Shown: positions 1 to 64,000 of the stretch, one piece after another
Position numbering within the stretch: position 1 is the stretch's first letter
Layout: the number at the start of each line of letters is the position of its first letter
Assembly (NCBI RefSeq): GCF_012277275.1
Contig: NZ_CP051155.1
Location: forward strand, 2,170,001 to 2,234,000
DNA length: 64,000 nucleotides
Direction of reading: 5' to 3'
From: Gephyromycinifex aptenodytis
GTDB lineage: Bacteria > Actinomycetota > Actinomycetes > Actinomycetales > Dermatophilaceae
Translations under genes and position numbers: made by a program
Notes under the pieces: generated by a model
What the model saw: only the letters and a program-made list of their open reading frames with translations
Told to the model about the DNA's origin: nothing
Databases searched by the model: none

Positions 1-69
1 CGAATGATCGATATCGACGAGAAACGGCTCGGCCGTGTAGGAGAACGACACGCCTTCAACAGTGATCAC
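1..69 (-). CDS. ABC importer ATP-binding protein, N-terminal fragment
   Basis: Only the first 23 codons lie in the window. They read as the opening beta strands of an ABC ATPase (ITVEGVSFSYTAEPFLVDI), ending well before the Walker A motif. The start is the GTG at 67-69, which overlaps the TGA of the upstream permease by four bases, so the two are probably translationally coupled. By position this is the BtuD/FepC-like ATPase of the importer formed with the next two genes under cobalamin riboswitch 1. The rest of the gene lies beyond base 1. Confidence 0.7.
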   Translation of the reverse strand, partial: MITVEGVSFSYTAEPFLVDIDHS

Positions 70-1271
70 GACCGCCACCCGGCACTTCGCGACGACAACA
101 GGAGGTGGATGAAGAACGGCGCCCCGATCAAGGACGTGATGATCCCCACCGGGATCTCCAAGGGCGAGAAGACGTTGCGGGCCAACGTGTCCGCCACCAG
201 CAACAACAACGCTCCGCTGAAGGCTGCCGCAGGGATGAGCACCCGATTGTCCAGACCGACCAGCATCCGCGTGATGTGGGGAGCAACGAGCCCGACGAAA
301 CCGATGATCCCGGAGAACGCGATGCACACCGAGGCGATCAGCGTGCACAACACGACGCAGACGCGGGTGGTGCGCTTCACGTCCACACCCATGGTTCGAG
401 CCAGGTCGTCCCCCAACGCAACGGCGTTCAACGCGGTCGCATACCGATAGATGAACACCGTCGCGACGAGCACGACCGGCCCGAGGATCGCCACGCTGCG
501 CCAACTGGCGCCCCAGAAGCCACCCATCAGCCACAGCATGAGGTCGCGCAGGGCCGCCTCGTTGGAGATGTATTTCAACGAGGCCAACCCGGCGGAGAAG
601 AGCGAGCCGACGGCGACACCGGCCAGCAACAAGATGGTGACCGAGCCGCCCGCCCAACGGCCGATCAGCAGCACGGTCGCCATCGCGACGCTGCCGCACA
701 CGAAGGCCGATATCGAGATCAGGGCCTGACCTTGCGCGATGAACTCCGGACCCCAGATACGACTACCGAACACGATCCCGATCGCGGCACCGAACGAGGC
801 TCCGCTGGAGATTCCGAGGGTGTACGGCTCTGCCAGTGGGTTGCGCAGCAGGTTCTGCAGGACCACTCCGCTCATCCCGAGCGCGACGCCGGTAACCAAG
901 GCCATCAACACCCGTGGCGCCCGGATCGACCCGACGACATACGCCCCGGTGGGGTCCAGGGCGTCTGCCTGCCCTGCCGCCCACCGGAGGATGTCGATCG
1001 GCGACATCTGGATCGTCCCCACCGTCAACGCCACCAGTGCCATCACCACGACAGCTACCGCCAGCAGCACGGTCGCGGTGACTCGCCTGCCCCACCGCCG
1101 CCGGGCGGCGGCGGTGAGTCCGGCGGCACGATCGGCCTGCGACTGCGGATCCTCGGCCACCCACCTGCGCGGATCGGCGTAAGAGCGTCGCCGGGGCTGT
1201 GCCGGATCCTGCGGAGCGGCCGCGGGGGCGCCGCGCTCAACGCGCGACGCCACGTGCGATCCCTCAGCCAC
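66..1271 (-). CDS. FecCD/BtuC-family ABC transporter permease
   Basis: This 401-residue polytopic membrane protein is the permease of a corrinoid or siderophore importer of the BtuC/FecCD type. The family signature is clear: a hydrophobic segment, then GSIRAPRVLMALVTGVALG, the NPLAEPYTLGISSGASFGA stretch, and C-terminal GFVGLVAPHITRMLVG, the loop that contacts the ATPase. An unusual N-terminal extension of about 60 hydrophilic residues rich in Pro, Arg and Ala precedes the first membrane segment; a start further in is possible. The GTG start overlaps the end of the binding-protein gene, and the stop overlaps the ATPase start. The family alone does not separate corrinoid from siderophore transport; the upstream cobalamin riboswitch favours corrinoids. 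Confidence 0.88.
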   Translation of the reverse strand: MAEGSHVASRVERGAPAAAPQDPAQPRRRSYADPRRWVAEDPQSQADRAAGLTAAARRRWGRRVTATVLLAVAVVVMALVALTVGTIQMSPIDILRWAAGQADALDPTGAYVVGSIRAPRVLMALVTGVALGMSGVVLQNLLRNPLAEPYTLGISSGASFGAAIGIVFGSRIWGPEFIAQGQALISISAFVCGSVAMATVLLIGRWAGGSVTILLLAGVAVGSLFSAGLASLKYISNEAALRDLMLWLMGGFWGASWRSVAILGPVVLVATVFIYRYATALNAVALGDDLARTMGVDVKRTTRVCVVLCTLIASVCIAFSGIIGFVGLVAPHITRMLVGLDNRVLIPAAAFSGALLLLVADTLARNVFSPLEIPVGIITSLIGAPFFIHLLLSSRSAGWRS

Positions 1272-2442
1272 GGTCGGAATCTGCAGCCGAGTACCAGTAC
1301 GTGCCCTGGAACGGCGTGTCCAACCACTCTTCGAAGTACGTCTTGGCGTAGGCGCTGGGGTCGACGTCGGTGAACCGGTCCGGGTAGAGCCACTTGGCCA
1401 GCTGCGCCGTGCCGATGTAGCCCTTGTCCGAACCCAGCATGTTCGTCTGGAAGAAGTAGATGCGCTTGTTCTTGGCCGCCTTCAACCGGGAGAACGTCGA
1501 GGTGTTGTTGAGCAACTGGTCGGTCAACTCTTCGAAACTCTTGTCATCGGTGGCCTCGTAACCGCCGTACCAGGAGTTGTTGACCGTCACCGCGTCCGGG
1601 TCGATCTGCAGGATCCGCTCGGCGCCGAGCTTGACGGTGGTGCTGGACTCGGAGGCATCCCAGGCCAGATCCGTGGGGTCGATGCCGCCGGCGTTGAGGA
1701 TGGCCATTCCCTCACCGGTCCCGGGCTTTCCGTCGGTGGTCTTGCTCGGGTAGACGGCGAACTCATCCTTGGGCGCGCCGGAGTTCAGCGCCACGACCCG
1801 TAGCTTGTCCGCCTCGGACAGCCCTTCGAGGGCATTCTTCGTCTTGTCCTCGATGCCGTGCTTGAACTCGAGGTACTCCTCGACACGAGACTGCTTGCCA
1901 TAGAGCTCGCCGACCTTCTGCGCCTCTGCGTCGAGCTTGTCCGGCAGGTAGTTGTACAACCGAATGACCTTGATCCCCAGTGGATCCAGCTTCTCTTCCA
2001 GCTCCATGTTGCGGTTCGGGTGGGCGAACACCACATCCGGTTTGGCCGCGATGAGCGCTTCAATGTTCAAAGACTTCCCGGCGCCCAGGTTCGTCAACTT
2101 GTCCAGCGGCAAGTACGGATTCAGTTCGTCGGCTTTGTCGCCGTACGCCACGACCGTGTCGAAGGCACCGAGCAACTTGACGAGCTCGAGGGTGTTGCGG
2201 TTGAGGACCACGGCCCGCGAGATCGGCTTGTCCAGGGTGATTTCTCGATCGAGAGCATCGGTGACCGTGATATTGACGGCCGCGGTGGAGCCACTGGCCG
2301 ACGCACCGGAGTCCGGCTGGCTCGAACCACCCGAGGCGCCGCAGGCAGACAGCGCAAGCGACCCGGCCAAGACAGCTGCGATACCGGCTGTCGGCCGTTG
2401 TAGGTGCCGCATCCTCAGTGGGCGGGGGTGAAATGAAGTCAT
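1264..2442 (-). CDS. BtuF/FepB-like substrate-binding lipoprotein
   Basis: A 392-residue class III periplasmic-binding-type lipoprotein captures the ligand outside the membrane for the permease/ATPase downstream. A hydrophobic signal ends in the lipobox LALSACG, so Cys34 would be lipidated. The mature protein has the two-lobe TroA fold signals: RAVVLNRNTLELVKLLGA near the start of lobe 1, and IAAKPDVVFAH and IDPDAVTVNNSW in later strands. I chose the ATG at 2440-2442 because AAGGAG lies eight bases upstream; ATG 2412 is a weaker alternative that still gives a good signal peptide. It is the first gene behind cobalamin riboswitch 1. Ligand by inference: a corrinoid or a cobalt chelate. Confidence 0.85.
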   Translation of the reverse strand: MTSFHPRPLRMRHLQRPTAGIAAVLAGSLALSACGASGGSSQPDSGASASGSTAAVNITVTDALDREITLDKPISRAVVLNRNTLELVKLLGAFDTVVAYGDKADELNPYLPLDKLTNLGAGKSLNIEALIAAKPDVVFAHPNRNMELEEKLDPLGIKVIRLYNYLPDKLDAEAQKVGELYGKQSRVEEYLEFKHGIEDKTKNALEGLSEADKLRVVALNSGAPKDEFAVYPSKTTDGKPGTGEGMAILNAGGIDPTDLAWDASESSTTVKLGAERILQIDPDAVTVNNSWYGGYEATDDKSFEELTDQLLNNTSTFSRLKAAKNKRIYFFQTNMLGSDKGYIGTAQLAKWLYPDRFTDVDPSAYAKTYFEEWLDTPFQGTYWYSAADSDRG

Positions 2443-2639
2443 GGGGTGCGCTCCTTGATATGCGTGTTGGTCCCCAGCACGAAGCTCGTAGACGCGAGGG
2501 GCGCAGGCCGACAAACCAGCGATGCCGAAGTTTGTTCCGGAACCGCCATTCAGTCGGCGGCCGTCGGAATCTCGTCAGAACACGGCCCTAAAAAGGGCGG
2601 TGCCCGTAGAGCGGTCCGTCGTCCGCGAACCTGCTGATC

Positions 2640-2775
2640 GGGCTCGACGACGGGCGACCGGACTTAACCTCTCGCGAGGTATCACCGTTGCGAAGACAGC
2701 GCCGGAGTCTCACCGGCTTCGCCGTACGCCAGGCCCCCGGCGCACTCGGCGCCGAGGGCCTCATAATCTCACGCC
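2640..2775 (-). promoter_or_regulatory. Cobalamin riboswitch 1 (compact form)
   Basis: On the minus strand the conserved core reads GAAGCCGGTGAGACTCCGGC, then CGCAACGGTGAT (plus positions 2681-2723), and a 3' element AAGTCCGGTCGCC (about 2653-2665). These match the B12-box, the P5/P6 region and the closing AGTCxGGxxxCC element of cobalamin riboswitches. Only about 17 bases separate CGGTGAT from AAGTCC, so the peripheral extension domain of the large class is missing. It lies about 200 bases upstream of the binding-lipoprotein start. The rest of 2443-3042 shows no gene that I can support. Confidence 0.85.
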
Positions 2776-3042
2776 ACGTCGGAGTGACGGAGGTTTCTTA
2801 GAGCAAAAGATAGTGAGCCAGCGCTCATTCATCGGTGATGAGCGCCGCGATCAGCCAAACATTCATCGGGTATCAAGGCGATACCCACCTGCTAGCTATT
2901 CACCACACGCAATGGTGTGCGGGCCAGCGGCAGACGTTGCCAGACAGCTGCCCTTCAATACGTACCTGAACGGCGACTCGGTCAACTATCGAGACCTGGG
3001 CGCCCCACCCGACGCGGTTGACGGCGCCGCCAAGACGGCTGC

Positions 3043-4224
3043 TCAGTCGCTCAGCGATGCGCACGCCTGGTGCAGGTCCCGCCATTTCTCCACGTGCCCC
3101 AGGCAGATCGCGGTCGGGATGAGCACCGCCACATCCGCTTCGCAGGAGTCCAGCCGGGCGCGCAGCGCGCGCACGTCCGCACGGTCCCCGGAAGCCGCCA
3201 ACGCGATGAGAGTCGCCGCCCACCGCAGATGGTCGCCCGCGGAGTCCGTAGGCAGGATCCCGGCGCGGATCTGGTCGGCGACCTCGGCCATCCCGGCAGC
3301 GGCTGCCACGATGCGTGGGTCGGCGTCCAGGCCTCGCACGTTGACGGCAAGTAGGTCGGCGTCCTCGCGGCTCAGCAGAGCCCGCGCGGTCTCGATGATC
3401 CCCTCCATCGACACCCCGTACCTCGCCAGTTGGGCCGAGACCGACCGACGCGAACTCGGCTCCATCCCGTTCTGCAACACCAACGCCGAACGCACCGACG
3501 CACCCACCGCTTCGGAGATCAGACGCCCCAACACCACATGGTGCCCAGCGCTGCGAAGCGGTGCACCCCCACCGATCGGGCAGCACAACGCGCTCTGATC
3601 AGTGCCGGTACCCGTGGCTCGTCCCGGGCTGTACCGCGAGCCCACCACCAGGTCTCCCAGCGCCGCCGACTTGGCCTCCGTCGCCGTGATGAGTGCCCGC
3701 ACCAAAGCGCCCGGCACCAACTCGTGGTTGATGAACAGCAACGTGTTGATCGTGCCGTGCGACGGCTGGGGTGGTTCGCCGCTGGGTTCGTAACGGCCCT
3801 GCCACTCATAGCTGCCCGCCGGGTCACCCGCCCGGCCCGCGTTGCCTTCCACCCCGGCGGTGCTCACTGCCGCCACTTGCAGGTCGCGGAACTCCCGGGT
3901 CGCCACCCCGGCGCAGCGCATCGATGCGGCCGTCCCGAGGCCGGCGGTGCGTTCGGGATCGAGCTCCCGCTCCGCGCATATCCGTTCGTGCTCCTGCACC
4001 TCGTGCGCACCGAGGTAACGCATGACCCGGGAGCCGTGCCCGGCCGGTTCGCACGACTGATGGTTGTAGACCGCAGTCAGGTCCTCGCGCATCCCCCCGC
4101 CGAGCGGGGAACTGATGAGCACGCGGTGCGGTTCTGCGAATCGGGCCACGATCGCCATCGCGTCCGCGTGGACACTCACCAGCCCCGGCTGATCCAACAA
4201 CGGCACCGCCAGGACTTCACTCAT
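3043..4224 (-). CDS. cbiZ: Adenosylcobinamide amidohydrolase CbiZ
   Basis: CbiZ cleaves the aminopropanol (or lower-ligand loop) amide of salvaged corrinoids, giving adenosylcobyric acid that can re-enter cobalamin assembly. The family's signature region is plain: HGTINTLLFINHELVPGALV, then TEAKSAALGDLVVGSRYS, then ATGTGTDQ. At 393 residues it is longer than stand-alone CbiZ (roughly 220-240). The extra part, after about residue 240, is helical and includes GHHVVLGRLISEAVGASVRSA, which may belong to the CbiZ fold, and an Arg/Ala-rich tail. It is the ninth and last gene of the riboswitch 2 operon, and its ATG overlaps the stop of the ChlI gene by four bases. In a salvage role it would remodel what the importers bring in. 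Confidence 0.85.
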   Translation of the reverse strand: MSEVLAVPLLDQPGLVSVHADAMAIVARFAEPHRVLISSPLGGGMREDLTAVYNHQSCEPAGHGSRVMRYLGAHEVQEHERICAERELDPERTAGLGTAASMRCAGVATREFRDLQVAAVSTAGVEGNAGRAGDPAGSYEWQGRYEPSGEPPQPSHGTINTLLFINHELVPGALVRALITATEAKSAALGDLVVGSRYSPGRATGTGTDQSALCCPIGGGAPLRSAGHHVVLGRLISEAVGASVRSALVLQNGMEPSSRRSVSAQLARYGVSMEGIIETARALLSREDADLLAVNVRGLDADPRIVAAAAGMAEVADQIRAGILPTDSAGDHLRWAATLIALAASGDRADVRALRARLDSCEADVAVLIPTAICLGHVEKWRDLHQACASLSD

Positions 4225-5228
4225 CGGGACCCCCCAGCCGCCGTGACCGCGCCGATACCCTCCAGCGGTCGGCGCCGCATCCGGTGCGGCAACACGAACT
4301 GAGCCGCGACGTCGACGTCTTCGGCCTGTGCGTGCTCGCGACCGTTCCAGGCTGCGAGCGCCGCAGCGGCCCGCATCATCGTCAGGTCCGCGCGGTGCCC
4401 GTCGACTCCCGCCTCCAGTGAGGTGTTGGCGATCCGCAGCAGGAGTTCATCGCTGACGTCCACGCTGTGCACCCGATTCAGCGCTGCGGCGATCCGCTCG
4501 GTGATCGCCCAGCTCGGCTCGGCCCACGCCGAAGCGAAACCGGCCGGATCGGCGTCGTACCGGGCTCGTCGCTGCATGATCGTCACCCGTTCTCCCACAT
4601 CGCTGGACCCGGCCACGGTGACGCACAGACCGAAGCGGTCGAGCAGTTGCGGGCGCAGTTCGCCCTCCTCGGGGTTCATCGTGCCGACCAGCGAGAACCG
4701 AGCCGGATGCGACAGGCTCACACCCTCGCGTTCGACCGTGTTCACCCCCATCGCGGCGGCATCCAGCAGCAGGTCGACGACGTGATCGTCGAGCAGGTTG
4801 ACCTCATCCACGTACAGGATTCCCCGGTGCGCGGCCGCCAGCAGACCCGGTTCCAAGTGGCGACGCCCTTGGGTGAGCGCCGCCTCCAGGTCCAGGGTGC
4901 CCGCGACGCGGTCCTCCGTTGCACCGACCGGCAGTTCCACGACCGGCACCCGGACGTTCACCAGCTCCGGGGAGTCACCAAGGTCGGGCACGAGCTGGCC
5001 GCGGTTCTCCAGGTACTCCGCCAGCGACAGGTGGTACGGCGTCCCGGCGACCTCCTGCCGTTCTGGCAACAGCTGCGCCAACGCCCGCACCGCCGTGGAC
5101 TTGGCGGTGCCCTTCTCGCCGCGGATGAGCACACCGCCCAGTTCTGGGGAGATGACGGTGAGGATCAACGCCAGTTTGAGGTCGTCCTGACCGACGAGGG
5201 CAGCGAAGGGGTATGGGGGGCGGCTCAC
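4221..5228 (-). CDS. Magnesium/cobalt chelatase AAA+ subunit (ChlI/BchI/CobS-type), second copy
   Basis: A 335-residue AAA+ ATPase of the ChlI/BchI family, which forms the motor ring of CobN- and ChlH-type chelatases. Walker A is GEKGTAKST (about residues 37-45), Walker B is GILYVDEVNLLDD, and the family loop SLVGTMNPEEGELRPQLLDRFG is intact, with a C-terminal helical domain. It is about 50% identical by eye to the N-terminal half of the next protein upstream, so the operon carries two motor subunits: this free one and one fused to a ChlD-like half. The start overlaps the stop of the ChlI-ChlD gene by four bases. It presumably assembles with that fusion and CobN. Confidence 0.88.
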   Translation of the reverse strand: MSRPPYPFAALVGQDDLKLALILTVISPELGGVLIRGEKGTAKSTAVRALAQLLPERQEVAGTPYHLSLAEYLENRGQLVPDLGDSPELVNVRVPVVELPVGATEDRVAGTLDLEAALTQGRRHLEPGLLAAAHRGILYVDEVNLLDDHVVDLLLDAAAMGVNTVEREGVSLSHPARFSLVGTMNPEEGELRPQLLDRFGLCVTVAGSSDVGERVTIMQRRARYDADPAGFASAWAEPSWAITERIAAALNRVHSVDVSDELLLRIANTSLEAGVDGHRADLTMMRAAAALAAWNGREHAQAEDVDVAAQFVLPHRMRRRPLEGIGAVTAAGGSR

Positions 5229-7255
5229 GCGGTGTGTCCTTTCACAAGGCCGACCAGGTCGTCGGCGTGCAGATCATCGATGGCATAGCTGGGGGCGTGG
5301 AGCGCCGCCGCGAGTTCGCGGGCCAACCCGAACCGCAAACCTCGGGGATCCTCGGTGTCGACCACCACCCAGGTGACACGTTCGTCCTGCGCGAGATGGT
5401 TGGCCAACTCCAGGGCTTCCCGGCGGGCGTCCTTATCGCCGGCCTCAAGGGCGGCGTTGGCGCGCCCGTCGCTGACGAGCACAACAAGCGGACGCAACAA
5501 GGGCTCGCGTCGCAACAGTGGGGTGAGCAGACCCGCGGCGGCAACAAGCCCCGCAGCCAACGGGGTTCGCCCACCGACCGGCATCTGCTCCAGGAGACGA
5601 TTAGCGACCTCGACCGAGGCCGTCGGCGGCAGCAACACCTCGGCGTCCCGGCGCCGGAACGAGATGAGCGCCACCTTGTCGCGCTTCTGGTAAGCGTCCA
5701 GCAGCAGGCTCAGCACGGCACCCTTGCTGGCCACCATCCGGCCTCGGGCCGCCATCGACCCACTGGCGTCGACGACGAACAAGATGCAGGAACCCGTGCG
5801 CCGCTCGCGCACCTTGGCGTGCCAGTCCGCCGGGCGCACTTCGATGAGGGGAGCCTGCACCGCGCCGCTTGAAGCCTTCGGGTCGAGGCTGCCACGGCGG
5901 GCCCGCTGGTGCACTGCCGCAGCGCGCAAGGTCGCATCCAGAGCCAGATCGTCTGGGATCTGGGTGGGGCGAGCCCGCACGTACCTGCCGCGCCGGTCGG
6001 CGCTGCGGCTGCGGTGGCGCCGACCGGAGCCGCGACGCGCCTTGCGGTCGGTGTCGGGTTCGAGCGCACGGACGCGGAACGGTTCGCCCGGGGGTGGCGC
6101 CGGCAGTTCGCCGTCGACCGGGCCCGGACCTGCGTCGGGGGGGTCGTCGGACAGCTCCGTCTGGGCACCGTCCGGCCCGACCAGACCTTCGTGGCTGCGC
6201 GGGGTTTCCCCTTCACCGGGGGGAGGTTCGGACGCGGGTTGGCTCGACTCGTCGGAGTCGTCGGAGTCCTCGCTTTGATCCGCCTCTGCCGGCCCCTGCG
6301 AGTCACCGTCATCCTGACCCGTCGGCGGCGTCTCAGTTTCCTGCGGCGGCGGGTCAGCGTCGTCATTCGGGGTCGGGCTGGGCGGTGGCGGGGCAGGCAT
6401 CGCCTCACGGCGACGATGCGCGAGCGCCAACTCCGCGACGGCCAGCACATCCGCGACGCTGACCCGTTCGCGCCCCTGCCAGGCGGCGTGCGCCCGAGCC
6501 GCTTCGGTCAAGGACAGATCTGCCCGGTGGCCGGCGACGTAGGCCGAACAGGCGAGCTCGGCGATGGTTGCAGCAACCTCCAGCGGCACCTGCACCCGGG
6601 CTACCCGCTCGCGCGCCGAGGTGAGCCGCGTCCGCAGCGACTCCTGCTCGGTCTCCCATCGGCCAGCGAACGAGGCGGGGTCGGCGTCGTAGGCGCGTCG
6701 GCGCCGCAACAACTCCACCCGCAGGGCCGGGTCCCGCTCGCCGACGACGTCGACGCACAGCCCGAACCGGTCCAGAAGCTGAGGACGTAGCGACCCTTCC
6801 TCGGGGTTCATCGTGCCCACGAGCGAGAAGCGGCTCGGGTGGCTGGCCGAAAGACCTTCCCGTTCAACGTGGTTCACGCCGTCGGCAGCGGCGTCCAGGA
6901 CCAGATCAACGAGATGGTCGTCGAGCAGGTTGACCTCATCCACGTACAGCACGCCCTCATCGACGGCGGCGAGTAGCCCCGGCGCGAACACCGGGCGGCC
7001 CTCCTGCAGGCTGCGCTGCAGATCCAACCCGCCGGCCACCCGGTCCTCGGTCGCACCGAGCGGAAGGGTGCGCAGCGGCGTCCCCGGGGGTAACAACTGG
7101 GCGAGCGCGCGGACCGCCGTCGATTTCGCAGTGCCTTTCTCGCCGCGCAGCAACACCCCGCCGATCTGTGGCCGGATCGCGACCAGCAGAAGCGCCAAGC
7201 GCAGCTGCTCCTGACCGACCAGGGCGGTGAACGGGTACCCGATAGCGGAACTCAC
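5225..7255 (-). CDS. ChlI-ChlD fusion chelatase subunit with VWA domain
   Basis: A 676-residue fusion of an AAA+ ChlI half and a ChlD-type half. Walker A GEKGTAKST lies at residues 38-46, Walker B is VLYVDEVNLLDD, and the SLVGTMNPEEGSLRPQLLDRFG loop follows. Residues about 275-400 form a low-complexity Pro/Glu/Asp-rich linker, as in ChlD. A C-terminal von Willebrand A domain carries a MIDAS motif (FVVDASGSMAARG, about residue 494) for metal-dependent contact with the chelatase subunit. Unlike many degenerate ChlD subunits, the AAA half keeps both Walker motifs. The GTG start overlaps the CobN stop by four bases. It is the ATP-driven partner expected for CobN in actinobacteria, replacing CobS/CobT. 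Confidence 0.9.
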   Translation of the reverse strand: MSSAIGYPFTALVGQEQLRLALLLVAIRPQIGGVLLRGEKGTAKSTAVRALAQLLPPGTPLRTLPLGATEDRVAGGLDLQRSLQEGRPVFAPGLLAAVDEGVLYVDEVNLLDDHLVDLVLDAAADGVNHVEREGLSASHPSRFSLVGTMNPEEGSLRPQLLDRFGLCVDVVGERDPALRVELLRRRRAYDADPASFAGRWETEQESLRTRLTSARERVARVQVPLEVAATIAELACSAYVAGHRADLSLTEAARAHAAWQGRERVSVADVLAVAELALAHRRREAMPAPPPPSPTPNDDADPPPQETETPPTGQDDGDSQGPAEADQSEDSDDSDESSQPASEPPPGEGETPRSHEGLVGPDGAQTELSDDPPDAGPGPVDGELPAPPPGEPFRVRALEPDTDRKARRGSGRRHRSRSADRRGRYVRARPTQIPDDLALDATLRAAAVHQRARRGSLDPKASSGAVQAPLIEVRPADWHAKVRERRTGSCILFVVDASGSMAARGRMVASKGAVLSLLLDAYQKRDKVALISFRRRDAEVLLPPTASVEVANRLLEQMPVGGRTPLAAGLVAAAGLLTPLLRREPLLRPLVVLVSDGRANAALEAGDKDARREALELANHLAQDERVTWVVVDTEDPRGLRFGLARELAAALHAPSYAIDDLHADDLVGLVKGHTA

Positions 7256-10200
7256 GACCCGACACCCGAATCGACGGTGTCTTCCACGTCAGCCTCGGCC
7301 TCCAAGTAGGCGGAGGTGAGTGCGTCCCGCATCTCCTGCTCAGCAGCCCACAGCCCGCGCTGGGCCATGTCGAGCAGCTTGTCCAGAATGTTGTGCAACG
7401 CGTACGGGTTGACCTGGGAGAACCACTCCTGCATGCCCGGGTCCAGCGCATAGCGGCGCGCCACGCGATCCCACAGCGCGTCGTCGACGACGTCGGAGGT
7501 CGCCTCCCACCCGGCAAGAATGTCCAGGACTTTGGACAGGTCGCCCGCGCCCTTGTATCCGTGCCGCTGCAGGCCCGAGATCCACGCGTCGTTGAGGATG
7601 CGGGAGCGGATGACCAGGCGCGCCTCCTCGTTCGTCGTGCGGTTGCGGGCTCGGCGCGGGTCGGAGGAATCGCCGACGAACGACGTCGGGGCGCTGCCCC
7701 GGGCGACCGTGGCGGCCGCGATGAGGCCTCCGTAGTAGTTGTAGAAGTCCGTGCAGCTGAGCATGTCGTACTCGCGGCTGTCCTCGTTTTTCACCGTGGC
7801 GTCCATGCGGCGCAACTGGGCGGTGAAGGCCTGCGGTTGGGCTGTGCCGTACGTGCCGCGACCGTAGGCGTGCGCGGAATAGCGAACGTAGGTGGCGGCC
7901 AGATCATCCTTGGTCTCCCACGCCTTGGACTCCACCAGTTCCTCCACTCCCGCGCCGTAGCTACCCGGCGGGCAGCCGAAGACCCGCAGGGTCGCCAGCC
8001 GCCACGCCTCCTCGGCGTCGGCCCCGGCGGCCAGGTGCTCGGGCAGGTCGGCCAGGACGTGCGCGCGCAGGAAGTTGCTCTGCCCATCCTCCTCCAATGC
8101 CGCCACGAGTCCGGCCGCGTCGTCCAGCAGCTCGACCAGGTTGGGGAAGGCGTCCCGGAAGAAACCCGAGATGCGGGGCGTCACGTCGATCCGTGGACGG
8201 CCCAGCTCGGCGGGCGGAACCACCTCGACGCCGACGACGTGACCATCCGGCGCCCACCGCGGACGCAGCCCCCACAGGTGCAGGATCTCGGCGATGTCCT
8301 CACCGTGGCTGCGCATGTTGGCGGTGCCCCACAAGATGATGCCCACGTTGCGGGGGTAGGGATCTTGCGGGTTCTCCTGGGCGTACCGCTGCAGGAGGTT
8401 CTCAGCCAAAGCCACCCCCACCCGCCACGCGGCGGGGGTGGGCAGGGTGCGCGGATCCAGGGAGAAGAAGTTCCGGCCGGTGGGCAGGATGTCGGCATTG
8501 CCTCGGGTGGGGGCGCCGCTCTTACCCGGGGCGACGAAACCACCGGCGAGCGCGGTGAGCACGGACTCCATCTCGTCGCTGACGTGCGCCAACCGCGGCA
8601 GCAGGTCGTCGATGAGATAGACCAGGGCGGCCTCGACACCGCCATGCCTACAGCCCAGTACCTGCACGGCGGCTTGAGCGGCGGCCTGCGCCGGGTCTTC
8701 GGGGGCGCCGGCATCGGGGCCGGAAGCGAGCGGAACCTCTGTTGTCCCCAGGCGGGCGCAGGCGGCGTCGTACACGGCCTCGACCAGGGCGCCACACGCC
8801 TCGTTCGCCTGCCGCAGCCGGTCGATACCGGCGACATCACCCAGAGCAGGCAACACGCCAGCGACATCGGGTTCCGTCGCCAACTCCACACCCCAACAGT
8901 CGAGTACGGATTCGCGCAGACTCGGCACGTCGCCGTTGGGCAGGCGCAGGAGTTGCACGAGGTATTCCACGACCCGTTCGCGCGGCCCCAGGCCGGGGTT
9001 GTCGTCGCCGCGATCACTGGCCACCCGCCCCAGCACGTGCAGCCCGTCGCTGATGGCGTTGTCCGACAGTTCCAGCAGGTAGTGGCGGACGTGGTTGACG
9101 AACTCGCTCGGGTTGCCCAGCGCCGACTCGCGGTCGATCTCCAGGTCGACCTGCAGGTCCACCTCCTCGATCGCTTCCCACAACGCTTCGGCCACCCCTT
9201 CGGCGGCGGCGGCCGAGCGGGAGGCGGCGTCCGGGTACTCCCGGGCGAGCCGGTCGACCAGGGCGAGTTGGTCATCGAGGGCAGCGTTGCGCATCGGCGG
9301 GGTGAGGTGGTCGACCAAGGCGCAGTGGCTGCGTCGCTTGGCCTGGGTACCTTCGCCGGGGTTGTTGACGATGTAGGGGTAGATGTTGGGCAGGTCGGCC
9401 AGCGCCAACTCCGGATAGCACTCCTGGGACAAGCCGAGCGCCTTACCCGGCAGCCATTCCAGGCTGCCGTGGGTGCCGACGTGCACCACGGCATGCGCGC
9501 CGAAGACGTCGCGCATCCAGCGGTAGTGGGCCAGGTAGTGGTGCGGTGGGGGCAGCACAAGATCGTGCAGGTGCCCCTCGCTGACCTTCTCCAGTTCGCC
9601 GCGCGGGGGCTGGATCGTCACGAACACGTTCCCGTTCACGAAGCCCGCGAAGCTCAGCTCCCCCTGGTGCACGAACAACTCCCCGGGCGGAGCGCCCCAG
9701 GACTTCGCGAGGCCTTCCTGCACCCGCTGCGGCAGGTCGGCGTTCCACCGCACCGCGGTCGAGGTGTCCGCGTGGGCTTGGGCGCGGGCGTGCATCGCGT
9801 CCGGGGTCAACCATCGCTGGTCGCAGGTCAGAGCGTTGAGCATCCGATCCGAAAGTTCGTCGGCGGTGGCGAATTGCTCTGGTACGACATAACCCTCACG
9901 TGCCATCCGGGCCAGCAGCAGACGCACACTCTCGAACGAGTCCAGACCCGAGGCGCATCCGATGCGGTCGTTGCGGGGCGGGTGGTGATGGAAGACGACG
10001 GCGATACGCCGCTCGTGCGCGGGCAGACGCCGCAGCCGCGCCCAGGCCATGCTCAGGTCGGCCATCGAGTCGACCCGGTCCGGGATGGGCACCAGCCTGG
10101 TGATGAGCGCACCAGTGAGCGGATCGAGCATGTCGCTCTCCTTGGTCGCCACGACCCGGGAGATGAGCGCTCCGTCGAACTCCGGATGCGCGGCTTGCAC

Positions 10201-11181
10201 GGCGACGTCCATCGTCGGCATGCCCTGCTGGGTCGCCTCCCATTCGGTGCGCTCACCGGATGAGGTCATGGCTTGCAGGAGCGGGACGCCGAGCCCGGGG
10301 AAGACATCCGCCGAGGACGGGTCGACCGCCAACAAGGAGAAGCCCTGCAGGTTGATCACCGCGTCGACCAGGCTGGCCTCGTCGCGGCGGAAAAACCGAT
10401 TGACGATCGCGCGAGTGCCTGCCGTGCCGCGAACGGCGTCTTCGAAGCGGTGCGCGAACACCGGTATCACTTGAGCGCCGCGCTCCCGCAGTGCACCCAC
10501 CAACGCTTCTACGTGGGCGATGTTGTCGTTGAGCCAGAAGATCTGAGGAAACAGCAGGCCGATGGTGGGCGTACTCGCCTCCAGGCTGTCCAGGTAGCTC
10601 TGCTCAGCAGGGACCCAGCCGGTTTCCGGCAGCCACAGTCCTTCTGTCGGCACCGAGACCGGTGAGGCGACGGGCCCCGCGCTCGTCGCCGACCCGTCAA
10701 GGTCTTCCTCACCGGTCGGCTGCGCCTTCCCGCTGCGGCGACGCTGAACGGCTGCGACGACACCGGCCAAGGCAGCGGTGAGGTTGTCGACGCCTCCGAC
10801 ATCGAACAACCGGACCAGCGCCGCCCACGTGCCGTCCTGCAGCCCGTCGCCGTACTCGTGCGCGGTCGGCAGCACCGCGTCGTCGTCACCGGCCGGTTGC
10901 AGGTGCAGGTAGGGCCGGTTCGGGTCCCCGCGTTCGGGCAGCAGCTCTGCCAGGTCGGGCCAGGCCGGGCAGCTGGCCATCCCCCCGTGCAGGGACAACA
11001 CGACGGCATCGCAGGCCAGCGCGGTGGCCACGAAGTCCGCCGCCCCCTCGGCAGTGCCCACCTGCAACCCTGTGCGGGCAGCGATCCGCACGTCGATCCC
11101 CGCCTGCTGCAAGCGTCCCTGCACGCTCGCCAGGGTGGCCATCTCCCCGCCGCTGGCGCTGTAGTAACAGATCGACGTCAT
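7252..11181 (-). CDS. cobN: CobN-family cobaltochelatase large subunit
   Basis: At 1,309 residues this is the size expected for CobN, the porphyrinoid-binding subunit that inserts Co2+ into hydrogenobyrinate a,c-diamide. The CobN/ChlH core is clear, including FVTIQPPRGELEKVSEGHLH, VVHVGTHGSLEWLPGK, PNIYPYIVNNPGEGTQAKRR and, near the C-terminus, LSCTDFYNYYGGL. I chose ATG 11179-11181 (MTSICYYSASGGE): AAAGGA lies eight bases upstream and the ATG overlaps the radical SAM stop by four bases. The partners downstream are ChlI-ChlD and ChlI. It is unusual that the operon encodes corrinoid importers but no ring-synthesis enzymes. CobN may serve a pathway encoded elsewhere, or act on imported corrins. 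The family alone does not fix metal or direction. Confidence 0.88.
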   Translation of the reverse strand: MTSICYYSASGGEMATLASVQGRLQQAGIDVRIAARTGLQVGTAEGAADFVATALACDAVVLSLHGGMASCPAWPDLAELLPERGDPNRPYLHLQPAGDDDAVLPTAHEYGDGLQDGTWAALVRLFDVGGVDNLTAALAGVVAAVQRRRSGKAQPTGEEDLDGSATSAGPVASPVSVPTEGLWLPETGWVPAEQSYLDSLEASTPTIGLLFPQIFWLNDNIAHVEALVGALRERGAQVIPVFAHRFEDAVRGTAGTRAIVNRFFRRDEASLVDAVINLQGFSLLAVDPSSADVFPGLGVPLLQAMTSSGERTEWEATQQGMPTMDVAVQAAHPEFDGALISRVVATKESDMLDPLTGALITRLVPIPDRVDSMADLSMAWARLRRLPAHERRIAVVFHHHPPRNDRIGCASGLDSFESVRLLLARMAREGYVVPEQFATADELSDRMLNALTCDQRWLTPDAMHARAQAHADTSTAVRWNADLPQRVQEGLAKSWGAPPGELFVHQGELSFAGFVNGNVFVTIQPPRGELEKVSEGHLHDLVLPPPHHYLAHYRWMRDVFGAHAVVHVGTHGSLEWLPGKALGLSQECYPELALADLPNIYPYIVNNPGEGTQAKRRSHCALVDHLTPPMRNAALDDQLALVDRLAREYPDAASRSAAAAEGVAEALWEAIEEVDLQVDLEIDRESALGNPSEFVNHVRHYLLELSDNAISDGLHVLGRVASDRGDDNPGLGPRERVVEYLVQLLRLPNGDVPSLRESVLDCWGVELATEPDVAGVLPALGDVAGIDRLRQANEACGALVEAVYDAACARLGTTEVPLASGPDAGAPEDPAQAAAQAAVQVLGCRHGGVEAALVYLIDDLLPRLAHVSDEMESVLTALAGGFVAPGKSGAPTRGNADILPTGRNFFSLDPRTLPTPAAWRVGVALAENLLQRYAQENPQDPYPRNVGIILWGTANMRSHGEDIAEILHLWGLRPRWAPDGHVVGVEVVPPAELGRPRIDVTPRISGFFRDAFPNLVELLDDAAGLVAALEEDGQSNFLRAHVLADLPEHLAAGADAEEAWRLATLRVFGCPPGSYGAGVEELVESKAWETKDDLAATYVRYSAHAYGRGTYGTAQPQAFTAQLRRMDATVKNEDSREYDMLSCTDFYNYYGGLIAAATVARGSAPTSFVGDSSDPRRARNRTTNEEARLVIRSRILNDAWISGLQRHGYKGAGDLSKVLDILAGWEATSDVVDDALWDRVARRYALDPGMQEWFSQVNPYALHNILDKLLDMAQRGLWAAEQEMRDALTSAYLEAEADVEDTVDSGVGS

Positions 11182-12275
11182 GATGGCGTCCTTTCGCAGG
11201 TAGCGATGGTGCGGTAGATCAGGCACGTCAGGTGGGCGTTGCCCGGCTCGAGACCGGCATCCAGCGCAGCCTCCAGACGGGACGGGCAATCTCCTGGGCA
11301 GCGGCCCTGTAGCTCGCATTCCTGGCAGGGACCGGTGAGGTGGACGTCGCGGAACTGGCGCTGCAGCGCTGCCCAGTCGACGTCGCCGACATGTCCGGCA
11401 GCCCGCGCCGGGTCGCCCACACTCTGGCTGCACGGGTAGACGGTGCCGTCCGGTGCCACGGCCATGCTCTGCCCGAGGGCGGCATGGCAATACGGTGCGG
11501 GAGTTCGCGCCACAGCGTTCGGGTGCGCCCCCGCATCGGGCGCATCGGCCGGCCTGCGCACCTGCACCGTGACGGGGATGGGCGCCGGGCGCAGGGCTCG
11601 GCGTACCGTTTCCAGTTCGCGCCAGGTGAACGGCGCCGTGCGCAACCGCGCGATCTGCCGCACCGCGTGATGCAAGTCGGTGATGCCGCGCGCTACTTCC
11701 TTCGGATCAGGCAGGAGGTCGTCGCGGCCGCGCGCCGCCCCTTGGGAGACCAGCGGGTCCAGCGCAAGACCGACGACGTTCGGGTAGGCGGCCAGCAGCA
11801 AAGCAAGTTCGGCCAACCGCGTCGCGTTGACGGCGCTGAGCACAGCCGTGACCCGCACCGGGATTTCGCGGGCCGCGAGCAGCCCCAGACCGGCGAACGT
11901 CTCCCGAGCGTGGCCGCGCACCTGCTCCTGCACTTGAGGTGGGCCATCGATGCTCACCCCGACCTGCACCCGGTACCTGGCCAGCAGATCCAGTACCGGC
12001 GGCGTCAACCGGGCAGCGTTGGTCTGAACGGCCACAGTTGCTGGCAGCGCCTCGGCGGCGATGCGCTGGCAGACCTGCTCGATGATCGCCGGGTTCAACG
12101 TCGGTTCCCCACCAGCGAACTGCACGTGGAACGGCAACCCGGACTGCGCCGCCAGGTCGAGCGCTGCATGCGCGGTCGCGGGGCTCATCCGGCCGCCGAG
12201 CAGACCCCGATAGCAGTACGTGCAATCAAGGTCGCAGGCCCCGGTGGGCCACAGCACTAGAGACCGGATTGGCAT
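11178..12275 (-). CDS. Radical SAM/SPASM-domain enzyme in the corrinoid operon
   Basis: A 365-residue radical SAM protein. The [4Fe-4S] cluster motif is CDLDCTYC (Cys14, Cys18, Cys21), followed by FAGGEPTLNP (the SAM-binding GGEP) and VSIDGP. The C-terminal part has a complete-looking SPASM cysteine set: YCHAALGQ, VYPCSQ, then CQECELQGRCPGDC (C-x2-C-x5-C-x3-C) and a final LTCLIY, so two auxiliary clusters are likely. The layout resembles anaerobic sulfatase maturases and peptide-modifying maturases. The start ATG 12273-12275 has GGGAGG five bases upstream. The gene overlaps the hydrolase upstream by 19 bases and CobN downstream by four. Substrate unknown: a peptide is usual for SPASM enzymes; a tetrapyrrole is possible given the neighbours. 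Confidence 0.85.
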   Translation of the reverse strand: MPIRSLVLWPTGACDLDCTYCYRGLLGGRMSPATAHAALDLAAQSGLPFHVQFAGGEPTLNPAIIEQVCQRIAAEALPATVAVQTNAARLTPPVLDLLARYRVQVGVSIDGPPQVQEQVRGHARETFAGLGLLAAREIPVRVTAVLSAVNATRLAELALLLAAYPNVVGLALDPLVSQGAARGRDDLLPDPKEVARGITDLHHAVRQIARLRTAPFTWRELETVRRALRPAPIPVTVQVRRPADAPDAGAHPNAVARTPAPYCHAALGQSMAVAPDGTVYPCSQSVGDPARAAGHVGDVDWAALQRQFRDVHLTGPCQECELQGRCPGDCPSRLEAALDAGLEPGNAHLTCLIYRTIATCERTPS

Positions 12276-13666
12276 AGCGCCTCCCGATCCAGGATGTGTG
12301 CGGTCTTCCAATCGCCGCCGGCGCGCGCCGACCACCCCCCGGCCAGCCGGGCCTCGAGTACCGAATCGCAAGTGAGCACTTCCGGGGCAGCATGATCGAG
12401 CGGCGGGATCGCCAGCTGCGCGATGTGCGGGGACACCACCGCGACCGCGCTGCGATCTAAGGCTCTGAGCAGCATCAGTTCACGCTCCTGAGCACTCAGG
12501 TCATGAGCTGACACGACAATCAGGTCCACCCCGCGCTCGACCAGCGCCAGAGTCGCCTCCGGGTGCCGCCCGTCCCGCAGGTCCACGGCCGCGACCAGCA
12601 ACGAACCCGCTCGGGCCACAACCGCGTTCTCGGCCCGCTCGGGGCGCCGGCGCCGCCCTGAAACGCAGGCGAACGCGCCCTCGGTGTCGCTGCCGATGAC
12701 CACCGGCGCAGCGTCGTCGGCCACCTCGCGCCCCGGCGCCACCACGAGAAGCTCCGGCGCATCGGCACCATCACCGCCGGACCGGCCGACCACCACCCGT
12801 ACCCGCGTACCCGGGCGCGTTCCAGGCTCGCGCTCATCACCAGGGTGTTCTGGTGCGGGTCCACCGGCCAGCGTGGCCCAGGTCTGTGGACGGCGGCCGG
12901 ACAACGCCTCGGCCCGCTCGCACCACATCCCCTCGGCTAAGGGCATGTCGTGGACGAGGACCTGTGGCGTCGGGGAACTGCGCTCCGCACGGGTGGCGCC
13001 CTGCGCGTCGTAGATGGCCGAGCTGGCGCTGCGGGCATCGAACTGTCCGTCGACGCCGGTCCGGTTGGCCACCAACACCGGGATCCCGTTCTCGGCGGCT
13101 CTGGCACGCCAGATACGGCGCGGGTCGAGATCCCCACACGGCCAGTTGGACGGCACGAGCAGGGCTTTAGCCCCGCGCAGTCGTAACGCCCGAGCCGGAC
13201 CGGCGTAGTAGGTGTCGGCGCAGATGAGCAACCCGACCGGGCCCCACGGGGTGTCGATGGGACGTGCCTGAGCCGGTTCCCCACGGCTGGCCCAACGGCT
13301 CTCGGCGACGAGCTTGCGGTGATGGCCGGCCAACCCGGTCGGCGAGACGAGCATCGCCGAGTTGAACAGCGAACCGTCCGGGTCGCGCTCCAGGTATCCG
13401 GCCGCGCACCACACTCCCAGCCCGGAACACACCTTCTCCAACGCGTCCAGCGTCGGGCCGTGGCGAGGTTCGGCCACGGCTCGGGCTTCCTGCACGCTGC
13501 CGAAGCCATATCCCGCGACGGCGAGTTCGGGTGCCAGGACGAGCTGCGCGCCCAGATCTGCGGCGTGCCGCACCGCTTCGATGAGCGCCGCCCGATTCTG
13601 CGCCGGCTGACTCCGGTCCGGGGCCAGGTGCGCCAACCCCACCCGCACGTAGTCAGGCTGCGTCAT
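12257..13666 (-). CDS. Carbon-nitrogen hydrolase (nitrilase superfamily), double-length
   Basis: A 469-residue protein. Residues 1 to about 270 form a nitrilase-superfamily amidase domain with the Glu-Lys-Cys triad visible: Glu47 in LVLAPELAVAGYG, Lys118 in GHHRKLVAES, Cys149 in GLLICADTYY. After a Pro/Arg-rich linker, the second half again shows nitrilase-like strands (LLVAAVDLRDGRHPEATLALVERGVDLIVVSAHD) but no matching triad, suggesting a degenerate duplicated half. It overlaps the ATPase gene by 14 bases and the radical SAM gene by 19 bases. In this operon it could hydrolyse side-chain amides of corrinoids or an amide on a peptide. Neither is shown by the sequence; the amidase chemistry is the firm part. 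Confidence 0.75.
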   Translation of the reverse strand: MTQPDYVRVGLAHLAPDRSQPAQNRAALIEAVRHAADLGAQLVLAPELAVAGYGFGSVQEARAVAEPRHGPTLDALEKVCSGLGVWCAAGYLERDPDGSLFNSAMLVSPTGLAGHHRKLVAESRWASRGEPAQARPIDTPWGPVGLLICADTYYAGPARALRLRGAKALLVPSNWPCGDLDPRRIWRARAAENGIPVLVANRTGVDGQFDARSASSAIYDAQGATRAERSSPTPQVLVHDMPLAEGMWCERAEALSGRRPQTWATLAGGPAPEHPGDEREPGTRPGTRVRVVVGRSGGDGADAPELLVVAPGREVADDAAPVVIGSDTEGAFACVSGRRRRPERAENAVVARAGSLLVAAVDLRDGRHPEATLALVERGVDLIVVSAHDLSAQERELMLLRALDRSAVAVVSPHIAQLAIPPLDHAAPEVLTCDSVLEARLAGGWSARAGGDWKTAHILDREALCQSGL

Positions 13667-14750
13667 CGGCGTTCCCCATCCGCTGGAGCCATTTCAGGGC
13701 CAGCGCGTGAACGTCGGCGAGGTTGCGGTGCTGGCTGGCGCCGTACTCCGGGTGGGTCAGCGTCCACGGCAGCTGCCCGTCGGTGATGCTCAACCGCACT
13801 TCGGCACCGCTGTCCTGGACCGGGTCGGAGCGCTCCGTTCCGTACTCGGCTGGGCGACCGACGTCATACCCGGCGCGGCGCAGGCACCGCTCACCCAACG
13901 CCGCTTTCATTCCGACGCCGTCGACGACGGCGCGCGGCCGCCCAGTCGAGTCGGCCTGGAAGGTGAGCGTGGCCAGATCGAAGTGCACACCCGGCGCCGC
14001 GAACGGAGCAGCCAGCAGGCCAGCCTGGGCCAGATCCTCCGGTCCGCCGACGTGTAGTTCTTCGCTGCGCCCCGCGACCCAGACCTCGTCGGCGTAGGAC
14101 AGGATCGCTTCGATGTCGTGGGTGCACACGATGACGGCGATGCCGCGTTCGCGGCTGATCCGCCGTGTCAGTTCCAGCACCGAGACCCGTCCGGGTGGGT
14201 CCAGGAAGGCCGTCGGTTCGTCCAGGAGCATGACCTGCGGCTCTTGAGCCAGCGCCCGGGCGATCATCACCCGCTGGCGCTGCCCGTCCGACAACTCTGC
14301 GAGTTCCTGCTCGGCAAGGTGCTCGGCACTCACCGCGGCCAAGGCGTCAGCGATGATCTGCCGGTCGTGCTCGTGCAGCCTGCCGGTCAGGGACGAGTGC
14401 GGGTGCCGCCCGAGCCCGACGACGTCGCGGGCCAGCAGCCGCCCGGGGTCGAAGCGGTCGGTCAGGACGGCCGCCAGGAGCTGGGCCAGCTCACGCCGCT
14501 TCATCCCGGCCACGTCGCGACCGGCGATCTCCACCCGCCCACCGAGCATCGGCTGTAGCCCGGCAATCGAGCGCAGCAGGGTGCTCTTGCCTGCGCCGTT
14601 CGGGCCGACCAGGCCGATGAGTTGGCCTGCCTCGACACTGGCGTGCACGTCGGAGAGGACCACGTGCGCCGATCCGCGCCCGCCCGGGTAACCGACGGCG
14701 ACCTCGTGCAATGCCAACAACGGGCCGTGTTGCTGCAGCGGGCGGCTCAT
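13653..14750 (-). CDS. BtuD/FecE-like ABC importer ATPase with C-terminal extension
   Basis: A 365-residue ATPase of the BtuD/FepC group that powers the permease encoded just upstream. Walker A is GPNGAGKST (about residues 49-57), the signature is ELSDGQRQRVMIARAL, Walker B is VMLLDEPTAFLD, and the H-loop is VIVCTHDIE. The usual family length is about 260 residues. This protein has roughly 115 more after the ATPase core, containing RAVVDGVGMKAALGERCLRR and LPWTLTHPEYGASQHRNL. I do not recognise that tail. The start overlaps the permease stop by four bases; the end overlaps the hydrolase gene. Confidence 0.88.
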   Translation of the reverse strand: MSRPLQQHGPLLALHEVAVGYPGGRGSAHVVLSDVHASVEAGQLIGLVGPNGAGKSTLLRSIAGLQPMLGGRVEIAGRDVAGMKRRELAQLLAAVLTDRFDPGRLLARDVVGLGRHPHSSLTGRLHEHDRQIIADALAAVSAEHLAEQELAELSDGQRQRVMIARALAQEPQVMLLDEPTAFLDPPGRVSVLELTRRISRERGIAVIVCTHDIEAILSYADEVWVAGRSEELHVGGPEDLAQAGLLAAPFAAPGVHFDLATLTFQADSTGRPRAVVDGVGMKAALGERCLRRAGYDVGRPAEYGTERSDPVQDSGAEVRLSITDGQLPWTLTHPEYGASQHRNLADVHALALKWLQRMGNADDAA

Positions 14751-15862
14751 GTGTTCATCCCCCGGTGTCGGCGGAGCAGAATGTAGATGACCACGGGCGC
14801 CCCGAACGCGGCGTTGACAGCGTTCAGCGGCAGCACCCCATCGCCGGGGAGACCGGCAGCGACATCAGCGGCCAGCGCCAACGACGCGCCGATGAGGGCG
14901 CACCCCGGCAGCAGGATGCGGTGATCGGAGGTGGCGAAGTAGCCGCGGGCAAGGTGCGGGATGGCGATCCCGAGGAAGCCGATCGGCCCACAGAACGCGG
15001 TGGCGCTGCCCGCGAGGATGGCGCTGCTGAGCACGATGGCGCCCCGCACCAGGTGCAGGTTCATCCCCATCGTCTGTGCGTACCGGTCTCCCAAGAGCAG
15101 AGCGTTGAGCCATTTGGCCAGCAGCATCGTGAACGCGACCCCGATGAGCAGCACCGGGCCCAGCACGCGCAGGTTCGGCCAGGTCACTCCGTGGTAGCTG
15201 CCGAAACCCCAGCGCACGTACTGCGCCACCAGTTCCGGGGTGGCACCGGCCAGCAACACCGTGACGGCGGCGGAGACGAGGTAGCCGATCATCACCCCGA
15301 GCAACAGCAGGGTGTTGGAGGATTTCAGGAATCGTCCGGCGGCCAGGATGAGCAGCATCACCAGCGCTGAACCGAACGACGAAGCCAGGATGAGTCCCAG
15401 GTCCCCGCTGAGGCCCAGACCGGAAGTCAGCGACGCCGCGTACGGTGAGGTACCGGCCAGCAGGACGATGATCGCCACCCCCAGGCCCGCCCCGGAGGAC
15501 ACTCCGAGCACGTACGGGTCGGCGAGAGGGTTGCGGAACAAAGTCTGCATCTGCAGCCCGGTGACACCGAGCGAGGCGCCCACCAGAAGCGCCGTGATGG
15601 TGCGTGGGATGCGGATGTCGAACAGCACCGTCCGCACGACCGCGGGCGCTTCACCGCCGGTGATCGCGGCCAGCAGTTGCTCGGGCGGAATGCGCAGCGC
15701 ACCCAAGGTCAGGCCTGCCAGAGCGACCAGCGCGACGATGAGCAGGACCAGGGCGAACCGGGCGGTGAGACGCGCTGTTCGGGTGACGGCCCGGTCCTGC
15801 ACGGAGGACGTCGAGGCGACGTCCTCCGTGCAGCGCTCCCGGGTCGGAGCAGGTGAGCTCAT
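14747..15862 (-). CDS. FecCD/BtuC-family ABC transporter permease (second importer)
   Basis: A 371-residue polytopic permease of the BtuC/FecCD family. Signatures include DIRIPRTITALLVGASLG, QTLFRNPLADPYVLGVSSGA, and C-terminal FCGPIGFLGIAIPHLARGYF, with about nine or ten hydrophobic segments and a longer hydrophilic N-terminus before the first helix. It is paralogous to the permease at the window start. ATGA overlaps join it to the binding-protein gene upstream and the ATPase gene downstream. Together they form a complete importer under riboswitch 2. Corrinoid or cobalt-chelate uptake is inferred from regulation and neighbours. Confidence 0.88.
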   Translation of the reverse strand: MSSPAPTRERCTEDVASTSSVQDRAVTRTARLTARFALVLLIVALVALAGLTLGALRIPPEQLLAAITGGEAPAVVRTVLFDIRIPRTITALLVGASLGVTGLQMQTLFRNPLADPYVLGVSSGAGLGVAIIVLLAGTSPYAASLTSGLGLSGDLGLILASSFGSALVMLLILAAGRFLKSSNTLLLLGVMIGYLVSAAVTVLLAGATPELVAQYVRWGFGSYHGVTWPNLRVLGPVLLIGVAFTMLLAKWLNALLLGDRYAQTMGMNLHLVRGAIVLSSAILAGSATAFCGPIGFLGIAIPHLARGYFATSDHRILLPGCALIGASLALAADVAAGLPGDGVLPLNAVNAAFGAPVVIYILLRRHRGMNT

Positions 15863-17109
15863 CCCTTGGGGACCTGCTCGTAGTAGGTGAACTCGTGGTT
15901 CGGCATCAGTTCGGGGTGCAGGATCGCCACGAGGTCAGCCAGGACCAGGTCGGGGCGCACCACACCGGACTGCCAGTAGTCGTTACCCCCACCGGGGGTC
16001 AGCTTCTTGGAGAAAGTCCAGACGTCGCCGTTCTGCACCGGGGTCAGTTTGCCTAGGCGTGGGTCGTCCTTGATCGGTTCGGCCAGGCTCTCCCACCGCT
16101 CGGAATGGGTGGCCCCGATCCAGTACTGCGCCTTGGCGCCCTTGGCGAGCACCACCTCCAGATCGAGCGGTTTGGTGCCGACACCGGCGACGTCCTTGAG
16201 GACGTATTCGCCGCCGGCGTCCTTGATCTCGTTGGCGAGGTAGCTGTCGGCGGCGCTGGCGTACCAGGTGCCCTTACTCATCGCCCCGAGCAGAACCGTT
16301 GGACGCTCAGTGACGCCTTGGGCCTTGGTCGCCACCGACTGATAGTCGGCCTTGATCTTGCCGTAGACCTCGTTGGCCTGCTTCTCACGGTTGAGCAGGA
16401 TCGCCTTGAACTTGGTCCATTCCGCCCGGCCCAGCGCGGTTTTCTCCAGCCACTCCGCGTCGGCGATCACCGGGATCTTCAACTCGGCGATCTTGGCGTT
16501 CTCCGCACTTGCGGTACCGGAGGTGACGTACACATCCGGCGCCAGGGAGGCGAGTTTCTCGACGTTGACTTCGCCGTTGGCGTTTTTGATGCTCTGGATC
16601 TGACCTGAGTCGACGGCGTCCTTGGCGGGCCCCTCAGCGAGCTTCTCGGCCGAGGAGACGGCCACCAGCACGCCCATCCGGTCCAGTAGTTCGTAGGCGG
16701 GTACCTGCGTGGTGGAGCCTGCGGCAACCTTCTTGACCGGGACGCTTACCTTGGTCGCTTTGGCGAGTTCGCCCTCCAAGCTCGGTTCGGGCGCACCACA
16801 TTGAACGAACACATACGACTCCGGCGCAGCCCCCGGCGACGGTTGTGTGACCGTGACGACCTTGTAGGACTTCTTGTATTCGACGCTGATGTTGGTGGCG
16901 TCTTCGAACTCCACCTTGTCCGGGAAGTAGTCCTTGGACTCATCGAAGTCGGTGATACAGCCGTCATCGCCTGAACCCTCGGCAGAGGCTGCACCGGTCG
17001 AACCGGCGGTGCCGGAGGGGGAGGTACCGCAGGCAGGAATAAGAGCGAGCATCGGCATGAGAACCGCGGCTGCAACGATCGGGCGATTCTTCAGGAGGAG
17101 GTCAGGCAC
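15859..17109 (-). CDS. Substrate-binding lipoprotein of the second corrinoid-type importer
   Basis: A 416-residue lipoprotein with lipobox LIPACG (Cys27), a Ser/Gly/Thr-rich tether, and a class III binding fold. After the tether comes KSYKVVTVTQPSPGAAPESYVFVQCG, a longer preamble than in BtuF, then lobe 1 with VPAYELLDRMGVLVAV and LASLAPDVYVTSGTA, and lobe 2 with RPTVLLGAMSKGTWYASA. It differs clearly from the first binding protein, so the two importers may take different ligands. The GTG start has AAGGAG six bases upstream. It is the first gene behind riboswitch 2, about 80 bases from the aptamer's 3' element. Confidence 0.85.
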   Translation of the reverse strand: MPDLLLKNRPIVAAAVLMPMLALIPACGTSPSGTAGSTGAASAEGSGDDGCITDFDESKDYFPDKVEFEDATNISVEYKKSYKVVTVTQPSPGAAPESYVFVQCGAPEPSLEGELAKATKVSVPVKKVAAGSTTQVPAYELLDRMGVLVAVSSAEKLAEGPAKDAVDSGQIQSIKNANGEVNVEKLASLAPDVYVTSGTASAENAKIAELKIPVIADAEWLEKTALGRAEWTKFKAILLNREKQANEVYGKIKADYQSVATKAQGVTERPTVLLGAMSKGTWYASAADSYLANEIKDAGGEYVLKDVAGVGTKPLDLEVVLAKGAKAQYWIGATHSERWESLAEPIKDDPRLGKLTPVQNGDVWTFSKKLTPGGGNDYWQSGVVRPDLVLADLVAILHPELMPNHEFTYYEQVPKG

Positions 17110-17189
17110 GTAAAGCTCCTTGAACGTGCCGACAAAGGATGCGCAGCCGGACGGAGCCTGGCTCCGGGCGACCCGCCCTTCCTTCGAGG

Positions 17190-17345
17190 GCGTGACATGG
17201 TCGGAACCACGAGAAGGCGACCGGACTCATCCCCTTCGTGGGGCATCACCGTTGCGGGACAGTGCCGGAATCTCACCGGCTTCGCTTCTTGTGGGACGCC
17301 TGGGCGAGGCGGTCCAGGCAGCGTCAGTCTGGCACGCGCACCTCG
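17190..17345 (-). promoter_or_regulatory. Cobalamin riboswitch 2 (compact form)
   Basis: Minus-strand core GAAGCCGGTGAGATTCCGGC, then CTGTCCCGCAACGGTGAT (plus 17245-17288), and the 3' element GAGTCCGGTCGCC (about 17216-17228). It is nearly the same as riboswitch 1 in the core and also lacks the long peripheral domain: about 19 bases lie between CGGTGAT and GAGTCC. It controls the nine-gene operon that starts at 17109. The remaining sequence of 17110-17502 holds no recognisable gene; the promoter presumably lies between 17346 and 17502. Confidence 0.88.
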
Positions 17346-17502
17346 CGTGGTCCTCGGCCTAAGGTCCCGCCCGCTACAGGTGATCTCCGTTACGCCCTGA
17401 CCTGCGCAACAAAGCACATATGCGCAGTTGAGACGGGCGGCACGCACGCAGGCCCCCAGGCGTCAGCGCCTGGGTATGGAGTCGCAGTCTGGCGCGCAGC
17501 GC

Positions 17503-19305
17503 TCAGCGGGTTGTCGTCCAGGCCTGCCACAGGTCGTGGAAGGGGCCGGGGCGGTCGATGAGCTCTGCAGGGGTGCCCGCGTCGACGATACGGCCCTGCG
17601 CCATGACGACGATGCGGTCGGCGATGACCGCTTGGCTGAGCCGGTGCGCGACGACGATCGCGCTTCGGCCACGCACCACTTCAGCGGCGGCGCGGTCCAG
17701 AACACTCGCCCCGGCGCTGCCAGCCTCGGCGGTGGCTTCGTCGAGCACGACGACCGGCGGGTCGGCGACCAGAATGCGCGCCAGGGCGAGCTGCTGTGCT
17801 TGGGCCGCGGTCAACCGCGTCCCGAGGCGGCCCACGATCGTGTCCGCACCCTTGGGCAGTGCCCCGACCCAGTCGGTGGCACCCACCCGTTGCAGCGCGT
17901 CCTGCAACCGGCGCTCCGCGTCGCGCTCCTCCAAGCCCCCGGGCAGCGCAAGCAGCACGTCTGCACGCAATGGCCCGCTGAAGGTGTGCACGTCTTGAGA
18001 GAGCAGCACCACATCGGGTAATTCAGGGTCGCGTTGGGGTGCCACACCGACGCGCACCGCACCGGTCTGTGGTTCCAGTAGCCCCGCGATCAGCGCCGAT
18101 AGTGTCGACTTCCCGGCCCCGGAGGCACCGACGAGCGCGACGACCTCAGCGGGAGCCACCGTGAGGTTCACTCCGTCCAGCACCGGGGGGCCGTCGTCGT
18201 AGGCGAATGACACGTTCTCGATGCGGATCTCACCGGGAGCCAGAGGGGTCTGCGAGCGGTCGACCTCGACGCGCTCCTCGGGTTTGCCCTCGGCCTCCAC
18301 CGAGACTGCGGGCGCGAAGTCGATCACGCCGGTGATACGGCGTAGCGCGATGAGCGCGGCCTGGAAGTCGTCGAGGAAAAACAGTACGAAACGGATGGGG
18401 CCGAAGAGACGCAACAGGATGAGGATGGCTGCCGTGGTCTCACCCACGGTGACCGAGCCGGAACGGGCCAGGACAATCCCGATCCCGAGCAGCGCCACGA
18501 TGGTGACGGCCTCGATGAACAGCAGCCACACCGTGAGCACACTGATCAGGCGCCGCCCCCGCAAGCGCGCTTGCACCAGCGCCCAGGATCCGGCCGAGAC
18601 CGTCGCCGCCCGTTCGGCCTGCATGCCGAACGCCTGCACCGTCTCCAGGCCCTGCACCGTGGTCAGCACGTTCCCGGCGTGGACCGCCGAGGCGGTGCGC
18701 TCGGTGACGTAGGCCGCGGAGGCGCGCGGCCAATACCAGCGCACCACGAAGATGTAGCCCACCGCCCCCAGCGCGATGGCGAGCAGGAAGGCCGGATTCG
18801 CAACTCCGATCCCGGCGGTGGAGATGATGATGCTGACCGAGGTGGATACCAGCCGGGGCGCCACGATCATCGAGGCTTCCCGTGCCCGCGCGACGTCGTC
18901 CCCAACGCGCGCCACCAGATCGGCGGTTCCCACCCGGTCGACCACCGGGTGCGGTAGCCGCAACGCCGAGCGCACGAGGTCCTCGCGCAGCCGGGCTAGG
19001 GCAGCAGCGAAGAACCCTGGCGCTGCGGCCAACCCGACCCCACCGGCGATCCCGCCCAATACGACGGAGCCGAGCATGAGCGTGGCTGCCAGCGGCAGCA
19101 TGTGCAGGCCGTCACCGGCGCTGACCGCGTCGACGACTCGTCCTGCTTGGTGGGGTAGCACCAGATCCAGCAGGGCGGCGGCCGTCATCGCGAGCACCGC
19201 CATCACCAGGTAATGCCCGCGTCCTTTGCCGGCCCGCCAGGCCAGCGTCACCGCTCGCCCGGTCGAGGCCAGGGGAAGGCCTGGGGCCGTGGTGTCCTCA
19301 CTCAT
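17503..19305 (-). CDS. ABC half-transporter with intact ATP-binding motifs but degenerate signature
   Basis: A 600-residue fusion of an exporter-type membrane domain (about six helices, residues 30-320) and an ATPase domain. Walker A is GASGAGKST (393-401), Walker B is VVVLDEAT with Glu523, and the H-loop is VVAHRLS with His554. The LSGGQ signature is replaced by LTAAQ (498-502). Its partner, encoded immediately upstream and overlapping by four bases, has the opposite pattern. The pair should therefore form a heterodimer with one competent ATP site. Exporter-fold ABC proteins can also import: the mycobacterial B12 transporter Rv1819c is one example. The cobalamin riboswitch upstream makes a corrinoid, or something made when B12 is short, the likely cargo. 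Confidence 0.85.
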   Translation of the reverse strand: MSEDTTAPGLPLASTGRAVTLAWRAGKGRGHYLVMAVLAMTAAALLDLVLPHQAGRVVDAVSAGDGLHMLPLAATLMLGSVVLGGIAGGVGLAAAPGFFAAALARLREDLVRSALRLPHPVVDRVGTADLVARVGDDVARAREASMIVAPRLVSTSVSIIISTAGIGVANPAFLLAIALGAVGYIFVVRWYWPRASAAYVTERTASAVHAGNVLTTVQGLETVQAFGMQAERAATVSAGSWALVQARLRGRRLISVLTVWLLFIEAVTIVALLGIGIVLARSGSVTVGETTAAILILLRLFGPIRFVLFFLDDFQAALIALRRITGVIDFAPAVSVEAEGKPEERVEVDRSQTPLAPGEIRIENVSFAYDDGPPVLDGVNLTVAPAEVVALVGASGAGKSTLSALIAGLLEPQTGAVRVGVAPQRDPELPDVVLLSQDVHTFSGPLRADVLLALPGGLEERDAERRLQDALQRVGATDWVGALPKGADTIVGRLGTRLTAAQAQQLALARILVADPPVVVLDEATAEAGSAGASVLDRAAAEVVRGRSAIVVAHRLSQAVIADRIVVMAQGRIVDAGTPAELIDRPGPFHDLWQAWTTTR

Positions 19306-21128
19306 GTCAAGGCCTGGACGTAGTCGGGCTCGCTCAACAACTCGCTGTGTCGCCCGCGGCGCAGCACGGAGCCGTTCTCGTCCAACTGCACCACCTCATC
19401 TGCCGCCGCAAGGAGTTCCGGTGTCGTCGTGAGCAGCAGGGTGGGTCCTCCCCCGCGGGCCTGCCGCAGTTGGTTGGCGATGCGGGCCGTGGTCACGGCA
19501 TCGACGTTAGTGGTGGGTTCGTGCAGAACAAGCAGATCAGCGGAGCGATATAACGCTCGGGCCAAAGCGACTCGTTGCCGTTGACCGCCGGATAGTGTGC
19601 GGCCTTCGGGGCCGACGCGGGTATCGAGCCCATCGCGTTGGGTGCGGGCCACCTCGTCGCAGGTCGTCGCAGCCAGGACGGCAGCAAGCCGCTGATCACC
19701 GGTCGGCCCATCCGGCGGCGGATCGAGGTCATCGCCGAGAGCGGCGGTGTCGGCCGGGGATTCGTAGCCGCAGATATTGGTGCGCAGCGTGCCGTCGAAC
19801 AGATCCACCTGATGCGGGGGCGCAAGGATCAGCCGCCGTTGCGTCTCGATCCTCAGTTGAGCCAAATCGACCTCGCCCCAATACAGCTGACCGCTCTGGG
19901 GTGACTTCCGGCGTGCCAACAGGTCCGCGAGCGCCTCCGCGACGAGACCGGGCGAGAGCACTGCCACCAGCCCGCGCACTTCCAGATCCAGGTCGACGGG
20001 CTGTTCCAACCGGCCGGCCAGCGTGACATCGCGCAGCTGCAGGCGGCGGGACTCGGGCTGGTCCTCGCAGCTGCCCTGAGTCAACGCCGGCGGGGTCTCT
20101 AGCACGCCGATGACCCGATCGGCCGAGGCCTGGGAGGCACTGAACACCGCAGCCGTGTCGATACCGATGCTGCGCAGTGGCGGCCCCATCGTCTGCGCCA
20201 GACCGGCAACGGCGGCGACATCGCCCACGGTGAGTTGACCGGCCAGCCCCAGGTAGGCGGCCAACACGGTCAGCCCCACGATGAAGAATCCGACGACGAC
20301 GTTCACGCCGGCCGCGTACGCGCCGCGGACGATCCTGGTGCGCAGCGTGGCCGCGAGCGCCCGGTCTCCAACGGCAGCGAAGCGGGTGACGGCCTGGTCT
20401 TGGGCCCGCAGGCCTTGCACGACCCGCAGCCCGGCAACGAAATCGGCCGCCGATCCGGAGGCAGCAGCCTCGGCCGTGCGTTCCACCCGGGTGTAGGGCC
20501 GGATCGGGCGGATACCGCGCACCGAGACGAACACAATGATCGGCACCGACACGGCGACGACTGCTGCGAGCCGCCAGTCCAGCACGGCAAGGGCGATGAT
20601 CGAGCCACCCACCGTCACGGCATGTCCAGGCAGGGTCGTGACCGTCGTCATCCCGCGCGAGGTCGCCGGCACGTCCGTGGAGGCGACGCTGACGAGGTCG
20701 CCGGGCAGCCGGGCGGGGCCGCCGAGACCGCGTGGGTCCAGGAGCCGGTCGATGAGCGCCAGACGCAGGTCGTGCTGGACCACGCAGGCGCCGACGTCCC
20801 CGGACAGCCGTAAGCCGGTGGCGATACAGCGCAGGCCGTACAACACCAGGATCAAGACGCACCAGCCGGCGGCGGCGAGGACATCCCCTGCGACCAGACC
20901 GCTGTCGATCGAGCGGCCCACCGCCAAGGGCACGAGCAGCCCGAGTGCACTGGTGAGGATCGATCCAAGGCTGGAGGGGATGAGCCAGCGGCCTCCGCCT
21001 CGAATGAGCCGCTTCACCAGGGCGTCACCGTCAGCGATCCCGGCGGTGGGGATGGCGCGCTGCCCCAGCGGGGGAGCATCGGCGGGCACGCGGCCCGGAC
21101 GCCACACCCTCACGAGACCTCCGAGCAT
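19302..21128 (-). CDS. ABC half-transporter with degenerate ATP site but canonical signature
   Basis: A 608-residue exporter-type half-transporter. The membrane domain has about six helices. In the ATPase domain the Walker A position reads LSPGLVAEAL (about 391-400) with no GxxGxGKS/T. The Walker B aspartate is His (LLVLHEPTTNVD, His536) and the H-loop histidine is absent (LLLTTTPELL). The signature LSGGQRQRVALARAL (512-526) is perfect. It can therefore donate the signature to the partner's site but can hardly bind ATP normally itself. The start overlaps the upstream unknown gene by 19 bases and the end overlaps the partner by four, so one operon is likely. Confidence 0.85.
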   Translation of the reverse strand: MLGGLVRVWRPGRVPADAPPLGQRAIPTAGIADGDALVKRLIRGGGRWLIPSSLGSILTSALGLLVPLAVGRSIDSGLVAGDVLAAAGWCVLILVLYGLRCIATGLRLSGDVGACVVQHDLRLALIDRLLDPRGLGGPARLPGDLVSVASTDVPATSRGMTTVTTLPGHAVTVGGSIIALAVLDWRLAAVVAVSVPIIVFVSVRGIRPIRPYTRVERTAEAAASGSAADFVAGLRVVQGLRAQDQAVTRFAAVGDRALAATLRTRIVRGAYAAGVNVVVGFFIVGLTVLAAYLGLAGQLTVGDVAAVAGLAQTMGPPLRSIGIDTAAVFSASQASADRVIGVLETPPALTQGSCEDQPESRRLQLRDVTLAGRLEQPVDLDLEVRGLVAVLSPGLVAEALADLLARRKSPQSGQLYWGEVDLAQLRIETQRRLILAPPHQVDLFDGTLRTNICGYESPADTAALGDDLDPPPDGPTGDQRLAAVLAATTCDEVARTQRDGLDTRVGPEGRTLSGGQRQRVALARALYRSADLLVLHEPTTNVDAVTTARIANQLRQARGGGPTLLLTTTPELLAAADEVVQLDENGSVLRRGRHSELLSEPDYVQALT

Positions 21129-21877
21129 GGCCGTGCGCCAAAGGCCGACCTGAGCGCACGAGCATCACAACTGGCCTCGTTCACCGCCAGGCCGATTCCC
21201 TGGAGCGCTTCGTTCGGCGACTCGGCGTGCGAGCTGGGTGTTCCTCGATGGTGTTCAGGGTGCAGCAACGTCACCGTGAGGGCTTCTCGAGGTTGCTTCG
21301 CAGTGTCACCGGCTTCATGCGTCGACGACGGGTCGTCGGCTTCAAGTGCTGCTTCTCGGGCTATGCAGTCAAGCACGTCTGCGACCTCGTGGCGGGGTGG
21401 GCGGTCGAGCACGACAAACACGTGCAGACCTACGAGCGGGGCGGGGGTCGGCTCTGATTCTCCCTGCCCCGACCCGCGCTCGCACTCCGGCGCCCCACTT
21501 TCGCGGGGTCCCTGCTGCGGCAAGGGCAACGGCGCGGCTATCGCCACCACGAACACTCGTAGCGAGGGTCCGTGCCGGTAGGCCAACCCCGCCCGTGCCA
21601 CATTGCCGTTCACGCGGCGCACCAGCACTTCCTCCGGTTCCCAGCCCAGCAGCCGGGCAACGGTGCGCTCCGGCAGGGTCTGCGGTGAGTTCGGCGGGGT
21701 CTGCACGCACTCTTCATGTAGGCAGACCCGGCGTACAACGCCCGTCATCAGTGCGCCGTTCGGGCTGAGTTGGTAGGCACGGCAAGGCTGTTCACAGTCG
21801 GCGATGAGCATTCGGCCGACTCGGTGGATGCGCAGCCAGCCGCGCTCTTCGACCAGGTTCGTCACGAGCCGGGTCAT
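21110..21877 (-). CDS. Unrecognised protein with four clustered cysteines, first main gene after riboswitch 3
   Basis: I do not recognise this 255-residue protein. The N-terminal third (residues 1-110) looks structured and carries Cys28, Cys32, Cys52 and Cys57 (C-x3-C-x19-C-x4-C) in IADCEQPCRAYQ and RRVCLHEEC, a possible metal or iron-sulfur site. It is followed by RTVARLLGWEPEEVLVRRV. The second half is hydrophilic and low-complexity except for a predicted strand, LVGLHVFVVLD. The ATG at 21875-21877 overlaps the stop of a 21-codon ORF (ATGA). A GTG at 21953-21955 in the same frame would add 26 residues. It overlaps the ABC gene by 19 bases. It may be a metal-binding or sensory partner of that transporter. 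Confidence 0.55.
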   Translation of the reverse strand: MTRLVTNLVEERGWLRIHRVGRMLIADCEQPCRAYQLSPNGALMTGVVRRVCLHEECVQTPPNSPQTLPERTVARLLGWEPEEVLVRRVNGNVARAGLAYRHGPSLRVFVVAIAAPLPLPQQGPRESGAPECERGSGQGESEPTPAPLVGLHVFVVLDRPPRHEVADVLDCIAREAALEADDPSSTHEAGDTAKQPREALTVTLLHPEHHRGTPSSHAESPNEALQGIGLAVNEASCDARALRSAFGARPCSEVS

Positions 21878-21939
21878 CGGGAGCGCCCTTGGTCGTGGGC
21901 GATCTGTGGCCTCTGCTGCGCAGGCGCGGTCGTTCTCAT
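21874..21939 (-). CDS. Possible 21-residue leader ORF coupled to the four-cysteine protein
   Basis: An ATG at 21937-21939 opens a 21-codon frame whose TGA overlaps the ATG of the following gene (ATGA). AGAAGAG lies about six bases upstream. The peptide is polar (Gln, Arg and Ala rich) and unlike any family I know. It could simply couple translation to the next gene, or the long in-frame GTG start of that gene could be the real one and this frame spurious. Confidence 0.3.
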   Translation of the reverse strand: MRTTAPAQQRPQIAHDQGRSR

Positions 21940-22101
21940 GCCGGTCTCTTCTCACCAGGTCCAGAGCGCTTGGGGTCCCGAGCGGGGGACTGAGCGCGGC
22001 GGGACCCCGGGACGGGGCCGGAGGAATGGGTGAATCTCAGCCCCGCCCCGGGGCGTCGGGTAGGCCGAAGCGCGTTAGTACGCAGCGGCCGGGCAGGCGC
22101 T

Positions 22102-22185
22102 TTACCTCAGAGAGGCAAACCGAGGCCTGCTGGACGCCGGGGCGTGCGAGCACACCGACGGGACGCGGTGGTGAATGTTCGACAT
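22102..22185 (-). CDS. Possible 27-residue peptide between riboswitch 3 and the ABC operon
   Basis: This ATG (22183-22185) has an excellent GGGAGG ribosome-binding site five bases away and opens a 27-codon frame ending in TAA. The peptide holds potential metal ligands in its first half (HHRVPSVCSHAP) and a basic second half rich in Ser and Arg. It lies about 125 bases after the riboswitch 3 core and is the first plausible start codon there. It may be a regulatory upstream ORF or a precursor peptide. A hairpin with arms GGGGTCCC/GGGACCCC (21972-21979 with 22001-22008) sits between it and the next gene. The coding claim rests on the ribosome-binding site alone. Confidence 0.4.
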   Translation of the reverse strand: MSNIHHRVPSVCSHAPASSRPRFASLR

Positions 22186-22309
22186 GAGACCTCCCGAAAG
22201 CGACTCGGGGGTTGATCGGCCACTGGCCTTCGCGGACAGCATTAGCCGCGAGTGCTGGGGCCGCCTTCCCACGAGGCGACGACTGCAGGGCGCGCTGCAC
22301 GGCGTGCGA

Positions 22310-22495
22310 CGCACTGGCAGGTCTTCGGACTTGTGGGCGCTGCCGGGCCGGAGATCCAGCTCGGGTTTCTACTGGCCGTCGCTTCCCAGGTGGTCGTTCC
22401 CAGTGCTCATGACGGCGTTCGTTCCCACTCACCGCTGCGGGGCAGTCCCGGATTCGCACCGGGTTCCCTCTTGCGACTCCCCGCCGAGGCGGGGA
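22310..22495 (-). promoter_or_regulatory. Cobalamin riboswitch 3 (extended form)
   Basis: Minus-strand core GAGGGAACCCGGTGCGAATC, then ACTGCCCCGCAGCGGTGAG (plus about 22428-22475), and 3' element AAGTCCGAAGACCTGCCAGT (about 22317-22336). About 90 bases of peripheral sequence lie between them, including repeated CTGGGAA motifs. This is the large architecture, in contrast to the compact riboswitches 1 and 2. It heads the unit with the tiny ORFs, the four-cysteine protein and the asymmetric ABC pair. No other feature is supported in 21940-22650 apart from the small ORFs listed. Confidence 0.92.
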
Positions 22496-22654
22496 GAACC
22501 AGCGCTGCCAGCTTAGCCGTCGGGATCGTCGCAGGTGCTTCATTGACTCCTACCCACAGCGGCGGCGCTGGGTGGCGCGGCCGTCTGCCCCCCCGGGGGT
22601 AGCCACTTGGATCAGGTCGGGGGTGGCCGCGACGGGGGGTTGTCGGGGTATTGG

Positions 22655-22768
22655 CTAAGAGGTCATGGCCTGCCACGCCTGCTCGAATAGTCCCGCTCGC
22701 ATGGGGCGCAGCCGTTGGGCGAAAAAGTGCGTCGGAACGCCCAGCTTGCAAAAGACCCACTGGTACAT
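22655..22768 (-). pseudogene. Possible truncated coding remnant (37 codons)
   Basis: This short minus-strand frame reads like the C-terminus of a folded protein, with aromatic and amphipathic pattern (MYQWVFCKLGVPTHFFAQRL, then GLFEQAWQAM) ending in TAG. A stop lies one codon before the readable stretch and the plus-strand hydrolase begins 43 bases beyond, so nothing longer is possible. No ribosome-binding site is seen. I cannot name the family. It may be the tail of a gene lost by deletion. Confidence 0.25.
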
Positions 22769-22810
22769 CACGCCGTTGGCATCCTAGGTGAGAGACCCTA
22801 CTCTTAGCTC

Positions 22811-23722
22811 ATGCTGCAGCCCTTGTGCACGACCGTTGCTACCCCCACCGGCGACCTCGCGGTCATCGACCACCCCAGCGACGGGCCCGACATCCTGTGC
22901 TTGCACGGCGTCGGGTATTCGGCCGATATGTGGGAGGAGCTGGCCCAGGCGCTGCACGGCAAGGCCCGCGTCGTTTCTTTGGACCTGCGCGGCCACGGCC
23001 AGAGCGAAGCGGAACTCACTGAGGCAGAGCAGATCTGGCGTGACCTGCCGATCGTCATCGAGGCCTTGGGCCTCACCGAGCCGGTCCTCGTGGGGCACGA
23101 TTTCGGCGGGTATTTCGCGGCCGCTGCGGCAGCCACCTGGCCAGAGCTGGCCAGCGGCCTCGTCATCATCGATGGGCCTGTCTCGCTGCCGCGGGACGAA
23201 GCCGTCGAATGGTTGGCAACAATCACCGGACCAGAAGTCGTCGACATTCTCGCGGAACGTTTCGGGTTGGGAGTCGGCGGTAACGACCAAACCGACTTCG
23301 AAGAATTCTTCGACAAATCCGTCGCACGCGTCGTCGAAGACTGGATGACCCATGAAACGGGTATCGACCATGTCCGCTCGGGCCTGACCCGCTCGATTCG
23401 GCGTAGCGGCGACGGCTCCTGGCAGCGCCGCCCCGACCCTGAGGTCATCCGCATCCTGGGTCAGGTCAGCAGCGAGGCCGACGTCTTCTACTCGATCGAT
23501 ATCTACGACCGGCTCTCGTTGCCCATCTTGTTCGTGCAGCCCAGCGACGGCTTGTACGCCGACGCGGCCGAATCCATCCGAACCCTCGTGCAGGGACACC
23601 CTGAGCGCACTCTGATCGAATGCCCGGGCGGCAGCCACATCGCTCAGACCGATCCCGAGGCGATCGCGCTGGACATCGTGAACTTCCTGCAGCGGCGCGA
23701 CGAACTGAGCGGCGGCAACTGA
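22811..23722 (+). CDS. Alpha/beta-fold hydrolase with Asp nucleophile
   Basis: A 303-residue cytosolic alpha/beta hydrolase. The oxyanion region is CLHGVGYS and the nucleophile elbow is LVGHDFGG, which places Asp97 at the nucleophile position. That is the pattern of epoxide hydrolases and haloalkane dehalogenases rather than of esterases. The catalytic His is probably in GGSHIAQTD near the C-terminus. It stands alone on the plus strand between riboswitch 3 and a convergent acyl-CoA synthetase operon. The substrate is not evident. Confidence 0.8.
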   Translation: MLQPLCTTVATPTGDLAVIDHPSDGPDILCLHGVGYSADMWEELAQALHGKARVVSLDLRGHGQSEAELTEAEQIWRDLPIVIEALGLTEPVLVGHDFGGYFAAAAAATWPELASGLVIIDGPVSLPRDEAVEWLATITGPEVVDILAERFGLGVGGNDQTDFEEFFDKSVARVVEDWMTHETGIDHVRSGLTRSIRRSGDGSWQRRPDPEVIRILGQVSSEADVFYSIDIYDRLSLPILFVQPSDGLYADAAESIRTLVQGHPERTLIECPGGSHIAQTDPEAIALDIVNFLQRRDELSGGN

Positions 23723-23731
23723 GCGGCGCGC

Positions 23732-23759
23732 CAGTGGGGCGACCGGTGTCGCCCCACTG
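23732..23759. terminator. Hairpin between convergent genes
   Basis: A perfect 12-bp inverted repeat, CAGTGGGGCGAC with GTCGCCCCACTG around a four-base CGGT loop, starts ten bases after the hydrolase stop and faces the end of the convergent synthetase gene. It has no U-tract, as is common in actinobacteria. Likely a shared terminator. Confidence 0.5.
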
Positions 23760-23923
23760 CGCGGCTGCGCTCCGGGGTTGCCGGGCGAATCCCACTGGGC
23801 GGCGACGGAGGTTGGCTGCGCCGGCCGACCCCGGAGAGGTGACCCGCCACCTGGGCGCACTGGGCGCGAACAGCTGACCCGCCTCGTCCCGCAGCCTGCC
23901 GAACTTCTGCCAGCAGGCCCGGC

Positions 23924-25597
23924 TCAGCCCTCGTCGGCGATCTCCTGAGCGCGAGAACTCAGATCGACCTTGCGGATCTTGCCCGTCGGGGTCATCGGCA
24001 GTTGCTCGACGATCTCGATGGTCGGCACCTTGTAGGAGGCCATGTTCTCGCGCGCCCAAGCGTGCAGGTCTTCGGCGGATAGCTGGGCTCCGGGCGTGGT
24101 CTGGACGAAGGCGATCGGACGCTGACCGTGGCGCGGGTCGTCGGCCGGGACCACTGCGGCGGTAACCACGTCAGGGTGCGCGGCCAGGAGCATTTCGACT
24201 TCGGCCGGGAAGACGCTCATTCCGCTGACCTTGATGAGTTCCTTGTCGCGGCCCAGGTAATGCAGCGCTCCGATCTCGTCGATGAAGCCGTTGTCCCCGG
24301 TGCGCAGCCAGCCGTCGATGAGTTGGCGCGTGGTCGCTTCGTCGTTGTTGCGGTACCGGACCAGGACGGAGGGGCTGCGCACAAGGATCTCGCCGGGCTC
24401 CCCCAGCGGGCGCGGCTCCAGGGTGATCGGGTCGACCACGGCGATGTCGGTGCCGGGCACCGGCAGCCCGCAGAAGACCGGTTCGGCGAGCAGGTCGGCG
24501 TCATTCTCGTGGAAGCCGTACGGCACAACGTCGCAGGTGTGGGTCTCGGTCATCCCGTAGGCCGCCTCACGAAGCACCGAGTGGCTTCCGACGGCCTGCG
24601 CCCAGGTTGCACGCACCGCCGGGGTGAGCCGCCGTACGAACGACATCGCCAACGGGTCGACGAGACTGCTCAGGTCCCGCTGGGGCAGGTCGTCGCGGTT
24701 CAGCAGGTCCAGGTAGGTCTCGACGGTGCCGACCATGGTGGTCACCTGGTGTTTCTCGATGGCGTCCAGGGCCGTGTCGGCGTCCCAGCGGGCCATGAGC
24801 ACTCCCGTCCCGCCGGAGACCACCGGCATGAGGATGCCGATGTCTTCCCCGGCGATCCAGAACACGGGAATGAAGCACAGTGAGACGAAAGAGCCGTCGA
24901 ACTTCTGCCCGCTGGAGGCCAGCGCGGTAGCACCGGTGTAAAGCTTGTTGGCCTGGGTGTGTTCGCAGCCCTTGGGTAGGCCGGAGGTGCCGGAGGTGTA
25001 GTTCAGCGAGGCAAGGGCCGTCAGGTCGCCGCGGTCCTCGGGGAACGATTCGGCACCCACGACCTGCGCCCAGCCGGTCGGGTTCATCTGCGCGGGAATC
25101 GCCACGGCGGGCTCACCGACGTGGACGTAGCAGGTGACGTTCGAGGCTTGCGCCGCCGGAACGATCTGGGAGGCGAGCGCGCCCAGAGAGACCAGGGCGG
25201 TGATCCCGGCGTCGGTGAGTTCATGGGTGAGTTCGGCGCGCTGCAGCAGCGGGTTGACCGGCACGATGACGGCCCCGGCGCGCAGCACCGCGATGAAGGC
25301 GGTGACGAACTCCAACCCGTTGGGCAGGTGCAGGCCGACGCGATCGCCCGGTTCAACACCGGCGGCGACGAGCCCGCCCGCGACGCGGCGACTCTGCTCG
25401 TCGAGTTGCGCCCAGGTCAGGCTCGCCTCGCCGTAGACAAAGGCGACCTTGTCGGCCCGTTCCTGGGCCCAATGCTCGACGTAGCCGGGCAGGGTGGTCT
25501 CCGGCGGCAGCGGGTAGGAAACCTCGTGCGGTGTCCCGGCGGGCCGGTGGGCAGCCTGGCGTCGGCGCAGATCCTCGACGTATGTGCTCAGGTCCAT
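23924..25597 (-). CDS. AMP-forming acyl-CoA synthetase / ligase
   Basis: A 557-residue member of the adenylate-forming superfamily, which activates a carboxylic acid with ATP and transfers it to CoA. The P-loop-like motif is YTSGTSGLPKG, the A5 region is AYGMTETHTCD, the A7 region is GWLRTGDNGFID, and the C-terminal lysine motif is PTGKIRKVDL. The start ATG 25595-25597 has AAGGAG close upstream, which excludes the 65-residue upstream extension. It follows the acyl-CoA carboxylase gene by 58 bases and is probably the last gene of the TetR-controlled operon. The acid substrate cannot be read from the sequence. Confidence 0.88.
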   Translation of the reverse strand: MDLSTYVEDLRRRQAAHRPAGTPHEVSYPLPPETTLPGYVEHWAQERADKVAFVYGEASLTWAQLDEQSRRVAGGLVAAGVEPGDRVGLHLPNGLEFVTAFIAVLRAGAVIVPVNPLLQRAELTHELTDAGITALVSLGALASQIVPAAQASNVTCYVHVGEPAVAIPAQMNPTGWAQVVGAESFPEDRGDLTALASLNYTSGTSGLPKGCEHTQANKLYTGATALASSGQKFDGSFVSLCFIPVFWIAGEDIGILMPVVSGGTGVLMARWDADTALDAIEKHQVTTMVGTVETYLDLLNRDDLPQRDLSSLVDPLAMSFVRRLTPAVRATWAQAVGSHSVLREAAYGMTETHTCDVVPYGFHENDADLLAEPVFCGLPVPGTDIAVVDPITLEPRPLGEPGEILVRSPSVLVRYRNNDEATTRQLIDGWLRTGDNGFIDEIGALHYLGRDKELIKVSGMSVFPAEVEMLLAAHPDVVTAAVVPADDPRHGQRPIAFVQTTPGAQLSAEDLHAWARENMASYKVPTIEIVEQLPMTPTGKIRKVDLSSRAQEIADEG

Positions 25598-25655
25598 GGG
25601 TCTCTCCTTCAGTGGGTGCGCGGGGTCGTTCTGGGCGGTGAGGCTGCGCGTGCGC

Positions 25656-28600
25656 TCACCAGGTGTCGATGAAGCCGGCGCCGCCCAGGGGCAGACGCGG
25701 CGGAAGCGCGGTGGTGATCCAGCGGCGGGTGTCGATGGGGTCGATGACGTCGTCGATCTCGACGACGGCGGCGGCGTTGGCGGCGCGGCCACGCTCGTAC
25801 AGGTCGGCCAGCAGCTTCTCGAAGAGTTCCTGCCGCGCGACCGGGTCGGCTACGGCGGCGAGCTCTTTGGCGAACCCGAGCCGGACGGCCCCTTCCAGGC
25901 CCATCCCGCCGACCTCACCGGTCGGCCAGGACACGGTGGCCGGGCCGGTGGCGAACGAACCGGCCGCCATCGCCATCGCGCCCAGCCCGTACGCCTTGCG
26001 CAGCACGACGGTCAGCACGGGGATGCGCAGGTGGGCGCCCAGGACGAACAGCCGCGCGAAATGCCGCACGGTTGCGGTGCGTTCCGCATCCGGCCCGACC
26101 ATGAACCCGGGGGTGTCGCACAGAGAGACGACGGGCAGCCCGTAGGCGTCGCACAGACGCAGGAACCGGGCGAGTTTGTCGGCGGCGTCGCGGTCCAGAG
26201 CTCCGCCGAGATGGCGCGGATTGTTCGCGACGATCCCCAGCGGACGCCCCTCGATTCGGGCGAAGGTGGTGATGATGCCTTGCCCGAACCCGGCCCGCAA
26301 TTCCAGGACGGAGTCGACGTCGGCGAGCAGATGAATCGCTTCTCGCACGTCGTAGGCGCGCACTCGGTTCTCGGGAACGACGAAGCGCAGGCGACGCTGA
26401 TCGTGTTCGGCCCAGTCGGCGACCGGACCTTGGGTGTAGGACAGGTAGCGCCGGGCGACCTGCACCGCTTCGGCTTCGTCGGCGACGGCCACGTCGACGA
26501 CACCGTTGCCGCTCTGCACCTCGATAGGTCCGACCTCTTCGGGGGCGAACGAGCCCAGCCCGCCCCCGGCGATCATCGCTGGGCCGCCCATGCCGATGCT
26601 GGAGTTCGCGGTGGCGATGACGACGTCGCAGCATCCCAACAGCGCCGCGTTACCGGCGAAGCAGCGCCCGGCAGCGATGCCCACGGTCGGCACCCGCCCG
26701 GACAGGCGCCCCATCGCGGTGAAGGTGGGCACATCCAGCCCGGAGGCGACGGTGGTGTCGGTGTCGCCGGGCCTGCCGCCGCCGCCTTCGGCAAACAGCA
26801 CCACGGGTAGCCGTTGCTCGTAGGCCAGGTGCAGCAGGCGGTCGGTCTTCTTGTGGTTCAGGTAGCCCTGCGTCCCGGCCAGGACGGTGTAGTCGTAGGC
26901 CAGCACGGCGACCCGGCTGGCGTCCGGGCCGAACTCCTGGGATCCGATGCGCCCCACGCCGGTGACGATCCCGTCGGCGGGGGTCGTCGCAATGAGTTCT
27001 TCCATCGATTTGCGGCGGCGCTGCGCCGCGACGGCCAACCCGCCGTACTCGATGAGACTGTCGGGGTCCAGGAGGTGTTCCAGGTTCTCGCGGGCGGTGC
27101 GCATGCCGATGCCGTGCCGTTTGGCGATGGCGTCCGGGCGCGCCTGGTCCGCGGTGAACGTTTTGCGTTCGCGTAGAGCGTGCAGGTCGGCGCGGACCTC
27201 GTCCAGGTCCTGCTCGACGTCGGCGTCGTCTTCGCTGCCCGCGTCGGGGTCGGGGTCGATGCGAACGAGCACCGTTCCTGCCTCGACGGCGTCGCCTGCG
27301 TGGCCGCGCGCGTCAGTGACGGTGCCTGCGGCGTCGGCCAGCAGCGGGTGCTCCATCTTCATCGCTTCGACGACGGCGACCACCTGTCCGCGCGTCACGC
27401 TCTGCCCAGGGGCGACCGCCAATTCGATGAGGGTGCCGCTTAGCGGGGTGGCGATGACCCCGGCCGCCACCTGCGCGTCCTGGCCCGTCGGGGAGTCCGC
27501 ACCGGTCTGGGCGGCGGGCAGCAGTTCGGTGAGGTGCTGGTCGACGAAGCGGGTCGTGGCCACCCCGGCGCGCACGTCGGGGTGGGCCAGGATCGCCGAC
27601 AGCAGACCGGCGTTCGTGGCTACCACGCCGGTGGAAAGCCCAGCCAACGCGCGCCGGGTCTTCTCCAGCGCCGTCGGCAGCAGCGCCGTGGAGTCCGTGC
27701 TGTTCTCGGGCAGCCCGGAGGCGCGACCGGTCGTGTGCGTGATGACCTTGGCCAGTAGGGAGTCGAAGTCGGAACCGATCAGGGTTCCCGGTTCGACGCC
27801 GGTGTCGACGCGCACCCCCGGCCCGGCTGGCAGCGCCAACGGTTCGAGACGGCCGTGGGCGGGGCGCACCGAACCGTCGAGCAGCAGCGTCTCGGCGTTG
27901 ACTCGGGCTTGCACGGCCACCCCGCGCGGGGTCGGGATCCGCTCTTGACTGACGTGCAGGTCGGCCAGGGTGGCTCCGGCCGCGACGCGCAGTGAGAGCG
28001 CGACCAGGTCCAGGCCGGTCACTTCCTCTGTGACGGTGTGCTCGACCTGCAGCCGGGGGTTGGCTTCGATGAACACGAACTCGCCGGTGGCGACGTCCAG
28101 GAGGAACTCGAACGTGCCCAGGCCCCGGTAGTGCTGGGCGCGGGCCATCCGTAGGGCCGCGTCCAGCAGCGCGGTGCGTGTCGATTCCGGTAGGCCGGGC
28201 GCGGGGGCGATCTCGATGAGTTTCTGGTGGCGTCGCTGCAGCGAGCAGTCCCGGTCGTGTAGGTGGACGACGGCGCCGGTGCCGTCGCCGAGGACCTGCG
28301 CTTCGATGTGGCGGGCGGCGCCGACGAGCCGCTCAAGGTAGACGTCGCCGTTACCGAAGGCCCGCAACGCCTCCGAGGAGGCACGGTCATAGGCCTGCGG
28401 CAGCTCGGCGGCGTCGGTGACGACGCGCATCCCGCGACCACCGCCCCCGGCGATGGCTTTGACGACGACCCCCTCGCCGCCGTGTTCGGCGAAGAACGTG
28501 TGCGCCTGCTCCAGCGTGGTCGGGCCGGTGGTCGCGGGCAAGACGGGAACCCCGTGTTCGCGGGCCAGGTCGCGAGCGCGGGACTTGTCACCGAAGAGGT

Positions 28601-28925
28601 CGAGTTGGGCGGGGGTGGGTCCGGCGAAAGCCAGGCCCGCCTGCTCACACGCGGCGGCGAACTGGGCGTTCTCGGACAGGAAGCCGTAGCCGGGAGCGAC
28701 GATGTCGCACCCGGAGGCGGTCGCCACCTCGACGAGGGCCGGGATCGACAGGTACGCTGCCGCTCCTTCACCGGGCAGCAGGTGCGCTTCGTCGGCGAGG
28801 CGGGTGTGGGGAGCGTCGCGTTCAGCGCGGGTGAATACGGCGACGCTGCGCATACCGAGTTCAGCTGCCGCTCGTTCTAGGCGGACGGCGATCTCGCCCC
28901 GGTTGGCGATGAAAACGGTGCTCAC
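25656..28925 (-). CDS. Fused biotin-dependent acyl-CoA carboxylase
   Basis: A single 1,089-residue chain carries all carboxylase functions. Biotin carboxylase covers residues 1 to about 450 (FIANRGEIAVR at the start, ATP-grasp loop GGGGRGMRV). A biotinyl domain follows with VVEAMKMEHPL (Lys near residue 521). A carboxyltransferase covers about 600-1089, with PVVLFAEGGGGRPGD and GVRAYDVREAIHLLADVDS-like regions. Most actinobacterial acyl-CoA carboxylases are split into alpha and beta chains; all-in-one chains are less common. The GTG start has CAGGAG upstream. With the neighbouring synthetase it would activate and carboxylate an acyl chain in degradation of branched or odd-chain acids. Confidence 0.88.
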   Translation of the reverse strand: MSTVFIANRGEIAVRLERAAAELGMRSVAVFTRAERDAPHTRLADEAHLLPGEGAAAYLSIPALVEVATASGCDIVAPGYGFLSENAQFAAACEQAGLAFAGPTPAQLDLFGDKSRARDLAREHGVPVLPATTGPTTLEQAHTFFAEHGGEGVVVKAIAGGGGRGMRVVTDAAELPQAYDRASSEALRAFGNGDVYLERLVGAARHIEAQVLGDGTGAVVHLHDRDCSLQRRHQKLIEIAPAPGLPESTRTALLDAALRMARAQHYRGLGTFEFLLDVATGEFVFIEANPRLQVEHTVTEEVTGLDLVALSLRVAAGATLADLHVSQERIPTPRGVAVQARVNAETLLLDGSVRPAHGRLEPLALPAGPGVRVDTGVEPGTLIGSDFDSLLAKVITHTTGRASGLPENSTDSTALLPTALEKTRRALAGLSTGVVATNAGLLSAILAHPDVRAGVATTRFVDQHLTELLPAAQTGADSPTGQDAQVAAGVIATPLSGTLIELAVAPGQSVTRGQVVAVVEAMKMEHPLLADAAGTVTDARGHAGDAVEAGTVLVRIDPDPDAGSEDDADVEQDLDEVRADLHALRERKTFTADQARPDAIAKRHGIGMRTARENLEHLLDPDSLIEYGGLAVAAQRRRKSMEELIATTPADGIVTGVGRIGSQEFGPDASRVAVLAYDYTVLAGTQGYLNHKKTDRLLHLAYEQRLPVVLFAEGGGGRPGDTDTTVASGLDVPTFTAMGRLSGRVPTVGIAAGRCFAGNAALLGCCDVVIATANSSIGMGGPAMIAGGGLGSFAPEEVGPIEVQSGNGVVDVAVADEAEAVQVARRYLSYTQGPVADWAEHDQRRLRFVVPENRVRAYDVREAIHLLADVDSVLELRAGFGQGIITTFARIEGRPLGIVANNPRHLGGALDRDAADKLARFLRLCDAYGLPVVSLCDTPGFMVGPDAERTATVRHFARLFVLGAHLRIPVLTVVLRKAYGLGAMAMAAGSFATGPATVSWPTGEVGGMGLEGAVRLGFAKELAAVADPVARQELFEKLLADLYERGRAANAAAVVEIDDVIDPIDTRRWITTALPPRLPLGGAGFIDTW

Positions 28926-28940
28926 AGATCTCTCCTGAAG

Positions 28941-28954
28941 GTTCCACGTGAAAC
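28941..28954. other. parS-like ParB-binding site (13/14 match)
   Basis: GTTCCACGTGAAAC differs from the parS core GTTTCACGTGAAAC at one base and lies in the short gap before the carboxylase gene. ParB sites cluster near oriC in actinobacteria, and this window contains the ori-proximal rpsF-dnaB block. A second one-mismatch copy occurs at 42624. Confidence 0.5.
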
Positions 28955-28980
28955 GGCGAACTCGCGGGGTGGCGGCAAGG

Positions 28981-29251
28981 TCATGGACGGGCGGCGACGC
29001 GTACGGGCCGGCGAACTACCCGGGCCTCACCCCCAGCCCCGAGGCGGGCGGTCCCGTCGGCGACCTCGTCCAGGCGTAACCGTTCGGGTCTGCGTTGGTA
29101 CTGGCCGCGGCCCGCCAGCACGTCGGACAAGTCGGCTGGGGCGGCCAATCGCTGCACGCCGATCTGGTCGAGACCGGCTGGGGAACAGGTGGTCCGAACG
29201 GCGCAGCACGTCGCGGGGTTCGCCGAGTTCGTGGATTCGCCGGGCTCTCAT
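28981..29251 (-). pseudogene. Collapsed NADPH:quinone-oxidoreductase-like gene
   Basis: The ATG at 29249-29251 overlaps the TetR stop (ATGA) and has AAGGAG upstream. The first codons read MRARRIHELGEPRDVLR, a typical quinone-oxidoreductase N-terminus. After a frame change the sequence continues with DLSDVLAGRGQYQRRPE, like the family's FADVLxxRGxYQxRP segment. It then jumps directly to a tail resembling the C-terminus (LRLDEVADGTARL, RVVRRP). About 90 codons remain of an expected 320, so large internal deletions and at least one frameshift are present. Before decay it was part of the TetR / acyl-CoA carboxylase operon. Confidence 0.5.
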
Positions 29252-29973
29252 GACTCTCCTTCGGCGCCGGGGCGGCCCGGGGCCGGCAGAGGCGGCTTGC
29301 CGGTGGGGGTGGGCAGGTCGGGGCGCGTCAGACCCAGGGCATTGGTCCACAGACGGGTCGCGGTGTCGGCGAGCAGGTTCAGGTCGGCGTCGCTCACGGT
29401 GCCGTCGGCTTCTGCCAGCGCGTGCACCGCCAGGCGCGAGACCATGCTGGACAGGGCGGAGGCGGCGAGGTCGGCGTCCAGATCGGGGTCGGCCAGGCCG
29501 CGTTGTTGCAGGTCACAGATGGAGCGGGCATTGCGTTCGACGAAGACGGCGCGGCGGCGTGCCCGCAGCTCGCGCCAGCGTGGTTCAACGAGTGCCGCCT
29601 GGTCCAGCAGGCTGACGATGCGGGCGTGGCGACGGTAGGCGGCCAGGTAGGCGTAGTTGCCAGCGCGGATGACGGCGACGGGGTCGCCGGTGTCTGCCGG
29701 CTTGGGCCCGGGGTGCAGGATCTCGTCTTCAACTTCGTGAATGACAGCGTCGAACGCGGCGTCCTTGCTGTCGAAGTAGGTGTAGAAGCTGCCGATGGCG
29801 CATCCGGCTTCGGCGGCGATGTCGACGAGGCGCGCCTCAAGGTAGCCGTCGCGTTCGAAGACGCGTCGGGCGGCCGCGACGAGGACTGCTCGGCTGCGTT
29901 CGCCGCGCCGGGTGGATGGTTCACGCAGGCGCGCGGGGTCGACCAGGCGGGGTAGGTGCAGGTCGGACGTCAT
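29248..29973 (-). CDS. TetR-family transcriptional regulator
   Basis: A 241-residue regulator. The N-terminal helix-turn-helix is typical: RAVLVAAARRVFERDGY, then VDIAAEAGCAIGSFYTYFDSKDAAF. The C-terminal ligand-binding region is all-helical and belongs to the large set that often controls acyl-CoA metabolism. It lies in one unit with the HAD gene upstream and the quinone-oxidoreductase remnant, carboxylase and synthetase downstream, so it probably controls that operon in response to an acyl-CoA or similar ligand. The start overlaps the HAD stop by four bases. No operator was located with confidence. Confidence 0.88.
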   Translation of the reverse strand: MTSDLHLPRLVDPARLREPSTRRGERSRAVLVAAARRVFERDGYLEARLVDIAAEAGCAIGSFYTYFDSKDAAFDAVIHEVEDEILHPGPKPADTGDPVAVIRAGNYAYLAAYRRHARIVSLLDQAALVEPRWRELRARRRAVFVERNARSICDLQQRGLADPDLDADLAASALSSMVSRLAVHALAEADGTVSDADLNLLADTATRLWTNALGLTRPDLPTPTGKPPLPAPGRPGAEGES

Positions 29974-30620
29974 CCGGCGCTCTGTGCGTCGGGCCGGACC
30001 AGGCCGGGGTTGTCGAAGTGGACGGCGAGCTCGGCGGCTGTGCTCGCGGCGTCGCGGTGCAGCACTCCGACGATGCCGAGCCTGGCGGCGCCGTCGAGGT
30101 TGGCGCGCAGGTCGTCGACCATGACGCAGTCGGTGGGGGCGACACCGAGGCGCTCGCAGGCCAGCTGGTAGATAGCGCGAGAGGGTTTGCGCACTCCTTC
30201 GACGCCGGAGATGACGACGGTGTCGGCGATGGCGTTCAGGTCGACCCCCCGGTAGGCGTCACGCCCGAGGGAGTTCGTGACCAGGGCGACGGGGACCCCG
30301 CTGGCGCGTACGCGCGCGACGAGGTCGAGCATTTCGTGGTCGAGGCCTAGCCCGCCGAGAACCCGGGCGATGAGGCCGTGCGCGTCGACGTCGGCGCCGT
30401 GGCGGCCCAGGGCGTCGGCGTAGGCGGCTTCGAACTCTTCGTCGCTGGCCCGGCCACATTCGTGCGCGACGAACGCGGCCCGCGCCGCTTCGTCGGTGGA
30501 CAGCAGGCGTAACGGCAGGTCTGCAGGAAGCCCGATCTGGGCGGCGAACGTCGCGAATGCGTCGTGCAGTGACTCGGTGAGCACCCCGCCGTAATCGACG
30601 AGCAACGCTGTGCGAGACAT
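29970..30620 (-). CDS. HAD-superfamily hydrolase
   Basis: A 216-residue HAD protein. Motif I is LLVDYGGVLTE, keeping the nucleophile Asp but with Gly two positions on, as in several HAD-IA phosphatases and dehalogenase-like members. Motif II is VALVTNSLG, motif III/IV are GVRKPSRAIYQ and VMVDDLRANLDGA. The ATG at 30618-30620 is preceded by GGGAGGG. It is first in the TetR operon. The substrate is unknown. The gap 30621-30914, divergent to the secreted hydrolase, shows no further gene. Confidence 0.82.
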   Translation of the reverse strand: MSRTALLVDYGGVLTESLHDAFATFAAQIGLPADLPLRLLSTDEAARAAFVAHECGRASDEEFEAAYADALGRHGADVDAHGLIARVLGGLGLDHEMLDLVARVRASGVPVALVTNSLGRDAYRGVDLNAIADTVVISGVEGVRKPSRAIYQLACERLGVAPTDCVMVDDLRANLDGAARLGIVGVLHRDAASTAAELAVHFDNPGLVRPDAQSAG

Positions 30621-30914
30621 CGACGTCCCTCCCAAATTCTTCCGTGGACGTCGGTGCCGCCCGGCACCCACTTTGCCGAATCCGCATTCAGTTTCAAAGC
30701 AGTGCTCACCAGTCGGGAAAGTCACCTGCTCCCCAGCCGAGTGATCAGCACGTGGTTTTCGGGGGCCGCTGCCGCTGCAGGAAACCCCCCGCGGACCGTC
30801 TTGGGCGGCCTCAACTGAGCGGGCAGCGGCGGCGACGGTCTCCGCACTTTCGTTGACAGCCAACGGGATCGCCGCAAGACTCGCGGGCACCATCACCGAT
30901 GATCGGAGTTCGCC

Positions 30915-32018
30915 ATGCGACCTGCCCGCGCGCTGACCTTGTCCACGATCGTGGCTACCGGACTCACGCTGGGCCTCGGGGCGGTGAATGCCTCGGCAAC
31001 CGATGCGACTCCTGCCGGTGAGGGCAAGCACCATCCGCCATCGAGGTTGCAGAACGACTTCGATCACATCGGCGCCCAGGTCCACTCTCTGACGCGAGGC
31101 GATCGCACGACCTACTACATCGACGAGGGCACCCCCGGCCAGCGGGTGGTCGTCTTCATCGGGGGCCAGGGCACCAGCCTGGAGTCCTTCCAGCTCACCG
31201 AGTTCGCGCGCAGCACGCGGCAACAGCTCGGTCTGCGGGTGATCTCAATTGAACGCAACGGTTTCGGTCAGTCAGCCTTCGACCCCGCCCTTGGCTACGA
31301 CGACTACGTGTCAGAGGTCCGGTCCGTCCTGGACCACCTCGATGTCGATGAGTTCGTCATCATGGCGATCTCCGGTGGCGGCGCGTACGCGGCACACCTT
31401 GCTGCGGCGATGCCGGAGCGGGTCATCTCGGTGCATGCGGCTGCGGCGAGCCCGATGACGCTCCCGACCCGTTCAGCGCCGCGTGGTTGCGAGCAGAGCG
31501 TTAAGCAGCGCAATGCGGCCAACGCTCACTGGACTCACAACCCCCTGCTGTGGTGGGCCGTGCCAGGTTCACCCGTTCTGCTCGTGCCGGGCTGGCAAGA
31601 CCGGGCGTACGCGGACGGGACGCGCTCTTTCTACCTCGGCGGCCAACTGGGTGACCCCAGCGCGCTCAGCCACGAGGGCGCTCTGCCGTGCGGTGCCGAG
31701 GCGGTTGCGGACACCAAGAAAATCACTGCCCCGGCGTACCTGTACTGGGGCGGCGCGGACGAGGTGGTGCCGGTGGCTGCGATGAAGGCGTGGCAGGCGG
31801 CGCTGCCCAACGTTGCCAAGGCCACGGTCTACCCCGGTGAGGGCCACACGGTGCAGTACCGGCACTGGGACCAGATCCTCGTGGATATGGCTGGCTACAG
31901 CGATCACACCGTCGTATGCAAACACGGACAGACGCGACTTCTGCCGGCGAGGAAGGCCAAAGGAGCGCTCAATCACGGTGCGACGCTCGGACTGTGCGCC
32001 TGGTCGCAAGCCCACTAA
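30915..32018 (+). CDS. Secreted alpha/beta hydrolase
   Basis: A 367-residue protein with a signal peptide (MRPARALTLSTIVATGLTLG, likely cleaved after VNASA), then an alpha/beta hydrolase domain. The nucleophile elbow is MAISGGGAYAAHL, with Ser153. A late Asp (GGADEVVPVAA) and His (GEGHTVQYRHW) complete a plausible triad. The family often contains secreted lipases, esterases or proline iminopeptidase-like enzymes. No neighbour suggests a substrate. Confidence 0.78.
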   Translation: MRPARALTLSTIVATGLTLGLGAVNASATDATPAGEGKHHPPSRLQNDFDHIGAQVHSLTRGDRTTYYIDEGTPGQRVVVFIGGQGTSLESFQLTEFARSTRQQLGLRVISIERNGFGQSAFDPALGYDDYVSEVRSVLDHLDVDEFVIMAISGGGAYAAHLAAAMPERVISVHAAAASPMTLPTRSAPRGCEQSVKQRNAANAHWTHNPLLWWAVPGSPVLLVPGWQDRAYADGTRSFYLGGQLGDPSALSHEGALPCGAEAVADTKKITAPAYLYWGGADEVVPVAAMKAWQAALPNVAKATVYPGEGHTVQYRHWDQILVDMAGYSDHTVVCKHGQTRLLPARKAKGALNHGATLGLCAWSQAH

Positions 32019-32103
32019 CAACCGACTGATGCCAGCCTCGGCGCGCCTCGTGGCGGGGCCCTTCAGCTCAGGGTTGGGCCCGGGTTGCGGCATCAGAGGG
32101 CCC

Positions 32104-33846
32104 TCATGACTCGGCGCAGGCAACGCACGGTGGCTGGTGGCCGACTCCTTCCTGCGGGGGCATCTCCCACATGGGCGTGCCGCGGAGGAAGGCGAGCGCC
32201 TCATCAATGTTTTCGGGCAGCCTCAGATGGATGGCGGCTTGGGCGTTGGCGATGATCTCCTCAAGGTGCGGCGGAACTTCCTCTACGCCAGGGTCTTCAG
32301 AGGTTTCGATCGCGTACAAGATGACCAGGCGTGCATAACGCCCGTCGCTCTTCTTTCGCACCACACGGCCCAGTCGCTGAATCATCTGTCGTCGCGTCTT
32401 ACTGGCGCCCAGAATGATGCCCAAGTCCGCATCGGGGATGTCGACCCCCTCATCCAGAATGCGTGGCGCGCTGATGCTGCGAGTCTGGCCACTTCTGAGC
32501 AGCTCAAGTCGCTCTTCGCGTTCGTCCCGGCCGAGTTCACCGTGCACAGCGGCACTCTCGCAACCGGCGCGGTTGAGGACCTCGGCCGCCTCAGTAGCGG
32601 ATGCGGTAGTACCGGTGAACACGATCGTGCCGCCGGAGGCAATGACAGCTGGTGCGAGCGAGTCGAGTGCAGCGACCTTCGCCGCGACCCTGGCCAGCAC
32701 GTCGCGGCGACGCGCGAACGCGGCAAGGAAGGCACGAGCGCTTGACGCGGCGGGATGATCGTGCTGGTGGTTGAGCTGCTGGGCATACATCAGCACCTCC
32801 ACAAAGCTGGGCGAATCACCGCCCAGGTTTCCGGCCAGCACCCGCCATGCACGCTTCAAGCCGTCTGAGACGGCGTCGTATTCAGCTCGCTCCGGCGGCG
32901 AGAGCGGCACCCCCAATTGGGCAACTCGGAATGGAGCGATCAGTTCCTCGGCCAGCGCACGCTCGTACCCGAGACGGAAACACACACCGTTGAAGTACGG
33001 CAGGAGCACATCCGTGTCGCCTTCGTCGCCACGCTCAAACGTCGCAGAAAGGCCCAGACGTTGACTGAAGTTTGGGCGCAGCGCCCACGCGAAGGTTGGG
33101 GCGCCGTACCGGTGCGCTTCGTCAGCCACGAGTAGTGCCCGCTCGTCCGGCCATAGCGGGTTCTTGTGGGCCAGGGTCTGCACCGTGTCAACCAGCACGT
33201 GCCAGCCCGGGGAACGAGTTGCGTCGGTCGACACTCGCACCCCGGGGAACAGTTCGCGAACTTGAGCTTCCCACTGCGACACGAGACCCTGCGTCGGCGT
33301 CATCACGACCACACGCAGCCCATCCATCAGCGCCTCCGCGAGCGCCGCAAGACCGACCCGTGTTTTGCCTGCGCCCGTGACCGCCTCCACAACACCGACC
33401 CGATCGGCACGGCGCCACGCCTCGAGCGCCTCCATTTGCCACGGGTATAGGTCCGGCAATTCGATCTCCGGCAAATCTGGGAGGACCGGAGCAGACCCCT
33501 CCGTCGACGGCGGCGGCGTGTTCGTCCACGCCTCGAAGGTCTGCTGCGGTGGCGCATCGACTGTCTCTTGTTTCGCCCCAACCTCTTCGGCAGGGAAGTC
33601 GGCTTCCGGATCCGGGCCGCTCCGCGCCTGCACGCAGGGAAGCGGCTGTGTGTCTTGTGGCGACAGCACGTCCTCGGTATCCGGTAGCGACGATGACATC
33701 ACCTCGGGCGTGGGGGGCGTCTCGAACAGCGCCCGAAGGGCGACGAGACGGGCCTGCATGCGCGCAAAAGCGGCCCCTGCCGTCGCGACATCATCGGCGA
33801 GTGCACCAATTTCGCGCGCGATCGCGCGACGATCCAGGTCCGCCAT
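32104..33846 (-). CDS. SF2 DEAD/DEAH-box helicase, possible defence gene
   Basis: A 580-residue superfamily 2 helicase when started at ATG 33844-33846 (MADLDRRAIAREIG); an in-frame start 69 bases earlier is possible. An N-terminal helical stretch and a Pro/Glu-rich linker precede the motor. The motor has LYPWQMEALEAWRR (Q-like motif), AVTGAGKTRVGLAALAEAL (Walker A), LVADEAHRYGA (DEAH), GLSATFERGDE (motif III), and ILDEGVDIPDADLGI plus MIQRLGRVVRKK (motifs V and VI). The arrangement resembles XPB/Rad25-type helicases. It is divergent from a giant SF1 helicase with 138 bases between their starts, next to Kiwa. A joint defence function is inferred from position only. Confidence 0.8.
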   Translation of the reverse strand: MADLDRRAIAREIGALADDVATAGAAFARMQARLVALRALFETPPTPEVMSSSLPDTEDVLSPQDTQPLPCVQARSGPDPEADFPAEEVGAKQETVDAPPQQTFEAWTNTPPPSTEGSAPVLPDLPEIELPDLYPWQMEALEAWRRADRVGVVEAVTGAGKTRVGLAALAEALMDGLRVVVMTPTQGLVSQWEAQVRELFPGVRVSTDATRSPGWHVLVDTVQTLAHKNPLWPDERALLVADEAHRYGAPTFAWALRPNFSQRLGLSATFERGDEGDTDVLLPYFNGVCFRLGYERALAEELIAPFRVAQLGVPLSPPERAEYDAVSDGLKRAWRVLAGNLGGDSPSFVEVLMYAQQLNHQHDHPAASSARAFLAAFARRRDVLARVAAKVAALDSLAPAVIASGGTIVFTGTTASATEAAEVLNRAGCESAAVHGELGRDEREERLELLRSGQTRSISAPRILDEGVDIPDADLGIILGASKTRRQMIQRLGRVVRKKSDGRYARLVILYAIETSEDPGVEEVPPHLEEIIANAQAAIHLRLPENIDEALAFLRGTPMWEMPPQEGVGHQPPCVACAES

Positions 33847-33984
33847 CGCTCCCACTCTCTTCAGCTCTCTTCTGGGCTGCCTACTTATCGATCGGCGCCG
33901 ATCCTGCGAGCACAAGAGGACTGGCGGAATTACTACGCGTCTGCACCGTTCGGCCGACCGGGATAAGAGACGAGTAGGGGTGCC

Positions 33985-36900
33985 ATGTCGGGAAGTTCAA
34001 ACGGTGACATCGTCACCGCGGCGGTAGCTGCCGTGACGCATGCCTTGGGCCCGGTTGTGGCCGCGGCTGCACCGCAGGACGTACCTGGAGGGTGGCCAGA
34101 GCTGTACCGCGGCAGCCTGGGAGTCACGAACGCTGCTGACCCGATGCAAGATCCGGTATTCCTGCTGCGTGTCGTCGCGGAGCACACCAGCGCTTTCTCC
34201 GTCGACGACCCCAACGCCTGCCGCCGGGTCGCCGGTCTGGCACGACAGCGGTTCGCCCGGGCGCTCAGCCACGGGGGGCTTGCTGAACCGGGCAAGCTCG
34301 TGGAATCCGTCGGGGAGCTCCTCCCCATGTTCGGGGTAGCTGTGCCGTCACCTCTTACAACGGCCCAGGGGCAGGCACCACGCGGCATCAAACCAGCAAG
34401 TGAGAGCACAGATCCGGACGGCCTCCCGGCTCCAGAAGTGATGGCGCGCTGGCAGGGCGACCTACTCGATTTGTCCCGGCGCAACCTGCTTATCTCTCTG
34501 GGCGAGCACGGGGTACGGGTATTGGTCGATGAGCCGGACCTGGCCGAGGTGGAGAACATCATGGCCGACGGTTTCGAGATCGTCGTGCGTGGCTGGGACG
34601 ACCTCGACGATGTTGACCTTCAGGGCTTGGGCTGCGCCGACCTTCGCGTCGAAGGCCCCGCTGACCTGAACTCCCGGCTGCGCCGCTCCATGCTCAGTTC
34701 AGAGGGAACAGTATTCGCCGACCTCGCTGCGGCGCCCATGCATCAGGCGCTAACGAAGCTACGGAGGCGGGCCCAGATTGTTAACGAGGAATCAGGAGCG
34801 AGCCCGCTTTATCTGACAGTGGGAGCCTTGCGGGTGGGGGATCAGTTAGCACCGCTGTTCCTCATCCCCATCGTCATCGAGGGCGGTAGACGCGGCCCGT
34901 GGTCTATCCGAATGGAGGCGGGTTCGCAGCCTCGCCTCAACGAGTGTCTCGTGGAGTATCTGCGCCGAAGGGACGGTTTCGCCCCGGGCGCGCTTGTGCG
35001 TCCGCGGGCCGACCACGCAGGCATTGATGTCCCGTGGGTAATCGAGGACCTGCGACGTGCGCTCACTCGGCGGCGGTTTCCGTATGAGGTTGTGCCGGAC
35101 ATGCGCATCGTGGCGGTGCGGTACTCCACGATGCGCCTGTGGCGCGACTTGCGCAGCAATAGCGCTGCGCTTTCAGGCAACCCCCTTGTGCACCACCTCA
35201 TGCAGGGCGACGGTCCGTTCGTGGATCCAGTCCCTGAACCCGTGTCTTCGCATCGCGATGAATATGAGTTGTCCCTGCCCATCCCTGTGGACGGGTCGCA
35301 GCTCCGCGCCGTGCGCTGGGCACATGAGGGCCGAACCTTTGTACTGCAGGGACCCCCTGGCACCGGCAAGTCTCAGACGATCGCCAACATCCTGGCTGAT
35401 GCGGTGGCTTCCGGGCGCCGGGCACTCTTCGTCGCTGAAAAGGATGCGGCGCTCGAGGTCGTTCAACGCCGGCTGGCCGAGGCCGGGCTAGCGCAGCGGT
35501 GCTTGGATCTGCGCGCCTCAGATCTGACAGTTGCAAGTATGCGTGAGCACCTGGCTCAGGCGTTGTCCCGACACCCAAGCAATGCTGGTGTGGGCTCGGA
35601 AGGGCTCCGGCGCCGGCACCGCCTGCACGTTGACCGTCTGGCGGCGCACCCAGCCGCCCTACTCAACGAGGAGGTGGACAGTTCTGCCTTCGATGGCCAG
35701 CTACGCGCACGACAGGTGGCGGCCTACCGGGAATCTGCACAAGCACTTCGGCAGTCGCTGTCCGAAGTTATCAACGGGGTTGGTTTACCCGATCCGGGGC
35801 ACGACTGGCGAGGGAGCGATCCCCTCTCCCGTTTGCGTCGAGAGCTACGGGTTGCGAACTCTGACAGCGTCCGTGACTTCCTCGCCACCCACACCGACGC
35901 GGCTCTATCTGTGACCCCATGTGTTTTGGCGAGTCCCTCCGCAGTCTCACAGCACCTCCCGGCCAGTGGCGCACTGTTTGACCTCGTTGTCTTCGATGAG
36001 GCCTCCCAGATAAGGGTTGAGGCGGCGGTCGGCGCGATGGGGCGCGGGAAGGCTGTCGTGATCGTCGGTGATCCGCAACAGATGCCTCCTTCCAGCGCTA
36101 TCACCGCAGACAACGCCGAGGAAGACGACCTGCAAGAAGAGTCGATCCTGCTGGAAGCGGTACGGGCTGGAGTCCCAGTGCTGTCGTTGTCCTGGCACTA
36201 TCGCAGCCGCTCTGAGGGATTGGTGGCGTTCTCCAACTCGCGCTACTACGACGGTCAGCTGGCGAGTTTCCCCACTCCACCAAGCGAAGGAGTCGAGTCC
36301 GGCGTCACCTTTCGTCGGGTGCCGGGCCGGTACGAAAAAACCCGCGGGTCGAAGACCAAGATGAATCGCGTCGAGGCCGAGTACGTCTTCCACGAGATCG
36401 AGCGGCTGCTCGGCGAGGACCCGCGGGCGTCGATCGGTGTTGTCACCTTCAACGCTGCGCAATGTGATGCAATTCTTGATCTCCTCGAAGACAGCCCGTC
36501 CCCTTTGGTAGCTGAGGCACTTGAGCGAGAGCGAGAACCGCTGATCGTCAAGGCACTTGAGCATATCCAAGGTGACGAACGCGATCACATCCTCTTCTCC
36601 TTGACGCATTCGCTGGATGAATCCGGGCGGCTACCCTCGAACTTCGGCTTGCTGTCACGCGCCGGTGGTGAGCGACGACTCAACGTGGCCATCACCCGGG
36701 CGCGCAAGCGGAACGTTTTCTTCGCCTCCTTCGACCCCACGGACATCGACCGCTCCAGTCGAGTCTCGAAGGGACCCGCTCATCTGCGGGAGTACTTGCT
36801 GGCGGCCGAGCATGGGCAGCAACCGGTTGCGGCTCGGGCCGCAGCGCCTGAGCCGTGCCGGGCCGATCTTGCCCGGCGTCTGCGCTCCCAGGGGCTGACC

Positions 36901-37932
36901 GTGCGTGAGGACGTGGGATTGTCGTTGTTCAAGGTCGATCTGGCGGTTCGTCGCGAGGGCCGACTATGGGTGGCGGTGATCCTCGACACCACTGAGTGGG
37001 CGGAGCGCCCCTCGGTTGCAGATCGCGATGACGTTCCCTACACCGTTCTTCGGGACTATATGGGTTGGGGCGCAGTCCACCAGGTGTATCGCAATGAGTG
37101 GCAAGGCTCCCCGGAGGCTATTGCCGAAACGATCGCTTCATTGGCTGCTGGCTTGCCACTGGAGCCTAAGAGCGTGCACTCACCTGACCCGCCGGCCGGG
37201 AATCCACCCACACCCGGCACAGCGACACCTACGCGAGCAGCCGCAGCCGCAGCCGCTGTCCAGCAACAACGGGCGGTTCAGCAGGTGACCGAATCGGTCG
37301 CAGTCGGTGGCGTGGTGGTGAGCCGGTTCCGACCCGCACATGAAGAATTCCGCGGACCTAAGGCGGTCATTGAAAGATTGCCCGACCGGGTATGTGTTAC
37401 GCGCGTTGGAGCGCAATGGCGAGATGTAGCTGCGGCCGAAGGGCCGGTAGCTATCGGGCGCGCAGCGACGATCATCGCGCGGCGCTTTGGCATGAGTCGA
37501 CTGCACCCCGCCCGGCGGAAAATGATCGTGGCGGCCATACCGAAAGACCTACCCCGCACCCGCGTCGGCGGTGAGGTGTTCATCTGGCCAAGCGACGTGG
37601 ATCCGCAGTCGTATCAAGGCGTTCGCACCAGCGATCGACCGCACCGCAGGGTCCATGAGATCTCACCCGAAGAGATCGCTAACGCTTTTCGTCTCGCGCT
37701 CGCTGAGAACAGTGGCCGCTGCACTCAAGGTGAGCTGCTCCGAAGCGTGAGCATGACATTCGGCTTCGGACGCCTGGGGCATGTTGTGCAAGCAGGTCTC
37801 GTCAAAGCCCTGGAGACGCGCCTTATCCGCCCAGGAGTTGTGAATCGTGTCGGGGAGGAGATTTACGCCGTTGCTACCCCCAGCAAAATTGACTCTGTGT
37901 GGGCACATCAGCCACTTGTAAGACAGGGATAG
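33985..37932 (+). CDS. Large DUF4011-type SF1 helicase with nuclease-like domain
   Basis: A 1,315-residue protein. Residues about 152-250 carry the DUF4011 signature (WQGDLLDLSRRNLLI). An SF1/Upf1-like helicase follows: Walker A LQGPPGTGKSQTIANIL (about 455), LVVFDEASQI (about 671), VIVGDPQQMPPSS, LSWHYRSRSEGLVAF, and LNVAITRARKRN (about 899). Residues about 950-1045 look like an MTES_1575/DUF559-type endonuclease domain (LFKVDLAVRREG, ADRDDVPYTVL, MGWGAVHQVYRNEW). The C-terminus resembles DUF3320. Relatives I know are usually 1,600-2,000 residues; here the long helical insert between Walker A and motif II is very short. Such proteins are common in phage-defence islands. The annotated start is an ATG with weak upstream GTAGGGG. 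Confidence 0.78.
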   Translation: MSGSSNGDIVTAAVAAVTHALGPVVAAAAPQDVPGGWPELYRGSLGVTNAADPMQDPVFLLRVVAEHTSAFSVDDPNACRRVAGLARQRFARALSHGGLAEPGKLVESVGELLPMFGVAVPSPLTTAQGQAPRGIKPASESTDPDGLPAPEVMARWQGDLLDLSRRNLLISLGEHGVRVLVDEPDLAEVENIMADGFEIVVRGWDDLDDVDLQGLGCADLRVEGPADLNSRLRRSMLSSEGTVFADLAAAPMHQALTKLRRRAQIVNEESGASPLYLTVGALRVGDQLAPLFLIPIVIEGGRRGPWSIRMEAGSQPRLNECLVEYLRRRDGFAPGALVRPRADHAGIDVPWVIEDLRRALTRRRFPYEVVPDMRIVAVRYSTMRLWRDLRSNSAALSGNPLVHHLMQGDGPFVDPVPEPVSSHRDEYELSLPIPVDGSQLRAVRWAHEGRTFVLQGPPGTGKSQTIANILADAVASGRRALFVAEKDAALEVVQRRLAEAGLAQRCLDLRASDLTVASMREHLAQALSRHPSNAGVGSEGLRRRHRLHVDRLAAHPAALLNEEVDSSAFDGQLRARQVAAYRESAQALRQSLSEVINGVGLPDPGHDWRGSDPLSRLRRELRVANSDSVRDFLATHTDAALSVTPCVLASPSAVSQHLPASGALFDLVVFDEASQIRVEAAVGAMGRGKAVVIVGDPQQMPPSSAITADNAEEDDLQEESILLEAVRAGVPVLSLSWHYRSRSEGLVAFSNSRYYDGQLASFPTPPSEGVESGVTFRRVPGRYEKTRGSKTKMNRVEAEYVFHEIERLLGEDPRASIGVVTFNAAQCDAILDLLEDSPSPLVAEALEREREPLIVKALEHIQGDERDHILFSLTHSLDESGRLPSNFGLLSRAGGERRLNVAITRARKRNVFFASFDPTDIDRSSRVSKGPAHLREYLLAAEHGQQPVAARAAAPEPCRADLARRLRSQGLTVREDVGLSLFKVDLAVRREGRLWVAVILDTTEWAERPSVADRDDVPYTVLRDYMGWGAVHQVYRNEWQGSPEAIAETIASLAAGLPLEPKSVHSPDPPAGNPPTPGTATPTRAAAAAAAVQQQRAVQQVTESVAVGGVVVSRFRPAHEEFRGPKAVIERLPDRVCVTRVGAQWRDVAAAEGPVAIGRAATIIARRFGMSRLHPARRKMIVAAIPKDLPRTRVGGEVFIWPSDVDPQSYQGVRTSDRPHRRVHEISPEEIANAFRLALAENSGRCTQGELLRSVSMTFGFGRLGHVVQAGLVKALETRLIRPGVVNRVGEEIYAVATPSKIDSVWAHQPLVRQG

Positions 37933-38027
37933 CCCAGCTTCAAAGCTCCGGCGGGCCTGCCTCGCCCCACTGCCCGTCTGTTCCGACTACTGCCCTGGCC
38001 CTGCGCGATCGTGATCAGGGATGACCC

Positions 38028-38993
38028 TCACTCGGCCTGCACTCGTTGTTTGGAGCCGGCTTCGTAGCGTCGGTTGGTCAGGTAGCTGTGTAGGTAGTCG
38101 TCGGCGAGTAGACGCGGGATTTGGTGGCGGTGTTGGGGTGAGGGGTCAAAGGCGAGGACTGTCCGGCCCTGCACCTGCGCCAGGGGGATGTTGTAGTCCG
38201 GGTAGGCCTGGACGAAGGTGACGAGTTTGTCGGTGGTCAGGTTCGCCCTGTAGTCGGGGTCGTTCTCGATGAGACGGGCGATCGCCGCCATCTTGGCGCG
38301 CATGGTTGGGTCGTCCATCACGGCCGCTTCCAGGTCGGGGTAGCCGTCGATGGCGATGTCTTTCGTCACCTGCTTCAAGGTCTTTCTCGCCATGTGGCGG
38401 GCTTTGCGGTCGGCCTGCAGTTTGGTATGGATCAGCGACACGGTCGTGAACAGGGCGTGGCCGCCGCAGGTGTACACGTCGAATCGCGGCTCGTAGTAAA
38501 GGATGTCGCCGTCAACCCGGCGGTAGACGCCGTCGCGGGGCAGCAGCGGGATCGCGCGGGCGCGGCGGGTCGCGATCCCGGGGCCTTTCATCCGGTAGGC
38601 GACGATCCGAGCCGCACCAGACCCGATGATGTGCGCCATCGCCAGCACCGAAGCGCTTTCGCTGTCACCGGTGTCGAAGCCGACGTCGCCGCCGCGCACC
38701 ACTTCATCCAGGGCCGCCAACTCCGGGATGTCTTCCAGCGCCTCGACGAGCACTTGGCCGGAGTCCGTCTGGTAGGAGGGGTCGTAGGCCAGGAACTGTT
38801 TCTCGGCGAGCGCCGCTGCCGCGCCCGCCACGTCGCTGGCGACCTCGGCCGCCAGTCCGTTGTCGAGGTCGAACCGCGTCACCTGCGCGTCGGCCAGCGT
38901 GCCGCCCCGGATGACGAAGTTGCCGGCCACGGCAGCTGCCGACTGTTTCTCGCTGGCCGCAGCCAGGAGTTCCCGCGCCTTCTCGGTGTTCAC
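38028..38993 (-). CDS. kwaB: Kiwa anti-phage system protein KwaB (DUF4868)
   Basis: A 321-residue DUF4868 protein. The match to KwaB is strongest in ILYYEPRFDVYTCGGHALF and at the C-terminus (LLADDYLHSYLTNRRYEAG, next to a lysine/arginine tail), where E. coli KwaB has a similar LLNDDFLTSEL segment. KwaB is the cytosolic DNA-binding effector of Kiwa, which limits late phage replication and transcription. The GTG start overlaps the KwaA stop by four bases and GGGAGG lies upstream. The length fits KwaB (about 315). Recognition is from memory of the family, not from a search. Confidence 0.85.
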   Translation of the reverse strand: MNTEKARELLAAASEKQSAAAVAGNFVIRGGTLADAQVTRFDLDNGLAAEVASDVAGAAAALAEKQFLAYDPSYQTDSGQVLVEALEDIPELAALDEVVRGGDVGFDTGDSESASVLAMAHIIGSGAARIVAYRMKGPGIATRRARAIPLLPRDGVYRRVDGDILYYEPRFDVYTCGGHALFTTVSLIHTKLQADRKARHMARKTLKQVTKDIAIDGYPDLEAAVMDDPTMRAKMAAIARLIENDPDYRANLTTDKLVTFVQAYPDYNIPLAQVQGRTVLAFDPSPQHRHQIPRLLADDYLHSYLTNRRYEAGSKQRVQAE

Positions 38994-39514
38994 CTGGTCC
39001 TCCCCAGTTGGATCGCGACGCCCTCACCGAGGTGACGCCATTCCACCTCGCCCTGCTGGGGGATCCGGTGGCGTTTGGTGAGCAGCATCGTGATGGCGCC
39101 ACTGTCTTCGGTGACTTCGTACAGCCGGTAGCCGAGCAGCGCCAAGGTGGGATTGAGGTGGTAGAGCCCGGCCCGCACATAGATCAGGGACATCAGGGCC
39201 AGCAACGCCAGGGTCGCCCACAGTGTGGTGGCCGGTGTCGGGCCGAACAGGGCGACGACGATCGGCATCAAGTACGTCGAGGTGAAGCCGATAACGCTCT
39301 CATCGGCGCGCTTCACCCCGGCGGTCTGGACGCGGTGCACCTGGACCTGCGCTAGCGAACGCAGCACCACCAGCAGCAGCCCGGCCGCCGCGACACAGCC
39401 CGCCAACAAGACCCACCCAACACGCCCCAGATCCTCCAGGCGAAGCAGCGTGAGGATGAAGACAAGCGGAGCGAAGGCCGAGCACAACAGCCCCGCACCC
39501 ACCACCTGTTTCAT
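38990..39514 (-). CDS. kwaA: Kiwa anti-phage system membrane protein KwaA
   Basis: A 174-residue membrane protein with about four hydrophobic segments: GLLCSAFAPLVFILTLLRL, WVLLAGCVAAAGLLLVVL, TSTYLMPIVVALFG and LWATLALLALMSLIYV. A soluble tail follows with LLGYRLYEVTEDSGAITMLL, seen in KwaA proteins. KwaA is the membrane sensor of Kiwa and forms a complex with KwaB. Translational overlap with kwaB supports the pairing. It is slightly shorter than the E. coli protein. The neighbouring 39515-39704 shows no gene. Confidence 0.83.
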   Translation of the reverse strand: MKQVVGAGLLCSAFAPLVFILTLLRLEDLGRVGWVLLAGCVAAAGLLLVVLRSLAQVQVHRVQTAGVKRADESVIGFTSTYLMPIVVALFGPTPATTLWATLALLALMSLIYVRAGLYHLNPTLALLGYRLYEVTEDSGAITMLLTKRHRIPQQGEVEWRHLGEGVAIQLGRTR

Positions 39515-39764
39515 GCGCCGATCCTAGGGTGGCCCACCGACAGCAGGACCGCCATCACGACACCGGTTCCCTTGACTGCCTGGCGCGCCCGCACCGGGGA
39601 TCCGGTACCCCCGACAGCCGCGACGGGGTGACTGATCGGCATCCGGCCACTCAACCGGCCCATGATCGAAGGCCCCCAAACAGCGCTGCGCAGTCATCTA
39701 GTTTGTGCCCCAACTATTTGTGTGCGAATGTTCGAGCATCAGCCGCCCACCCCAGGGAGTGCAC

Positions 39765-40835
39765 GTGAGTACTTTGTTCAGCCCGCTGCGCGTCGGAGCC
39801 TTCGAGGCTCCCAACCGCATCGTCATGGCCCCGCTCACCCGCAACCGTGCAGGTGAGGGGATGGCGCCCACCGAGCTCAACGCCGAGTACTACGCGCAGC
39901 GAGCGGGCGCCGGATTCATCGTCGCTGAGGGCACCCAGCCCAGCGCCGTTGGTCAGGGCTACCTGAACACTCCCGGGATTCATTCACCCGAACAGGTCGC
40001 CGGGTGGCGCCTGGTCGCTGACGCGGTGCACAAACGCGGCGGACGGATCGTCGTGCAACTCATGCACGCCGGGCGCATCGCCCACCCCGACAACAAGGGC
40101 GGCCTGGAATCAGTGGCGCCCAGCGCTATCGCCGCCCCAGGCACGATCATGACCCGGGGCGGTGCGCAGCCGATGCCGACACCACGAGCGCTGAAGACCG
40201 AGGAGCTTGCTGGCATTGTCGAGGACTTCGTGCACGCTGCTCGCTGTGCCCGCCAAGCCGGGCTCGACGGGGTGGAGATCCACGCCGCCAACGGATACCT
40301 GCTGCACCAGTTCCTCGCGCCGACGTCCAACGAACGCGACGATGACTACGGCGGCAGCCCGCAGGCGCGGGCGCGGCTCGTCGTCGAGGTCGCCCGTGCC
40401 GTCGCGGAAGAGATCGGGGCCGACCGGGTCGGCATCCGCATCTCACCGGAGCACAACATAAAGGGCGCCCTTGAAACCGACCCCGAAGAGACCCTGGCGA
40501 CGTATACGGCCCTGGTGGAGGGCATCGCCCCGCTCGGACTGGCTTACCTGAGCATCTTGGCCGACCCTGCCTCGCGTCTGACCGCGGACCTGCGGCGTCG
40601 CTTCCGCGGCAATGTCGTCCTGAACTCCGGTTTCGGCACGGTGACCAGCCGCGAGGAAGCCTCACTGCTGGTCGCGAGCGGCCTGGCAGACCTGGTGGCC
40701 GTCGGCCGACCGTTCCTGGCCAACCCGGACCTGGCGCGCCGCTGGGAGCTCGGCGCTGACCTCAACGAACCGGACCCGGCAACGTTCTACGGCGGCGGGG
40801 CCCGCGGCTACACCGACTACCCGGCGCTGGGCTGA
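39765..40835 (+). CDS. Old yellow enzyme family NADH:flavin oxidoreductase
   Basis: A 356-residue FMN enzyme of the OYE/NemA type that reduces activated alkenes, nitroesters or similar electrophiles. Family residues are visible: NRIVMAPLTRNRA at the N-terminus, the ligand-binding pair His173/Asn176 in VEIHAANGYLLHQF, then the LAPTSNERDDDYGGS loop, and VGIRISPEHN. The GTG at 39765-39767 is preferred: AGGGAG lies about six bases upstream, and the 20 upstream codons are unlike the family. It precedes an OhrR-like regulator and a medium-chain reductase, suggesting a response to oxidised or electrophilic compounds. Confidence 0.88.
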   Translation: MSTLFSPLRVGAFEAPNRIVMAPLTRNRAGEGMAPTELNAEYYAQRAGAGFIVAEGTQPSAVGQGYLNTPGIHSPEQVAGWRLVADAVHKRGGRIVVQLMHAGRIAHPDNKGGLESVAPSAIAAPGTIMTRGGAQPMPTPRALKTEELAGIVEDFVHAARCARQAGLDGVEIHAANGYLLHQFLAPTSNERDDDYGGSPQARARLVVEVARAVAEEIGADRVGIRISPEHNIKGALETDPEETLATYTALVEGIAPLGLAYLSILADPASRLTADLRRRFRGNVVLNSGFGTVTSREEASLLVASGLADLVAVGRPFLANPDLARRWELGADLNEPDPATFYGGGARGYTDYPALG

Positions 40836-40840
40836 CAGCT

Positions 40841-41329
40841 GTGGCTGGGGCAGCAAACGGTGAGACTCGACACGGGCGCAATCCGGTGGTGACCGGCACG
40901 CCCGCACTCGAGAAGCAGCTCTGTTTCGCGCTGTACGCCGCTTCCCGAGCAATGACGAACGCCTACCGGCCCAGCCTGGCGAAGCTGGGGTTGACCTACC
41001 CGCAGTTCGTCACGCTGCTCGTGCTGTGGGAACACGACGGGATGTGCGTGGCGGATCTGGCGACCCGGCTCTACCTGGACGCCAGCACGCTGTCCCCCCT
41101 GCTCAAACGCCTGCAGGCGATGGGACTCATCGAGCGGCGACGCTGCAGCAGCGACGAACGGCGGGTCACGATCCACCTCACCGACGACGGCTTCGCCCTG
41201 GCTGGCCCCGCCACCCAAGCCCAGCGTGACGTCGCCTGCAAACTCAACCTCAACGACGAGGAAGCGGCCACGCTGCGTTCCCTGACTGGGCGGCTCCTGC
41301 AGGCCTACGGCCCCACCACAACCGAATAA
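40841..41329 (+). CDS. MarR-family regulator, OhrR-like peroxide sensor
   Basis: A winged-helix regulator of up to 162 residues. The segment EKQLCFALYAASRAMT with Cys28 matches the reactive-cysteine region of OhrR (QLCFALYA), which senses organic hydroperoxides. LGLTYPQFVTLLVLWEHDG and LYLDASTLSPLLKRLQAMGLIERRR complete the DNA-binding half. No ohr gene lies next to it; its neighbours are the old yellow enzyme and a reductase, which it may control. The start is uncertain: GTG 40841 lacks a good ribosome-binding site and GTG 40886 or 40889 would also work. Confidence 0.82.
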   Translation: MAGAANGETRHGRNPVVTGTPALEKQLCFALYAASRAMTNAYRPSLAKLGLTYPQFVTLLVLWEHDGMCVADLATRLYLDASTLSPLLKRLQAMGLIERRRCSSDERRVTIHLTDDGFALAGPATQAQRDVACKLNLNDEEAATLRSLTGRLLQAYGPTTTE

Positions 41330-41468
41330 CGACACCGACTGCCCACGTCAGCGGGCGCGGGCTGGCGTGGCGATGCTGAGGTGCCCCGGCACCGCTTCGA
41401 CTAGCCGCGCGTATTGCCACCCGCCCGCGAGCCTCGCCCGCGAGGCTCGACCTCACAGGAGAGAACAC

Positions 41469-42491
41469 ATGACGCAGAACAAGACCGTCCCGACCCGTAC
41501 CCGCGAAATCCACCTGGCTTCGCGCCCGCACGGAGCCCCCGGCCCGGAGAACTTCCGGCTCGTGCACACCGACCTACCTGAGCTCGCACCGGGCCAGGTG
41601 CTCGTGGCCAACACGGTGATGTCGGTGGATCCGTACATGCGCGGACGGATGAACGACGCCAAGTCGTATGTGCCGCCGTTTCAGGTCGGTGCGCCGCTGG
41701 ATGGTGGCGCGGTCGGCACAGTGATCGCTTCCCGCAGTGAGGAGGTCCCGGTCGGGGCGAGCGTGCTGCACGCGTTGGGGTGGCGTGAGCACGCTGTGCT
41801 GCCTGCGGCTTCGGTGCGCGCCGTGGACACCAGCCAGGTCGCGGACAGCGCCTACCTGGGGGTTCTCGGGATGCCGGGGATGACGGCCTACGCGGGGTTG
41901 TTGTACGCCGCCGAGATGGTGCCCGGTGACGTCGTTTTCGTCTCTGGTGCTGCCGGAGCTGTCGGGTCGCTGGTAGGGCAGATCGCCCGCTTGAGCGGCG
42001 CCTCACGAGTCATCGGTTCGGCTGGTTCTCCGGAGAAGGTTGCTCGCCTGCGTGAGCTGGGGTTCGACGCCGCGCTCAACTACCGCGACGGTTCACTGAG
42101 TGAGCAGCTCGGCGCGGCAGCCCCCGACGGGATCGACGTGTATTTCGACAACGTCGGCGGGGACCACCTGGAGGCCGCCATCACCCACCTGCGCACCGAC
42201 GGGCGCGTCGCGATGTGCGGAGCGATCTCGCAGTACAACGCCACCGAACCGACTTGCGCGCCACGCAACCTGGCGCTCGCCATCGGTAAACGCCTCACCT
42301 TGCGCGGCTTCATCGTCGGCAAGTACGCCGAGCAGGTGCGCCCCGAGTTCACCGCGCGCGTGGGCGCCTGGCTCACGCAGGGCGAGATCCAGTGGGATGA
42401 AACCGTCCGCGACGGCCTGCAGTCCGCACCCCAGGCCTTCATCGACATGCTGGCCGGCGCTAACACCGGCAAGATGCTCGTCCGCCTCTAA
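41469..42491 (+). CDS. NADP-dependent medium-chain reductase (curcumin/alkenal reductase type)
   Basis: A 340-residue zinc-independent medium-chain dehydrogenase/reductase of the prostaglandin/2-alkenal reductase group (CurA, leukotriene B4 dehydrogenase). Features are SVDPYMRGRMND near residue 55, the Rossmann loop VFVSGAAGAVGSLVGQIA (about 156-173), and YFDNVGGDHLEA. The ATG at 41469-41471 has AGGAGA six bases upstream. A decayed copy of its last 35 codons lies at 47240-47355, so the gene end was once duplicated. The following 163 bases hold no gene but contain a parS-like site. Confidence 0.88.
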   Translation: MTQNKTVPTRTREIHLASRPHGAPGPENFRLVHTDLPELAPGQVLVANTVMSVDPYMRGRMNDAKSYVPPFQVGAPLDGGAVGTVIASRSEEVPVGASVLHALGWREHAVLPAASVRAVDTSQVADSAYLGVLGMPGMTAYAGLLYAAEMVPGDVVFVSGAAGAVGSLVGQIARLSGASRVIGSAGSPEKVARLRELGFDAALNYRDGSLSEQLGAAAPDGIDVYFDNVGGDHLEAAITHLRTDGRVAMCGAISQYNATEPTCAPRNLALAIGKRLTLRGFIVGKYAEQVRPEFTARVGAWLTQGEIQWDETVRDGLQSAPQAFIDMLAGANTGKMLVRL

Positions 42492-42623
42492 GCGGCCGGC
42501 CCGTGGTGGGCGGCCTTGGCGGCGGTGAGGGGTTTCTGGACAGCCAGCCGACCTGGACAACCAGCTGACGGCTCTGATCGCCACTGCAGCACCGGCGTCG
42601 TGGCGGCGACCATCTCGCCGTTG

Positions 42624-42637
42624 GTTTCACGGGAAAC
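42624..42637. other. parS-like ParB-binding site (13/14 match)
   Basis: GTTTCACGGGAAAC differs from the parS core at one base and lies 18 bases upstream of the thioesterase start. It is the second such site in the window. The mismatch breaks the central CACGTG palindrome, so binding may be weak. Confidence 0.4.
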
Positions 42638-42654
42638 ATGACAGGCTGGCCGGC

Positions 42655-43620
42655 ATGTCGACGGATCGCTCTGAGATCACCCTCCGCTTTCTCGCATCCC
42701 CGACCGACGCAGGCCAGTCCGGTGTCGTCAGTGCCGGCCGCGTCCTTGAGTGGATCGACAAAGCCGGGTACGCGGTTGCGGCCCGCTGGAGTGGCACCTA
42801 CGCGGTCACTGCCTACGTCGGCAACATCCGGTTCTCCCGCCCGATCGAGGTGGGGCATCTCGTCGAGGTGCGGGCGCGGGTCATCCACACGGGCCGATCG
42901 TCGATGCACATCCTTGTCGAGGCGTTCAGCGGTCCGCCGAGCACGGGCGCGCTCGAGGCGGCGTCACACTGCCTCATCCTGTTCGTGTCGGTGGACGACT
43001 CTGGCCGATCACAGGCTGTGCGGCCGCTGGTCCCGACGGACGAAGCGGGTCGTCTCCTTCAGGCGTGGGCTCGGCGCCGGGCCGAGGTGCGCGCCGAGAT
43101 CGAGGCCGCGATGAAGCAGCAGGTGTACTCGGATGCGGGAACCGCCCCCGTCATCACGATGCGGTTTCTCGCTGCGCCGACCGACGTCAACTGGGGCGGC
43201 AAGGTGCACGGCGGGATTGTCATGCGCTGGATCGACGAGGCCGCCCACGTGCTCGCGACGTCATGGTCGGGCAACCCGGCCAACGTCGCGATCTTCACCG
43301 GCGGTGTGCGCTTCTACCGGCCTCTGCGCATCGGGCACGTCGTCGAGGTGGAAGCGCGTCTGCTGCACACGGGGCGCACGTCGATGCACATCGGTGTGCA
43401 TGTGCGCTCCGGTGATCCGGCGAACGGCGAGATGGAACTGACAACGTACTGCCGCACGGTGTTCGTCGGGATTGACGAGCAGCGTCGCGCCGTGCCCACG
43501 CGCACATGGACGCCGGTGTCCGAGGAGGACATCGCCCTGGACGCGCACGCCCTGGACCTCACCGCCATCCGCGCCCGGCATGAGGGACCTGCAGAGCAGG
43601 AGGCCTCGCCGGGGCGGTGA
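42655..43620 (+). CDS. Double-hotdog acyl-CoA thioesterase
   Basis: A 321-residue protein made of two tandem hotdog domains (about 1-125 and 155-285). The halves repeat the same elements: GRVLEWIDKAGYAVAA and GIVMRWIDEAAHVLAT, GNIRFSRPIEVGHLVEVRAR and GGVRFYRPLRIGHVVEVEAR, HTGRSSMHI and HTGRTSMHI. This is the acyl-CoA thioesterase (ACOT/YciA-like) type that hydrolyses acyl-CoA to acid and CoA. The second half keeps GGKVHGG, so it is the likelier catalytic half. It stands just before the scarred region. Confidence 0.83.
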   Translation: MSTDRSEITLRFLASPTDAGQSGVVSAGRVLEWIDKAGYAVAARWSGTYAVTAYVGNIRFSRPIEVGHLVEVRARVIHTGRSSMHILVEAFSGPPSTGALEAASHCLILFVSVDDSGRSQAVRPLVPTDEAGRLLQAWARRRAEVRAEIEAAMKQQVYSDAGTAPVITMRFLAAPTDVNWGGKVHGGIVMRWIDEAAHVLATSWSGNPANVAIFTGGVRFYRPLRIGHVVEVEARLLHTGRTSMHIGVHVRSGDPANGEMELTTYCRTVFVGIDEQRRAVPTRTWTPVSEEDIALDAHALDLTAIRARHEGPAEQEASPGR

Positions 43621-43660
43621 CTCCAGGCGACGCCGCCGGATATACCTCCGAGCCGAGCCT

Positions 43661-43729
43661 CTGCTCACTCGTGCCGCAGCTTCAGCGGCGCAGGGCCCGG
43701 TCAGCGTCCACCGATGTGGTCGGGCAGAT
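43661..43729. repeat. Imperfect direct repeat, copy A (scar boundary)
   Basis: CTGCTCACT, then a GCAGG-ending segment and CCCGGTCAGCGTCCACCGAT match the sequence at 45537-45643, with about 35 bases missing here. The copy includes what would be the last codons of an acyl-CoA ligase on the minus strand (HIGGR and stop), although no ligase body is present. Confidence 0.55.
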
Positions 43730-44239
43730 GACGGACTACCTGGCCAAGTACTCGGACCCGTGCGTGATCGCTGTCCGGCACACCCCTCACGACGAGGGGG
43801 AAGCGATCGGCATGCGGGCCGCCAGCCTCACCGCGCTGCTCGCCGCCCTGGGTGGGTTGGCCGCCGACCAGATCGCAGACGACCCGCACCGCGCAAACGC
43901 TAGTCCGCAGGGATCAAGCTCCCCGCGACCCACATGATGGTCCTAGAGAAGCAGGGCCGTCGCGAAGACACTGCCCGCGACCAGCACACCGTCAAAGACG
44001 CCCGCAGAGCGGGACTGATCGACCGTCACTACCAGGTGAAGCACGTCTCACCCACCGTCGAGCACCTTCTATGGCTCCCCGACCTGGTCAGCCACACCTA
44101 CCGCCGCTACATCACCCACGGTGAAGACCTCGTCACCCGACTCGACGCCCAGACTGTCACCATCGACCTGCCCGGAACAAAGAGCGACCCCCTGGGTGCC
44201 GCAGCATATGTCCAGGGGGTAAGCCGACTGTTCCGCTAG
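43728..44239 (+). pseudogene. Frameshifted DUF3800-like remnant
   Basis: Two adjacent plus-strand frames appear to be pieces of one gene. The first (43728-43937) reads EGEAIGMRAASLTALLAALG near its centre; the second (43911-44239) reads LPATHMMVLEKQGRREDTAR, then DARRAGLIDRHYQVKHVSP and HLLWLPDLVSHTY. Such a layout, with a late LLWxPDxV motif, recalls DUF3800-type proteins. A +1/-1 shift near 43905 separates them and the N-terminus is missing, replaced by the repeat at 43661. Identification is tentative. No gene is seen in 44240-44438. Confidence 0.4.
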
Positions 44240-44438
44240 GAAGGGTCGGTCTCTACTCACCGCTAGTCGCTCTCAACGTCCGCCCCGACGCAACCTCCAT
44301 CGCGGTGCCACCTCACCTCATACGAGGCCCGCCACCGTATCTCACCGAGGACGGGGCAGACCCAGCAGCGTAATGCGTAGGGCCCGGGTGGTAGGGGTGA
44401 CGCAAGCGTGCGGTCGCGGGGCGTCTAAAGGTCGCCCG

Positions 44439-44594
44439 TCAGCCTTCCTGGCCCGAACGGTTTGTCGCCTGCTCCAGGGCGCGGTGGAACTCGTCATGCT
44501 GGCGCTCGTGTGCCTTCGAGACGACCGCTCCACATCGCGTGCACACTCGCATGTCGTTGCGGGGGAAGCCTGCATAGTCACCGTTCTCATCCAT
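44439..44594 (-). CDS. Small zinc-finger-like protein
   Basis: A 51-residue protein (start ATG 44592-44594) with MRVCTRCGAVVSKAHERQHD: a CxxC pair and two histidines spaced like a single zinc site, then an amphipathic tail. Similar short proteins are scattered in actinobacteria and phages with no known role. No strong ribosome-binding site is seen; GTG at 44619-44621 is an alternative start. Confidence 0.5.
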   Translation of the reverse strand: MDENGDYAGFPRNDMRVCTRCGAVVSKAHERQHDEFHRALEQATNRSGQEG

Positions 44595-44698
44595 GCGGTT
44601 GAGTCTTCCATCCAGGCCCACGGCTGGGTAGGCCTTGCTCTATCTGGTTGGAGAACTGACTAGACGGCCATTGCGACTACCTGAATAGTCAGCCGCGC

Positions 44699-44840
44699 TG
44701 GCTCTCTGGCGTGTTCGAAGTCGAACTCCTCCAATGACTTACGGGCGGGGAAGCGGGCGGCGCGGATGCGGCCTTCCCCGCCGTGGGCTTCCCGGGCAGC
44801 GACCTTCCGTTGCAGCTCACAGCTGGTCCCCTCGGCCCTG
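44699..44840 (-). mobile_element. IS21-family IstB fragment
   Basis: Translated on the minus strand, this stretch reads LQRKVAAREAHGGEGRIRAA, then RFPARKSLEEFDFEHARE, close to a conserved N-terminal region of the IS21 helper ATPase IstB. The AAA domain and the transposase IstA are absent, and the frame runs on into unrelated sequence to a stop at 44660. It is a relic of an insertion sequence within the recombination scar. Confidence 0.7.
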
Positions 44841-44883
44841 CTGCTGGCGGCGTGGGCGGCCCGGGATGCGTCGCGCCTGGTCT

Positions 44884-45369
44884 TCACCTGCTCGGCCCCG
44901 ATGCTGAGAGGTCGGCGGAGACCAGCCGGCGTAGGGCGAACGACATGACGGGCAGGTAGGGCAGCACCACGAGGCGGGGTCCGGTGATCTCGACCTGGGT
45001 GGTGCATCCCGGCTGCACCTGCGAGCGCCCGGGCCCAGCATCGGCGAGCGACCCCGGGTCGAGAACGCGGTGCACGAGGTGCAGGACGATCGGGCCCAGC
45101 CGAACCGTCCACGACCAGCGCCGGCGGGCAGCATCCACCTCGTCGACAACGAAAGAGGCGCGGACGACGCCGGCGGCCGTGACACTTCCGGTCGTGCCGG
45201 GGTGGATGGTCGGCTCGCTCGCGTTCACTGCGGTGAGGTGGGGCGCCCAGCTCGTCCAACGAGACGGGACGACGTACCGGTCCCACACCTCGTCGGCCGC
45301 AACGGGACCCTGCTCAGTCAACGAGGCGGTGAACCGGGACCGATGAGTGTGTGGTGCGGGGATGTGCAT
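44884..45369 (-). CDS. SRPBCC-family protein
   Basis: A 161-residue protein of the START/polyketide-cyclase-like SRPBCC superfamily. The elements are the N-terminal EVWDRYVVPSRWTSWAPHL, central GTTGSVTAAGVVRASFVVDE, and C-terminal LVVLPYLPVMSFALRRLV. Such folds bind hydrophobic ligands. The start ATG 45367-45369 has GAGGAG upstream. The C-terminus joins sequence of the IstB scar and may be altered. Function unknown. Confidence 0.65.
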   Translation of the reverse strand: MHIPAPHTHRSRFTASLTEQGPVAADEVWDRYVVPSRWTSWAPHLTAVNASEPTIHPGTTGSVTAAGVVRASFVVDEVDAARRRWSWTVRLGPIVLHLVHRVLDPGSLADAGPGRSQVQPGCTTQVEITGPRLVVLPYLPVMSFALRRLVSADLSASGPSR

Positions 45370-45536
45370 GACGCTCTCCTCGTTCGAACGGAGGCTCCGT
45401 CGCTGCGGGTCAGCCTTGCAGCGTGAAGGGTGCGGCGATGAGGGCGGGCTTGGCCGAGCAGACGAGCGAGGCGGCGGCCGTCGGTGTCGAGCCCGAAGGC
45501 GTCATGACCCTGGATCACCGGACCGGACTTTCTTGT

Positions 45537-45643
45537 CTGCTCACTTCTGCCGCGGATTCAGCAGCGCAGGGGTTCGCCGCGTCAGCGTGCAGGAATCGGG
45601 CGCTGGGCAGGTCCCGGTCAGCGTCCACCGATGTGCTCGGGGA
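45537..45643. repeat. Imperfect direct repeat, copy B (acyl-CoA ligase end)
   Basis: This copy spans the 3' end of the acyl-CoA ligase gene and about 80 bases beyond its stop. It matches 43661-43729 at both ends, with an extra middle part. Together the copies bracket the remnants at 43.7-45.5 kb. Confidence 0.55.
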
Positions 45644-47141
45644 TCTCGATCTCGCGTTTGACGATCTTATTGGTGCCGCCCTTGGGTAGGGACTGCGGGA
45701 ACCAGATCGCGCGGGGCACCTTGAACCCGGCCAGCTGGGCTTTGATGTGGGCGCGCAACTCCGCCTCGCTCGCCTCCTGGCCCTCCTTGAGGACGACGGC
45801 GGCCACCACGATCTCACCGCGGCGCAGGTCGGGGACGCCGAGGACGGCGCATTCCGCGACGGCAGGATGCTCGTACAGCACCTCTTCCACCTCCCGGGGG
45901 TAGACGTTCTCACCGCCGACGATGACGAGGTCTTTCTTGCGGTCGACGATGGTGAGGAATCCGTCCTCGTCAAGGGTGCCCAGGTCACCGGTGCGCAGCC
46001 AGCCCTCTTCGGAGAGCACCGCCGCGGTCGCCTCGGGCGCCCTCCAGTAGCCGCGCATGACGTTGTGGCCGCGGATCGCGACCTCGCCGACCGTGCCGAT
46101 GCCCACCTCGGCGCCGGTCTCGGGGTCGAGGATGCGCAGTTCGACCCCGGGCAGCGCTGGTCCCACGGTGCCGGGACGACGGCGACCCGGAACGTTGAGC
46201 GTCGCCGTCGGGGAGGTCTCCGACAGCCCGTAACCCTCGAGCATGACGACGCCGAAGTGCTCCTCGATCTGATGCAGCAGCTCGACCGGCAGCGGGGCGC
46301 CGCTGGAGATGGTCATGCGCAGGGAGCTCAGGTCGAACTCCTGACCGGCGCGGGTGAGCATCTGCAGCAGAGCGGCGTACATGCCCGGGACGGCGAGGAA
46401 CACTGTGACGTGCTTGCTGCCGACGACGGCCAGCGCCTCACGCGGGTTGAACTGCGGGAGCAGCACCACGTGACTGCCTGAGAGCAGCGGCAGGTTGAGG
46501 CAGCAGGTCTGGCCGAAGGAGTGGAACAGGGGCAGCGCACCGAGCAGGACGTCGCGGTCGTTCATGTCCACGAGCCCCTGGTCAACGCGGGCGTTGGTGA
46601 CGAGGTTGTCGTGGGTGAGCATGGCGCCCTTGGGTTCTCCGGTGGTGCCGGAGGTGTAGAGCAGCACCGCGACGTCGTCATCCTGTTGCGGCACCGCGGC
46701 GCCGCGGGCCGGGTCGACGGCCGCGTCCTGCGCTGGGGGGAAGGCCTGGGCGAAGGTGGCGGCATCGATGCTGCAGAGTTCGACACCGGCGGTCTCGGCG
46801 GCGTTCTCGACCGAGGTCAACCCCGCCCAGGCGACGACGAGCATCGGGTCCGCGTCCTTGAGGAGCGTGACGATCTCGTGTGGTCGCAGCATCGGGTTGA
46901 ACGGAACGACGATGCCGCCGGCGCGCGTGATGCCGTAATAGAGATAGGCGAATTCGATGACGTTCGGCAGGGCCAGCGCGACCCGGTCACCGGGTTGCAG
47001 ACCTTTCGCCGCGAGCGCGGCGGCGACGTCGACGGTGCGGCGCACGAGCTCGGAGTATGAGACCTCCCGGCGGCTGTCACTGAGGGCGATGGCGTCGCCA
47101 AACCTGGTGACGCTCTCGGTGAGCATGTCTGTGAGGGTCAT
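45618..47141 (-). CDS. Long-chain-type acyl-CoA ligase (FadD-like)
   Basis: A 507-residue adenylate-forming ligase. Motifs: VLLYTSGTTGEPKGAMLTHDN, the A5 region LEGYGLSETSP, GWLRTGDLGTLDEDGF, and the C-terminal KGGTNKIVKREI. It differs from the synthetase at 23.9 kb, so the two are not recent copies. The ATG at 47139-47141 has AAGGAG six bases upstream. It probably activates fatty or aromatic acids; the thioesterase at 42.7 kb would do the reverse. It stands alone. Confidence 0.88.
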   Translation of the reverse strand: MTLTDMLTESVTRFGDAIALSDSRREVSYSELVRRTVDVAAALAAKGLQPGDRVALALPNVIEFAYLYYGITRAGGIVVPFNPMLRPHEIVTLLKDADPMLVVAWAGLTSVENAAETAGVELCSIDAATFAQAFPPAQDAAVDPARGAAVPQQDDDVAVLLYTSGTTGEPKGAMLTHDNLVTNARVDQGLVDMNDRDVLLGALPLFHSFGQTCCLNLPLLSGSHVVLLPQFNPREALAVVGSKHVTVFLAVPGMYAALLQMLTRAGQEFDLSSLRMTISSGAPLPVELLHQIEEHFGVVMLEGYGLSETSPTATLNVPGRRRPGTVGPALPGVELRILDPETGAEVGIGTVGEVAIRGHNVMRGYWRAPEATAAVLSEEGWLRTGDLGTLDEDGFLTIVDRKKDLVIVGGENVYPREVEEVLYEHPAVAECAVLGVPDLRRGEIVVAAVVLKEGQEASEAELRAHIKAQLAGFKVPRAIWFPQSLPKGGTNKIVKREIEIPEHIGGR

Positions 47142-47239
47142 GGCGCTCCTTGGGGCCGCGGCGATCCGTTCTCCGAGTCTCCACTACCGGGCTTGCCAAG
47201 GTGGTGCTATTCGTGAGCAACGTCACGGGACCGAATGGC

Positions 47240-47355
47240 TATTACCGGCACAATCCCATGGCTCGAAACCGTTCGCGACGGCCTGGACCCCGCGCCCAGG
47301 CTTTCCTCGACATCCTCAGCGGCGCCAACACCGCAAAGAGGTCGTCCGCATCTAA
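47240..47355 (+). pseudogene. Decayed copy of the medium-chain reductase C-terminus
   Basis: The stretch aligns with the last 35 codons of the reductase ending at 42491: PWLETVRDGLDPAP against QWDETVRDGLQSAP, then in another frame QAFLDILSGANTA against QAFIDMLAGANTG, and the same TAA position. About 80% of bases match by eye, with single-base deletions that break the frame. The body of the gene is absent. 47356-47603 holds nothing else that I can support. Confidence 0.65.
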
Positions 47356-47603
47356 GGCGGCAGGCTAGCGGACGCAGGTCGGCGGCCCTGGTGGATGTCA
47401 CGGGGTGCGTGCACGTTGCGCCGGACCTTTGATCGCCACCGCATCATCGGCGTCTTGTCAGTGCTCGCCACGAACCTCGCGGCAGCACGTCCGCGATACG
47501 TCGCGGAGAACGCTCGAAGCCCAAGACCAGCAGCGATCCGCCGCACCCATTGTCGACAACAGCGCCGGTGGGCCACCCCGAAGAGCGCCCCACCGGGTCT
47601 GCT

Positions 47604-47765
47604 TTATCGGCCCAGGAGACGGGCGAAGAAGCCCTTCTTCTCTTGGTCGGGGTGGCCGGGACACCACTGAGCGGCGGGGACGCCTACTTTGACCTGGTCG
47701 ACGTGCTGACCGCAGCCGGCCCAGGTGGTTTTACCGCAGGTGCGGCAGGTGACTGCGCGGCACAT
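47604..47765 (-). CDS. Small cysteine-rich protein next to rhodanese
   Basis: A 53-residue protein with MCRAVTCRTCGKTTWAGCGQ at its start and a later CPGH: five or six cysteines that could form a zinc ribbon. The C-terminus is FFARLLGR. Very similar short proteins are widespread in actinobacteria, with no known function. AAGGGAG lies upstream, and the ATG is one base after the rhodanese stop, so both are likely on one transcript. Confidence 0.75.
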   Translation of the reverse strand: MCRAVTCRTCGKTTWAGCGQHVDQVKVGVPAAQWCPGHPDQEKKGFFARLLGR

Positions 47766-47766
47766 G

Positions 47767-48345
47767 TCAGGCTCCCTTCGAGGCTAGAGCGGCGGTAGCT
47801 TGCGCCAAGGACGGCGTGCCGCGGGTGTTCCACGGCGCCTTCGCCAAAGCGGAGGCCATCGCGCAGGTGCCGCTGGCACCGGAGTAGAGCAGCCCCGCGC
47901 CGATACCACCGGCCAGCCACTTCGCCTTCGGGACCACCGTCGAGGCCAGAACCCCAGTCAACGCGAGCGCGCCGGCCGTTGCTCGCACCTGGCGGTCCAT
48001 CGCCCAGGTTCGGCCGTTGCCCTGCGTCACCTCTCCACCCCTCTCGGCCCAGCTGCTGATGCCTCCGACCAGCACGTGGATCCGCTCGCCCAAGTTCGGC
48101 GCGAGAAGGTCCGCTGCCTGGGTGGCGCGATTGTCGGTGCGGCACACGAGCAGCACCTCGCCGGTGGCAGCACGAGCGATCTGCTCGGCGTGCTGCTGCA
48201 CGAGGTCCAGGGGAATGTTCACCGAACCCGCCAAGTGCTCGGCGGCGAACTCAGCCGGGGTGCGCACGTCCACGATCGTGGGCGCGTCAGCCTGTGTGAG
48301 CCAGATACGGGCCTGTTCGGAGGTGATTCTCTTGGGCTGCGTCAT
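47767..48345 (-). CDS. Rhodanese-domain protein with membrane tail
   Basis: A 192-residue protein. The rhodanese domain (1-110) has TIVDVRTPAEFAAEHLAGSV and the active loop LLVCRTDNRA with Cys68, which would carry a persulfide. Residues 125-165 contain two hydrophobic segments (ATAGALALTGVLASTVV, WLAGGIGAGLLYSG), as in rhodanese/DUF2892 fusions. It handles sulfane sulfur at the membrane. A palindrome of the CsoR/CstR type lies about 150 bases upstream, suggesting induction by persulfides. Confidence 0.85.
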   Translation of the reverse strand: MTQPKRITSEQARIWLTQADAPTIVDVRTPAEFAAEHLAGSVNIPLDLVQQHAEQIARAATGEVLLVCRTDNRATQAADLLAPNLGERIHVLVGGISSWAERGGEVTQGNGRTWAMDRQVRATAGALALTGVLASTVVPKAKWLAGGIGAGLLYSGASGTCAMASALAKAPWNTRGTPSLAQATAALASKGA

Positions 48346-48371
48346 TGAGGGACTGTCCTCTCGGTGGGGGG

Positions 48372-48488
48372 TCAGGTGAGTCGGGGCCCGGCCTCCCGGG
48401 CGTCGTCGAAGGAGTCATCGATGGCGACCACGTGCCGTCCGACGGCACGGAACGTGGCTACCGAACAGTGCTTTTCGGTGGTCAGCAC
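48372..48488 (-). CDS. Possible leaderless 38-residue ORF before rhodanese
   Basis: GTG 48486-48488 starts a frame of 38 codons containing HCSVATFRAVGRHVVAIDDS, with a coding-like composition. TATATT (48496-48501) ends seven bases before the GTG, so transcription could start at the GTG itself, giving a leaderless mRNA. No ribosome-binding site is needed in that case. It ends 26 bases before the rhodanese start. It may be a real small protein or chance. Confidence 0.35.
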   Translation of the reverse strand: MLTTEKHCSVATFRAVGRHVVAIDDSFDDAREAGPRLT

Positions 48489-48494
48489 TCCGGT

Positions 48495-48520
48495 CAATAT
48501 ACCCCCGGGGGTAAATATTG
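48495..48520. promoter_or_regulatory. CsoR/CstR-like operator overlapping a promoter
   Basis: A GC-palindrome ACCCCCGGGGGT (48501-48512) lies within AT-rich arms CAATAT and AAATATTG, the pattern bound by CsoR-family repressors (copper, or persulfide in CstR). It overlaps the TATATT -10 element facing the rhodanese genes. No csoR/cstR gene is in the window. The persulfide-type regulator is favoured because of the rhodanese target. Confidence 0.55.
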
Positions 48521-48850
48521 GGAGAGTTGAGCTCCGCCCGTTCCGACCCCTCGCTGCCTGCTCGACCTCAGGCCTCGATGCGCTCGACCTTGCCGACCAG
48601 CAGAAGGTAGGAGAGCAGACCGCGCTGCGGTCCGGGCCTAGCAGTCTTCTGGTGACCGACCTGGGGCCTGCCGCGCGACTCAGCGCGCTCGGAGCGGTGT
48701 AACACAGCGGAGTAGATGGCGGCGCCTGCACAGACCTAGGCGCCCCCGCGTACCCCAGGAACGACGCGACGAGGCGGGTGGTGTGGTTACGGCTAGCAGC
48801 CAGAGGCGCGCCGCCGCTTAGGACGCCGGTGTTCGTGCCAAGCTGCCAGT
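48521..48850. other. Intergenic region, nothing recognised
   Basis: This gap lies between the rhodanese promoter and the plus-strand helicase gene. No convincing ORF, RNA or repeat was seen. It should hold the promoter of the helicase gene, but no clear motif could be picked. Confidence 0.4.
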
Positions 48851-51800
48851 GTGAGCGGTTCGCAACTCCCGCCGGGGCTCTACGAGGACGTCGTCACCGC
48901 GAGGCTCCTCAAGCGGCTCGCGTGCGTGACCGACACACCAGACTTCAACAACATCGACAAGGCCGACCGGACCACCGTATTGGGCCGCCACGTCTCCCAA
49001 GCGGTCCATCGCGCCCTCAGCGCGCGCACCCCAGAGCAGCAGGTTGACCTGGTCGCACGCCTCCTGGAGGTCCTTGACGCGCAAGACGAGACGCCCGAGC
49101 AAAACCCGCGTCAGCTCTTGAGCCTCGTCGCTCCCCCGCAGCCCGGCCAGCCGACCCGTTCGACGGACCGCCCCAGCACCCCGCTGTCCGACGCCGCCCT
49201 CCTCACCAACGCCGCAAGCGACCCGAGCCTGGGCGCCGAGATCCGACGTGAGCTCGCGACCGCCGACGAGGTCGACCTGCTCATCGCTTTCGTCAAGTGG
49301 CACGGCGTCCGCACCCTGGAGAAGTCCCTCGCCGAGATCAAGGCACGAGGAGTCCCCTTCCGGATCGTGACCACGACCTACATGGGCGGCACAGAGCGCC
49401 GGGCCCTCGACCGCCTGGCCGATAAGTACGGCGCGGACATCCGCATCCAGTACGACGCCCAGCGAACGCGTCTGCACGCCAAGGCCTGGCTGTTCAGGCG
49501 CCACACCGGCCTGGACACCGCCTATGTCGGCTCCTCCAACTTGTCCGCGAGCGCCCTCTTGGACGGCGCCGAGTGGAATGTCCGTCTAAGCCGCGTCGCA
49601 ACCCCGACCCTGCTGCAGAAGTTCGAGGCGACGTTCAACACCTACTGGAGCTCGGACACCTTTCAACCCTACGACCCGCGCGTCCTTGCAGATCGCGACC
49701 GGCTTGATGACGCCCTGCGCATCGCCGGCGGCGGCAACAAGCCCCGCACCCGGATCTCACTGTCCGGCCTGCAGGTACGCCCATTTCCATTCCAGGAGGC
49801 GATCCTGGAAGCACTCCAGGCCGAGCGCGATCTGCACGAACGGCACCGCAACCTCGTCGTGGCGGCCACCGGTACGGGCAAGACGGTTATGGCGGCTCTG
49901 GACTACCAGCGTCTGTGCGGCACCGACAAGCCGAGCCTCTTGTTCGTGGCGCACCGCGCCGAGATCCTCGACCAGTCGCTGCGCACCTACCGAGAGGTGT
50001 TGGGCGACAGTAATTTTGGCGAGGCCTACTTCGGCGGTGCGCGGCCCGAGCGCTGGAACCATGTTTTCGCGAGTATCCAGTCCCTAAGCCGGTACGGCGT
50101 GCAGCACATCCCCGCAGACGCCTTCGACGTGGTCGTGATCGATGAGTTCCATCACGCCGCGGCGAGCACTTACCGGCGCATCCTCGACCACCTCCAGCCT
50201 CGCGAGCTGCTTGGCCTGACCGCGACGCCCGAGCGTGGTGACGGCACCGACGTGCGGTCTTTCTTCGGCGGGCGGACCGCCGCCGAACTGCGCCTCTGGG
50301 ACGCGATAGAGGCCGACCTGCTCACGCCGTTCCACTATTTCGGCATCCACGACGGCACCGACCTCACCCGCCTCTCTTGGACCCGCGGCCGCTACGACGA
50401 GCACGAGCTCGAGGGCGTCTACACCGGCAACGACGCGCGCGCCCGTATCGTGCTCACCCAGGTCCGCGACAAGATCGCCGACCCAGCCCGGATGAAGGCA
50501 CTGGGCTTCTGCGTCAGCGTCGCGCACGCGCACTACATGACGCGGGTCTTCCGCGAGGCTGGCCTGGAGGCCGTGGCGCTGAGCGGGCAGTCACGGGAAA
50601 CCCAGCGGCACAACGCGATCGAAGACCTCAGCACCGGGCGGATCCAGGCGATCTTCACCGCGGACCTGTTCAACGAGGGCGTGGACATCCCCGCCGTGGA
50701 CACCGTCCTCTTCCTGCGCCCGACCGAGAGCATCACGCTGTTCCTCCAGCAGCTCGGACGTGGCCTGCGTGTCCATCCGGACAAGGCTGTGCTCACCGTC
50801 CTCGATTTTGTTGGACAGCACCGTGCAGAGTTCCGCCTCGACCTGCGGTTCCGGGCGCTCACCCGCTCAACGCGCAAGGGCTTAGAGCGGGATGTCACCC
50901 AGGGATTTCCCTTCCTGCCGCCCGGGTGCCAAATCGTGCTCGACCGTCTCACCCAGGACGCGGTGCTCACCTCGATCAAGACCAACCTCGCGATGAGGAT
51001 GCCCCAACTGGTCAACGAGTTGCGTGCCCACCCCTCCGACTCGCTGCGCGAGTTCCTCACGGAATCGGGACTCGAGCTGTCCGACGTGGTTCGCTCCGAC
51101 CGCAGCTTCACCCTCCTGCGGCGCAAGGCCGGCCTGCTCACGACCCCCGAATCCCCGCTTGAGGAGTCGCTGCGCAAGCGGGTCCGGGCTCTCACCCACG
51201 TCGATGACCCTGAACGTGCAGCGGTCTACGACCGGCTCCTCCGACTGGACACGTCATATGCGGGTCTTTGCCCTCGGGGCCAGGCTTTTGCGAAGATGCT
51301 CTACTTCACCCTCTATCGCACCGGCGGACATGCTTCGTACGACGAAGGGCTCGCCCAGGCCCGCGCGGTGACGACCGTGGCGCAGGAATGTCGCGAGACG
51401 ATCGCAATCGCCGCCGACCAGACCCGACGACCAGTGCACAGTTCCGCCGGTCCGTTGGCGGCGCTGCCGTTCGTGGTGCACGCGAGCTATCAGCAGGACG
51501 AGGTACTCGCAGGCTTGGGCCACGCCCACCTCGGCAGGGTGGCGAGCTCGTTCCGGGAGGGCGTGCTGCACGTCGGCGATTCCCCCGCCGGTCCCGTGGA
51601 TGCGTTCTTCGTGACGCTCAAGAAGTCGGAGGCGGCCTACTCCCCAACGACGATGTACGCCGACTATCCGATCTCGCCGACGCTGTTCCACTGGGAGTCA
51701 CAGTCCGGCACGACACTCGCCTCCCCGACTGGGCAGCGGTACCTTTCGGGCACGTCCACGGTGCTGCTGTTCGTGCGGCGAGAGAAGTCCACCGAGTTCG

Positions 51801-51934
51801 GGACCGCGCCGTACCTTTTCCTGGGGCGGGCGCGCTACGTGTCGCACCACGGCGAGCGACCTATTGCGATCACCTGGCGCCTCGACACTGCGATGCCCGC
51901 AGAGCTCTACACCGACACTGCCGTCGCGATGTGA
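48851..51934 (+). CDS. PLD-nuclease/SF2 helicase fusion with DUF3427 domain
   Basis: A 1,027-residue protein. Residues about 125-265 form a phospholipase-D-like nuclease domain with TRLHAKAWLFRR and YVGSSNLSASAL (an HKD-type motif). An SF2 helicase follows: VVAATGTGKTVMAALDY (about 338), VVIDEFHHAAAS (about 430), GLTATPERGDGTDV, NEGVDIPAVDTVLFLRP and LQQLGRGLR (about 636). The C-terminal part matches DUF3427-type proteins (ILFDVHA-like beta strands and RARYVSHHGERPIAITWRL). The family is frequent in phage-defence islands and is usually a stand-alone gene. The GTG start has no clear ribosome-binding site. Confidence 0.82.
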   Translation: MSGSQLPPGLYEDVVTARLLKRLACVTDTPDFNNIDKADRTTVLGRHVSQAVHRALSARTPEQQVDLVARLLEVLDAQDETPEQNPRQLLSLVAPPQPGQPTRSTDRPSTPLSDAALLTNAASDPSLGAEIRRELATADEVDLLIAFVKWHGVRTLEKSLAEIKARGVPFRIVTTTYMGGTERRALDRLADKYGADIRIQYDAQRTRLHAKAWLFRRHTGLDTAYVGSSNLSASALLDGAEWNVRLSRVATPTLLQKFEATFNTYWSSDTFQPYDPRVLADRDRLDDALRIAGGGNKPRTRISLSGLQVRPFPFQEAILEALQAERDLHERHRNLVVAATGTGKTVMAALDYQRLCGTDKPSLLFVAHRAEILDQSLRTYREVLGDSNFGEAYFGGARPERWNHVFASIQSLSRYGVQHIPADAFDVVVIDEFHHAAASTYRRILDHLQPRELLGLTATPERGDGTDVRSFFGGRTAAELRLWDAIEADLLTPFHYFGIHDGTDLTRLSWTRGRYDEHELEGVYTGNDARARIVLTQVRDKIADPARMKALGFCVSVAHAHYMTRVFREAGLEAVALSGQSRETQRHNAIEDLSTGRIQAIFTADLFNEGVDIPAVDTVLFLRPTESITLFLQQLGRGLRVHPDKAVLTVLDFVGQHRAEFRLDLRFRALTRSTRKGLERDVTQGFPFLPPGCQIVLDRLTQDAVLTSIKTNLAMRMPQLVNELRAHPSDSLREFLTESGLELSDVVRSDRSFTLLRRKAGLLTTPESPLEESLRKRVRALTHVDDPERAAVYDRLLRLDTSYAGLCPRGQAFAKMLYFTLYRTGGHASYDEGLAQARAVTTVAQECRETIAIAADQTRRPVHSSAGPLAALPFVVHASYQQDEVLAGLGHAHLGRVASSFREGVLHVGDSPAGPVDAFFVTLKKSEAAYSPTTMYADYPISPTLFHWESQSGTTLASPTGQRYLSGTSTVLLFVRREKSTEFGTAPYLFLGRARYVSHHGERPIAITWRLDTAMPAELYTDTAVAM

Positions 51935-52220
51935 CCTTCACCCCCAGCGGTGGCGGCAGGGAAAGCACAGGTCGTCGCCGATGCTGCCCCCGGTAGAGGG
52001 GGAATCGACCCACCGATCCGCATTGGCTCATCGAGCCCCTGAAGTCGATTTGATGCGTCCCGCACCAGCTCTCACTAACGGTGCGCTGGGCAGGCCCGGC
52101 AGAGCGACGCCCATCAGGGCGACCTGCCAGCGGGCCTCCGAGTCGTCTTGGGCGGCCGCCCCCCGACTCAGGCACGAACAGTGATCATTTACAGGTTCTA
52201 CGCCTTGCCAACCTGGGAAA

Positions 52221-52305
52221 TGAGAATAATCCGCAATAGGACCCCCGGTGACCTGCGGTTTCTCCACGCGCGAGGCCCACAGAAGGGAGTTGCGGATTAT
52301 TCTCA
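52221..52305. repeat. 16-bp perfect inverted repeat
   Basis: TGAGAATAATCCGCAA (52221-52236) and its exact reverse complement (52290-52305) flank 53 bases. It is AT-rich compared with its surroundings and lies between the convergent helicase and dnaB genes. No poly-U follows either arm. 51935-52220 contains no gene. Confidence 0.85.
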
Positions 52306-52324
52306 ATGAAACCGGCGTGCTCAA

Positions 52325-52365
52325 AAGTCACATTTCGCTGGCTCTGGGTTCCCGAAATGTGACTT
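52325..52365. repeat. 13-bp perfect inverted repeat
   Basis: AAGTCACATTTCG (52325-52337) pairs with CGAAATGTGACTT (52353-52365) across a 15-base spacer. It begins 20 bases after the previous inverted repeat. Confidence 0.85.
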
Positions 52366-52375
52366 ATAGGCGTTC

Positions 52376-52407
52376 TTCGTTCAAAGTAGGCGCGATTCGT
52401 TCAAAGT
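52376..52407. repeat. Two 12-bp direct repeats, 20-bp period
   Basis: TTCGTTCAAAGT occurs at 52376-52387 and 52396-52407. A 20-bp period is about two helical turns and suits a protein-binding site. It closes the palindrome-rich segment just before the dnaB stop. Confidence 0.75.
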
Positions 52408-52440
52408 TCGCTGCGTCTCGACAGCAGTGACAACAGCACC

Positions 52441-55400
52441 TCAGTAACTGGCCGCCATGTTCATGAAGCGGGAGTAGTGGCCCTGGAAGGCGACCGTGAT
52501 CGTCTTGGTGGGGCCGTTACGGTGCTTGGCGACGATGATGTCGGCCTCGCCCTCACGCGGTGAGTCCTGCTCGTAGACGGACTCGCGATGCAGCAGCATC
52601 ACCAGGTCGGCGTCCTGCTCGATGGAGTTGTGCACGGCGATGCCGTTGGCGATGAAGTTGTGGGTGCCCAGCACGGTGGCGTCGAAGACTTCCTCCTCGC
52701 CGTCGTACTCGACCCCGACAACGACCTCCCACTCCACGTCGTTCACCGCCGCCAGATCAACGTCCTCGCGTTCCAACACCGCCGCGACCTGACGCAGGGT
52801 CCCCGCAGAGGTCTCAGAATCCGGCTCGGGCTCAGGGGCGATCACCGAAGCGACGTCCTGCCACAACGGCAACTGCCCCGGCCCCGGCTGCGGCGCCGCC
52901 GTCACATCACGCACGATCGTCAGCAGCCGTGCCGCGTCCGGCGCCGCCGGCCCACCGATACCGATCTCCTGCAAGAACCGGCGCTGGGAGTCCACGTCGA
53001 CGATGTCCAGCATCCACCCCTGCTCGTCGTCGCCGGTAACCACACACGAGACACCGAACCGCAGCAACAACAGCGACAACTTGTCCAGGCGGCGCCGATC
53101 CGCAGCGAAGCAGAAGATCTCGCCGCCCGGCCGGTCACTAGAGAGCATCACGCCACCGACCAGCGTCATCACCTCACGGATGAACAACGCGATCTGCCTC
53201 TTGGGCAATGCGAACAGGGCCGCCGGGAAGGTCGCTGCCGGGTGCTCACCGCACAACAACGCTGCCGTGCGCACATCCTCATCCGCCCAGGACTCATCCA
53301 CGTGCGCGGGGGCGCCGACATGCCGCGGCACCGCCACCCGATCCCCACACAGCAACTCGCCCAGGCGGACCCAGCCGTCGTAGCCCAAGAACGGGTGGTT
53401 CTCGGTGGCCCGCACCGTTTTACCCGAAGCCAAGCGCAACCGGTACACCGGCTTGACCCCCGTGGAAAAGGCGTGCGTCATGGGCCGGGTCACATACCGC
53501 AGCGACTCATCCAACGCCCACACCGGAACGTCCTTCTCACCCGAGGCGACCAGTTCCCCGATAGTGGTTTCCGCGCCGGTGTCGGCCCGCAAGATCCGCG
53601 TCTCTGCCACCAGACAACCCGACTCACGCAGGTCGCTGATCTGCGGTTTCTTGTCGGTGCGTTGTTCCGGGCCACGGTTGAGCTGAGAGAGCGCCACCAC
53701 CGGAACCTCGAGTTCCTTGGCCAACAACTTCAACGCGCGGGAGAACTCCGAAACCTCCTGCTGACGCGACTCAACACGCTTACCCGAGCTCATCAGCTGC
53801 AGGTAGTCGATGATGACCAGTCGAAGCCCATGCTTCTGCTTCAACCGTCGGCACTTGGCGCGGATCTCCATCAGCGACATATTCGGCGAGTCGTCGATGA
53901 ACAGCGGCGCCTCACTGACCTCCCCCATGGTGCGGGCCAGCTTGCTCCAGTCCTCATCACGCATCGTGCCCTTACGCATGTGCTGCAACTGGATGCCCGC
54001 CTCGGCGCTGAGCAGACGCATCGTGATCTCGCTGCGGCTCATTTCCAACGAGAACACGACCGCGGTCTGGCCATGCTTGATCGCGGCGGCGCGAGCGATA
54101 TCCAAGGCCAACGTCGAGTTGTGGGTCGGGATCATCGCGCGGCCCGCGAGGTAGAGGTGGTCGCGTGCCGCCACCTGGATGCAGCGCACCGGGACCGAAG
54201 CGACCGGTCGTACCGAGGTGATGAATCGCCCAGCACCTTGACCACGGCCCGCGTGGGCGGCGTGCGCGCCCGCTTTTCGCTGCACCGTGAACACCGGTTC
54301 AGCGCTGGTGAAGCTCAACGTGTACGCCGTGGCGCTCTGGGCGTCCTGACTGCGCACCGGCTGCTCAGCGACCGAGCAAGCGCACCCCAGGCCGACGATG
54401 AGTTCGTGCAGGTCCGCGGCCAGCCGCGGGCTGGTCGTCGTGAACTGCGCACTGCCCGAAGTCGTGAGCGTGCCCGCGGTGTCCGCCAACCCTGCCAGTA
54501 ACGCCCGGCGCGCGGGCTGAGCCGCACGAAGATAGGTCGCCGGAATGTGCTTGTCGGGAAGTACCCCGAGCCCGCGCAGCGCCGCACCCACTGCGTCTGG
54601 CTCGCGCCCCACCGACGGTTCCGCCGAGGGGCGGTCAGCGCCAGAGGTCGGCGTGGCCGCACCGGCGGGCGCGCCTACCGAAACCAATTGACGGGCCGAG
54701 GTGGCCGTTCCCACTTCGGCGTCGGGTGAGGCGGGTCTCGACCCCAGCCCCAAAGCGTATTGCGCAGCGCCGCCCAGCGGCGTCGCGGCATAGCCCTCAG
54801 CCCGAATCCCCGCCAACACCTCGGGCTCGACGCTGGTGATCGTGGCCGAGGATGCATCGCCGTCGCCCAGCCACGCCCCCAACGTGTAGGGACCAACCGG
54901 CAACTCGACATCATCGAGGTCCAACGCAGCGCTGAGGGACACGCTGTGGTTCGGCTGCCCATCGCCGGCGCGAAGACTCGCCGCGATGTCGGCCGTGGTG
55001 CGCACCGCGAGCGCGCCCAGCGATCCGGCCTCGGCTCGCGCCTGGGTAAGCCACAGGTGTTGTTCGTCAGCGATGATCCGCGACCCGTCAGAGAAGCCGA
55101 CCTCGTAGCAGGGTCGGCCCGTCATGACCGGCGTCGCCGCCACGACGGCAATAGCTCGGCCGTCAGCGCCGAGAACCTCATCACCGACCTGGACCTGCCC
55201 CATCGTCGTCCACCCCGTCGGCGTGGGCAGGGGGGTGTCGAGTGCCAACGCCTTACCCATCGCGGGCCGGGCAGCGATGACGACCATCTGACCGCCGTGC
55301 AAGCCGTTGGTGAGTTCATCAAGATCGGTGAATCCGGTGGGAACCCCGACCATCTCCCCGGTTGCGCCAGAGGCTTGCTCGATCTCGTCTGCGGTGGCCT

Positions 55401-55953
55401 CCAGCAACTCACCAAGCAGGTGGTAATCCTCACCGCCGCGCTTGTCAGCCACGGCGTACACCTCAGCCTGGGCAGCGTTGACGATCTCCTCCACGTCGCC
55501 GCCGCCAGTGCCGTAGCCCATCTGCACGATGCGGGTGCCCGCGTCGACAAGCCGGCGCAGCACCGCCCGCTCCGCGACGATCTGCGCGTAGTAGCCGGCG
55601 TTGGCCGCCGTGGGCACCGCGGAAATGAGTTGGTGCAGGTAGGACTGGCCACCAACCCGGGTCAGGTCGCCGCGCTTGGTCAGCTCATCGGCCACGGTGA
55701 TCGCATCGGCTGGTTCACCGCGTCCGTACAGGTCGAGGATCGCGTCGTACACCAGCTCGTGGGCCGGGCGGTAGAAATCAACCCCCCGCAGCACCTCGAT
55801 GCAGTCGGCGATGGCGTCCTTGGAAAGCATCATGCCGCCGAGCACGCTTTGCTCGGCGTTGACGTCCTGCGGCGGCAGGCGATCGTCCACAGCCTCGGAA
55901 ACCGACTGCAAGGGACCCTCGAAATCCGATCTGTCGACCCTCGCGAGCGACAT
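52441..55953 (-). CDS. dnaB: Replicative DNA helicase DnaB containing two inteins
   Basis: The 1,170-residue precursor contains a 462-residue DnaB in three exteins: residues 1-234, 613-779 and 1110-1170. The first extein ends in the P-loop (VVIAARPAMGK); the second continues STLALDIARAAAI, with VVFSLEMS, LVIIDYLQLM and SQLNRGPEQRTDKKPQ; the third begins SIEQDADLVMLLHRE. DnaB is the hexameric helicase of the replication fork. The ATG start has GAGGGGG upstream. Residues 235-612 and 780-1109 are inteins, which must splice out for activity. It lies in the usual place downstream of rplI, though separated from it by three other genes. Confidence 0.95.
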   Translation of the reverse strand: MSLARVDRSDFEGPLQSVSEAVDDRLPPQDVNAEQSVLGGMMLSKDAIADCIEVLRGVDFYRPAHELVYDAILDLYGRGEPADAITVADELTKRGDLTRVGGQSYLHQLISAVPTAANAGYYAQIVAERAVLRRLVDAGTRIVQMGYGTGGGDVEEIVNAAQAEVYAVADKRGGEDYHLLGELLEATADEIEQASGATGEMVGVPTGFTDLDELTNGLHGGQMVVIAARPAMGKALALDTPLPTPTGWTTMGQVQVGDEVLGADGRAIAVVAATPVMTGRPCYEVGFSDGSRIIADEQHLWLTQARAEAGSLGALAVRTTADIAASLRAGDGQPNHSVSLSAALDLDDVELPVGPYTLGAWLGDGDASSATITSVEPEVLAGIRAEGYAATPLGGAAQYALGLGSRPASPDAEVGTATSARQLVSVGAPAGAATPTSGADRPSAEPSVGREPDAVGAALRGLGVLPDKHIPATYLRAAQPARRALLAGLADTAGTLTTSGSAQFTTTSPRLAADLHELIVGLGCACSVAEQPVRSQDAQSATAYTLSFTSAEPVFTVQRKAGAHAAHAGRGQGAGRFITSVRPVASVPVRCIQVAARDHLYLAGRAMIPTHNSTLALDIARAAAIKHGQTAVVFSLEMSRSEITMRLLSAEAGIQLQHMRKGTMRDEDWSKLARTMGEVSEAPLFIDDSPNMSLMEIRAKCRRLKQKHGLRLVIIDYLQLMSSGKRVESRQQEVSEFSRALKLLAKELEVPVVALSQLNRGPEQRTDKKPQISDLRESGCLVAETRILRADTGAETTIGELVASGEKDVPVWALDESLRYVTRPMTHAFSTGVKPVYRLRLASGKTVRATENHPFLGYDGWVRLGELLCGDRVAVPRHVGAPAHVDESWADEDVRTAALLCGEHPAATFPAALFALPKRQIALFIREVMTLVGGVMLSSDRPGGEIFCFAADRRRLDKLSLLLLRFGVSCVVTGDDEQGWMLDIVDVDSQRRFLQEIGIGGPAAPDAARLLTIVRDVTAAPQPGPGQLPLWQDVASVIAPEPEPDSETSAGTLRQVAAVLEREDVDLAAVNDVEWEVVVGVEYDGEEEVFDATVLGTHNFIANGIAVHNSIEQDADLVMLLHRESVYEQDSPREGEADIIVAKHRNGPTKTITVAFQGHYSRFMNMAASY
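52627..53616 (-). other. DnaB intein 2 (class 1, at the RESG/S site)
   Basis: Residues 780-1109 of the precursor (330 residues). It starts with Cys780 (CLVAETRILRADTG), has block B TENH (850-853), block F VFDATVLGTHNFIANG, and ends VHN at Asn1109 before Ser1110. That is a complete class 1 splicing set. The endonuclease region is present in length but no LAGLIDADG motif is intact; the expected DTDG-like position reads TLVGG. Homing activity is probably lost while splicing should work. Confidence 0.9.
54118..55251 (-). other. DnaB intein 1 (class 3, in the P-loop)
   Basis: Residues 235-612 (378 residues), inserted between Lys and Ser of the DnaB Walker A motif. It starts with Ala235 rather than Cys or Ser, and has the Trp-Cys-Thr set of class 3 inteins: Trp301 in ADEQHLWLT, Cys591 in VRCIQV, Thr610 in MIPTHN, with Ser613 after it. 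A LAGLIDADG-like motif is present at YTLGAWLGDGD, but the second reads LLAGLADTAG, lacking the usual acidic residue. A Pro/Ser/Ala-rich insert occupies about 405-450. Confidence 0.9.
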
Positions 55954-56091
55954 GGATCCCCCTCATTAGCTGTGCACGCTCACCCCATGGCCCGGAGCAA
56001 GTCCCTACATTCCCATTGACTCCCGACAACGATTCCGGCCCTGCGGCAAGCTCATCGAGCGGTGTCGACTCACGCTAGGCGCCCAAGTCAC

Positions 56092-56184
56092 CCGTCCACA
56101 AACGAGCGTTGTGGACAGACTGGGGACAGTGTGTGGACGACGCGGTGGAGAAGTTCCACATCCTGTGGATGAGCCTGGGGATAA
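56092..56184. promoter_or_regulatory. Cluster of DnaA-box-like sequences upstream of dnaB
   Basis: Five near-matches to TTRTCCACA lie within 93 bases: CCGTCCACA (56092), and on the other strand CTGTCCACA (56110-56118), TCGTCCACA (56132-56140), TCATCCACA (56164-56172) and TTATCCCCA (56176-56184). Most differ at one base. There is no dnaA or dnaN beside it, so this is unlikely to be oriC. It may tie dnaB expression to DnaA. The rest of 55954-56566 shows no gene. Confidence 0.45.
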
Positions 56185-56566
56185 CAGGGGGAAAAGTGCG
56201 GGCACAGCCCTCTGATCAGCACAGATGCAAAACGGGGAAGAAACTTTCGAGAGTCTCACCACGTGACCCAAGACCTCTCCGGGGTCGCTCCACACTCACA
56301 GGGTGTGCTTTTTGACCCTTGTTGACCCGCATCAGGGCCGATCTTGACGGTCGTCCGCCCAAAAGGGGCGAGCAGGGTGGACGAATCAGTCATCCCGGTC
56401 AGCGGCCCACCTCGACCAAGCCGCATCGCGACCCCATACCGGTGCTCAGAATGTGGACGCCCGCTAGATGCGCCGCACGAGCACCGCGCTGGGTCACCCG
56501 CCTGGCCAACCCCGCCGGATCGGTCCCGCTAGTCCATTGCGCAATAAACGAGTTAGCCTGTAGTAC

Positions 56567-57292
56567 ATGGTCATTCGCTCCGCTGCGGTCTCAGCCCTGG
56601 TTGCCGCGCTGCAGGGGGAAATGCGCCAGCTCAAGACCACCAAGCGCAGCGGACGGCCACGAAACCACTCTGGTCAGGTCCCCATGATCGGCAGTTCCTC
56701 AGCGATACGGGTCATCAACCGCCTCGTTGGAGCGGTTCCGCTCGCCACTCGGGAGGAGTGGGAGCAAGCCATCCTCGAACTGTGGAACAACCCCCAGCAC
56801 AGCGAGGAATTGTGTGCCGCCATCGGGGTGCTGTGGCACCCCCGTTACCGGCACTGGGCAGGGCAACCCTGTTCAATGGCCGTGTATCGGAAACTCCTTC
56901 TGCAATCACCCAGCGCTGAGTGCGTCGACGCCATCACCACTCGCGGTGTCTCCCTAGCTCTGGCCCATCATCCCGACACGGAGACCGGCCTGGTGCGCTC
57001 CTGGGCGTTGGCTAACAATCCACGCCTGCGACGGGCGGCGATCCGGGCTCAACACCGCCGCCGAATGGCCACCGACACCCGTCTTCTGTTGAACTGCATC
57101 GTGCCTAATCTCGCTGATCGCAATCCCCTCGTCCGATCCGCCATAGCCCCCGCCCTGATCGATTACGGACGTAGCGGAGACCCGGCCCGGTTATGGGTGC
57201 TCGATACCTTGCAGGAGTTGGCGCCCCGACTTCCGCACCGCGTCATCGAAGCCGTGCACTGCCGCCTTCCGGCACCAGCGCTCAACCCGTGA
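56567..57292 (+). CDS. AlkD-like DNA alkylation repair protein
   Basis: A 241-residue all-helical protein with HEAT-like repeats of the DNA alkylation repair (AlkC/AlkD) family, which removes bulky or charged alkylated bases. Typical parts are EEWEQAILELWNNPQHSEE, WHPRYRHWAGQP and ALANNPRLRRAAIRAQ. No ribosome-binding site is evident. TAGCCT ends seven bases before the ATG and could be a -10 for a leaderless transcript. Its end overlaps the MATE gene by four bases, so the two are co-transcribed. Confidence 0.72.
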   Translation: MVIRSAAVSALVAALQGEMRQLKTTKRSGRPRNHSGQVPMIGSSSAIRVINRLVGAVPLATREEWEQAILELWNNPQHSEELCAAIGVLWHPRYRHWAGQPCSMAVYRKLLLQSPSAECVDAITTRGVSLALAHHPDTETGLVRSWALANNPRLRRAAIRAQHRRRMATDTRLLLNCIVPNLADRNPLVRSAIAPALIDYGRSGDPARLWVLDTLQELAPRLPHRVIEAVHCRLPAPALNP

Positions 57293-58623
57293 GCAACGAC
57301 GACACCGCCCGACAGGTTCGGCGTCTGGCCATCCCGGCCTTCCTCACGCTCATCGCCGAACCCCTCTTCCTGCTCGCCGACACCGCCATCATCGGACATC
57401 TCGGCACCACCCCGCTGGCGGGGCTCGCCGTGGCCAGCGCCATCCTGCTCACGGCCACCGGGATCTTCGTCTTCCTCGCCTACGGCACTACCGCGTTAGT
57501 CTCACGTCGGCTGGGCTCCGGCTCCACCAGTGGGGCGCTGGCCGCGGGCATCGACGGGCTATGGCTCTCCCTCATCCTGGGAGCGTGCAGCGGGCTGGTG
57601 CTGCGGATGGCGGCGGTGCCGCTCACGGCCGCGTTTGACGCCTCGCCGGCAGCCGCTGAGCAGGCCGTGCTGTACCTACAGATCTCCGCCTATGGCGTCC
57701 CCTCCATGCTGGCCGTACTCGCCCTCACCGGGGTGCTGCGAGGTCTGCAAGATACGAAAACCCCGTTCGTGGCTTCCGTGGCGGCGTTCGGCTCCAACAT
57801 CGTTCTCAACTTCGTCCTCGTCTACGGCCTGGAGCTGGGGATCGCGGGGTCGGCCTGGGGCACAGTGATCGCGCAGACCGGCATGGCCCTGGGGCTTGGG
57901 CTGATCGTGCTGCAGCGGGCGCGTGCGCTGAAGGCTCCGCTGCGCCCGCACCCCGCGGGCATTCTGCACGCCGCCGCCGGAGGGATCCCCCTTCTCGTAC
58001 GCACCCTGGCGCTTCGTGGTGTGTTGCTGCTGACGACATGGATCGCCGCCACCTACGGCGAAGTTCCGCTGGCCGCCTACCAGGTGTCGTCCACCATCTG
58101 GAGCTTCCTGGTGTTCGCTCTTGACGCGCTGGCCATCGCGGCGCAGGCCCTTACCGGACGGGCCCTGGGAGCAGGCGACACGGAGGGAACCCGCGAAATG
58201 ACGGCCCTGATGACGCGCTGGGGGCGCTGGCTGGGAGTGGCGCTCGGGCTGCTGCTGGCAATCGCCGCCCCGTTCCTGCCCGTGCTGTTCACCACCGACC
58301 CCGCAGTCCGTTCCGCGCTCACGGTAGCGCTGCTGGTGATCGCTCTCGGGCAACCCATCGCAGCCCATGCGTTCGTGCTCGACGGGGTACTCATCGGCGC
58401 CGGCGACGCCCGCTGGCTCGCCTGGGCGCAGGTGGCACTACTCGTGGCCTACATACCCGTCATCGGCATTCTGGCCGGGGCGAAGGTGCCCATTGTGGCC
58501 GCGGGCGACGGTGCTGCCCTGGCAGCCCTGTGGGTTGGCTTCCTGGCTTTCATGGCGATGCGGGCGTTCCTTCTCGATCGACGGGCCCGGACCGACGCCT
58601 GGCTCGTCACCGGGATGGCCTGA
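57289..58623 (+). CDS. MATE-family efflux transporter (DinF type)
   Basis: A 444-residue, roughly 12-helix antiporter of the DinF branch of MATE. Family parts are RRLAIPAFLTLIAEPLFLLAD, TAIIGHLGTTPLAGLAVASA, GVLRGLQDTKTPF and ALDALAIAAQALTGRALGAG. It would expel cationic or oxidised compounds using H+ or Na+. The GTG 57289-57291 overlaps the AlkD-like stop. In some bacteria dinF belongs to the damage response, which would suit this pairing, but no LexA site was found. Confidence 0.88.
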   Translation: MSNDDTARQVRRLAIPAFLTLIAEPLFLLADTAIIGHLGTTPLAGLAVASAILLTATGIFVFLAYGTTALVSRRLGSGSTSGALAAGIDGLWLSLILGACSGLVLRMAAVPLTAAFDASPAAAEQAVLYLQISAYGVPSMLAVLALTGVLRGLQDTKTPFVASVAAFGSNIVLNFVLVYGLELGIAGSAWGTVIAQTGMALGLGLIVLQRARALKAPLRPHPAGILHAAAGGIPLLVRTLALRGVLLLTTWIAATYGEVPLAAYQVSSTIWSFLVFALDALAIAAQALTGRALGAGDTEGTREMTALMTRWGRWLGVALGLLLAIAAPFLPVLFTTDPAVRSALTVALLVIALGQPIAAHAFVLDGVLIGAGDARWLAWAQVALLVAYIPVIGILAGAKVPIVAAGDGAALAALWVGFLAFMAMRAFLLDRRARTDAWLVTGMA

Positions 58624-58641
58624 CCCCACCCCTGCCCCTTC

Positions 58642-58717
58642 GCGAGCCGTCACTAGGCACTGACGGCTCGCCGCCTAAACCCCGCGAGCCGTCACTTTTC
58701 AGTGACGGCTCGCGGGG
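58642..58717. terminator. Tandem hairpins between convergent genes
   Basis: Two near-identical hairpins follow each other. The first pairs GCGAGCCGTCA (58642-58652) with TGACGGCTCGC (58661-58671). The second has a perfect 17-bp stem (58680-58696 with 58701-58717) and loop TTTC. Their stems share GCGAGCCGTCA. They most likely form a bidirectional terminator for the MATE and dehydrogenase genes. Confidence 0.75.
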
Positions 58718-58750
58718 AATGACGGGGCGTGAGCGACGGCTCGCCGGGGG

Positions 58751-59761
58751 TCACTGTGTTGCTTGCGGGATCTCCGTCATCTGGACAACGCGGCCCTCGC
58801 GGCGGGAAAGGTCGCAGGCCTGGGCCATCCGCAGCGCCTGCACCCCGTCGAAGACGGTGCACGGAGAAGGCCGCTTCCCCGCAGCAACCTCAGTGAAGGC
58901 GGTGAGTTCACGCTGATAGGCGGGCAGGAAGCGGTCCATGAAGTTCACTACCCGCGGTCCGGGCGGGAACTGCACGCCCTCCTGCGCCGAGGTCAGCGCC
59001 AACGAATCATCCAGCCCCACCGCCAGATCCCCGGTGGAGCCCAGCACCTCCATGCGCACGTCATGACCGAAGGCGTTGTGCCGGGTGGCGGAGAAGGTAA
59101 CTAGCGTTCCGTCTTCAAGGACGAACACCCCAGCGCCGGTGTCGATGTCGTCAGCCTCAGCGATATAGTCCGCGCCCTTGTTGGCGCCGGCCGCGTAAGC
59201 GGTGCGCACCTCTTGATTGGTGACGAACCGGATGATGTCGAAGTCGTGGATGCTGCAGTCCCGGAACAGACCACCCGAGGCGCGCACGTACTCCGGCGGC
59301 GGCGGGGCGGTGTCCAGGGTCATTGCCCGAACGGTGTGGATGAATCCCAATTCGCCCTGCTCCACAGCCTGCTGCACCCGCATATAGCCGACGTCGAAGC
59401 GGCGCTGGAAGCCGATGTGAATCGGCACGGTGCTGGCTTTTTCTACCTCTAGCAAGGACAACGCGGCTTCCAGGCTCGCAGCCACCGGTTTCTCGCAGAA
59501 AGTCGGTATGCCGGCCGCCACACTCGCTCGAATGAGAGCCTCGTGCGTCGTCGTCGGGGTGGCGATGACCAGCCCGTCCAGCCCGGCATCGAGCAGCGCA
59601 TCCACGTCATCGACAGCCCGGACCCCCAGCTGCGTGGCCACGTCCCTGGCCGCGACAGCGTTGGCATCGGCCAACACGAGCTCGCTTACCGCATCCACAC
59701 CCGTCAAGGTCTTTGCGTGGTAGGCACCGATCCGTCCGGTGCCCGCGATTCCAATCCGCAT
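58751..59761 (-). CDS. Gfo/Idh/MocA oxidoreductase, inositol 2-dehydrogenase-like
   Basis: A 336-residue NAD(P)-dependent sugar or cyclitol dehydrogenase. The Rossmann fingerprint is IGIAGTGRIGAYHAK, the catalytic-region Lys is in FCEKPVA, and GGLFRDCSIHDFD carries the metal-free active-site His/Asp typical of IolG-type members. Best guess is myo-inositol 2-dehydrogenase, but other scyllo- or sugar dehydrogenases share this look. GAGGAGG lies seven bases before the ATG. No other inositol gene is nearby. Confidence 0.85.
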   Translation of the reverse strand: MRIGIAGTGRIGAYHAKTLTGVDAVSELVLADANAVAARDVATQLGVRAVDDVDALLDAGLDGLVIATPTTTHEALIRASVAAGIPTFCEKPVAASLEAALSLLEVEKASTVPIHIGFQRRFDVGYMRVQQAVEQGELGFIHTVRAMTLDTAPPPPEYVRASGGLFRDCSIHDFDIIRFVTNQEVRTAYAAGANKGADYIAEADDIDTGAGVFVLEDGTLVTFSATRHNAFGHDVRMEVLGSTGDLAVGLDDSLALTSAQEGVQFPPGPRVVNFMDRFLPAYQRELTAFTEVAAGKRPSPCTVFDGVQALRMAQACDLSRREGRVVQMTEIPQATQ

Positions 59762-59833
59762 AGCCAGGCCTCCTCGCCACTTTGATACGACAATCTAACA
59801 TGGTGCGGGGAGCTATGGCAGTGCCGGAACGAG

Positions 59834-59874
59834 GAAAGGGGCGGCATCTTCGCAATGAAGATGCCGCCCCTTTC
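59834..59874 (-). terminator. Terminator after rplI
   Basis: A perfect 18-bp stem (59834-59851 with 59857-59874) with a five-base loop lies 21 bases after the rplI stop. On the minus strand it ends the ribosomal operon. The arm starts GAAAGGGGCGGCATC; there is a short T-run (TTTC) in the 3' arm only. Confidence 0.8.
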
Positions 59875-59895
59875 GCAGCGCTAGGCGCTGATATC

Positions 59896-60339
59896 TCAGC
59901 CGGCGGAGACAGACAGCTTGACGGTGGCCTGCACCTCGGGGTGCAGCTTCACCGTGGCTTGGTAGTCGCCGGTGGCCTTGATCGGAGCCGCGAACTCGAC
60001 CGTGCGACGGTCGATCTTCACACCCGAGGTCTCCGCCGCGTTCGCGACGTCGGCCGGGGTGATGGCGCCGAACAGACGACCATTTGCGCTCGCGTGCGCC
60101 TTGATGCGCAGCACACGCGACTCGAGCTGGCCTTTAACGCCCTTGGCGTCTTCCAGCGACGCGATCGCACGAGCCTCGCGGCCCTTCTGGATCGCCTCGA
60201 CCTGCTTCTGACCGCCCTTGGTCCAGGGGGTCGCCAGACCGCGCGGGATGAGGAAGTTACGACCGTAGCCGTCCTTGACCTCGACGATGTCGCCGGCAGA
60301 ACCGAGACCCGACACCTCATTGGTGAGAATCAACTTCAT
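59896..60339 (-). CDS. rplI: 50S ribosomal protein L9
   Basis: A 147-residue L9 with the N-terminal rRNA-binding signature [22 protein letters not shown] (slightly changed family wording), a long central helix and a C-terminal domain ending KLSVSAG. Length is normal. It is the last gene of the rpsF-ssb-rpsR-rplI operon. The ATG at 60337-60339 has GAAGGAG upstream. Confidence 0.97.
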
Positions 60340-60374
60340 GATGCTTGCTCCTTCTCGCTGGTGGTGGGTCGGAC

Positions 60375-60611
60375 TCAGCGAGCCGAGCTGGAGTAGGGCA
60401 GCAGGGCCATCTCGCGGGCGTTCTTAACAGCCTTGGCGATGAGGCGCTGCTCCTGGACAGAAACACCGGTCACACGGCGAGCGCGGATCTTGCCGCGGTC
60501 GGAGATGAACTTACGCAGCAGGTTGATGTCCTTGTAATCGATGTTCTCGATCTTTGCTGCCTTGAGCGGGTTGGCCTTTTTCTTGGGCTTGCGCACAACG
60601 GGCTTGGCCAT
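60375..60611 (-). CDS. rpsR: 30S ribosomal protein S18 (cysteine-free form)
   Basis: A 78-residue S18 containing [19 protein letters not shown] and [11 protein letters not shown]. The zinc-binding cysteines of the C+ form are absent (N-terminus [13 protein letters not shown]), so this is the zinc-independent type. In several actinobacteria the two forms are exchanged during zinc limitation; no second rpsR is in the window. Confidence 0.97.
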
Positions 60612-60735
60612 CGTGGTGCTCTCCTCGTCTGTGAGAGCCCGGAGTGGGTGCTCCGGGATGGGTCGGTGATGCGAATCCCGCAGGATTCGAGGTTGAGGTG
60701 CGCAGAAGCGCCCTCAGAGAGTGATGCCGATGAGA

Positions 60736-61329
60736 TCAGAACGGAGGTTCGTCGTAGGAGGGGGCGTTACCCCACCCGGGAGCCCCACCGCTCTGCTGGC
60801 CGCCGCCACCGGCCGGGCCGGTCGCCCACGGGTCAGCGTCCGGGCGGGCTGCCCCACCTGGTGCGCCGCCGTAACCGCCGCCTTGCTGGCCGCCGCCGGA
60901 GAAGCCGCCACCCCCCTGGCCGCCACCGCCGCCGCCGGAGAAGCCGCCACCGCCACCGCCGCCACGAGAGGTCTTGTTGACCTTCGCGGTGGCATACCGA
61001 AGCGAGGGGCCGATCTCGTCGACCTCCAGCTCGATGACGGTGCGCTTCTCGCCCTCTTTTGTTTCGTAAGAGCGGGAGCGAAGACGACCACTGACGATGA
61101 CGCGCGCGCCGCGTTGCAGCGACTCGGCGACATTCTCGGCCATGTCACGCCAGGCCGAGCACGACAGGAACAGCGCCTCGCCGTCCTTCCATTCGTTCGT
61201 CTGACGATCGAACGTTCGCGGTGTTGACGCGACGCGGAAGTTGGCGACGGCAGCACCCGAGGGGGTGAACCGGAGTTCCGGGTCGGCAACCAGGTTGCCG
61301 ATCACGGTGATGACGGTTTCGCCTGCCAT
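60736..61329 (-). CDS. ssb: Single-stranded DNA-binding protein
   Basis: A 197-residue SSB. The OB-fold (1-115) includes [20 protein letters not shown] and [12 protein letters not shown] long Gly-rich linker ([15 protein letters not shown] type, 120-180) follows, and the tip SYDEPPF provides the acidic partner-binding peptide. It protects single-stranded DNA and recruits replication proteins. Standard position after rpsF. Confidence 0.96.
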
Positions 61330-61367
61330 GGACTCGCTCCTGTCTGTGAGGGGTTATCCGAAGCGGA

Positions 61368-61658
61368 TCAGGCCGCGTCGGGGCGGAGCAGCTTGGTGCG
61401 AAGCACCTGCTCGCTCAAACCAAGCTGACGGTCGAGCTCCTTGGCGGTGCTCGGCTCGGCAGTGAAGTTGACGACGATGTAAACGCCCTCGGACTTCTTC
61501 TTGATGTCGTAGGCCAGACGGCGCCGGCCCATCATGTCGATGTTCTCGACGGTGCCCTTGTCATTCTTGATGACATTGAGGAACCGCTCGAGTGTGGGGG
61601 CGACCTGACGGTCGTCAACCTCAGGGTCGAGGATGATCATGAGTTCGTACTGACGCAT
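61368..61658 (-). CDS. rpsF: 30S ribosomal protein S6
   Basis: A 96-residue S6 ([20 protein letters not shown], ending LLRPDAA). The ATG at 61656-61658 has GGAGG about ten bases upstream; an in-frame GTG 12 bases earlier would sit on the ribosome-binding site and is rejected. First gene of the operon. Confidence 0.96.
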
Positions 61659-62173
61659 GCGAGAACCCACCTCCTTCGGTCTGTGCGGTCACGGTCTCTC
61701 CGTGACAGGAGGGTTGCGAGCGTCACCGGCACCGCCACCGCAAGCGGAAGAAGAGGGCATGGACCCCCTGCTGACCTGGGCTGCGGACTCGTGCTCAACC
61801 ACAGGCTCAGGTCGACGTGCCGGATGAACGAGATCAAGAGTATCGGCAGGACGCGCACGGTGCCGAATCAGCCCACAGGGCGGATGGGCAGGACCTCGCC
61901 CGCGAGGCAGGCTCCGATCCCGCCGCAGCGGCGTTGGCCGAGCAGTACTGACCGAGTTCGAGTACACGCTGGGCTCGAGTAGGGCACGCCTGGCGAGGGC
62001 CCCATGCGTGCCCGTCGCAGGGTCAGGCATCTACGAGCAATTCGTAGCGGTTTTGTGAGCTGCTGAGACACCCATCCAGCAGGGGTGGCGACGGGGTCAG
62101 CCGTAAACAGTCCCCGCACCGACAGCCGTGGTCAGCGGGACCCGCTCGCCACCAGCATCTGCCCTGATCCGCC
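61659..62173. other. 515-bp intergenic region upstream of rpsF
   Basis: Open frames here are short and lack coding character or ribosome-binding sites. It should contain the rpsF promoter on the minus strand, but I could not pick it with confidence. No RNA gene recognised. Confidence 0.5.
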
Positions 62174-63553
62174 TCAGCGGTAGGAGACGACGATGGCGTC
62201 CGGCTCCCCGGTCATCGGGCCCGCGACCTCATCCGGCTCATCTGCCTCCGCGCTCACCCGCAGCCTGCCCTTGGCTCGCGCCGGGCGTTCCAGCGCCGCG
62301 CGGGCGGCGGCGAAGGCCAGCCACAACACCCCCAGAATTCGCAACAGGAGGAACAACCCGAACCAGGCCCCCGACATCGAGGGTTGCGCCTGGTCACGGC
62401 CGCCCAGGTATAGCCACAGAACGACGAAGTACATCCCCTCGGTGGTCACCCAGACCAGGTGGTCGCGCCAGCGCAAACCTGCCAGTGCGACCAGCGGTAG
62501 CAGCCACAACGAGGCCTGCACCGGGAAGGACTTGCCGGTGACGAGCACGATCGCCAGCACAACCAGCGACACTTCGGCCACCGTCGGCCGGTGCCGGGCC
62601 GAGAAGGTTAACGCCACTCCGACGGCCAGAGCCAACACCCAACCCAGGGCGGTCAGCACTGTGAGAATCCCGATCTGCAGCGGCCGTTCCCCCAACGTCG
62701 CCAGATACCACATGGAACCCAGGCCGGCCTCGCCGGCAACCCAGAGCCGGTAAGCCCCGGTCGGATCCAGATGCAGCAGCAGCGCCCCGGCCAGGCTGAT
62801 GACGGTTCCGGAAATGAGCGCCCAACCAGCCATGACGGCCCACCTGCCCGCCACGCCTGCGCGCGCCGCCAAGAGCCCGATCACCACGAGGATGAGCACG
62901 GGATAGGTACGCGCTGCGATGGCCGCGCCCATCAGCACTCCGGCGGACACCGGGTGGTCGCGGCTCCACAGCCACAACGCCACCGAGGTCAACGTGACTC
63001 CCCATAGGTCAGGGGCCACCAGAACCACGAGAATGATCAGCGGGCTCAACGCGACATGCGCCGCATTCCAGGGAGCTGAGCGGCACGTCAGAGTGGTGAG
63101 AACAACCAGCGCCACCAGCAACAGCGCCGCCGTCAGCGCCCAACCCAGATACATGCCCTGCTCATGAGAAAACGACGGCCCCACCGGGGTGAGCAGATCG
63201 ATGAGGCGCAGCAGCAGCGCGGTGCCCATCGGCTGGCCGGCCAGGGCCTCACCGGTAGCGGAGGGCAGGTCCGAATAGCAAGACTTCCAGAAGACGCCCG
63301 GCGCGCCCCAACCGTTCTCCAGGCAGTGTCGTTTCTGCACCAGGCCGCCGGCAAGCAGCAGGGTGGCAGCCACGGTGAGAATCCCGGCGATCGGCGCCCA
63401 GGGCAGCACCCGCAGACCAGAGCGGGGAGAGGTGCCACCGCGCGGCACGGTGCGGATCTGGGCGTACCGCCCGAGCGGGCCCCCAATGACCTCGCTGGCA
63501 GCGGCCACCAAGGGGTCGCGAGAGGGGGCGCCTGTCGCGTCGTGGGGGCTCAT
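62174..63553 (-). CDS. Polytopic membrane protein, GT87-like glycosyltransferase
   Basis: A 459-residue membrane protein with about eleven hydrophobic segments and a periplasmic loop after the first helix (KRHCLENGWGAPGVFWKSCY). It resembles the DUF2029/GT87 mannosyltransferases of actinobacteria that use polyprenyl-phosphate mannose: GAAIAARTYPVLILVV and GKSFPVQASLWLLPL are of that kind. The C-terminal tail is charged and cytosolic. It starts nine bases after the penicillin-binding protein stop, so co-expression in envelope synthesis is likely. The exact sugar acceptor is unknown. Confidence 0.72.
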   Translation of the reverse strand: MSPHDATGAPSRDPLVAAASEVIGGPLGRYAQIRTVPRGGTSPRSGLRVLPWAPIAGILTVAATLLLAGGLVQKRHCLENGWGAPGVFWKSCYSDLPSATGEALAGQPMGTALLLRLIDLLTPVGPSFSHEQGMYLGWALTAALLLVALVVLTTLTCRSAPWNAAHVALSPLIILVVLVAPDLWGVTLTSVALWLWSRDHPVSAGVLMGAAIAARTYPVLILVVIGLLAARAGVAGRWAVMAGWALISGTVISLAGALLLHLDPTGAYRLWVAGEAGLGSMWYLATLGERPLQIGILTVLTALGWVLALAVGVALTFSARHRPTVAEVSLVVLAIVLVTGKSFPVQASLWLLPLVALAGLRWRDHLVWVTTEGMYFVVLWLYLGGRDQAQPSMSGAWFGLFLLLRILGVLWLAFAAARAALERPARAKGRLRVSAEADEPDEVAGPMTGEPDAIVVSYR

Positions 63554-63562
63554 ACAGCAAGG

Positions 63563-64000
63563 TTACGGCGCGCTGCTCGTAGTTCTGTTCCCAGCAGCCG
63601 GGGTGGGGGCCGCCTTGGCGGCTTGTCCTGCACGCTGATTCGCCGCTGCCTGCGTCTCGGAATCCTCTTGCGGTGCTTGCTCATCCTGCGGCGCCGGTTC
63701 AGCGGGCGGGGCTTCTTCGGGGATGTCGCCGCCCTCAGGCGTCTCGCCCTCGGGCTGGGCGGGGTCCTGCGGGATATCGGTGGGACTCCATTCCGGGCTC
63801 GGCTCCTCAGACGTGGGTTGCTCCTGCGGCTGCGGCACCCACTCCGGTTCCTCTTGGGGTTGCTCCTCGTAGGTCGGTTCCGGCGGCTGTGCCTTCTCAT
63901 CCCCGATTCCGGCGCGCGACGGGAAATCGGTCTCGGGAGTGCCGTCGGTGATGTTGCGCATGAACCGGGTCCAGATGTCGACCGGATAGGAGCCACCGGT
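63563..64000 (-). CDS. Penicillin-binding protein, C-terminal part (runs off the window)
   Basis: The last 145 codons of a class A penicillin-binding protein. The first visible residues, TGGSYPVDIWTRFMRNITDG, match the end of the transpeptidase domain of PBP1a/PonA types. They are followed by a tail of about 100 residues rich in Pro, Glu and Gln (EPTYEEQPQEEPEWVPQPQ) and then Ala-rich. Such acidic tails on actinobacterial PBPs lie outside the membrane. The catalytic Ser and glycosyltransferase domain lie beyond base 64000. Confidence 0.85.
   Translation of the reverse strand, partial: TGGSYPVDIWTRFMRNITDGTPETDFPSRAGIGDEKAQPPEPTYEEQPQEEPEWVPQPQEQPTSEEPSPEWSPTDIPQDPAQPEGETPEGGDIPEEAPPAEPAPQDEQAPQEDSETQAAANQRAGQAAKAAPTPAAGNRTTSSAP

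Follow-up and report, generated by a model that had tools for sequence, protein, structure and literature searches.

A SPASM radical SAM enzyme of Gephyromycinifex aptenodytis is encoded directly before a variant of the class I chelatase large subunit CobN, in a nine-gene operon (btuF-btuC-btuD-nitrilase-radical SAM-cobN-chlID-chlI-cbiZ) located downstream of an AdoCbl riboswitch. The operon suggests an undescribed chemical step in the bacterial recycling of B12-like molecules. We consider it possible, with a probability of about 40%, that an imported corrinoid is the substrate of the radical SAM enzyme, as part of a salvage route ending at a dedicated chelatase.

The operon and its leader

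The operon lies in a window of 64,000 nucleotides, that is, the whole stretch of DNA that was analysed (contig NZ_CP051155.1). Its genes overlap at all eight junctions, and the riboswitch of its leader scored above the gathering threshold, as expected of an AdoCbl-regulated operon (Table 1). The radical SAM gene starts with an ATG at 12275 and ends with a TGA at 11178-11180, exactly the limits given by an earlier reading of the sequence only. It overlaps the nitrilase gene by 19 bases and cobN, whose ATG is at 11181, by 4 bases. The same reading had named an amidase and CobN as the neighbours, and profile searches agreed on both families. The amidase is a carbon-nitrogen hydrolase with E, K and C residues in the motifs APELA, HHRKL and ICADT, which we take to be catalytic. 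The strand, the riboswitch and the remaining operon genes had gone unmentioned in that reading.

Table 1. Features of the operon, with positions in the window; residues of the variant CobN are counted from the ATG at 11181.
Feature	Position	Strand	Evidence
AdoCbl riboswitch RF01482, leader of operon	17164..17309	-	55.4 bits vs gathering 50
BtuF-like substrate-binding protein	15859..17109	-	PF01497, 86.9 bits
BtuC-like permease (FecCD family)	14747..15862	-	profile matches
BtuD-like ABC ATPase	13653..14750	-	profile matches
Carbon-nitrogen hydrolase (nitrilase superfamily), accessory	12257..13666	-	PF00795, 110 bits
SPASM radical SAM enzyme, 365 aa	11178..12275	-	Pfam and NCBIfam profiles
Predicted SAM-binding cluster CxxxCxxC (C14, C18, C21)	12213..12236	-	sequence; invariant in four orthologs
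SPASM domain, seven cysteines C263 to C351, two predicted auxiliary clusters	11223..11489	-	TIGR04085
Variant CobN, class I chelatase large subunit, 1309 aa	7252..11181	-	PF02514, 1167 bits
C409 codon, variant CobN (IGCASGLD; housekeeping IGNAVGLD)	9955..9957	-	alignment
C1070 codon, variant CobN (FGCPPG; housekeeping FGSKPG)	7972..7974	-	alignment
C1143 codon, variant CobN (LSCTDF; housekeeping DSDDY)	7753..7755	-	alignment; HmuS LSLDHxxEFMGG-equivalent segment
ChlID-type AAA+/VWA chelatase motor subunit, 676 aa	5225..7255	-	profile matches
ChlI-type AAA+ chelatase motor subunit, 335 aa	4221..5228	-	profile matches
CbiZ, adenosylcobinamide amidohydrolase family, 393 aa	3043..4224	-	PF01955, 191.5 bits

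A SPASM enzyme outside the named families

The Pfam Radical_SAM profile placed the protein in the superfamily (53.1 bits, cut-off 29.5), and the NCBIfam SPASM domain TIGR04085 was above its cut-off (39.9 vs 27), while Pfam SPASM PF13186 stayed slightly under (19.9 vs 21.5). SPASM domains follow a seven-cysteine consensus for two auxiliary clusters. Here the spacing is C14-x3-C18-x2-C21 for the SAM cluster, then C263-x13-G277-x4-C282, C317-x2-C320-x5-C326-x3-C330 and C351. None of these cysteines varies among four orthologs or in an alignment with three distant SPASM proteins. By this pattern the enzyme belongs to the SPASM subfamily and is predicted to carry two auxiliary [4Fe-4S] clusters, as the sequence-only reading had proposed.

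Among the best 25 of 57 matching NCBIfam families, only the generic SPASM family TIGR04085 passed its cut-off, which gives the enzyme no place in a known SPASM family, in keeping with the earlier reading. None of the named equivalogs among these 25 (PapB, nif11 maturase, anSME, mycofactocin maturase and others) did so, the best being PapB with 89.9 bits against a cut-off of 340. The enzyme did not reach the family cut-off of AhbC, AhbD or NirJ either (650 for AhbC and 500 for AhbD), and these were absent from the 19 families of P0001 at E <=1e-9; the AhbC and AhbD profiles weakly matched three of four members of the radical SAM family, at E up to 1e-9. The AlphaFold2 model had a mean pLDDT of 64.3, with a usable core and a poor SPASM part, and the fold ranking, which rests mainly on that core, gave 5why, 6efn and 4k37 as the nearest solved folds, with about 17% identity over the fold match. 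These are CteB, SkfB and anSME.

Relatives were few. In the phylum panel, the enzyme gave six matches in 296 genomes at E <=1e-22, those of G000 and G811 being orthologs by synteny. A contig scan with narrow patterns returned 13 loci, of which only L005 was an ortholog, identical in sequence to G149, and a plasmid search gave a single weak match (25%). Distant SPASM genes elsewhere, such as L006 to L011, had no B12 neighbours. The genes of two more distant SPASM proteins, found by profile search, adjoin a ChlID gene and genes for nitrogenase-like subunits whose relatives include the tetrapyrrole reductases CfbC and BchL. In a tree of 14 of the 15 collected sequences (L009 excluded as incomplete; G862, G899, G811 and L012 trimmed N-terminally), the nitrogenase-linked proteins did not group with the radical SAM family, the relevant forks being unsupported. 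We regard the family as a new and narrow subfamily of SPASM enzymes, in a context that is new as well.

The pairing with CobN is conserved

The core btuFCD-radical SAM-cobN-chlID-chlI is kept in five operons from two classes of Actinomycetota, and the radical SAM gene stands directly before cobN in all five genomes, which belong to four families. Riboswitch leaders reached the gathering score in three of the five; the two others are B12-riboswitch-like, below gathering, with E of 5e-6 and 9e-6. CbiZ adjoins the core in four operons. The nitrilase is intact in only two, absent from G537 and G811, and reduced in G715 to a 131-aa remnant, whose best Pfam stretch spans profile positions 140-189 only. 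We therefore rejected the amidase as functional partner. The earlier statement that the enzyme is locked between the amidase and CobN holds on the CobN side only.

The radical SAM enzyme and the N-terminus of the variant CobN occurred in the same genomes in each of three panels (2/297, 2/394 and 2/149), which overlap and were scored at ~5 to 15 candidates per genome. Since the five orthologs are all from Actinomycetota, invariance of residues partly reflects ancestry. Collectively, these comparisons of sequence and gene order point to CobN as the real partner, in a pairing that is conserved and not due to chance. We found no description of it in the literature searched, in which subscription journals are thinly covered.

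A second type of CobN

The variant CobN passed TIGR02257 (876, cut-off 822) and is accompanied by ChlID and ChlI, so the earlier assignment to the CobN family stood. It is not, however, of the biosynthetic type. In the tree, the variants formed a single clade with 100/100 support, apart from eight housekeeping CobN, and did not group with the actinobacterial CobN of de novo clusters; the variant is about 36% identical to the housekeeping CobN encoded elsewhere in the source genome. A housekeeping CobN is present as well in G000, G715 and G811, and the cob cluster of G537 contains CbiX, so that the variant appears dispensable for de novo B12 synthesis, in which a role is unlikely.

The cavity motifs of the variant are altered relative to the housekeeping proteins. 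Three cysteines, C409, C1070 and C1143, are invariant in all five variants and absent from the 8 housekeeping and 5 plasmid-encoded CobN; they are three of the 54 positions that distinguish the clade. Among nitrogenase-linked CobN, G988 lacks all three and G779 has only C409. The HmuS cavity motif LSLDHxxEFMGG was not found in the variant, which has LSCTDFYNYYGG in its place. Its HVGTHG resembles HFG(T/A)HG of HmuS, where housekeeping CobN has K, but the T is also present in two haloarchaeal CobN encoded in cob clusters. In sequence the variant is closer to Mtb CobN, with 691 bits, than to HmuS, with 347 bits. An AlphaFold2 model of the variant, built from a two-row alignment, had a mean pLDDT of 37.8 and a pTM of 0.28.

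A possible route of corrinoid salvage

In the salvage route we favour, the module would be turned on at low adenosylcobalamin. BtuFCD would import a corrinoid, whose amide bonds may be cut by CbiZ, plus the nitrilase where present, as their families suggest. The SPASM enzyme, in line with its fold class, would use a 5'-deoxyadenosyl radical to abstract hydrogen from the macrocycle or from one of the side chains, and the enzyme's two predicted auxiliary clusters would accept the electron. The product would then be a substrate of the ATP-driven class I chelatase (variant CobN, ChlID and ChlI), which would insert or exchange the central metal.

This reading draws on the overlapping nine-gene operon behind an AdoCbl riboswitch, with its core kept in five genomes and CbiZ adjoining it in four. 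It also draws on the co-occurrence of the enzyme with a CobN of a separate clade that has altered cavity motifs and is not needed for de novo synthesis, on the lack of an RRE-like N-terminus and of a precursor ORF, and on the two distant SPASM proteins that also adjoin ChlID, near CfbC/BchL-related subunits. We know of no SPASM enzyme acting on a corrin. Radical SAM enzymes acting on tetrapyrrole side chains do exist, namely AhbC, AhbD and NirJ of heme and heme d1 synthesis (PMC7242693), so that the tetrapyrrole option of the sequence-only reading is less unprecedented than claimed, though their substrates are not corrins. Against salvage, the top NCBIfam profiles and closest folds are those of peptide or protein modifiers, not AhbC or NirJ; the distant chelatase-linked SPASM proteins do not group with the family in the tree, where the forks concerned lack support; and CobN would be paired just as tightly with the enzyme if it were the protein that the enzyme modifies.

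This last point leads to the main rival explanation, doubtful but to be taken seriously, in which the enzyme is a dedicated maturase that modifies a private cysteine of the variant CobN, by a thioether cross-link or formylglycine-like oxidation. Modification of the chelatase had not figured among the options of the earlier reading. Immediate adjacency in five of five operons, identical distribution in three panels and the private cysteines would all fit, as would the folds and profiles just mentioned; C1143 moreover lies within the cavity motif described for HmuS (PMC12583661). Yet shared ancestry alone could explain the cysteines, since they are only 3 of 54 distinguishing positions, and the nitrogenase-linked CobN keep none or C409 only, despite a SPASM protein in their ChlID clusters. 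Sulfatases are matured by anSME at a motif C-x-P/A-x-R, and no complete motif of this kind occurs at the three cysteines. That a cavity cysteine (C1143, C1070 or C409) is modified post-translationally seems rather unlikely to us. To our knowledge, no radical-SAM-matured metal chelatase was known before.

It appeared improbable that the enzyme works in a HmuS-like route that strips imported tetrapyrroles of their metal, for cobalt harvest or from heme, with a radical step that would open or loosen the macrocycle. Some CobN relatives encoded in uptake operons are de-chelatases, HmuS being one (PMC12583661), and HVGTHG recalls the HmuS motif, weakly so because of the shared haloarchaeal T. But the ATP-motor subunits ChlID and ChlI, typical of insertion, are kept in five of five operons, the variant is nearer to CobN in bits and lacks the HmuS cavity motif, and AdoCbl control indicates limitation for B12, not cobalt or iron. 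Still less credit goes to maturation of a ribosomal peptide made under B12 limitation, for example a metal- or corrinoid-binding one, which the sequence-only reading had put forward. In its favour, the NCBIfam profiles with the highest scores are those of RiPP maturases, though each stayed far under its cut-off. At none of the five loci did inspection of the conserved neighbours reveal a conserved short ORF; similarities between genomes were mostly in the riboswitch leader, otherwise short chance-level or coding-end matches. There is no space for a precursor inside the operon, as all junctions overlap, and no fused RRE, as the radical SAM core begins at about residue 5; a RiPP system with precursor gene and RRE was not found at the five loci. 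Finally, an unrelated SPASM maturase that merely happens to sit in the operon would suit a rare family whose distant members lack B12 neighbours. It is hardly credible given the same site before cobN in five genomes, four families and two classes, while nitrilase and cbiZ come and go, and we rejected it on these five syntenic operons. The link to B12 functions claimed earlier is conserved, and the contrary case that the sequence-only reading had itself named, membership of a known SPASM family whose target lies at another place in the genome, with a chance position here, was examined and did not hold.

Comparison with known systems

AhbC, AhbD and NirJ share radical SAM chemistry with the enzyme and, for the first two, weak profile matches. 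The enzyme is far below family level and has a class I chelatase and a B12 importer as partners instead of siroheme genes, the expected substrate being a corrin. PapB is its top profile and CteB, SkfB and anSME its nearest folds, but its locus has neither a precursor peptide nor an RRE extension. The variant CobN resembles the CobNST and CobN-ChlID cobaltochelatases in its family profile and motor subunits; it differs by its own clade, altered cavity motifs and private cysteines, and by being encoded with an importer, not with cob genes. HmuS heme de-chelatase and Bacteroides BtuS are likewise related to CobN, and their genes accompany an uptake system (PMC12583661, PMC6460266), whereas the variant lacks the HmuS cavity motif, has ATP-motor subunits and is nearer to CobN. 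In Chlorobium and Chlorobaculum, CobN/ChlID-type genes also stand beside cobalamin import genes, and cobalt insertion into imported cobalamin has been speculated; in contrast to the operon here, the consulted sections of that paper mention no radical SAM enzyme (PMC8620254).

Significance

Apart from those of chlorophyll and de novo B12 synthesis, class I chelatases are described as a large group without functions (PMC12583661). The operon links one such subtype with B12 import, with control by an AdoCbl riboswitch and with just one radical SAM enzyme, so that the role of the extra chelatases becomes testable with two proteins. If the variant CobN is matured, the chelatase would gain metals or substrates outside the range of ordinary CobN, and would be the first radical-SAM-matured metal chelatase known to us. 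Whether the radical acts on a corrin or serves to mature the chelatase, the chemistry would be new to B12 biology.

Operon context of the radical SAM enzyme

The SPASM radical SAM enzyme (hereafter rSAM) scored above both the Pfam Radical_SAM and the NCBIfam SPASM-domain cut-offs. Its SAM cluster cysteines are C14, C18 and C21, and two auxiliary clusters are predicted from C263, C282, C317, C320, C326, C330 and C351. All 10 cluster cysteines were invariant in an alignment of four orthologs. With the SPASM cut-off passed and the seven SPASM cysteines invariant, the sequence-only reading of a SPASM-type enzyme with two auxiliary clusters held, the clusters being predicted. Among the best 25 of 57 matched NCBIfam families, none reached its family-level cut-off, and the top one, PapB, gave 89.9 bits versus a cut-off of 340. 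In the genome of Gephyromycinifex aptenodytis (3.45 Mb, one contig), rSAM had a single match.

The rSAM gene lies in a same-strand series, btuF, btuC, btuD, nitrilase, rSAM, cobN, chlID, chlI and cbiZ, with overlaps of 4 to 19 bases at all eight junctions. Orthologous operons were found in four further genomes: G715 (same family), G149 (same order, other family), G537 (same class) and G811 (same phylum, outside the class). The order btuF-btuC-btuD-rSAM-cobN-chlID-chlI was kept in every one of them. CbiZ was present in 4/5 operons, missing from G537 and on the opposite strand in G811. The nitrilase was whole in G. aptenodytis and G149, absent from G537 and G811, and reduced in G715 to an in-frame remnant of 131 aa, from which the central part of the domain is missing, ahead of an intact rSAM gene. 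Hence, of the earlier proposal that rSAM is locked between an amidase (this nitrilase) and CobN, the CobN part was borne out by all five operons but the amidase part was not, since that gene is a remnant or missing in three; the amidase is an accessory and CobN the fixed partner. We also noticed that precorrin-8X methylmutase is encoded twice in G715, at loci far apart (L041, L048).

AdoCbl riboswitches usually turn genes off at high coenzyme level. The leader riboswitch reached the gathering score in the G. aptenodytis, G149 and G715 operons. The other two operons had sub-gathering matches at the right position, of 41.1 bits and E 5e-6 for G537, and of 30.5 bits and E 9e-6 for G811. Three cobalamin-type riboswitches lie on the minus strand in a 20-kb part of the window, each ahead of a transport operon, and make up a B12-regulon island. 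The nine-cysteine protein of this island had no match in Pfam or NCBIfam. Homologs of the ABC exporter-fold pair follow immediately after chlI of the rSAM operon in G537, and the pair possibly provides an export step, or an exporter-fold import step, of the rSAM-operon pathway. Two large AAA/helicase-type proteins elsewhere in the window are possibly defence-related.

Features of the window and of related loci
Feature	Location	Strand	Remark
Cobalamin-type riboswitch	2636-2764	-	Ahead of second btuF-btuC; barely above gathering
rSAM	11178-12275	-	365 aa, radical SAM protein
AdoCbl riboswitch RF01482	17164-17309	-	Upstream of btuF; 55.4 bits, gathering 50
ABC exporter-fold pair (PF00664 + PF00005)	17503-21128	-	Next operon of the window
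281-aa protein, nine cysteines	21110-21955	-	First gene after the strongest cobalamin riboswitch (94.3 bits)
Cobalamin-type riboswitch	22299-22518	-	Ahead of unknown-family gene, then two ABC exporter-fold genes
AAA/helicase-type protein, DUF4011 with AAA_11/AAA_12	33985-37929	+	Large
AAA/helicase-type protein, ResIII with DUF3427	48851-51931	+	Large
Exporter-fold pair homologs, G537	L020 3-3202		After chlI
Nitrilase remnant, G715	L021 8360-8752	+	
ChlID, SPASM radical SAM, NifH-NifD-type fusion, second nitrogenase-like subunit in a row	L062 4290-10811; L061 2-6179		FecCD importer near L062 row

A distinct CobN accompanies rSAM

The genome of G. aptenodytis encodes a second, housekeeping CobN adjoining the de novo cob genes, and two CobN were likewise found in G715 and in G811. 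In G537, the sole CobN is the rSAM-linked one, and the de novo cluster contains CbiX, which indicates that the variant CobN is dispensable for de novo synthesis there. The variant was most similar to Mtb CobN (691 bits), followed by ChlH (448) and the heme de-chelatase HmuS (347). A tree of 15 CobN separated three groups: the five rSAM-linked proteins, set off by a branch supported at 100/100, the eight housekeeping CobN, and two nitrogenase-linked CobN.

Searches with rSAM matched 2/297 genomes of the order, 2/394 of the class and 2/149 of the family. A query with the first 300 residues of the variant CobN, to which housekeeping CobN gave no match at E 1e-15, retrieved exactly the same genomes (2/297, 2/394 and 2/149), a co-occurrence that is strong but not exhaustive, as the panels overlap and few candidates were scored per genome. 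No rSAM match lay near CobN at any of the eight housekeeping loci, and a radical SAM gene was listed in 0/4 annotated plasmid CobN neighbourhoods. Our searches of an open-access library turned up no description of the rSAM-CobN pairing.

Fifty-four alignment positions separate variant from housekeeping CobN. Three of these, C409, C1070 and C1143, are cysteines in 5/5 variants, 0/8 housekeeping CobN and 0/5 plasmid references; C409 is also shared by the nitrogenase-linked CobN of G779. C1143 falls within LSCTDFYNYYGG, which, compared letter to letter, is the counterpart of HmuS LSLDHxxEFMGG, a motif whose histidine extends into the chelatase cavity according to PMC12583661. By this comparison, C1143 would stand two residues ahead of the cavity-histidine position. 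The second cavity histidine is retained as H571 in HVGTHG, a motif with T as in HmuS and two haloarchaeal CobN, whereas housekeeping CobN have K.

Distant SPASM proteins beside chelatase genes

In the phylum panel, 6/296 genomes matched rSAM at E up to 1e-22, two of them with orthologs. The SPASM proteins of G988 and G779, ~24% identical to rSAM, likewise adjoin chlID. Behind them come a NifH-NifD-type fusion and another nitrogenase-like subunit, which score to the CfbC and BchL families. A FecCD importer is on the same contig in G779. These look like an uncharacterised tetrapyrrole-reductase cluster, to whose contigs we infer that the CobN at L069 and L065 are linked. The last two matches (G862 and G899) had no chelatase or nitrogenase-like context. 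Two types of cluster thus have a SPASM enzyme next to class I chelatase genes.

Possible substrates of rSAM

Maturation of a peptide, one of the options raised from sequence, found no backing, as the conserved neighbours included no conserved short precursor ORF across the five loci; a RiPP role is further disfavoured by the lack of an N-terminal recognition domain in rSAM. The closest profiles and folds of rSAM are nonetheless peptide or protein modifiers, which counts against a corrinoid substrate and makes the chelatase itself the main rival substrate, with the private cysteines of the variant CobN as candidate sites. Sequence alone does not separate corrinoid from chelatase.

In favour of a corrinoid, the genes around rSAM are corrinoid-handling by family. 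Tetrapyrroles are substrates of other radical SAM enzymes, according to PMC7242693, and, in PMC8620254, green sulphur bacterial chelatases beside uptake genes are speculated to insert cobalt into imported corrinoid. The best-supported reading is a salvage module combining a radical SAM step on an imported corrinoid with a dedicated metal-insertion machine, in which rSAM would act on the corrinoid before or after metal insertion.

Follow-up and report, generated by a model that had tools for sequence, protein, structure and literature searches.

A predicted heterodimeric exporter-fold ABC transporter of Actinomycetota that lacks the P-loop at one composite site and lies in a cobalamin-riboswitch regulon

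It has long been asked what the silent second ATP site of an asymmetric ABC pump does; the common view is that ATP remains in it and acts as glue. In the standard NBD dimer the two domains are arranged head to tail, with the Walker A and B motifs of one NBD facing the signature of its partner. TM287/288, BmrCD, TmrAB and MsRv1273c/72c share their fold with the pair described here (AB) and, like it, consist of two half-transporters with one consensus and one degenerate site. In known degenerate exporters the weak site retains its ATP (PMC7756269, PMC12038006), and ATP binding at the degenerate site has been reported for MsRv1273c/72c itself (PMC12038006). Pdr5 of yeast resembles AB in that one of its sites is changed in all motifs and the other is complete (PMC7756269); its P-loop frame is kept (Lys to Cys), and ATP has been seen in the deviant site (PMC8421411).

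The window, a stretch of 64,000 nucleotides of Gephyromycinifex aptenodytis, contains two uninterrupted minus-strand ORFs in the order B-A that encode type IV ABC half-transporters of 608 aa (subunit B, 19302..21128) and 600 aa (subunit A, 17503..19305) and overlap by 4 nt. Both ABC_membrane (PF00664) and ABC_tran (PF00005) were detected by Pfam in each subunit, a combination that places A and B in the type IV, exporter-fold class. Subunit A carries the motifs GASGAGKST, LLSQD, LTAAQ, VVLDE, EAGSA and AHRLS. Its live-site residues are Tyr369 (A-loop), GASGAGKST at 393-401 (Walker A), Gln437 (Q-loop), Asp522-Glu523 (Walker B) and His554 (H-loop), and its degenerate elements are the signature (LTAAQ, 498-502) and the D-loop (EAGS, 527-530). 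Subunit B reads LSPGLVAEALAD at the P-loop position, with PPHQ, LSGGQ, LVLHEP, TNVD and LLTTTP as its further motifs. LSGGQ (512-516) and the D-loop Asp543 are intact, the P-loop is absent (residues 392-400 are SPGLVAEAL), the A-loop Tyr is missing, and the Q-loop Gln, Walker B Asp and H-loop His are replaced by His439, His536 and Thr568, respectively, so that Walker B Glu537 is the sole catalytic residue remaining on the B side. The motif tables therefore divide one consensus and one degenerate composite site between A and B, the arrangement of a degenerate-site heterodimer.

These tables bear out the initial annotation, which had described A as retaining Walker A, the Walker B Glu and the H-loop alongside an LTAAQ signature, and B as having LSGGQ without a P-loop, His for the Walker B Asp and no H-loop His. 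The degeneracy also reaches motifs that the annotation had not mentioned, namely the A-loop and Q-loop of B and the D-loop of A. The possibility it had raised that the Walker A lies elsewhere in the second subunit was pursued by scanning the whole protein; no GK[ST] occurs anywhere in B, and a displaced Walker A is thereby ruled out. The proposal of one complete site and one without any catalytic element stands as regards the complementary pattern, which holds across 48 pairs, but goes slightly too far, as Glu537 of B and the last Gln of the A signature survive.

The alignment comprised 48 Actinomycetota A/B pairs, being the window pair and 47 further ones collected by whole-genome searches with B and from named Cutibacterium contigs. 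In A, the Walker A Lys is kept in all 48, the A-loop Tyr in 47 of the 48, and the Q-loop Gln, Walker B Asp/Glu and H-loop His each in 47/47, while the Gly-Gly of the signature is found in none of 47 and the D-loop Asp in 7 of 47. In B, SGGQ and the D-loop Asp are both present in 48/48, and Walker A, the Q-loop Gln and the H-loop His each in 0/48; the Walker B Asp is retained in three pairs and the Walker B Glu in 13 of 48, most having Asp at the Glu position. In five other ABC pairs of the window genome, used as a control, the Walker A Lys is kept in all 10 NBDs, and those NBDs that are degenerate carry one or a few changes. As judged from the aligned sequences, the degenerate pattern is a conserved family trait and not a quirk of one genome; chance degeneracy in a single genome is rejected by the 48 pairs together with the in-genome control. 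The earlier remark that in most asymmetric pairs the loss is confined to one or two residues fits this control and a review (PMC7756269), although Pdr5, discussed in the same review, is a precedent for total degeneracy. No papers on such actinobacterial pairs or on P-loop-less ABC exporters were found in the open-licence literature, a coverage that excludes subscription journals, and a plasmid search returned distant matches only.

The degenerate positions are not all equally free to vary. In B, the P-loop (column entropy 2.16) and A-loop (2.61) are more variable than the NBD average of 1.74, whereas Walker B (0.68), the H-loop (1.24) and the Q-loop (1.40) all lie below it; in A, the D-loop (0.95) and the signature (1.21) likewise lie below the NBD average of 1.35. 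The degenerate Walker B, Q-loop and H-loop of B and the D-loop and signature of A follow a new consensus. This suggests that nucleotide binding has been relaxed at the dead site while a structural interface has been retained. Since the P-loop and A-loop drift and the other loops have settled on a new consensus, the dead site probably does not bind ATP, and hence one ATP would be used per cycle. The predicted structure of B, obtained for B alone and not for the A-B complex and of moderate confidence (pLDDT 76.5, pTM 0.51), keeps the exporter fold and matches MsbA, TM287/288, TmrAB and MsRv1273c/72c; strand 387-391 (beta-3) is followed by two residues and then by a helix (394-404), with no P-loop. 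The nearest solved structures by sequence are P-glycoproteins, MsbA, TM287/288 and YbtQ, none of them close. Both the alignment and this model point to an absence of ATP at the B-side site.

It is plausible that A binds ATP through its A-loop, Walker A, Q-loop, Walker B and H-loop, that the LSGGQ and D-loop of B clamp the ATP held by A, and that hydrolysis takes place at the A-side site alone. The opposite interface, where the lost P-loop of B meets the LTAAQ and EAGS of A, would then serve as a nucleotide-free structural hinge. A single ATP would close the Walker motifs of A onto the LSGGQ of B and its hydrolysis would reopen them, at a cost of one ATP per cycle. A and B would have to pair, because neither homodimer could form a complete site. 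The two genes adjoin in the collected loci and overlap in the window and in Cutibacterium; from this adjacency and the complementary motifs a physical A-B heterodimer is predicted, and the originally proposed heterodimer, in which one composite site is complete and the other dead, gains support from the 48 pairs.

Three cobalamin-class riboswitches were identified in the window, all on the minus strand. One of them (RF00174, 94.3 bits; 22299..22518) lies 1.17 kb upstream of B in the same orientation, which places the ABC pair in a cobalamin-riboswitch regulon. The intervening ORF of 281 aa (21110..21955, minus strand) shares 19 nt with the start of B and has a coding-like GC content by codon position; no homologue was found in 395 genomes and no match in Pfam or NCBIfam. 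It is probably the first gene of the ABC operon, and co-transcription from the riboswitch into B appears likely. An AdoCbl riboswitch (RF01482, 55.4 bits; 17164..17309) precedes the operon running from BtuFCD to CbiZ, and a third element (RF00174, 33.4 bits; 2636..2764) precedes the genes of a further substrate-binding protein and FecCD permease (66-2514). No riboswitch reached the gathering score beside other relatives (14 loci checked) or in the Cutibacterium loci; a genome search located only a weak, sub-threshold cobalamin aptamer (24.2 bits) before the first gene of the Cutibacterium string. Cobalamin control of the pair, as first suggested, is supported by the 94-bit riboswitch and by the string of B12-type genes that accompanies the pair in Cutibacterium.

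The middle operon, also on the minus strand, has the order BtuF-BtuC-BtuD-nitrilase-radical SAM/SPASM-CobN-ChlD-ChlI-CbiZ. It encodes a BtuF-like substrate-binding protein (Peripla_BP_2, 15859..17109), whose orthologue opens the Cutibacterium operon, a BtuC-like FecCD permease (14747..15862), a BtuD-like ABC ATPase (13653..14750), a carbon-nitrogen hydrolase of the nitrilase superfamily (12257..13666), a radical SAM/SPASM protein (11178..12278), the large subunit of a CobN-type chelatase (PF02514; 7252..11337, start approximate), ChlD-like (5225-7255) and ChlI-like (4221-5228) AAA+ chelatase subunits (together 4221..7255), and the adenosylcobinamide amidohydrolase CbiZ of corrinoid salvage (3043..4224). 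In Cutibacterium, the substrate-binding protein, FecCD, BtuD, radical SAM, CobN, ChlD, ChlI, B and A genes form a single string without the nitrilase and CbiZ; a nitrilase-type hydrolase was likewise not seen in the Austwickia-group version of the operon. The CobN gene is a second copy in the genome, and its product shares 53% identity with the Cutibacterium operon copy as against 36% with its own paralogue. The separate CobN of the window genome, at 128 kb, and a CbiC gene make de novo B12 synthesis likely. Given this separate copy, the CobN identities and the CbiX-type chelatases that Cutibacterium additionally carries, de novo synthesis is probably not the role, or at least not the sole role, of the island chelatase. 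Relatives of CobN can also run in the removing direction, as described for HmuS (PMC12583661). The favoured prediction from this gene context is that AB transports a corrinoid or a related metal chelate or tetrapyrrole.

A quick tree groups the window pair with two pairs of the Austwickia group and four from Cutibacterium in a single clade (SH-aLRT 100%), which is nested among siderophore-linked pairs. The radical SAM/SPASM gene, taken as the operon marker, was found among the genomes searched only in the window genome, in Cutibacterium and in one Austwickia-related genome. Within the family it occurs in 2 of 186 genomes, both among the three that bear the pair of this clade, and in a class-wide sample of 395 genomes it is confined to the window genome and Cutibacterium. 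The probability of two out of two falling by chance inside 3 of 186 is about 2 in 10,000, an optimistic figure given shared descent and given that the window genome is one of the two. The coupling of pair and operon is not strict, because one genome (G010) has the ABC pair without the radical SAM gene or a second CobN, and in another (G011) the same operon follows a weak aptamer with the ABC pair far away. The pair of this clade probably descends from a siderophore-linked family and was brought under a cobalamin-riboswitch regulon together with a BtuFCD-like importer and a dedicated radical-SAM/CobN/ChlD/ChlI module. The motif pattern and its conservation, the riboswitches and the gene linkage are read directly from the sequences, whereas pairing of the subunits, an empty dead site, the one-ATP cycle and the substrate are inferences. 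On balance, AB is probably an obligate type IV heterodimer with one working ATP site that belongs to a cobalamin-riboswitch regulon and most likely moves a corrinoid or metal chelate. A broader and more tentative proposal, held at rather less than even confidence, is that the pairs constitute a widespread actinobacterial family using one nucleotide per cycle, owing to complete loss of ATP binding at one site, and that one clade of it has become the corrinoid/metal-tetrapyrrole arm of a B12-repressed pathway, with import by BtuFCD, modification by the radical SAM protein and the second CobN-ChlD-ChlI, and passage through AB.

The loss of several motifs from one protein could mean that B is a pseudogene in decay or has been missequenced, but this is extremely improbable, as the ORF is full length with a coding GC pattern and SGGQ and the D-loop Asp are invariant in 48/48 homologues from many families. 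A frameshifted or pseudogenized B is accordingly rejected, and sequencing error, a concern of the initial annotation, is excluded by the same 48 aligned pairs. More serious is the proposal that the degenerate site binds ATP without hydrolysing it, the bound ATP acting as glue as in Pdr5, TM287/288 and MsRv1273c/72c. Well-studied degenerate-site exporters do hold nucleotide there (PMC7756269, PMC8421411, PMC12038006), and the retained Glu537 is compatible with such a role. These exporters, however, keep the P-loop or its frame, whereas in B the P-loop is lost in 48/48, the A-loop Tyr is lost and both positions are drifting, which makes ATP retention improbable here. Two observations that speak against an empty dead site are the ATP found in the deviant site of Pdr5 (PMC8421411) and the retention of Glu537 by B.

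With respect to the substrate, AB could be an ordinary exporter of siderophores or other small molecules whose B12 neighbours are incidental or whose expression is tied to B12. About half (~20) of the 40 pairs first sampled have siderophore-type neighbours within 10 kb (counted as NRPS, FecCD, substrate-binding, siderophore-interacting or ornithine-monooxygenase genes), and the Austwickia-group pairs have no adjoining B12 genes. Yet the cluster of the window shows neither NRPS nor siderophore genes, a strong cobalamin riboswitch precedes the pair, the Cutibacterium pair lies within the CobN operon, and all genomes found with the radical SAM operon belong to those of the clade; a siderophore exporter is thus rather unlikely. 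The linkage to the operon could also mean a different metal chelate. If AB does handle a corrinoid, its direction is a choice within the preferred reading. B12 riboswitches mostly act to repress genes of uptake and synthesis, a point in favour of import by an exporter-fold protein in the manner of Rv1819c/BacA or IrtAB. Precedents exist in BacA, which moves cobalamin in both directions (PMC10960864), and in siderophore import by IrtAB (PMC10246721). Import by AB is possible but doubtful, given that a BtuFCD-type importer is already present in the same regulon and that A and B have neither a fused siderophore-interacting domain nor an SbmA/BacA domain.

The main value of these pairs lies in their providing a natural exporter-fold ABC family with one site, the B12 link counting as a good lead and not as a finding. 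A natural and widely conserved family without a P-loop at one site allows a direct test of the glue role, since transport by AB with a single ATP bound would show glue to be dispensable. The B12-repressed operon with its second chelatase points to an undescribed step in the way Cutibacterium and its relatives handle corrinoids or cobalt.

Among known systems, the half-transporter pairs of actinobacterial siderophore clusters share both family and motif pattern with AB; they adjoin NRPS, FecCD or siderophore genes, whereas the window clade is linked to the B12/CobN operon. Rv1819c/BacA is similarly an exporter-fold ABC protein with a B12 link. It is a homodimer with an SbmA-like membrane domain, unlike AB, which comprises two different subunits with ABC_membrane domains. 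As PF00664 was the only membrane domain found by Pfam in A or B, with no SbmA/BacA-type match, membership of that family is rejected, and Rv1819c, offered initially as a precedent, is a weak one; the siderophore-linked pairs are closer relatives. IrtAB and YbtPQ, which are among the sequence or fold matches, are type IV heterodimers for metal chelates as AB may be. IrtAB differs in having ATP at both sites (PMC10246721) and a siderophore-interacting domain; a domain search found no SIP/FAD_binding_9 in A or B, and AB, with one site lacking the P-loop, is not regarded as an IrtAB-type importer. Compared with exporters of the TM287/288 type, AB lacks the P-loop, A-loop, Q-loop Gln, Walker B Asp and H-loop His on the B side and the signature and D-loop on the A side. 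Pdr5 differs from AB in its ABCG-type domain order, its single polypeptide and the unrelated origin of its degeneracy. Total degeneracy of one site is already known from Pdr5, and the loss of the B-side P-loop appears to be the new step, by which the AB family seems, on its motifs, to go one step past the known degenerate exporters that keep ATP in the weak site.

For the ABC-pair family, a deep subgroup is formed by the sampled loci L068-L071, L086 and L169, and the order in which the motifs were lost may be visible there: in those of its members that were read, the D-loop Asp is retained in subunit A (LLDPR), and the P-loop is already absent from subunit B. Genes resembling guaA and IMP dehydrogenase adjoin several loci of this subgroup. 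In the Austwickia group, an ORF resembling acyltransferases, by eye of the hexapeptide-repeat type, lies between B and A (L047:8461-9078 and L048:10811-11419).

Ahead of subunit B, the window carries an ORF of 281 aa (21110-21955, minus strand) with CxxxC and CxxxxC cysteine pairs, for which a search of 395 genomes found no homologue. Elsewhere in the window, the replicative helicase DnaB (1170 aa; 52444-55953, minus strand) bears a LAGLIDADG intein with an Intein_splicing match at 790-1109; a second insertion is suggested, because the N domain ends at 128 and the DnaB_C match begins only at 612. A ResIII/DUF3427/PLD-like helicase of 1027 aa (48851-51931, plus strand) strongly matched a PADLOC model for a type IV methyl-directed restriction enzyme.

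In G010, another genome with an A-B pair of the window's clade, a cobalamin riboswitch (L090:12913-13037, plus strand) is located 16 kb from the pair, and the gene downstream of it encodes a substrate-binding protein of the peptide/nickel type. The B12-riboswitch operon of the window (3043-17109, minus strand), which includes a radical SAM/SPASM gene and a second CobN-ChlD-ChlI chelatase, is shared with Cutibacterium and G011, a further genome with such a pair, and is rare elsewhere; compared with those two versions, only that of the window contains nitrilase and CbiZ.
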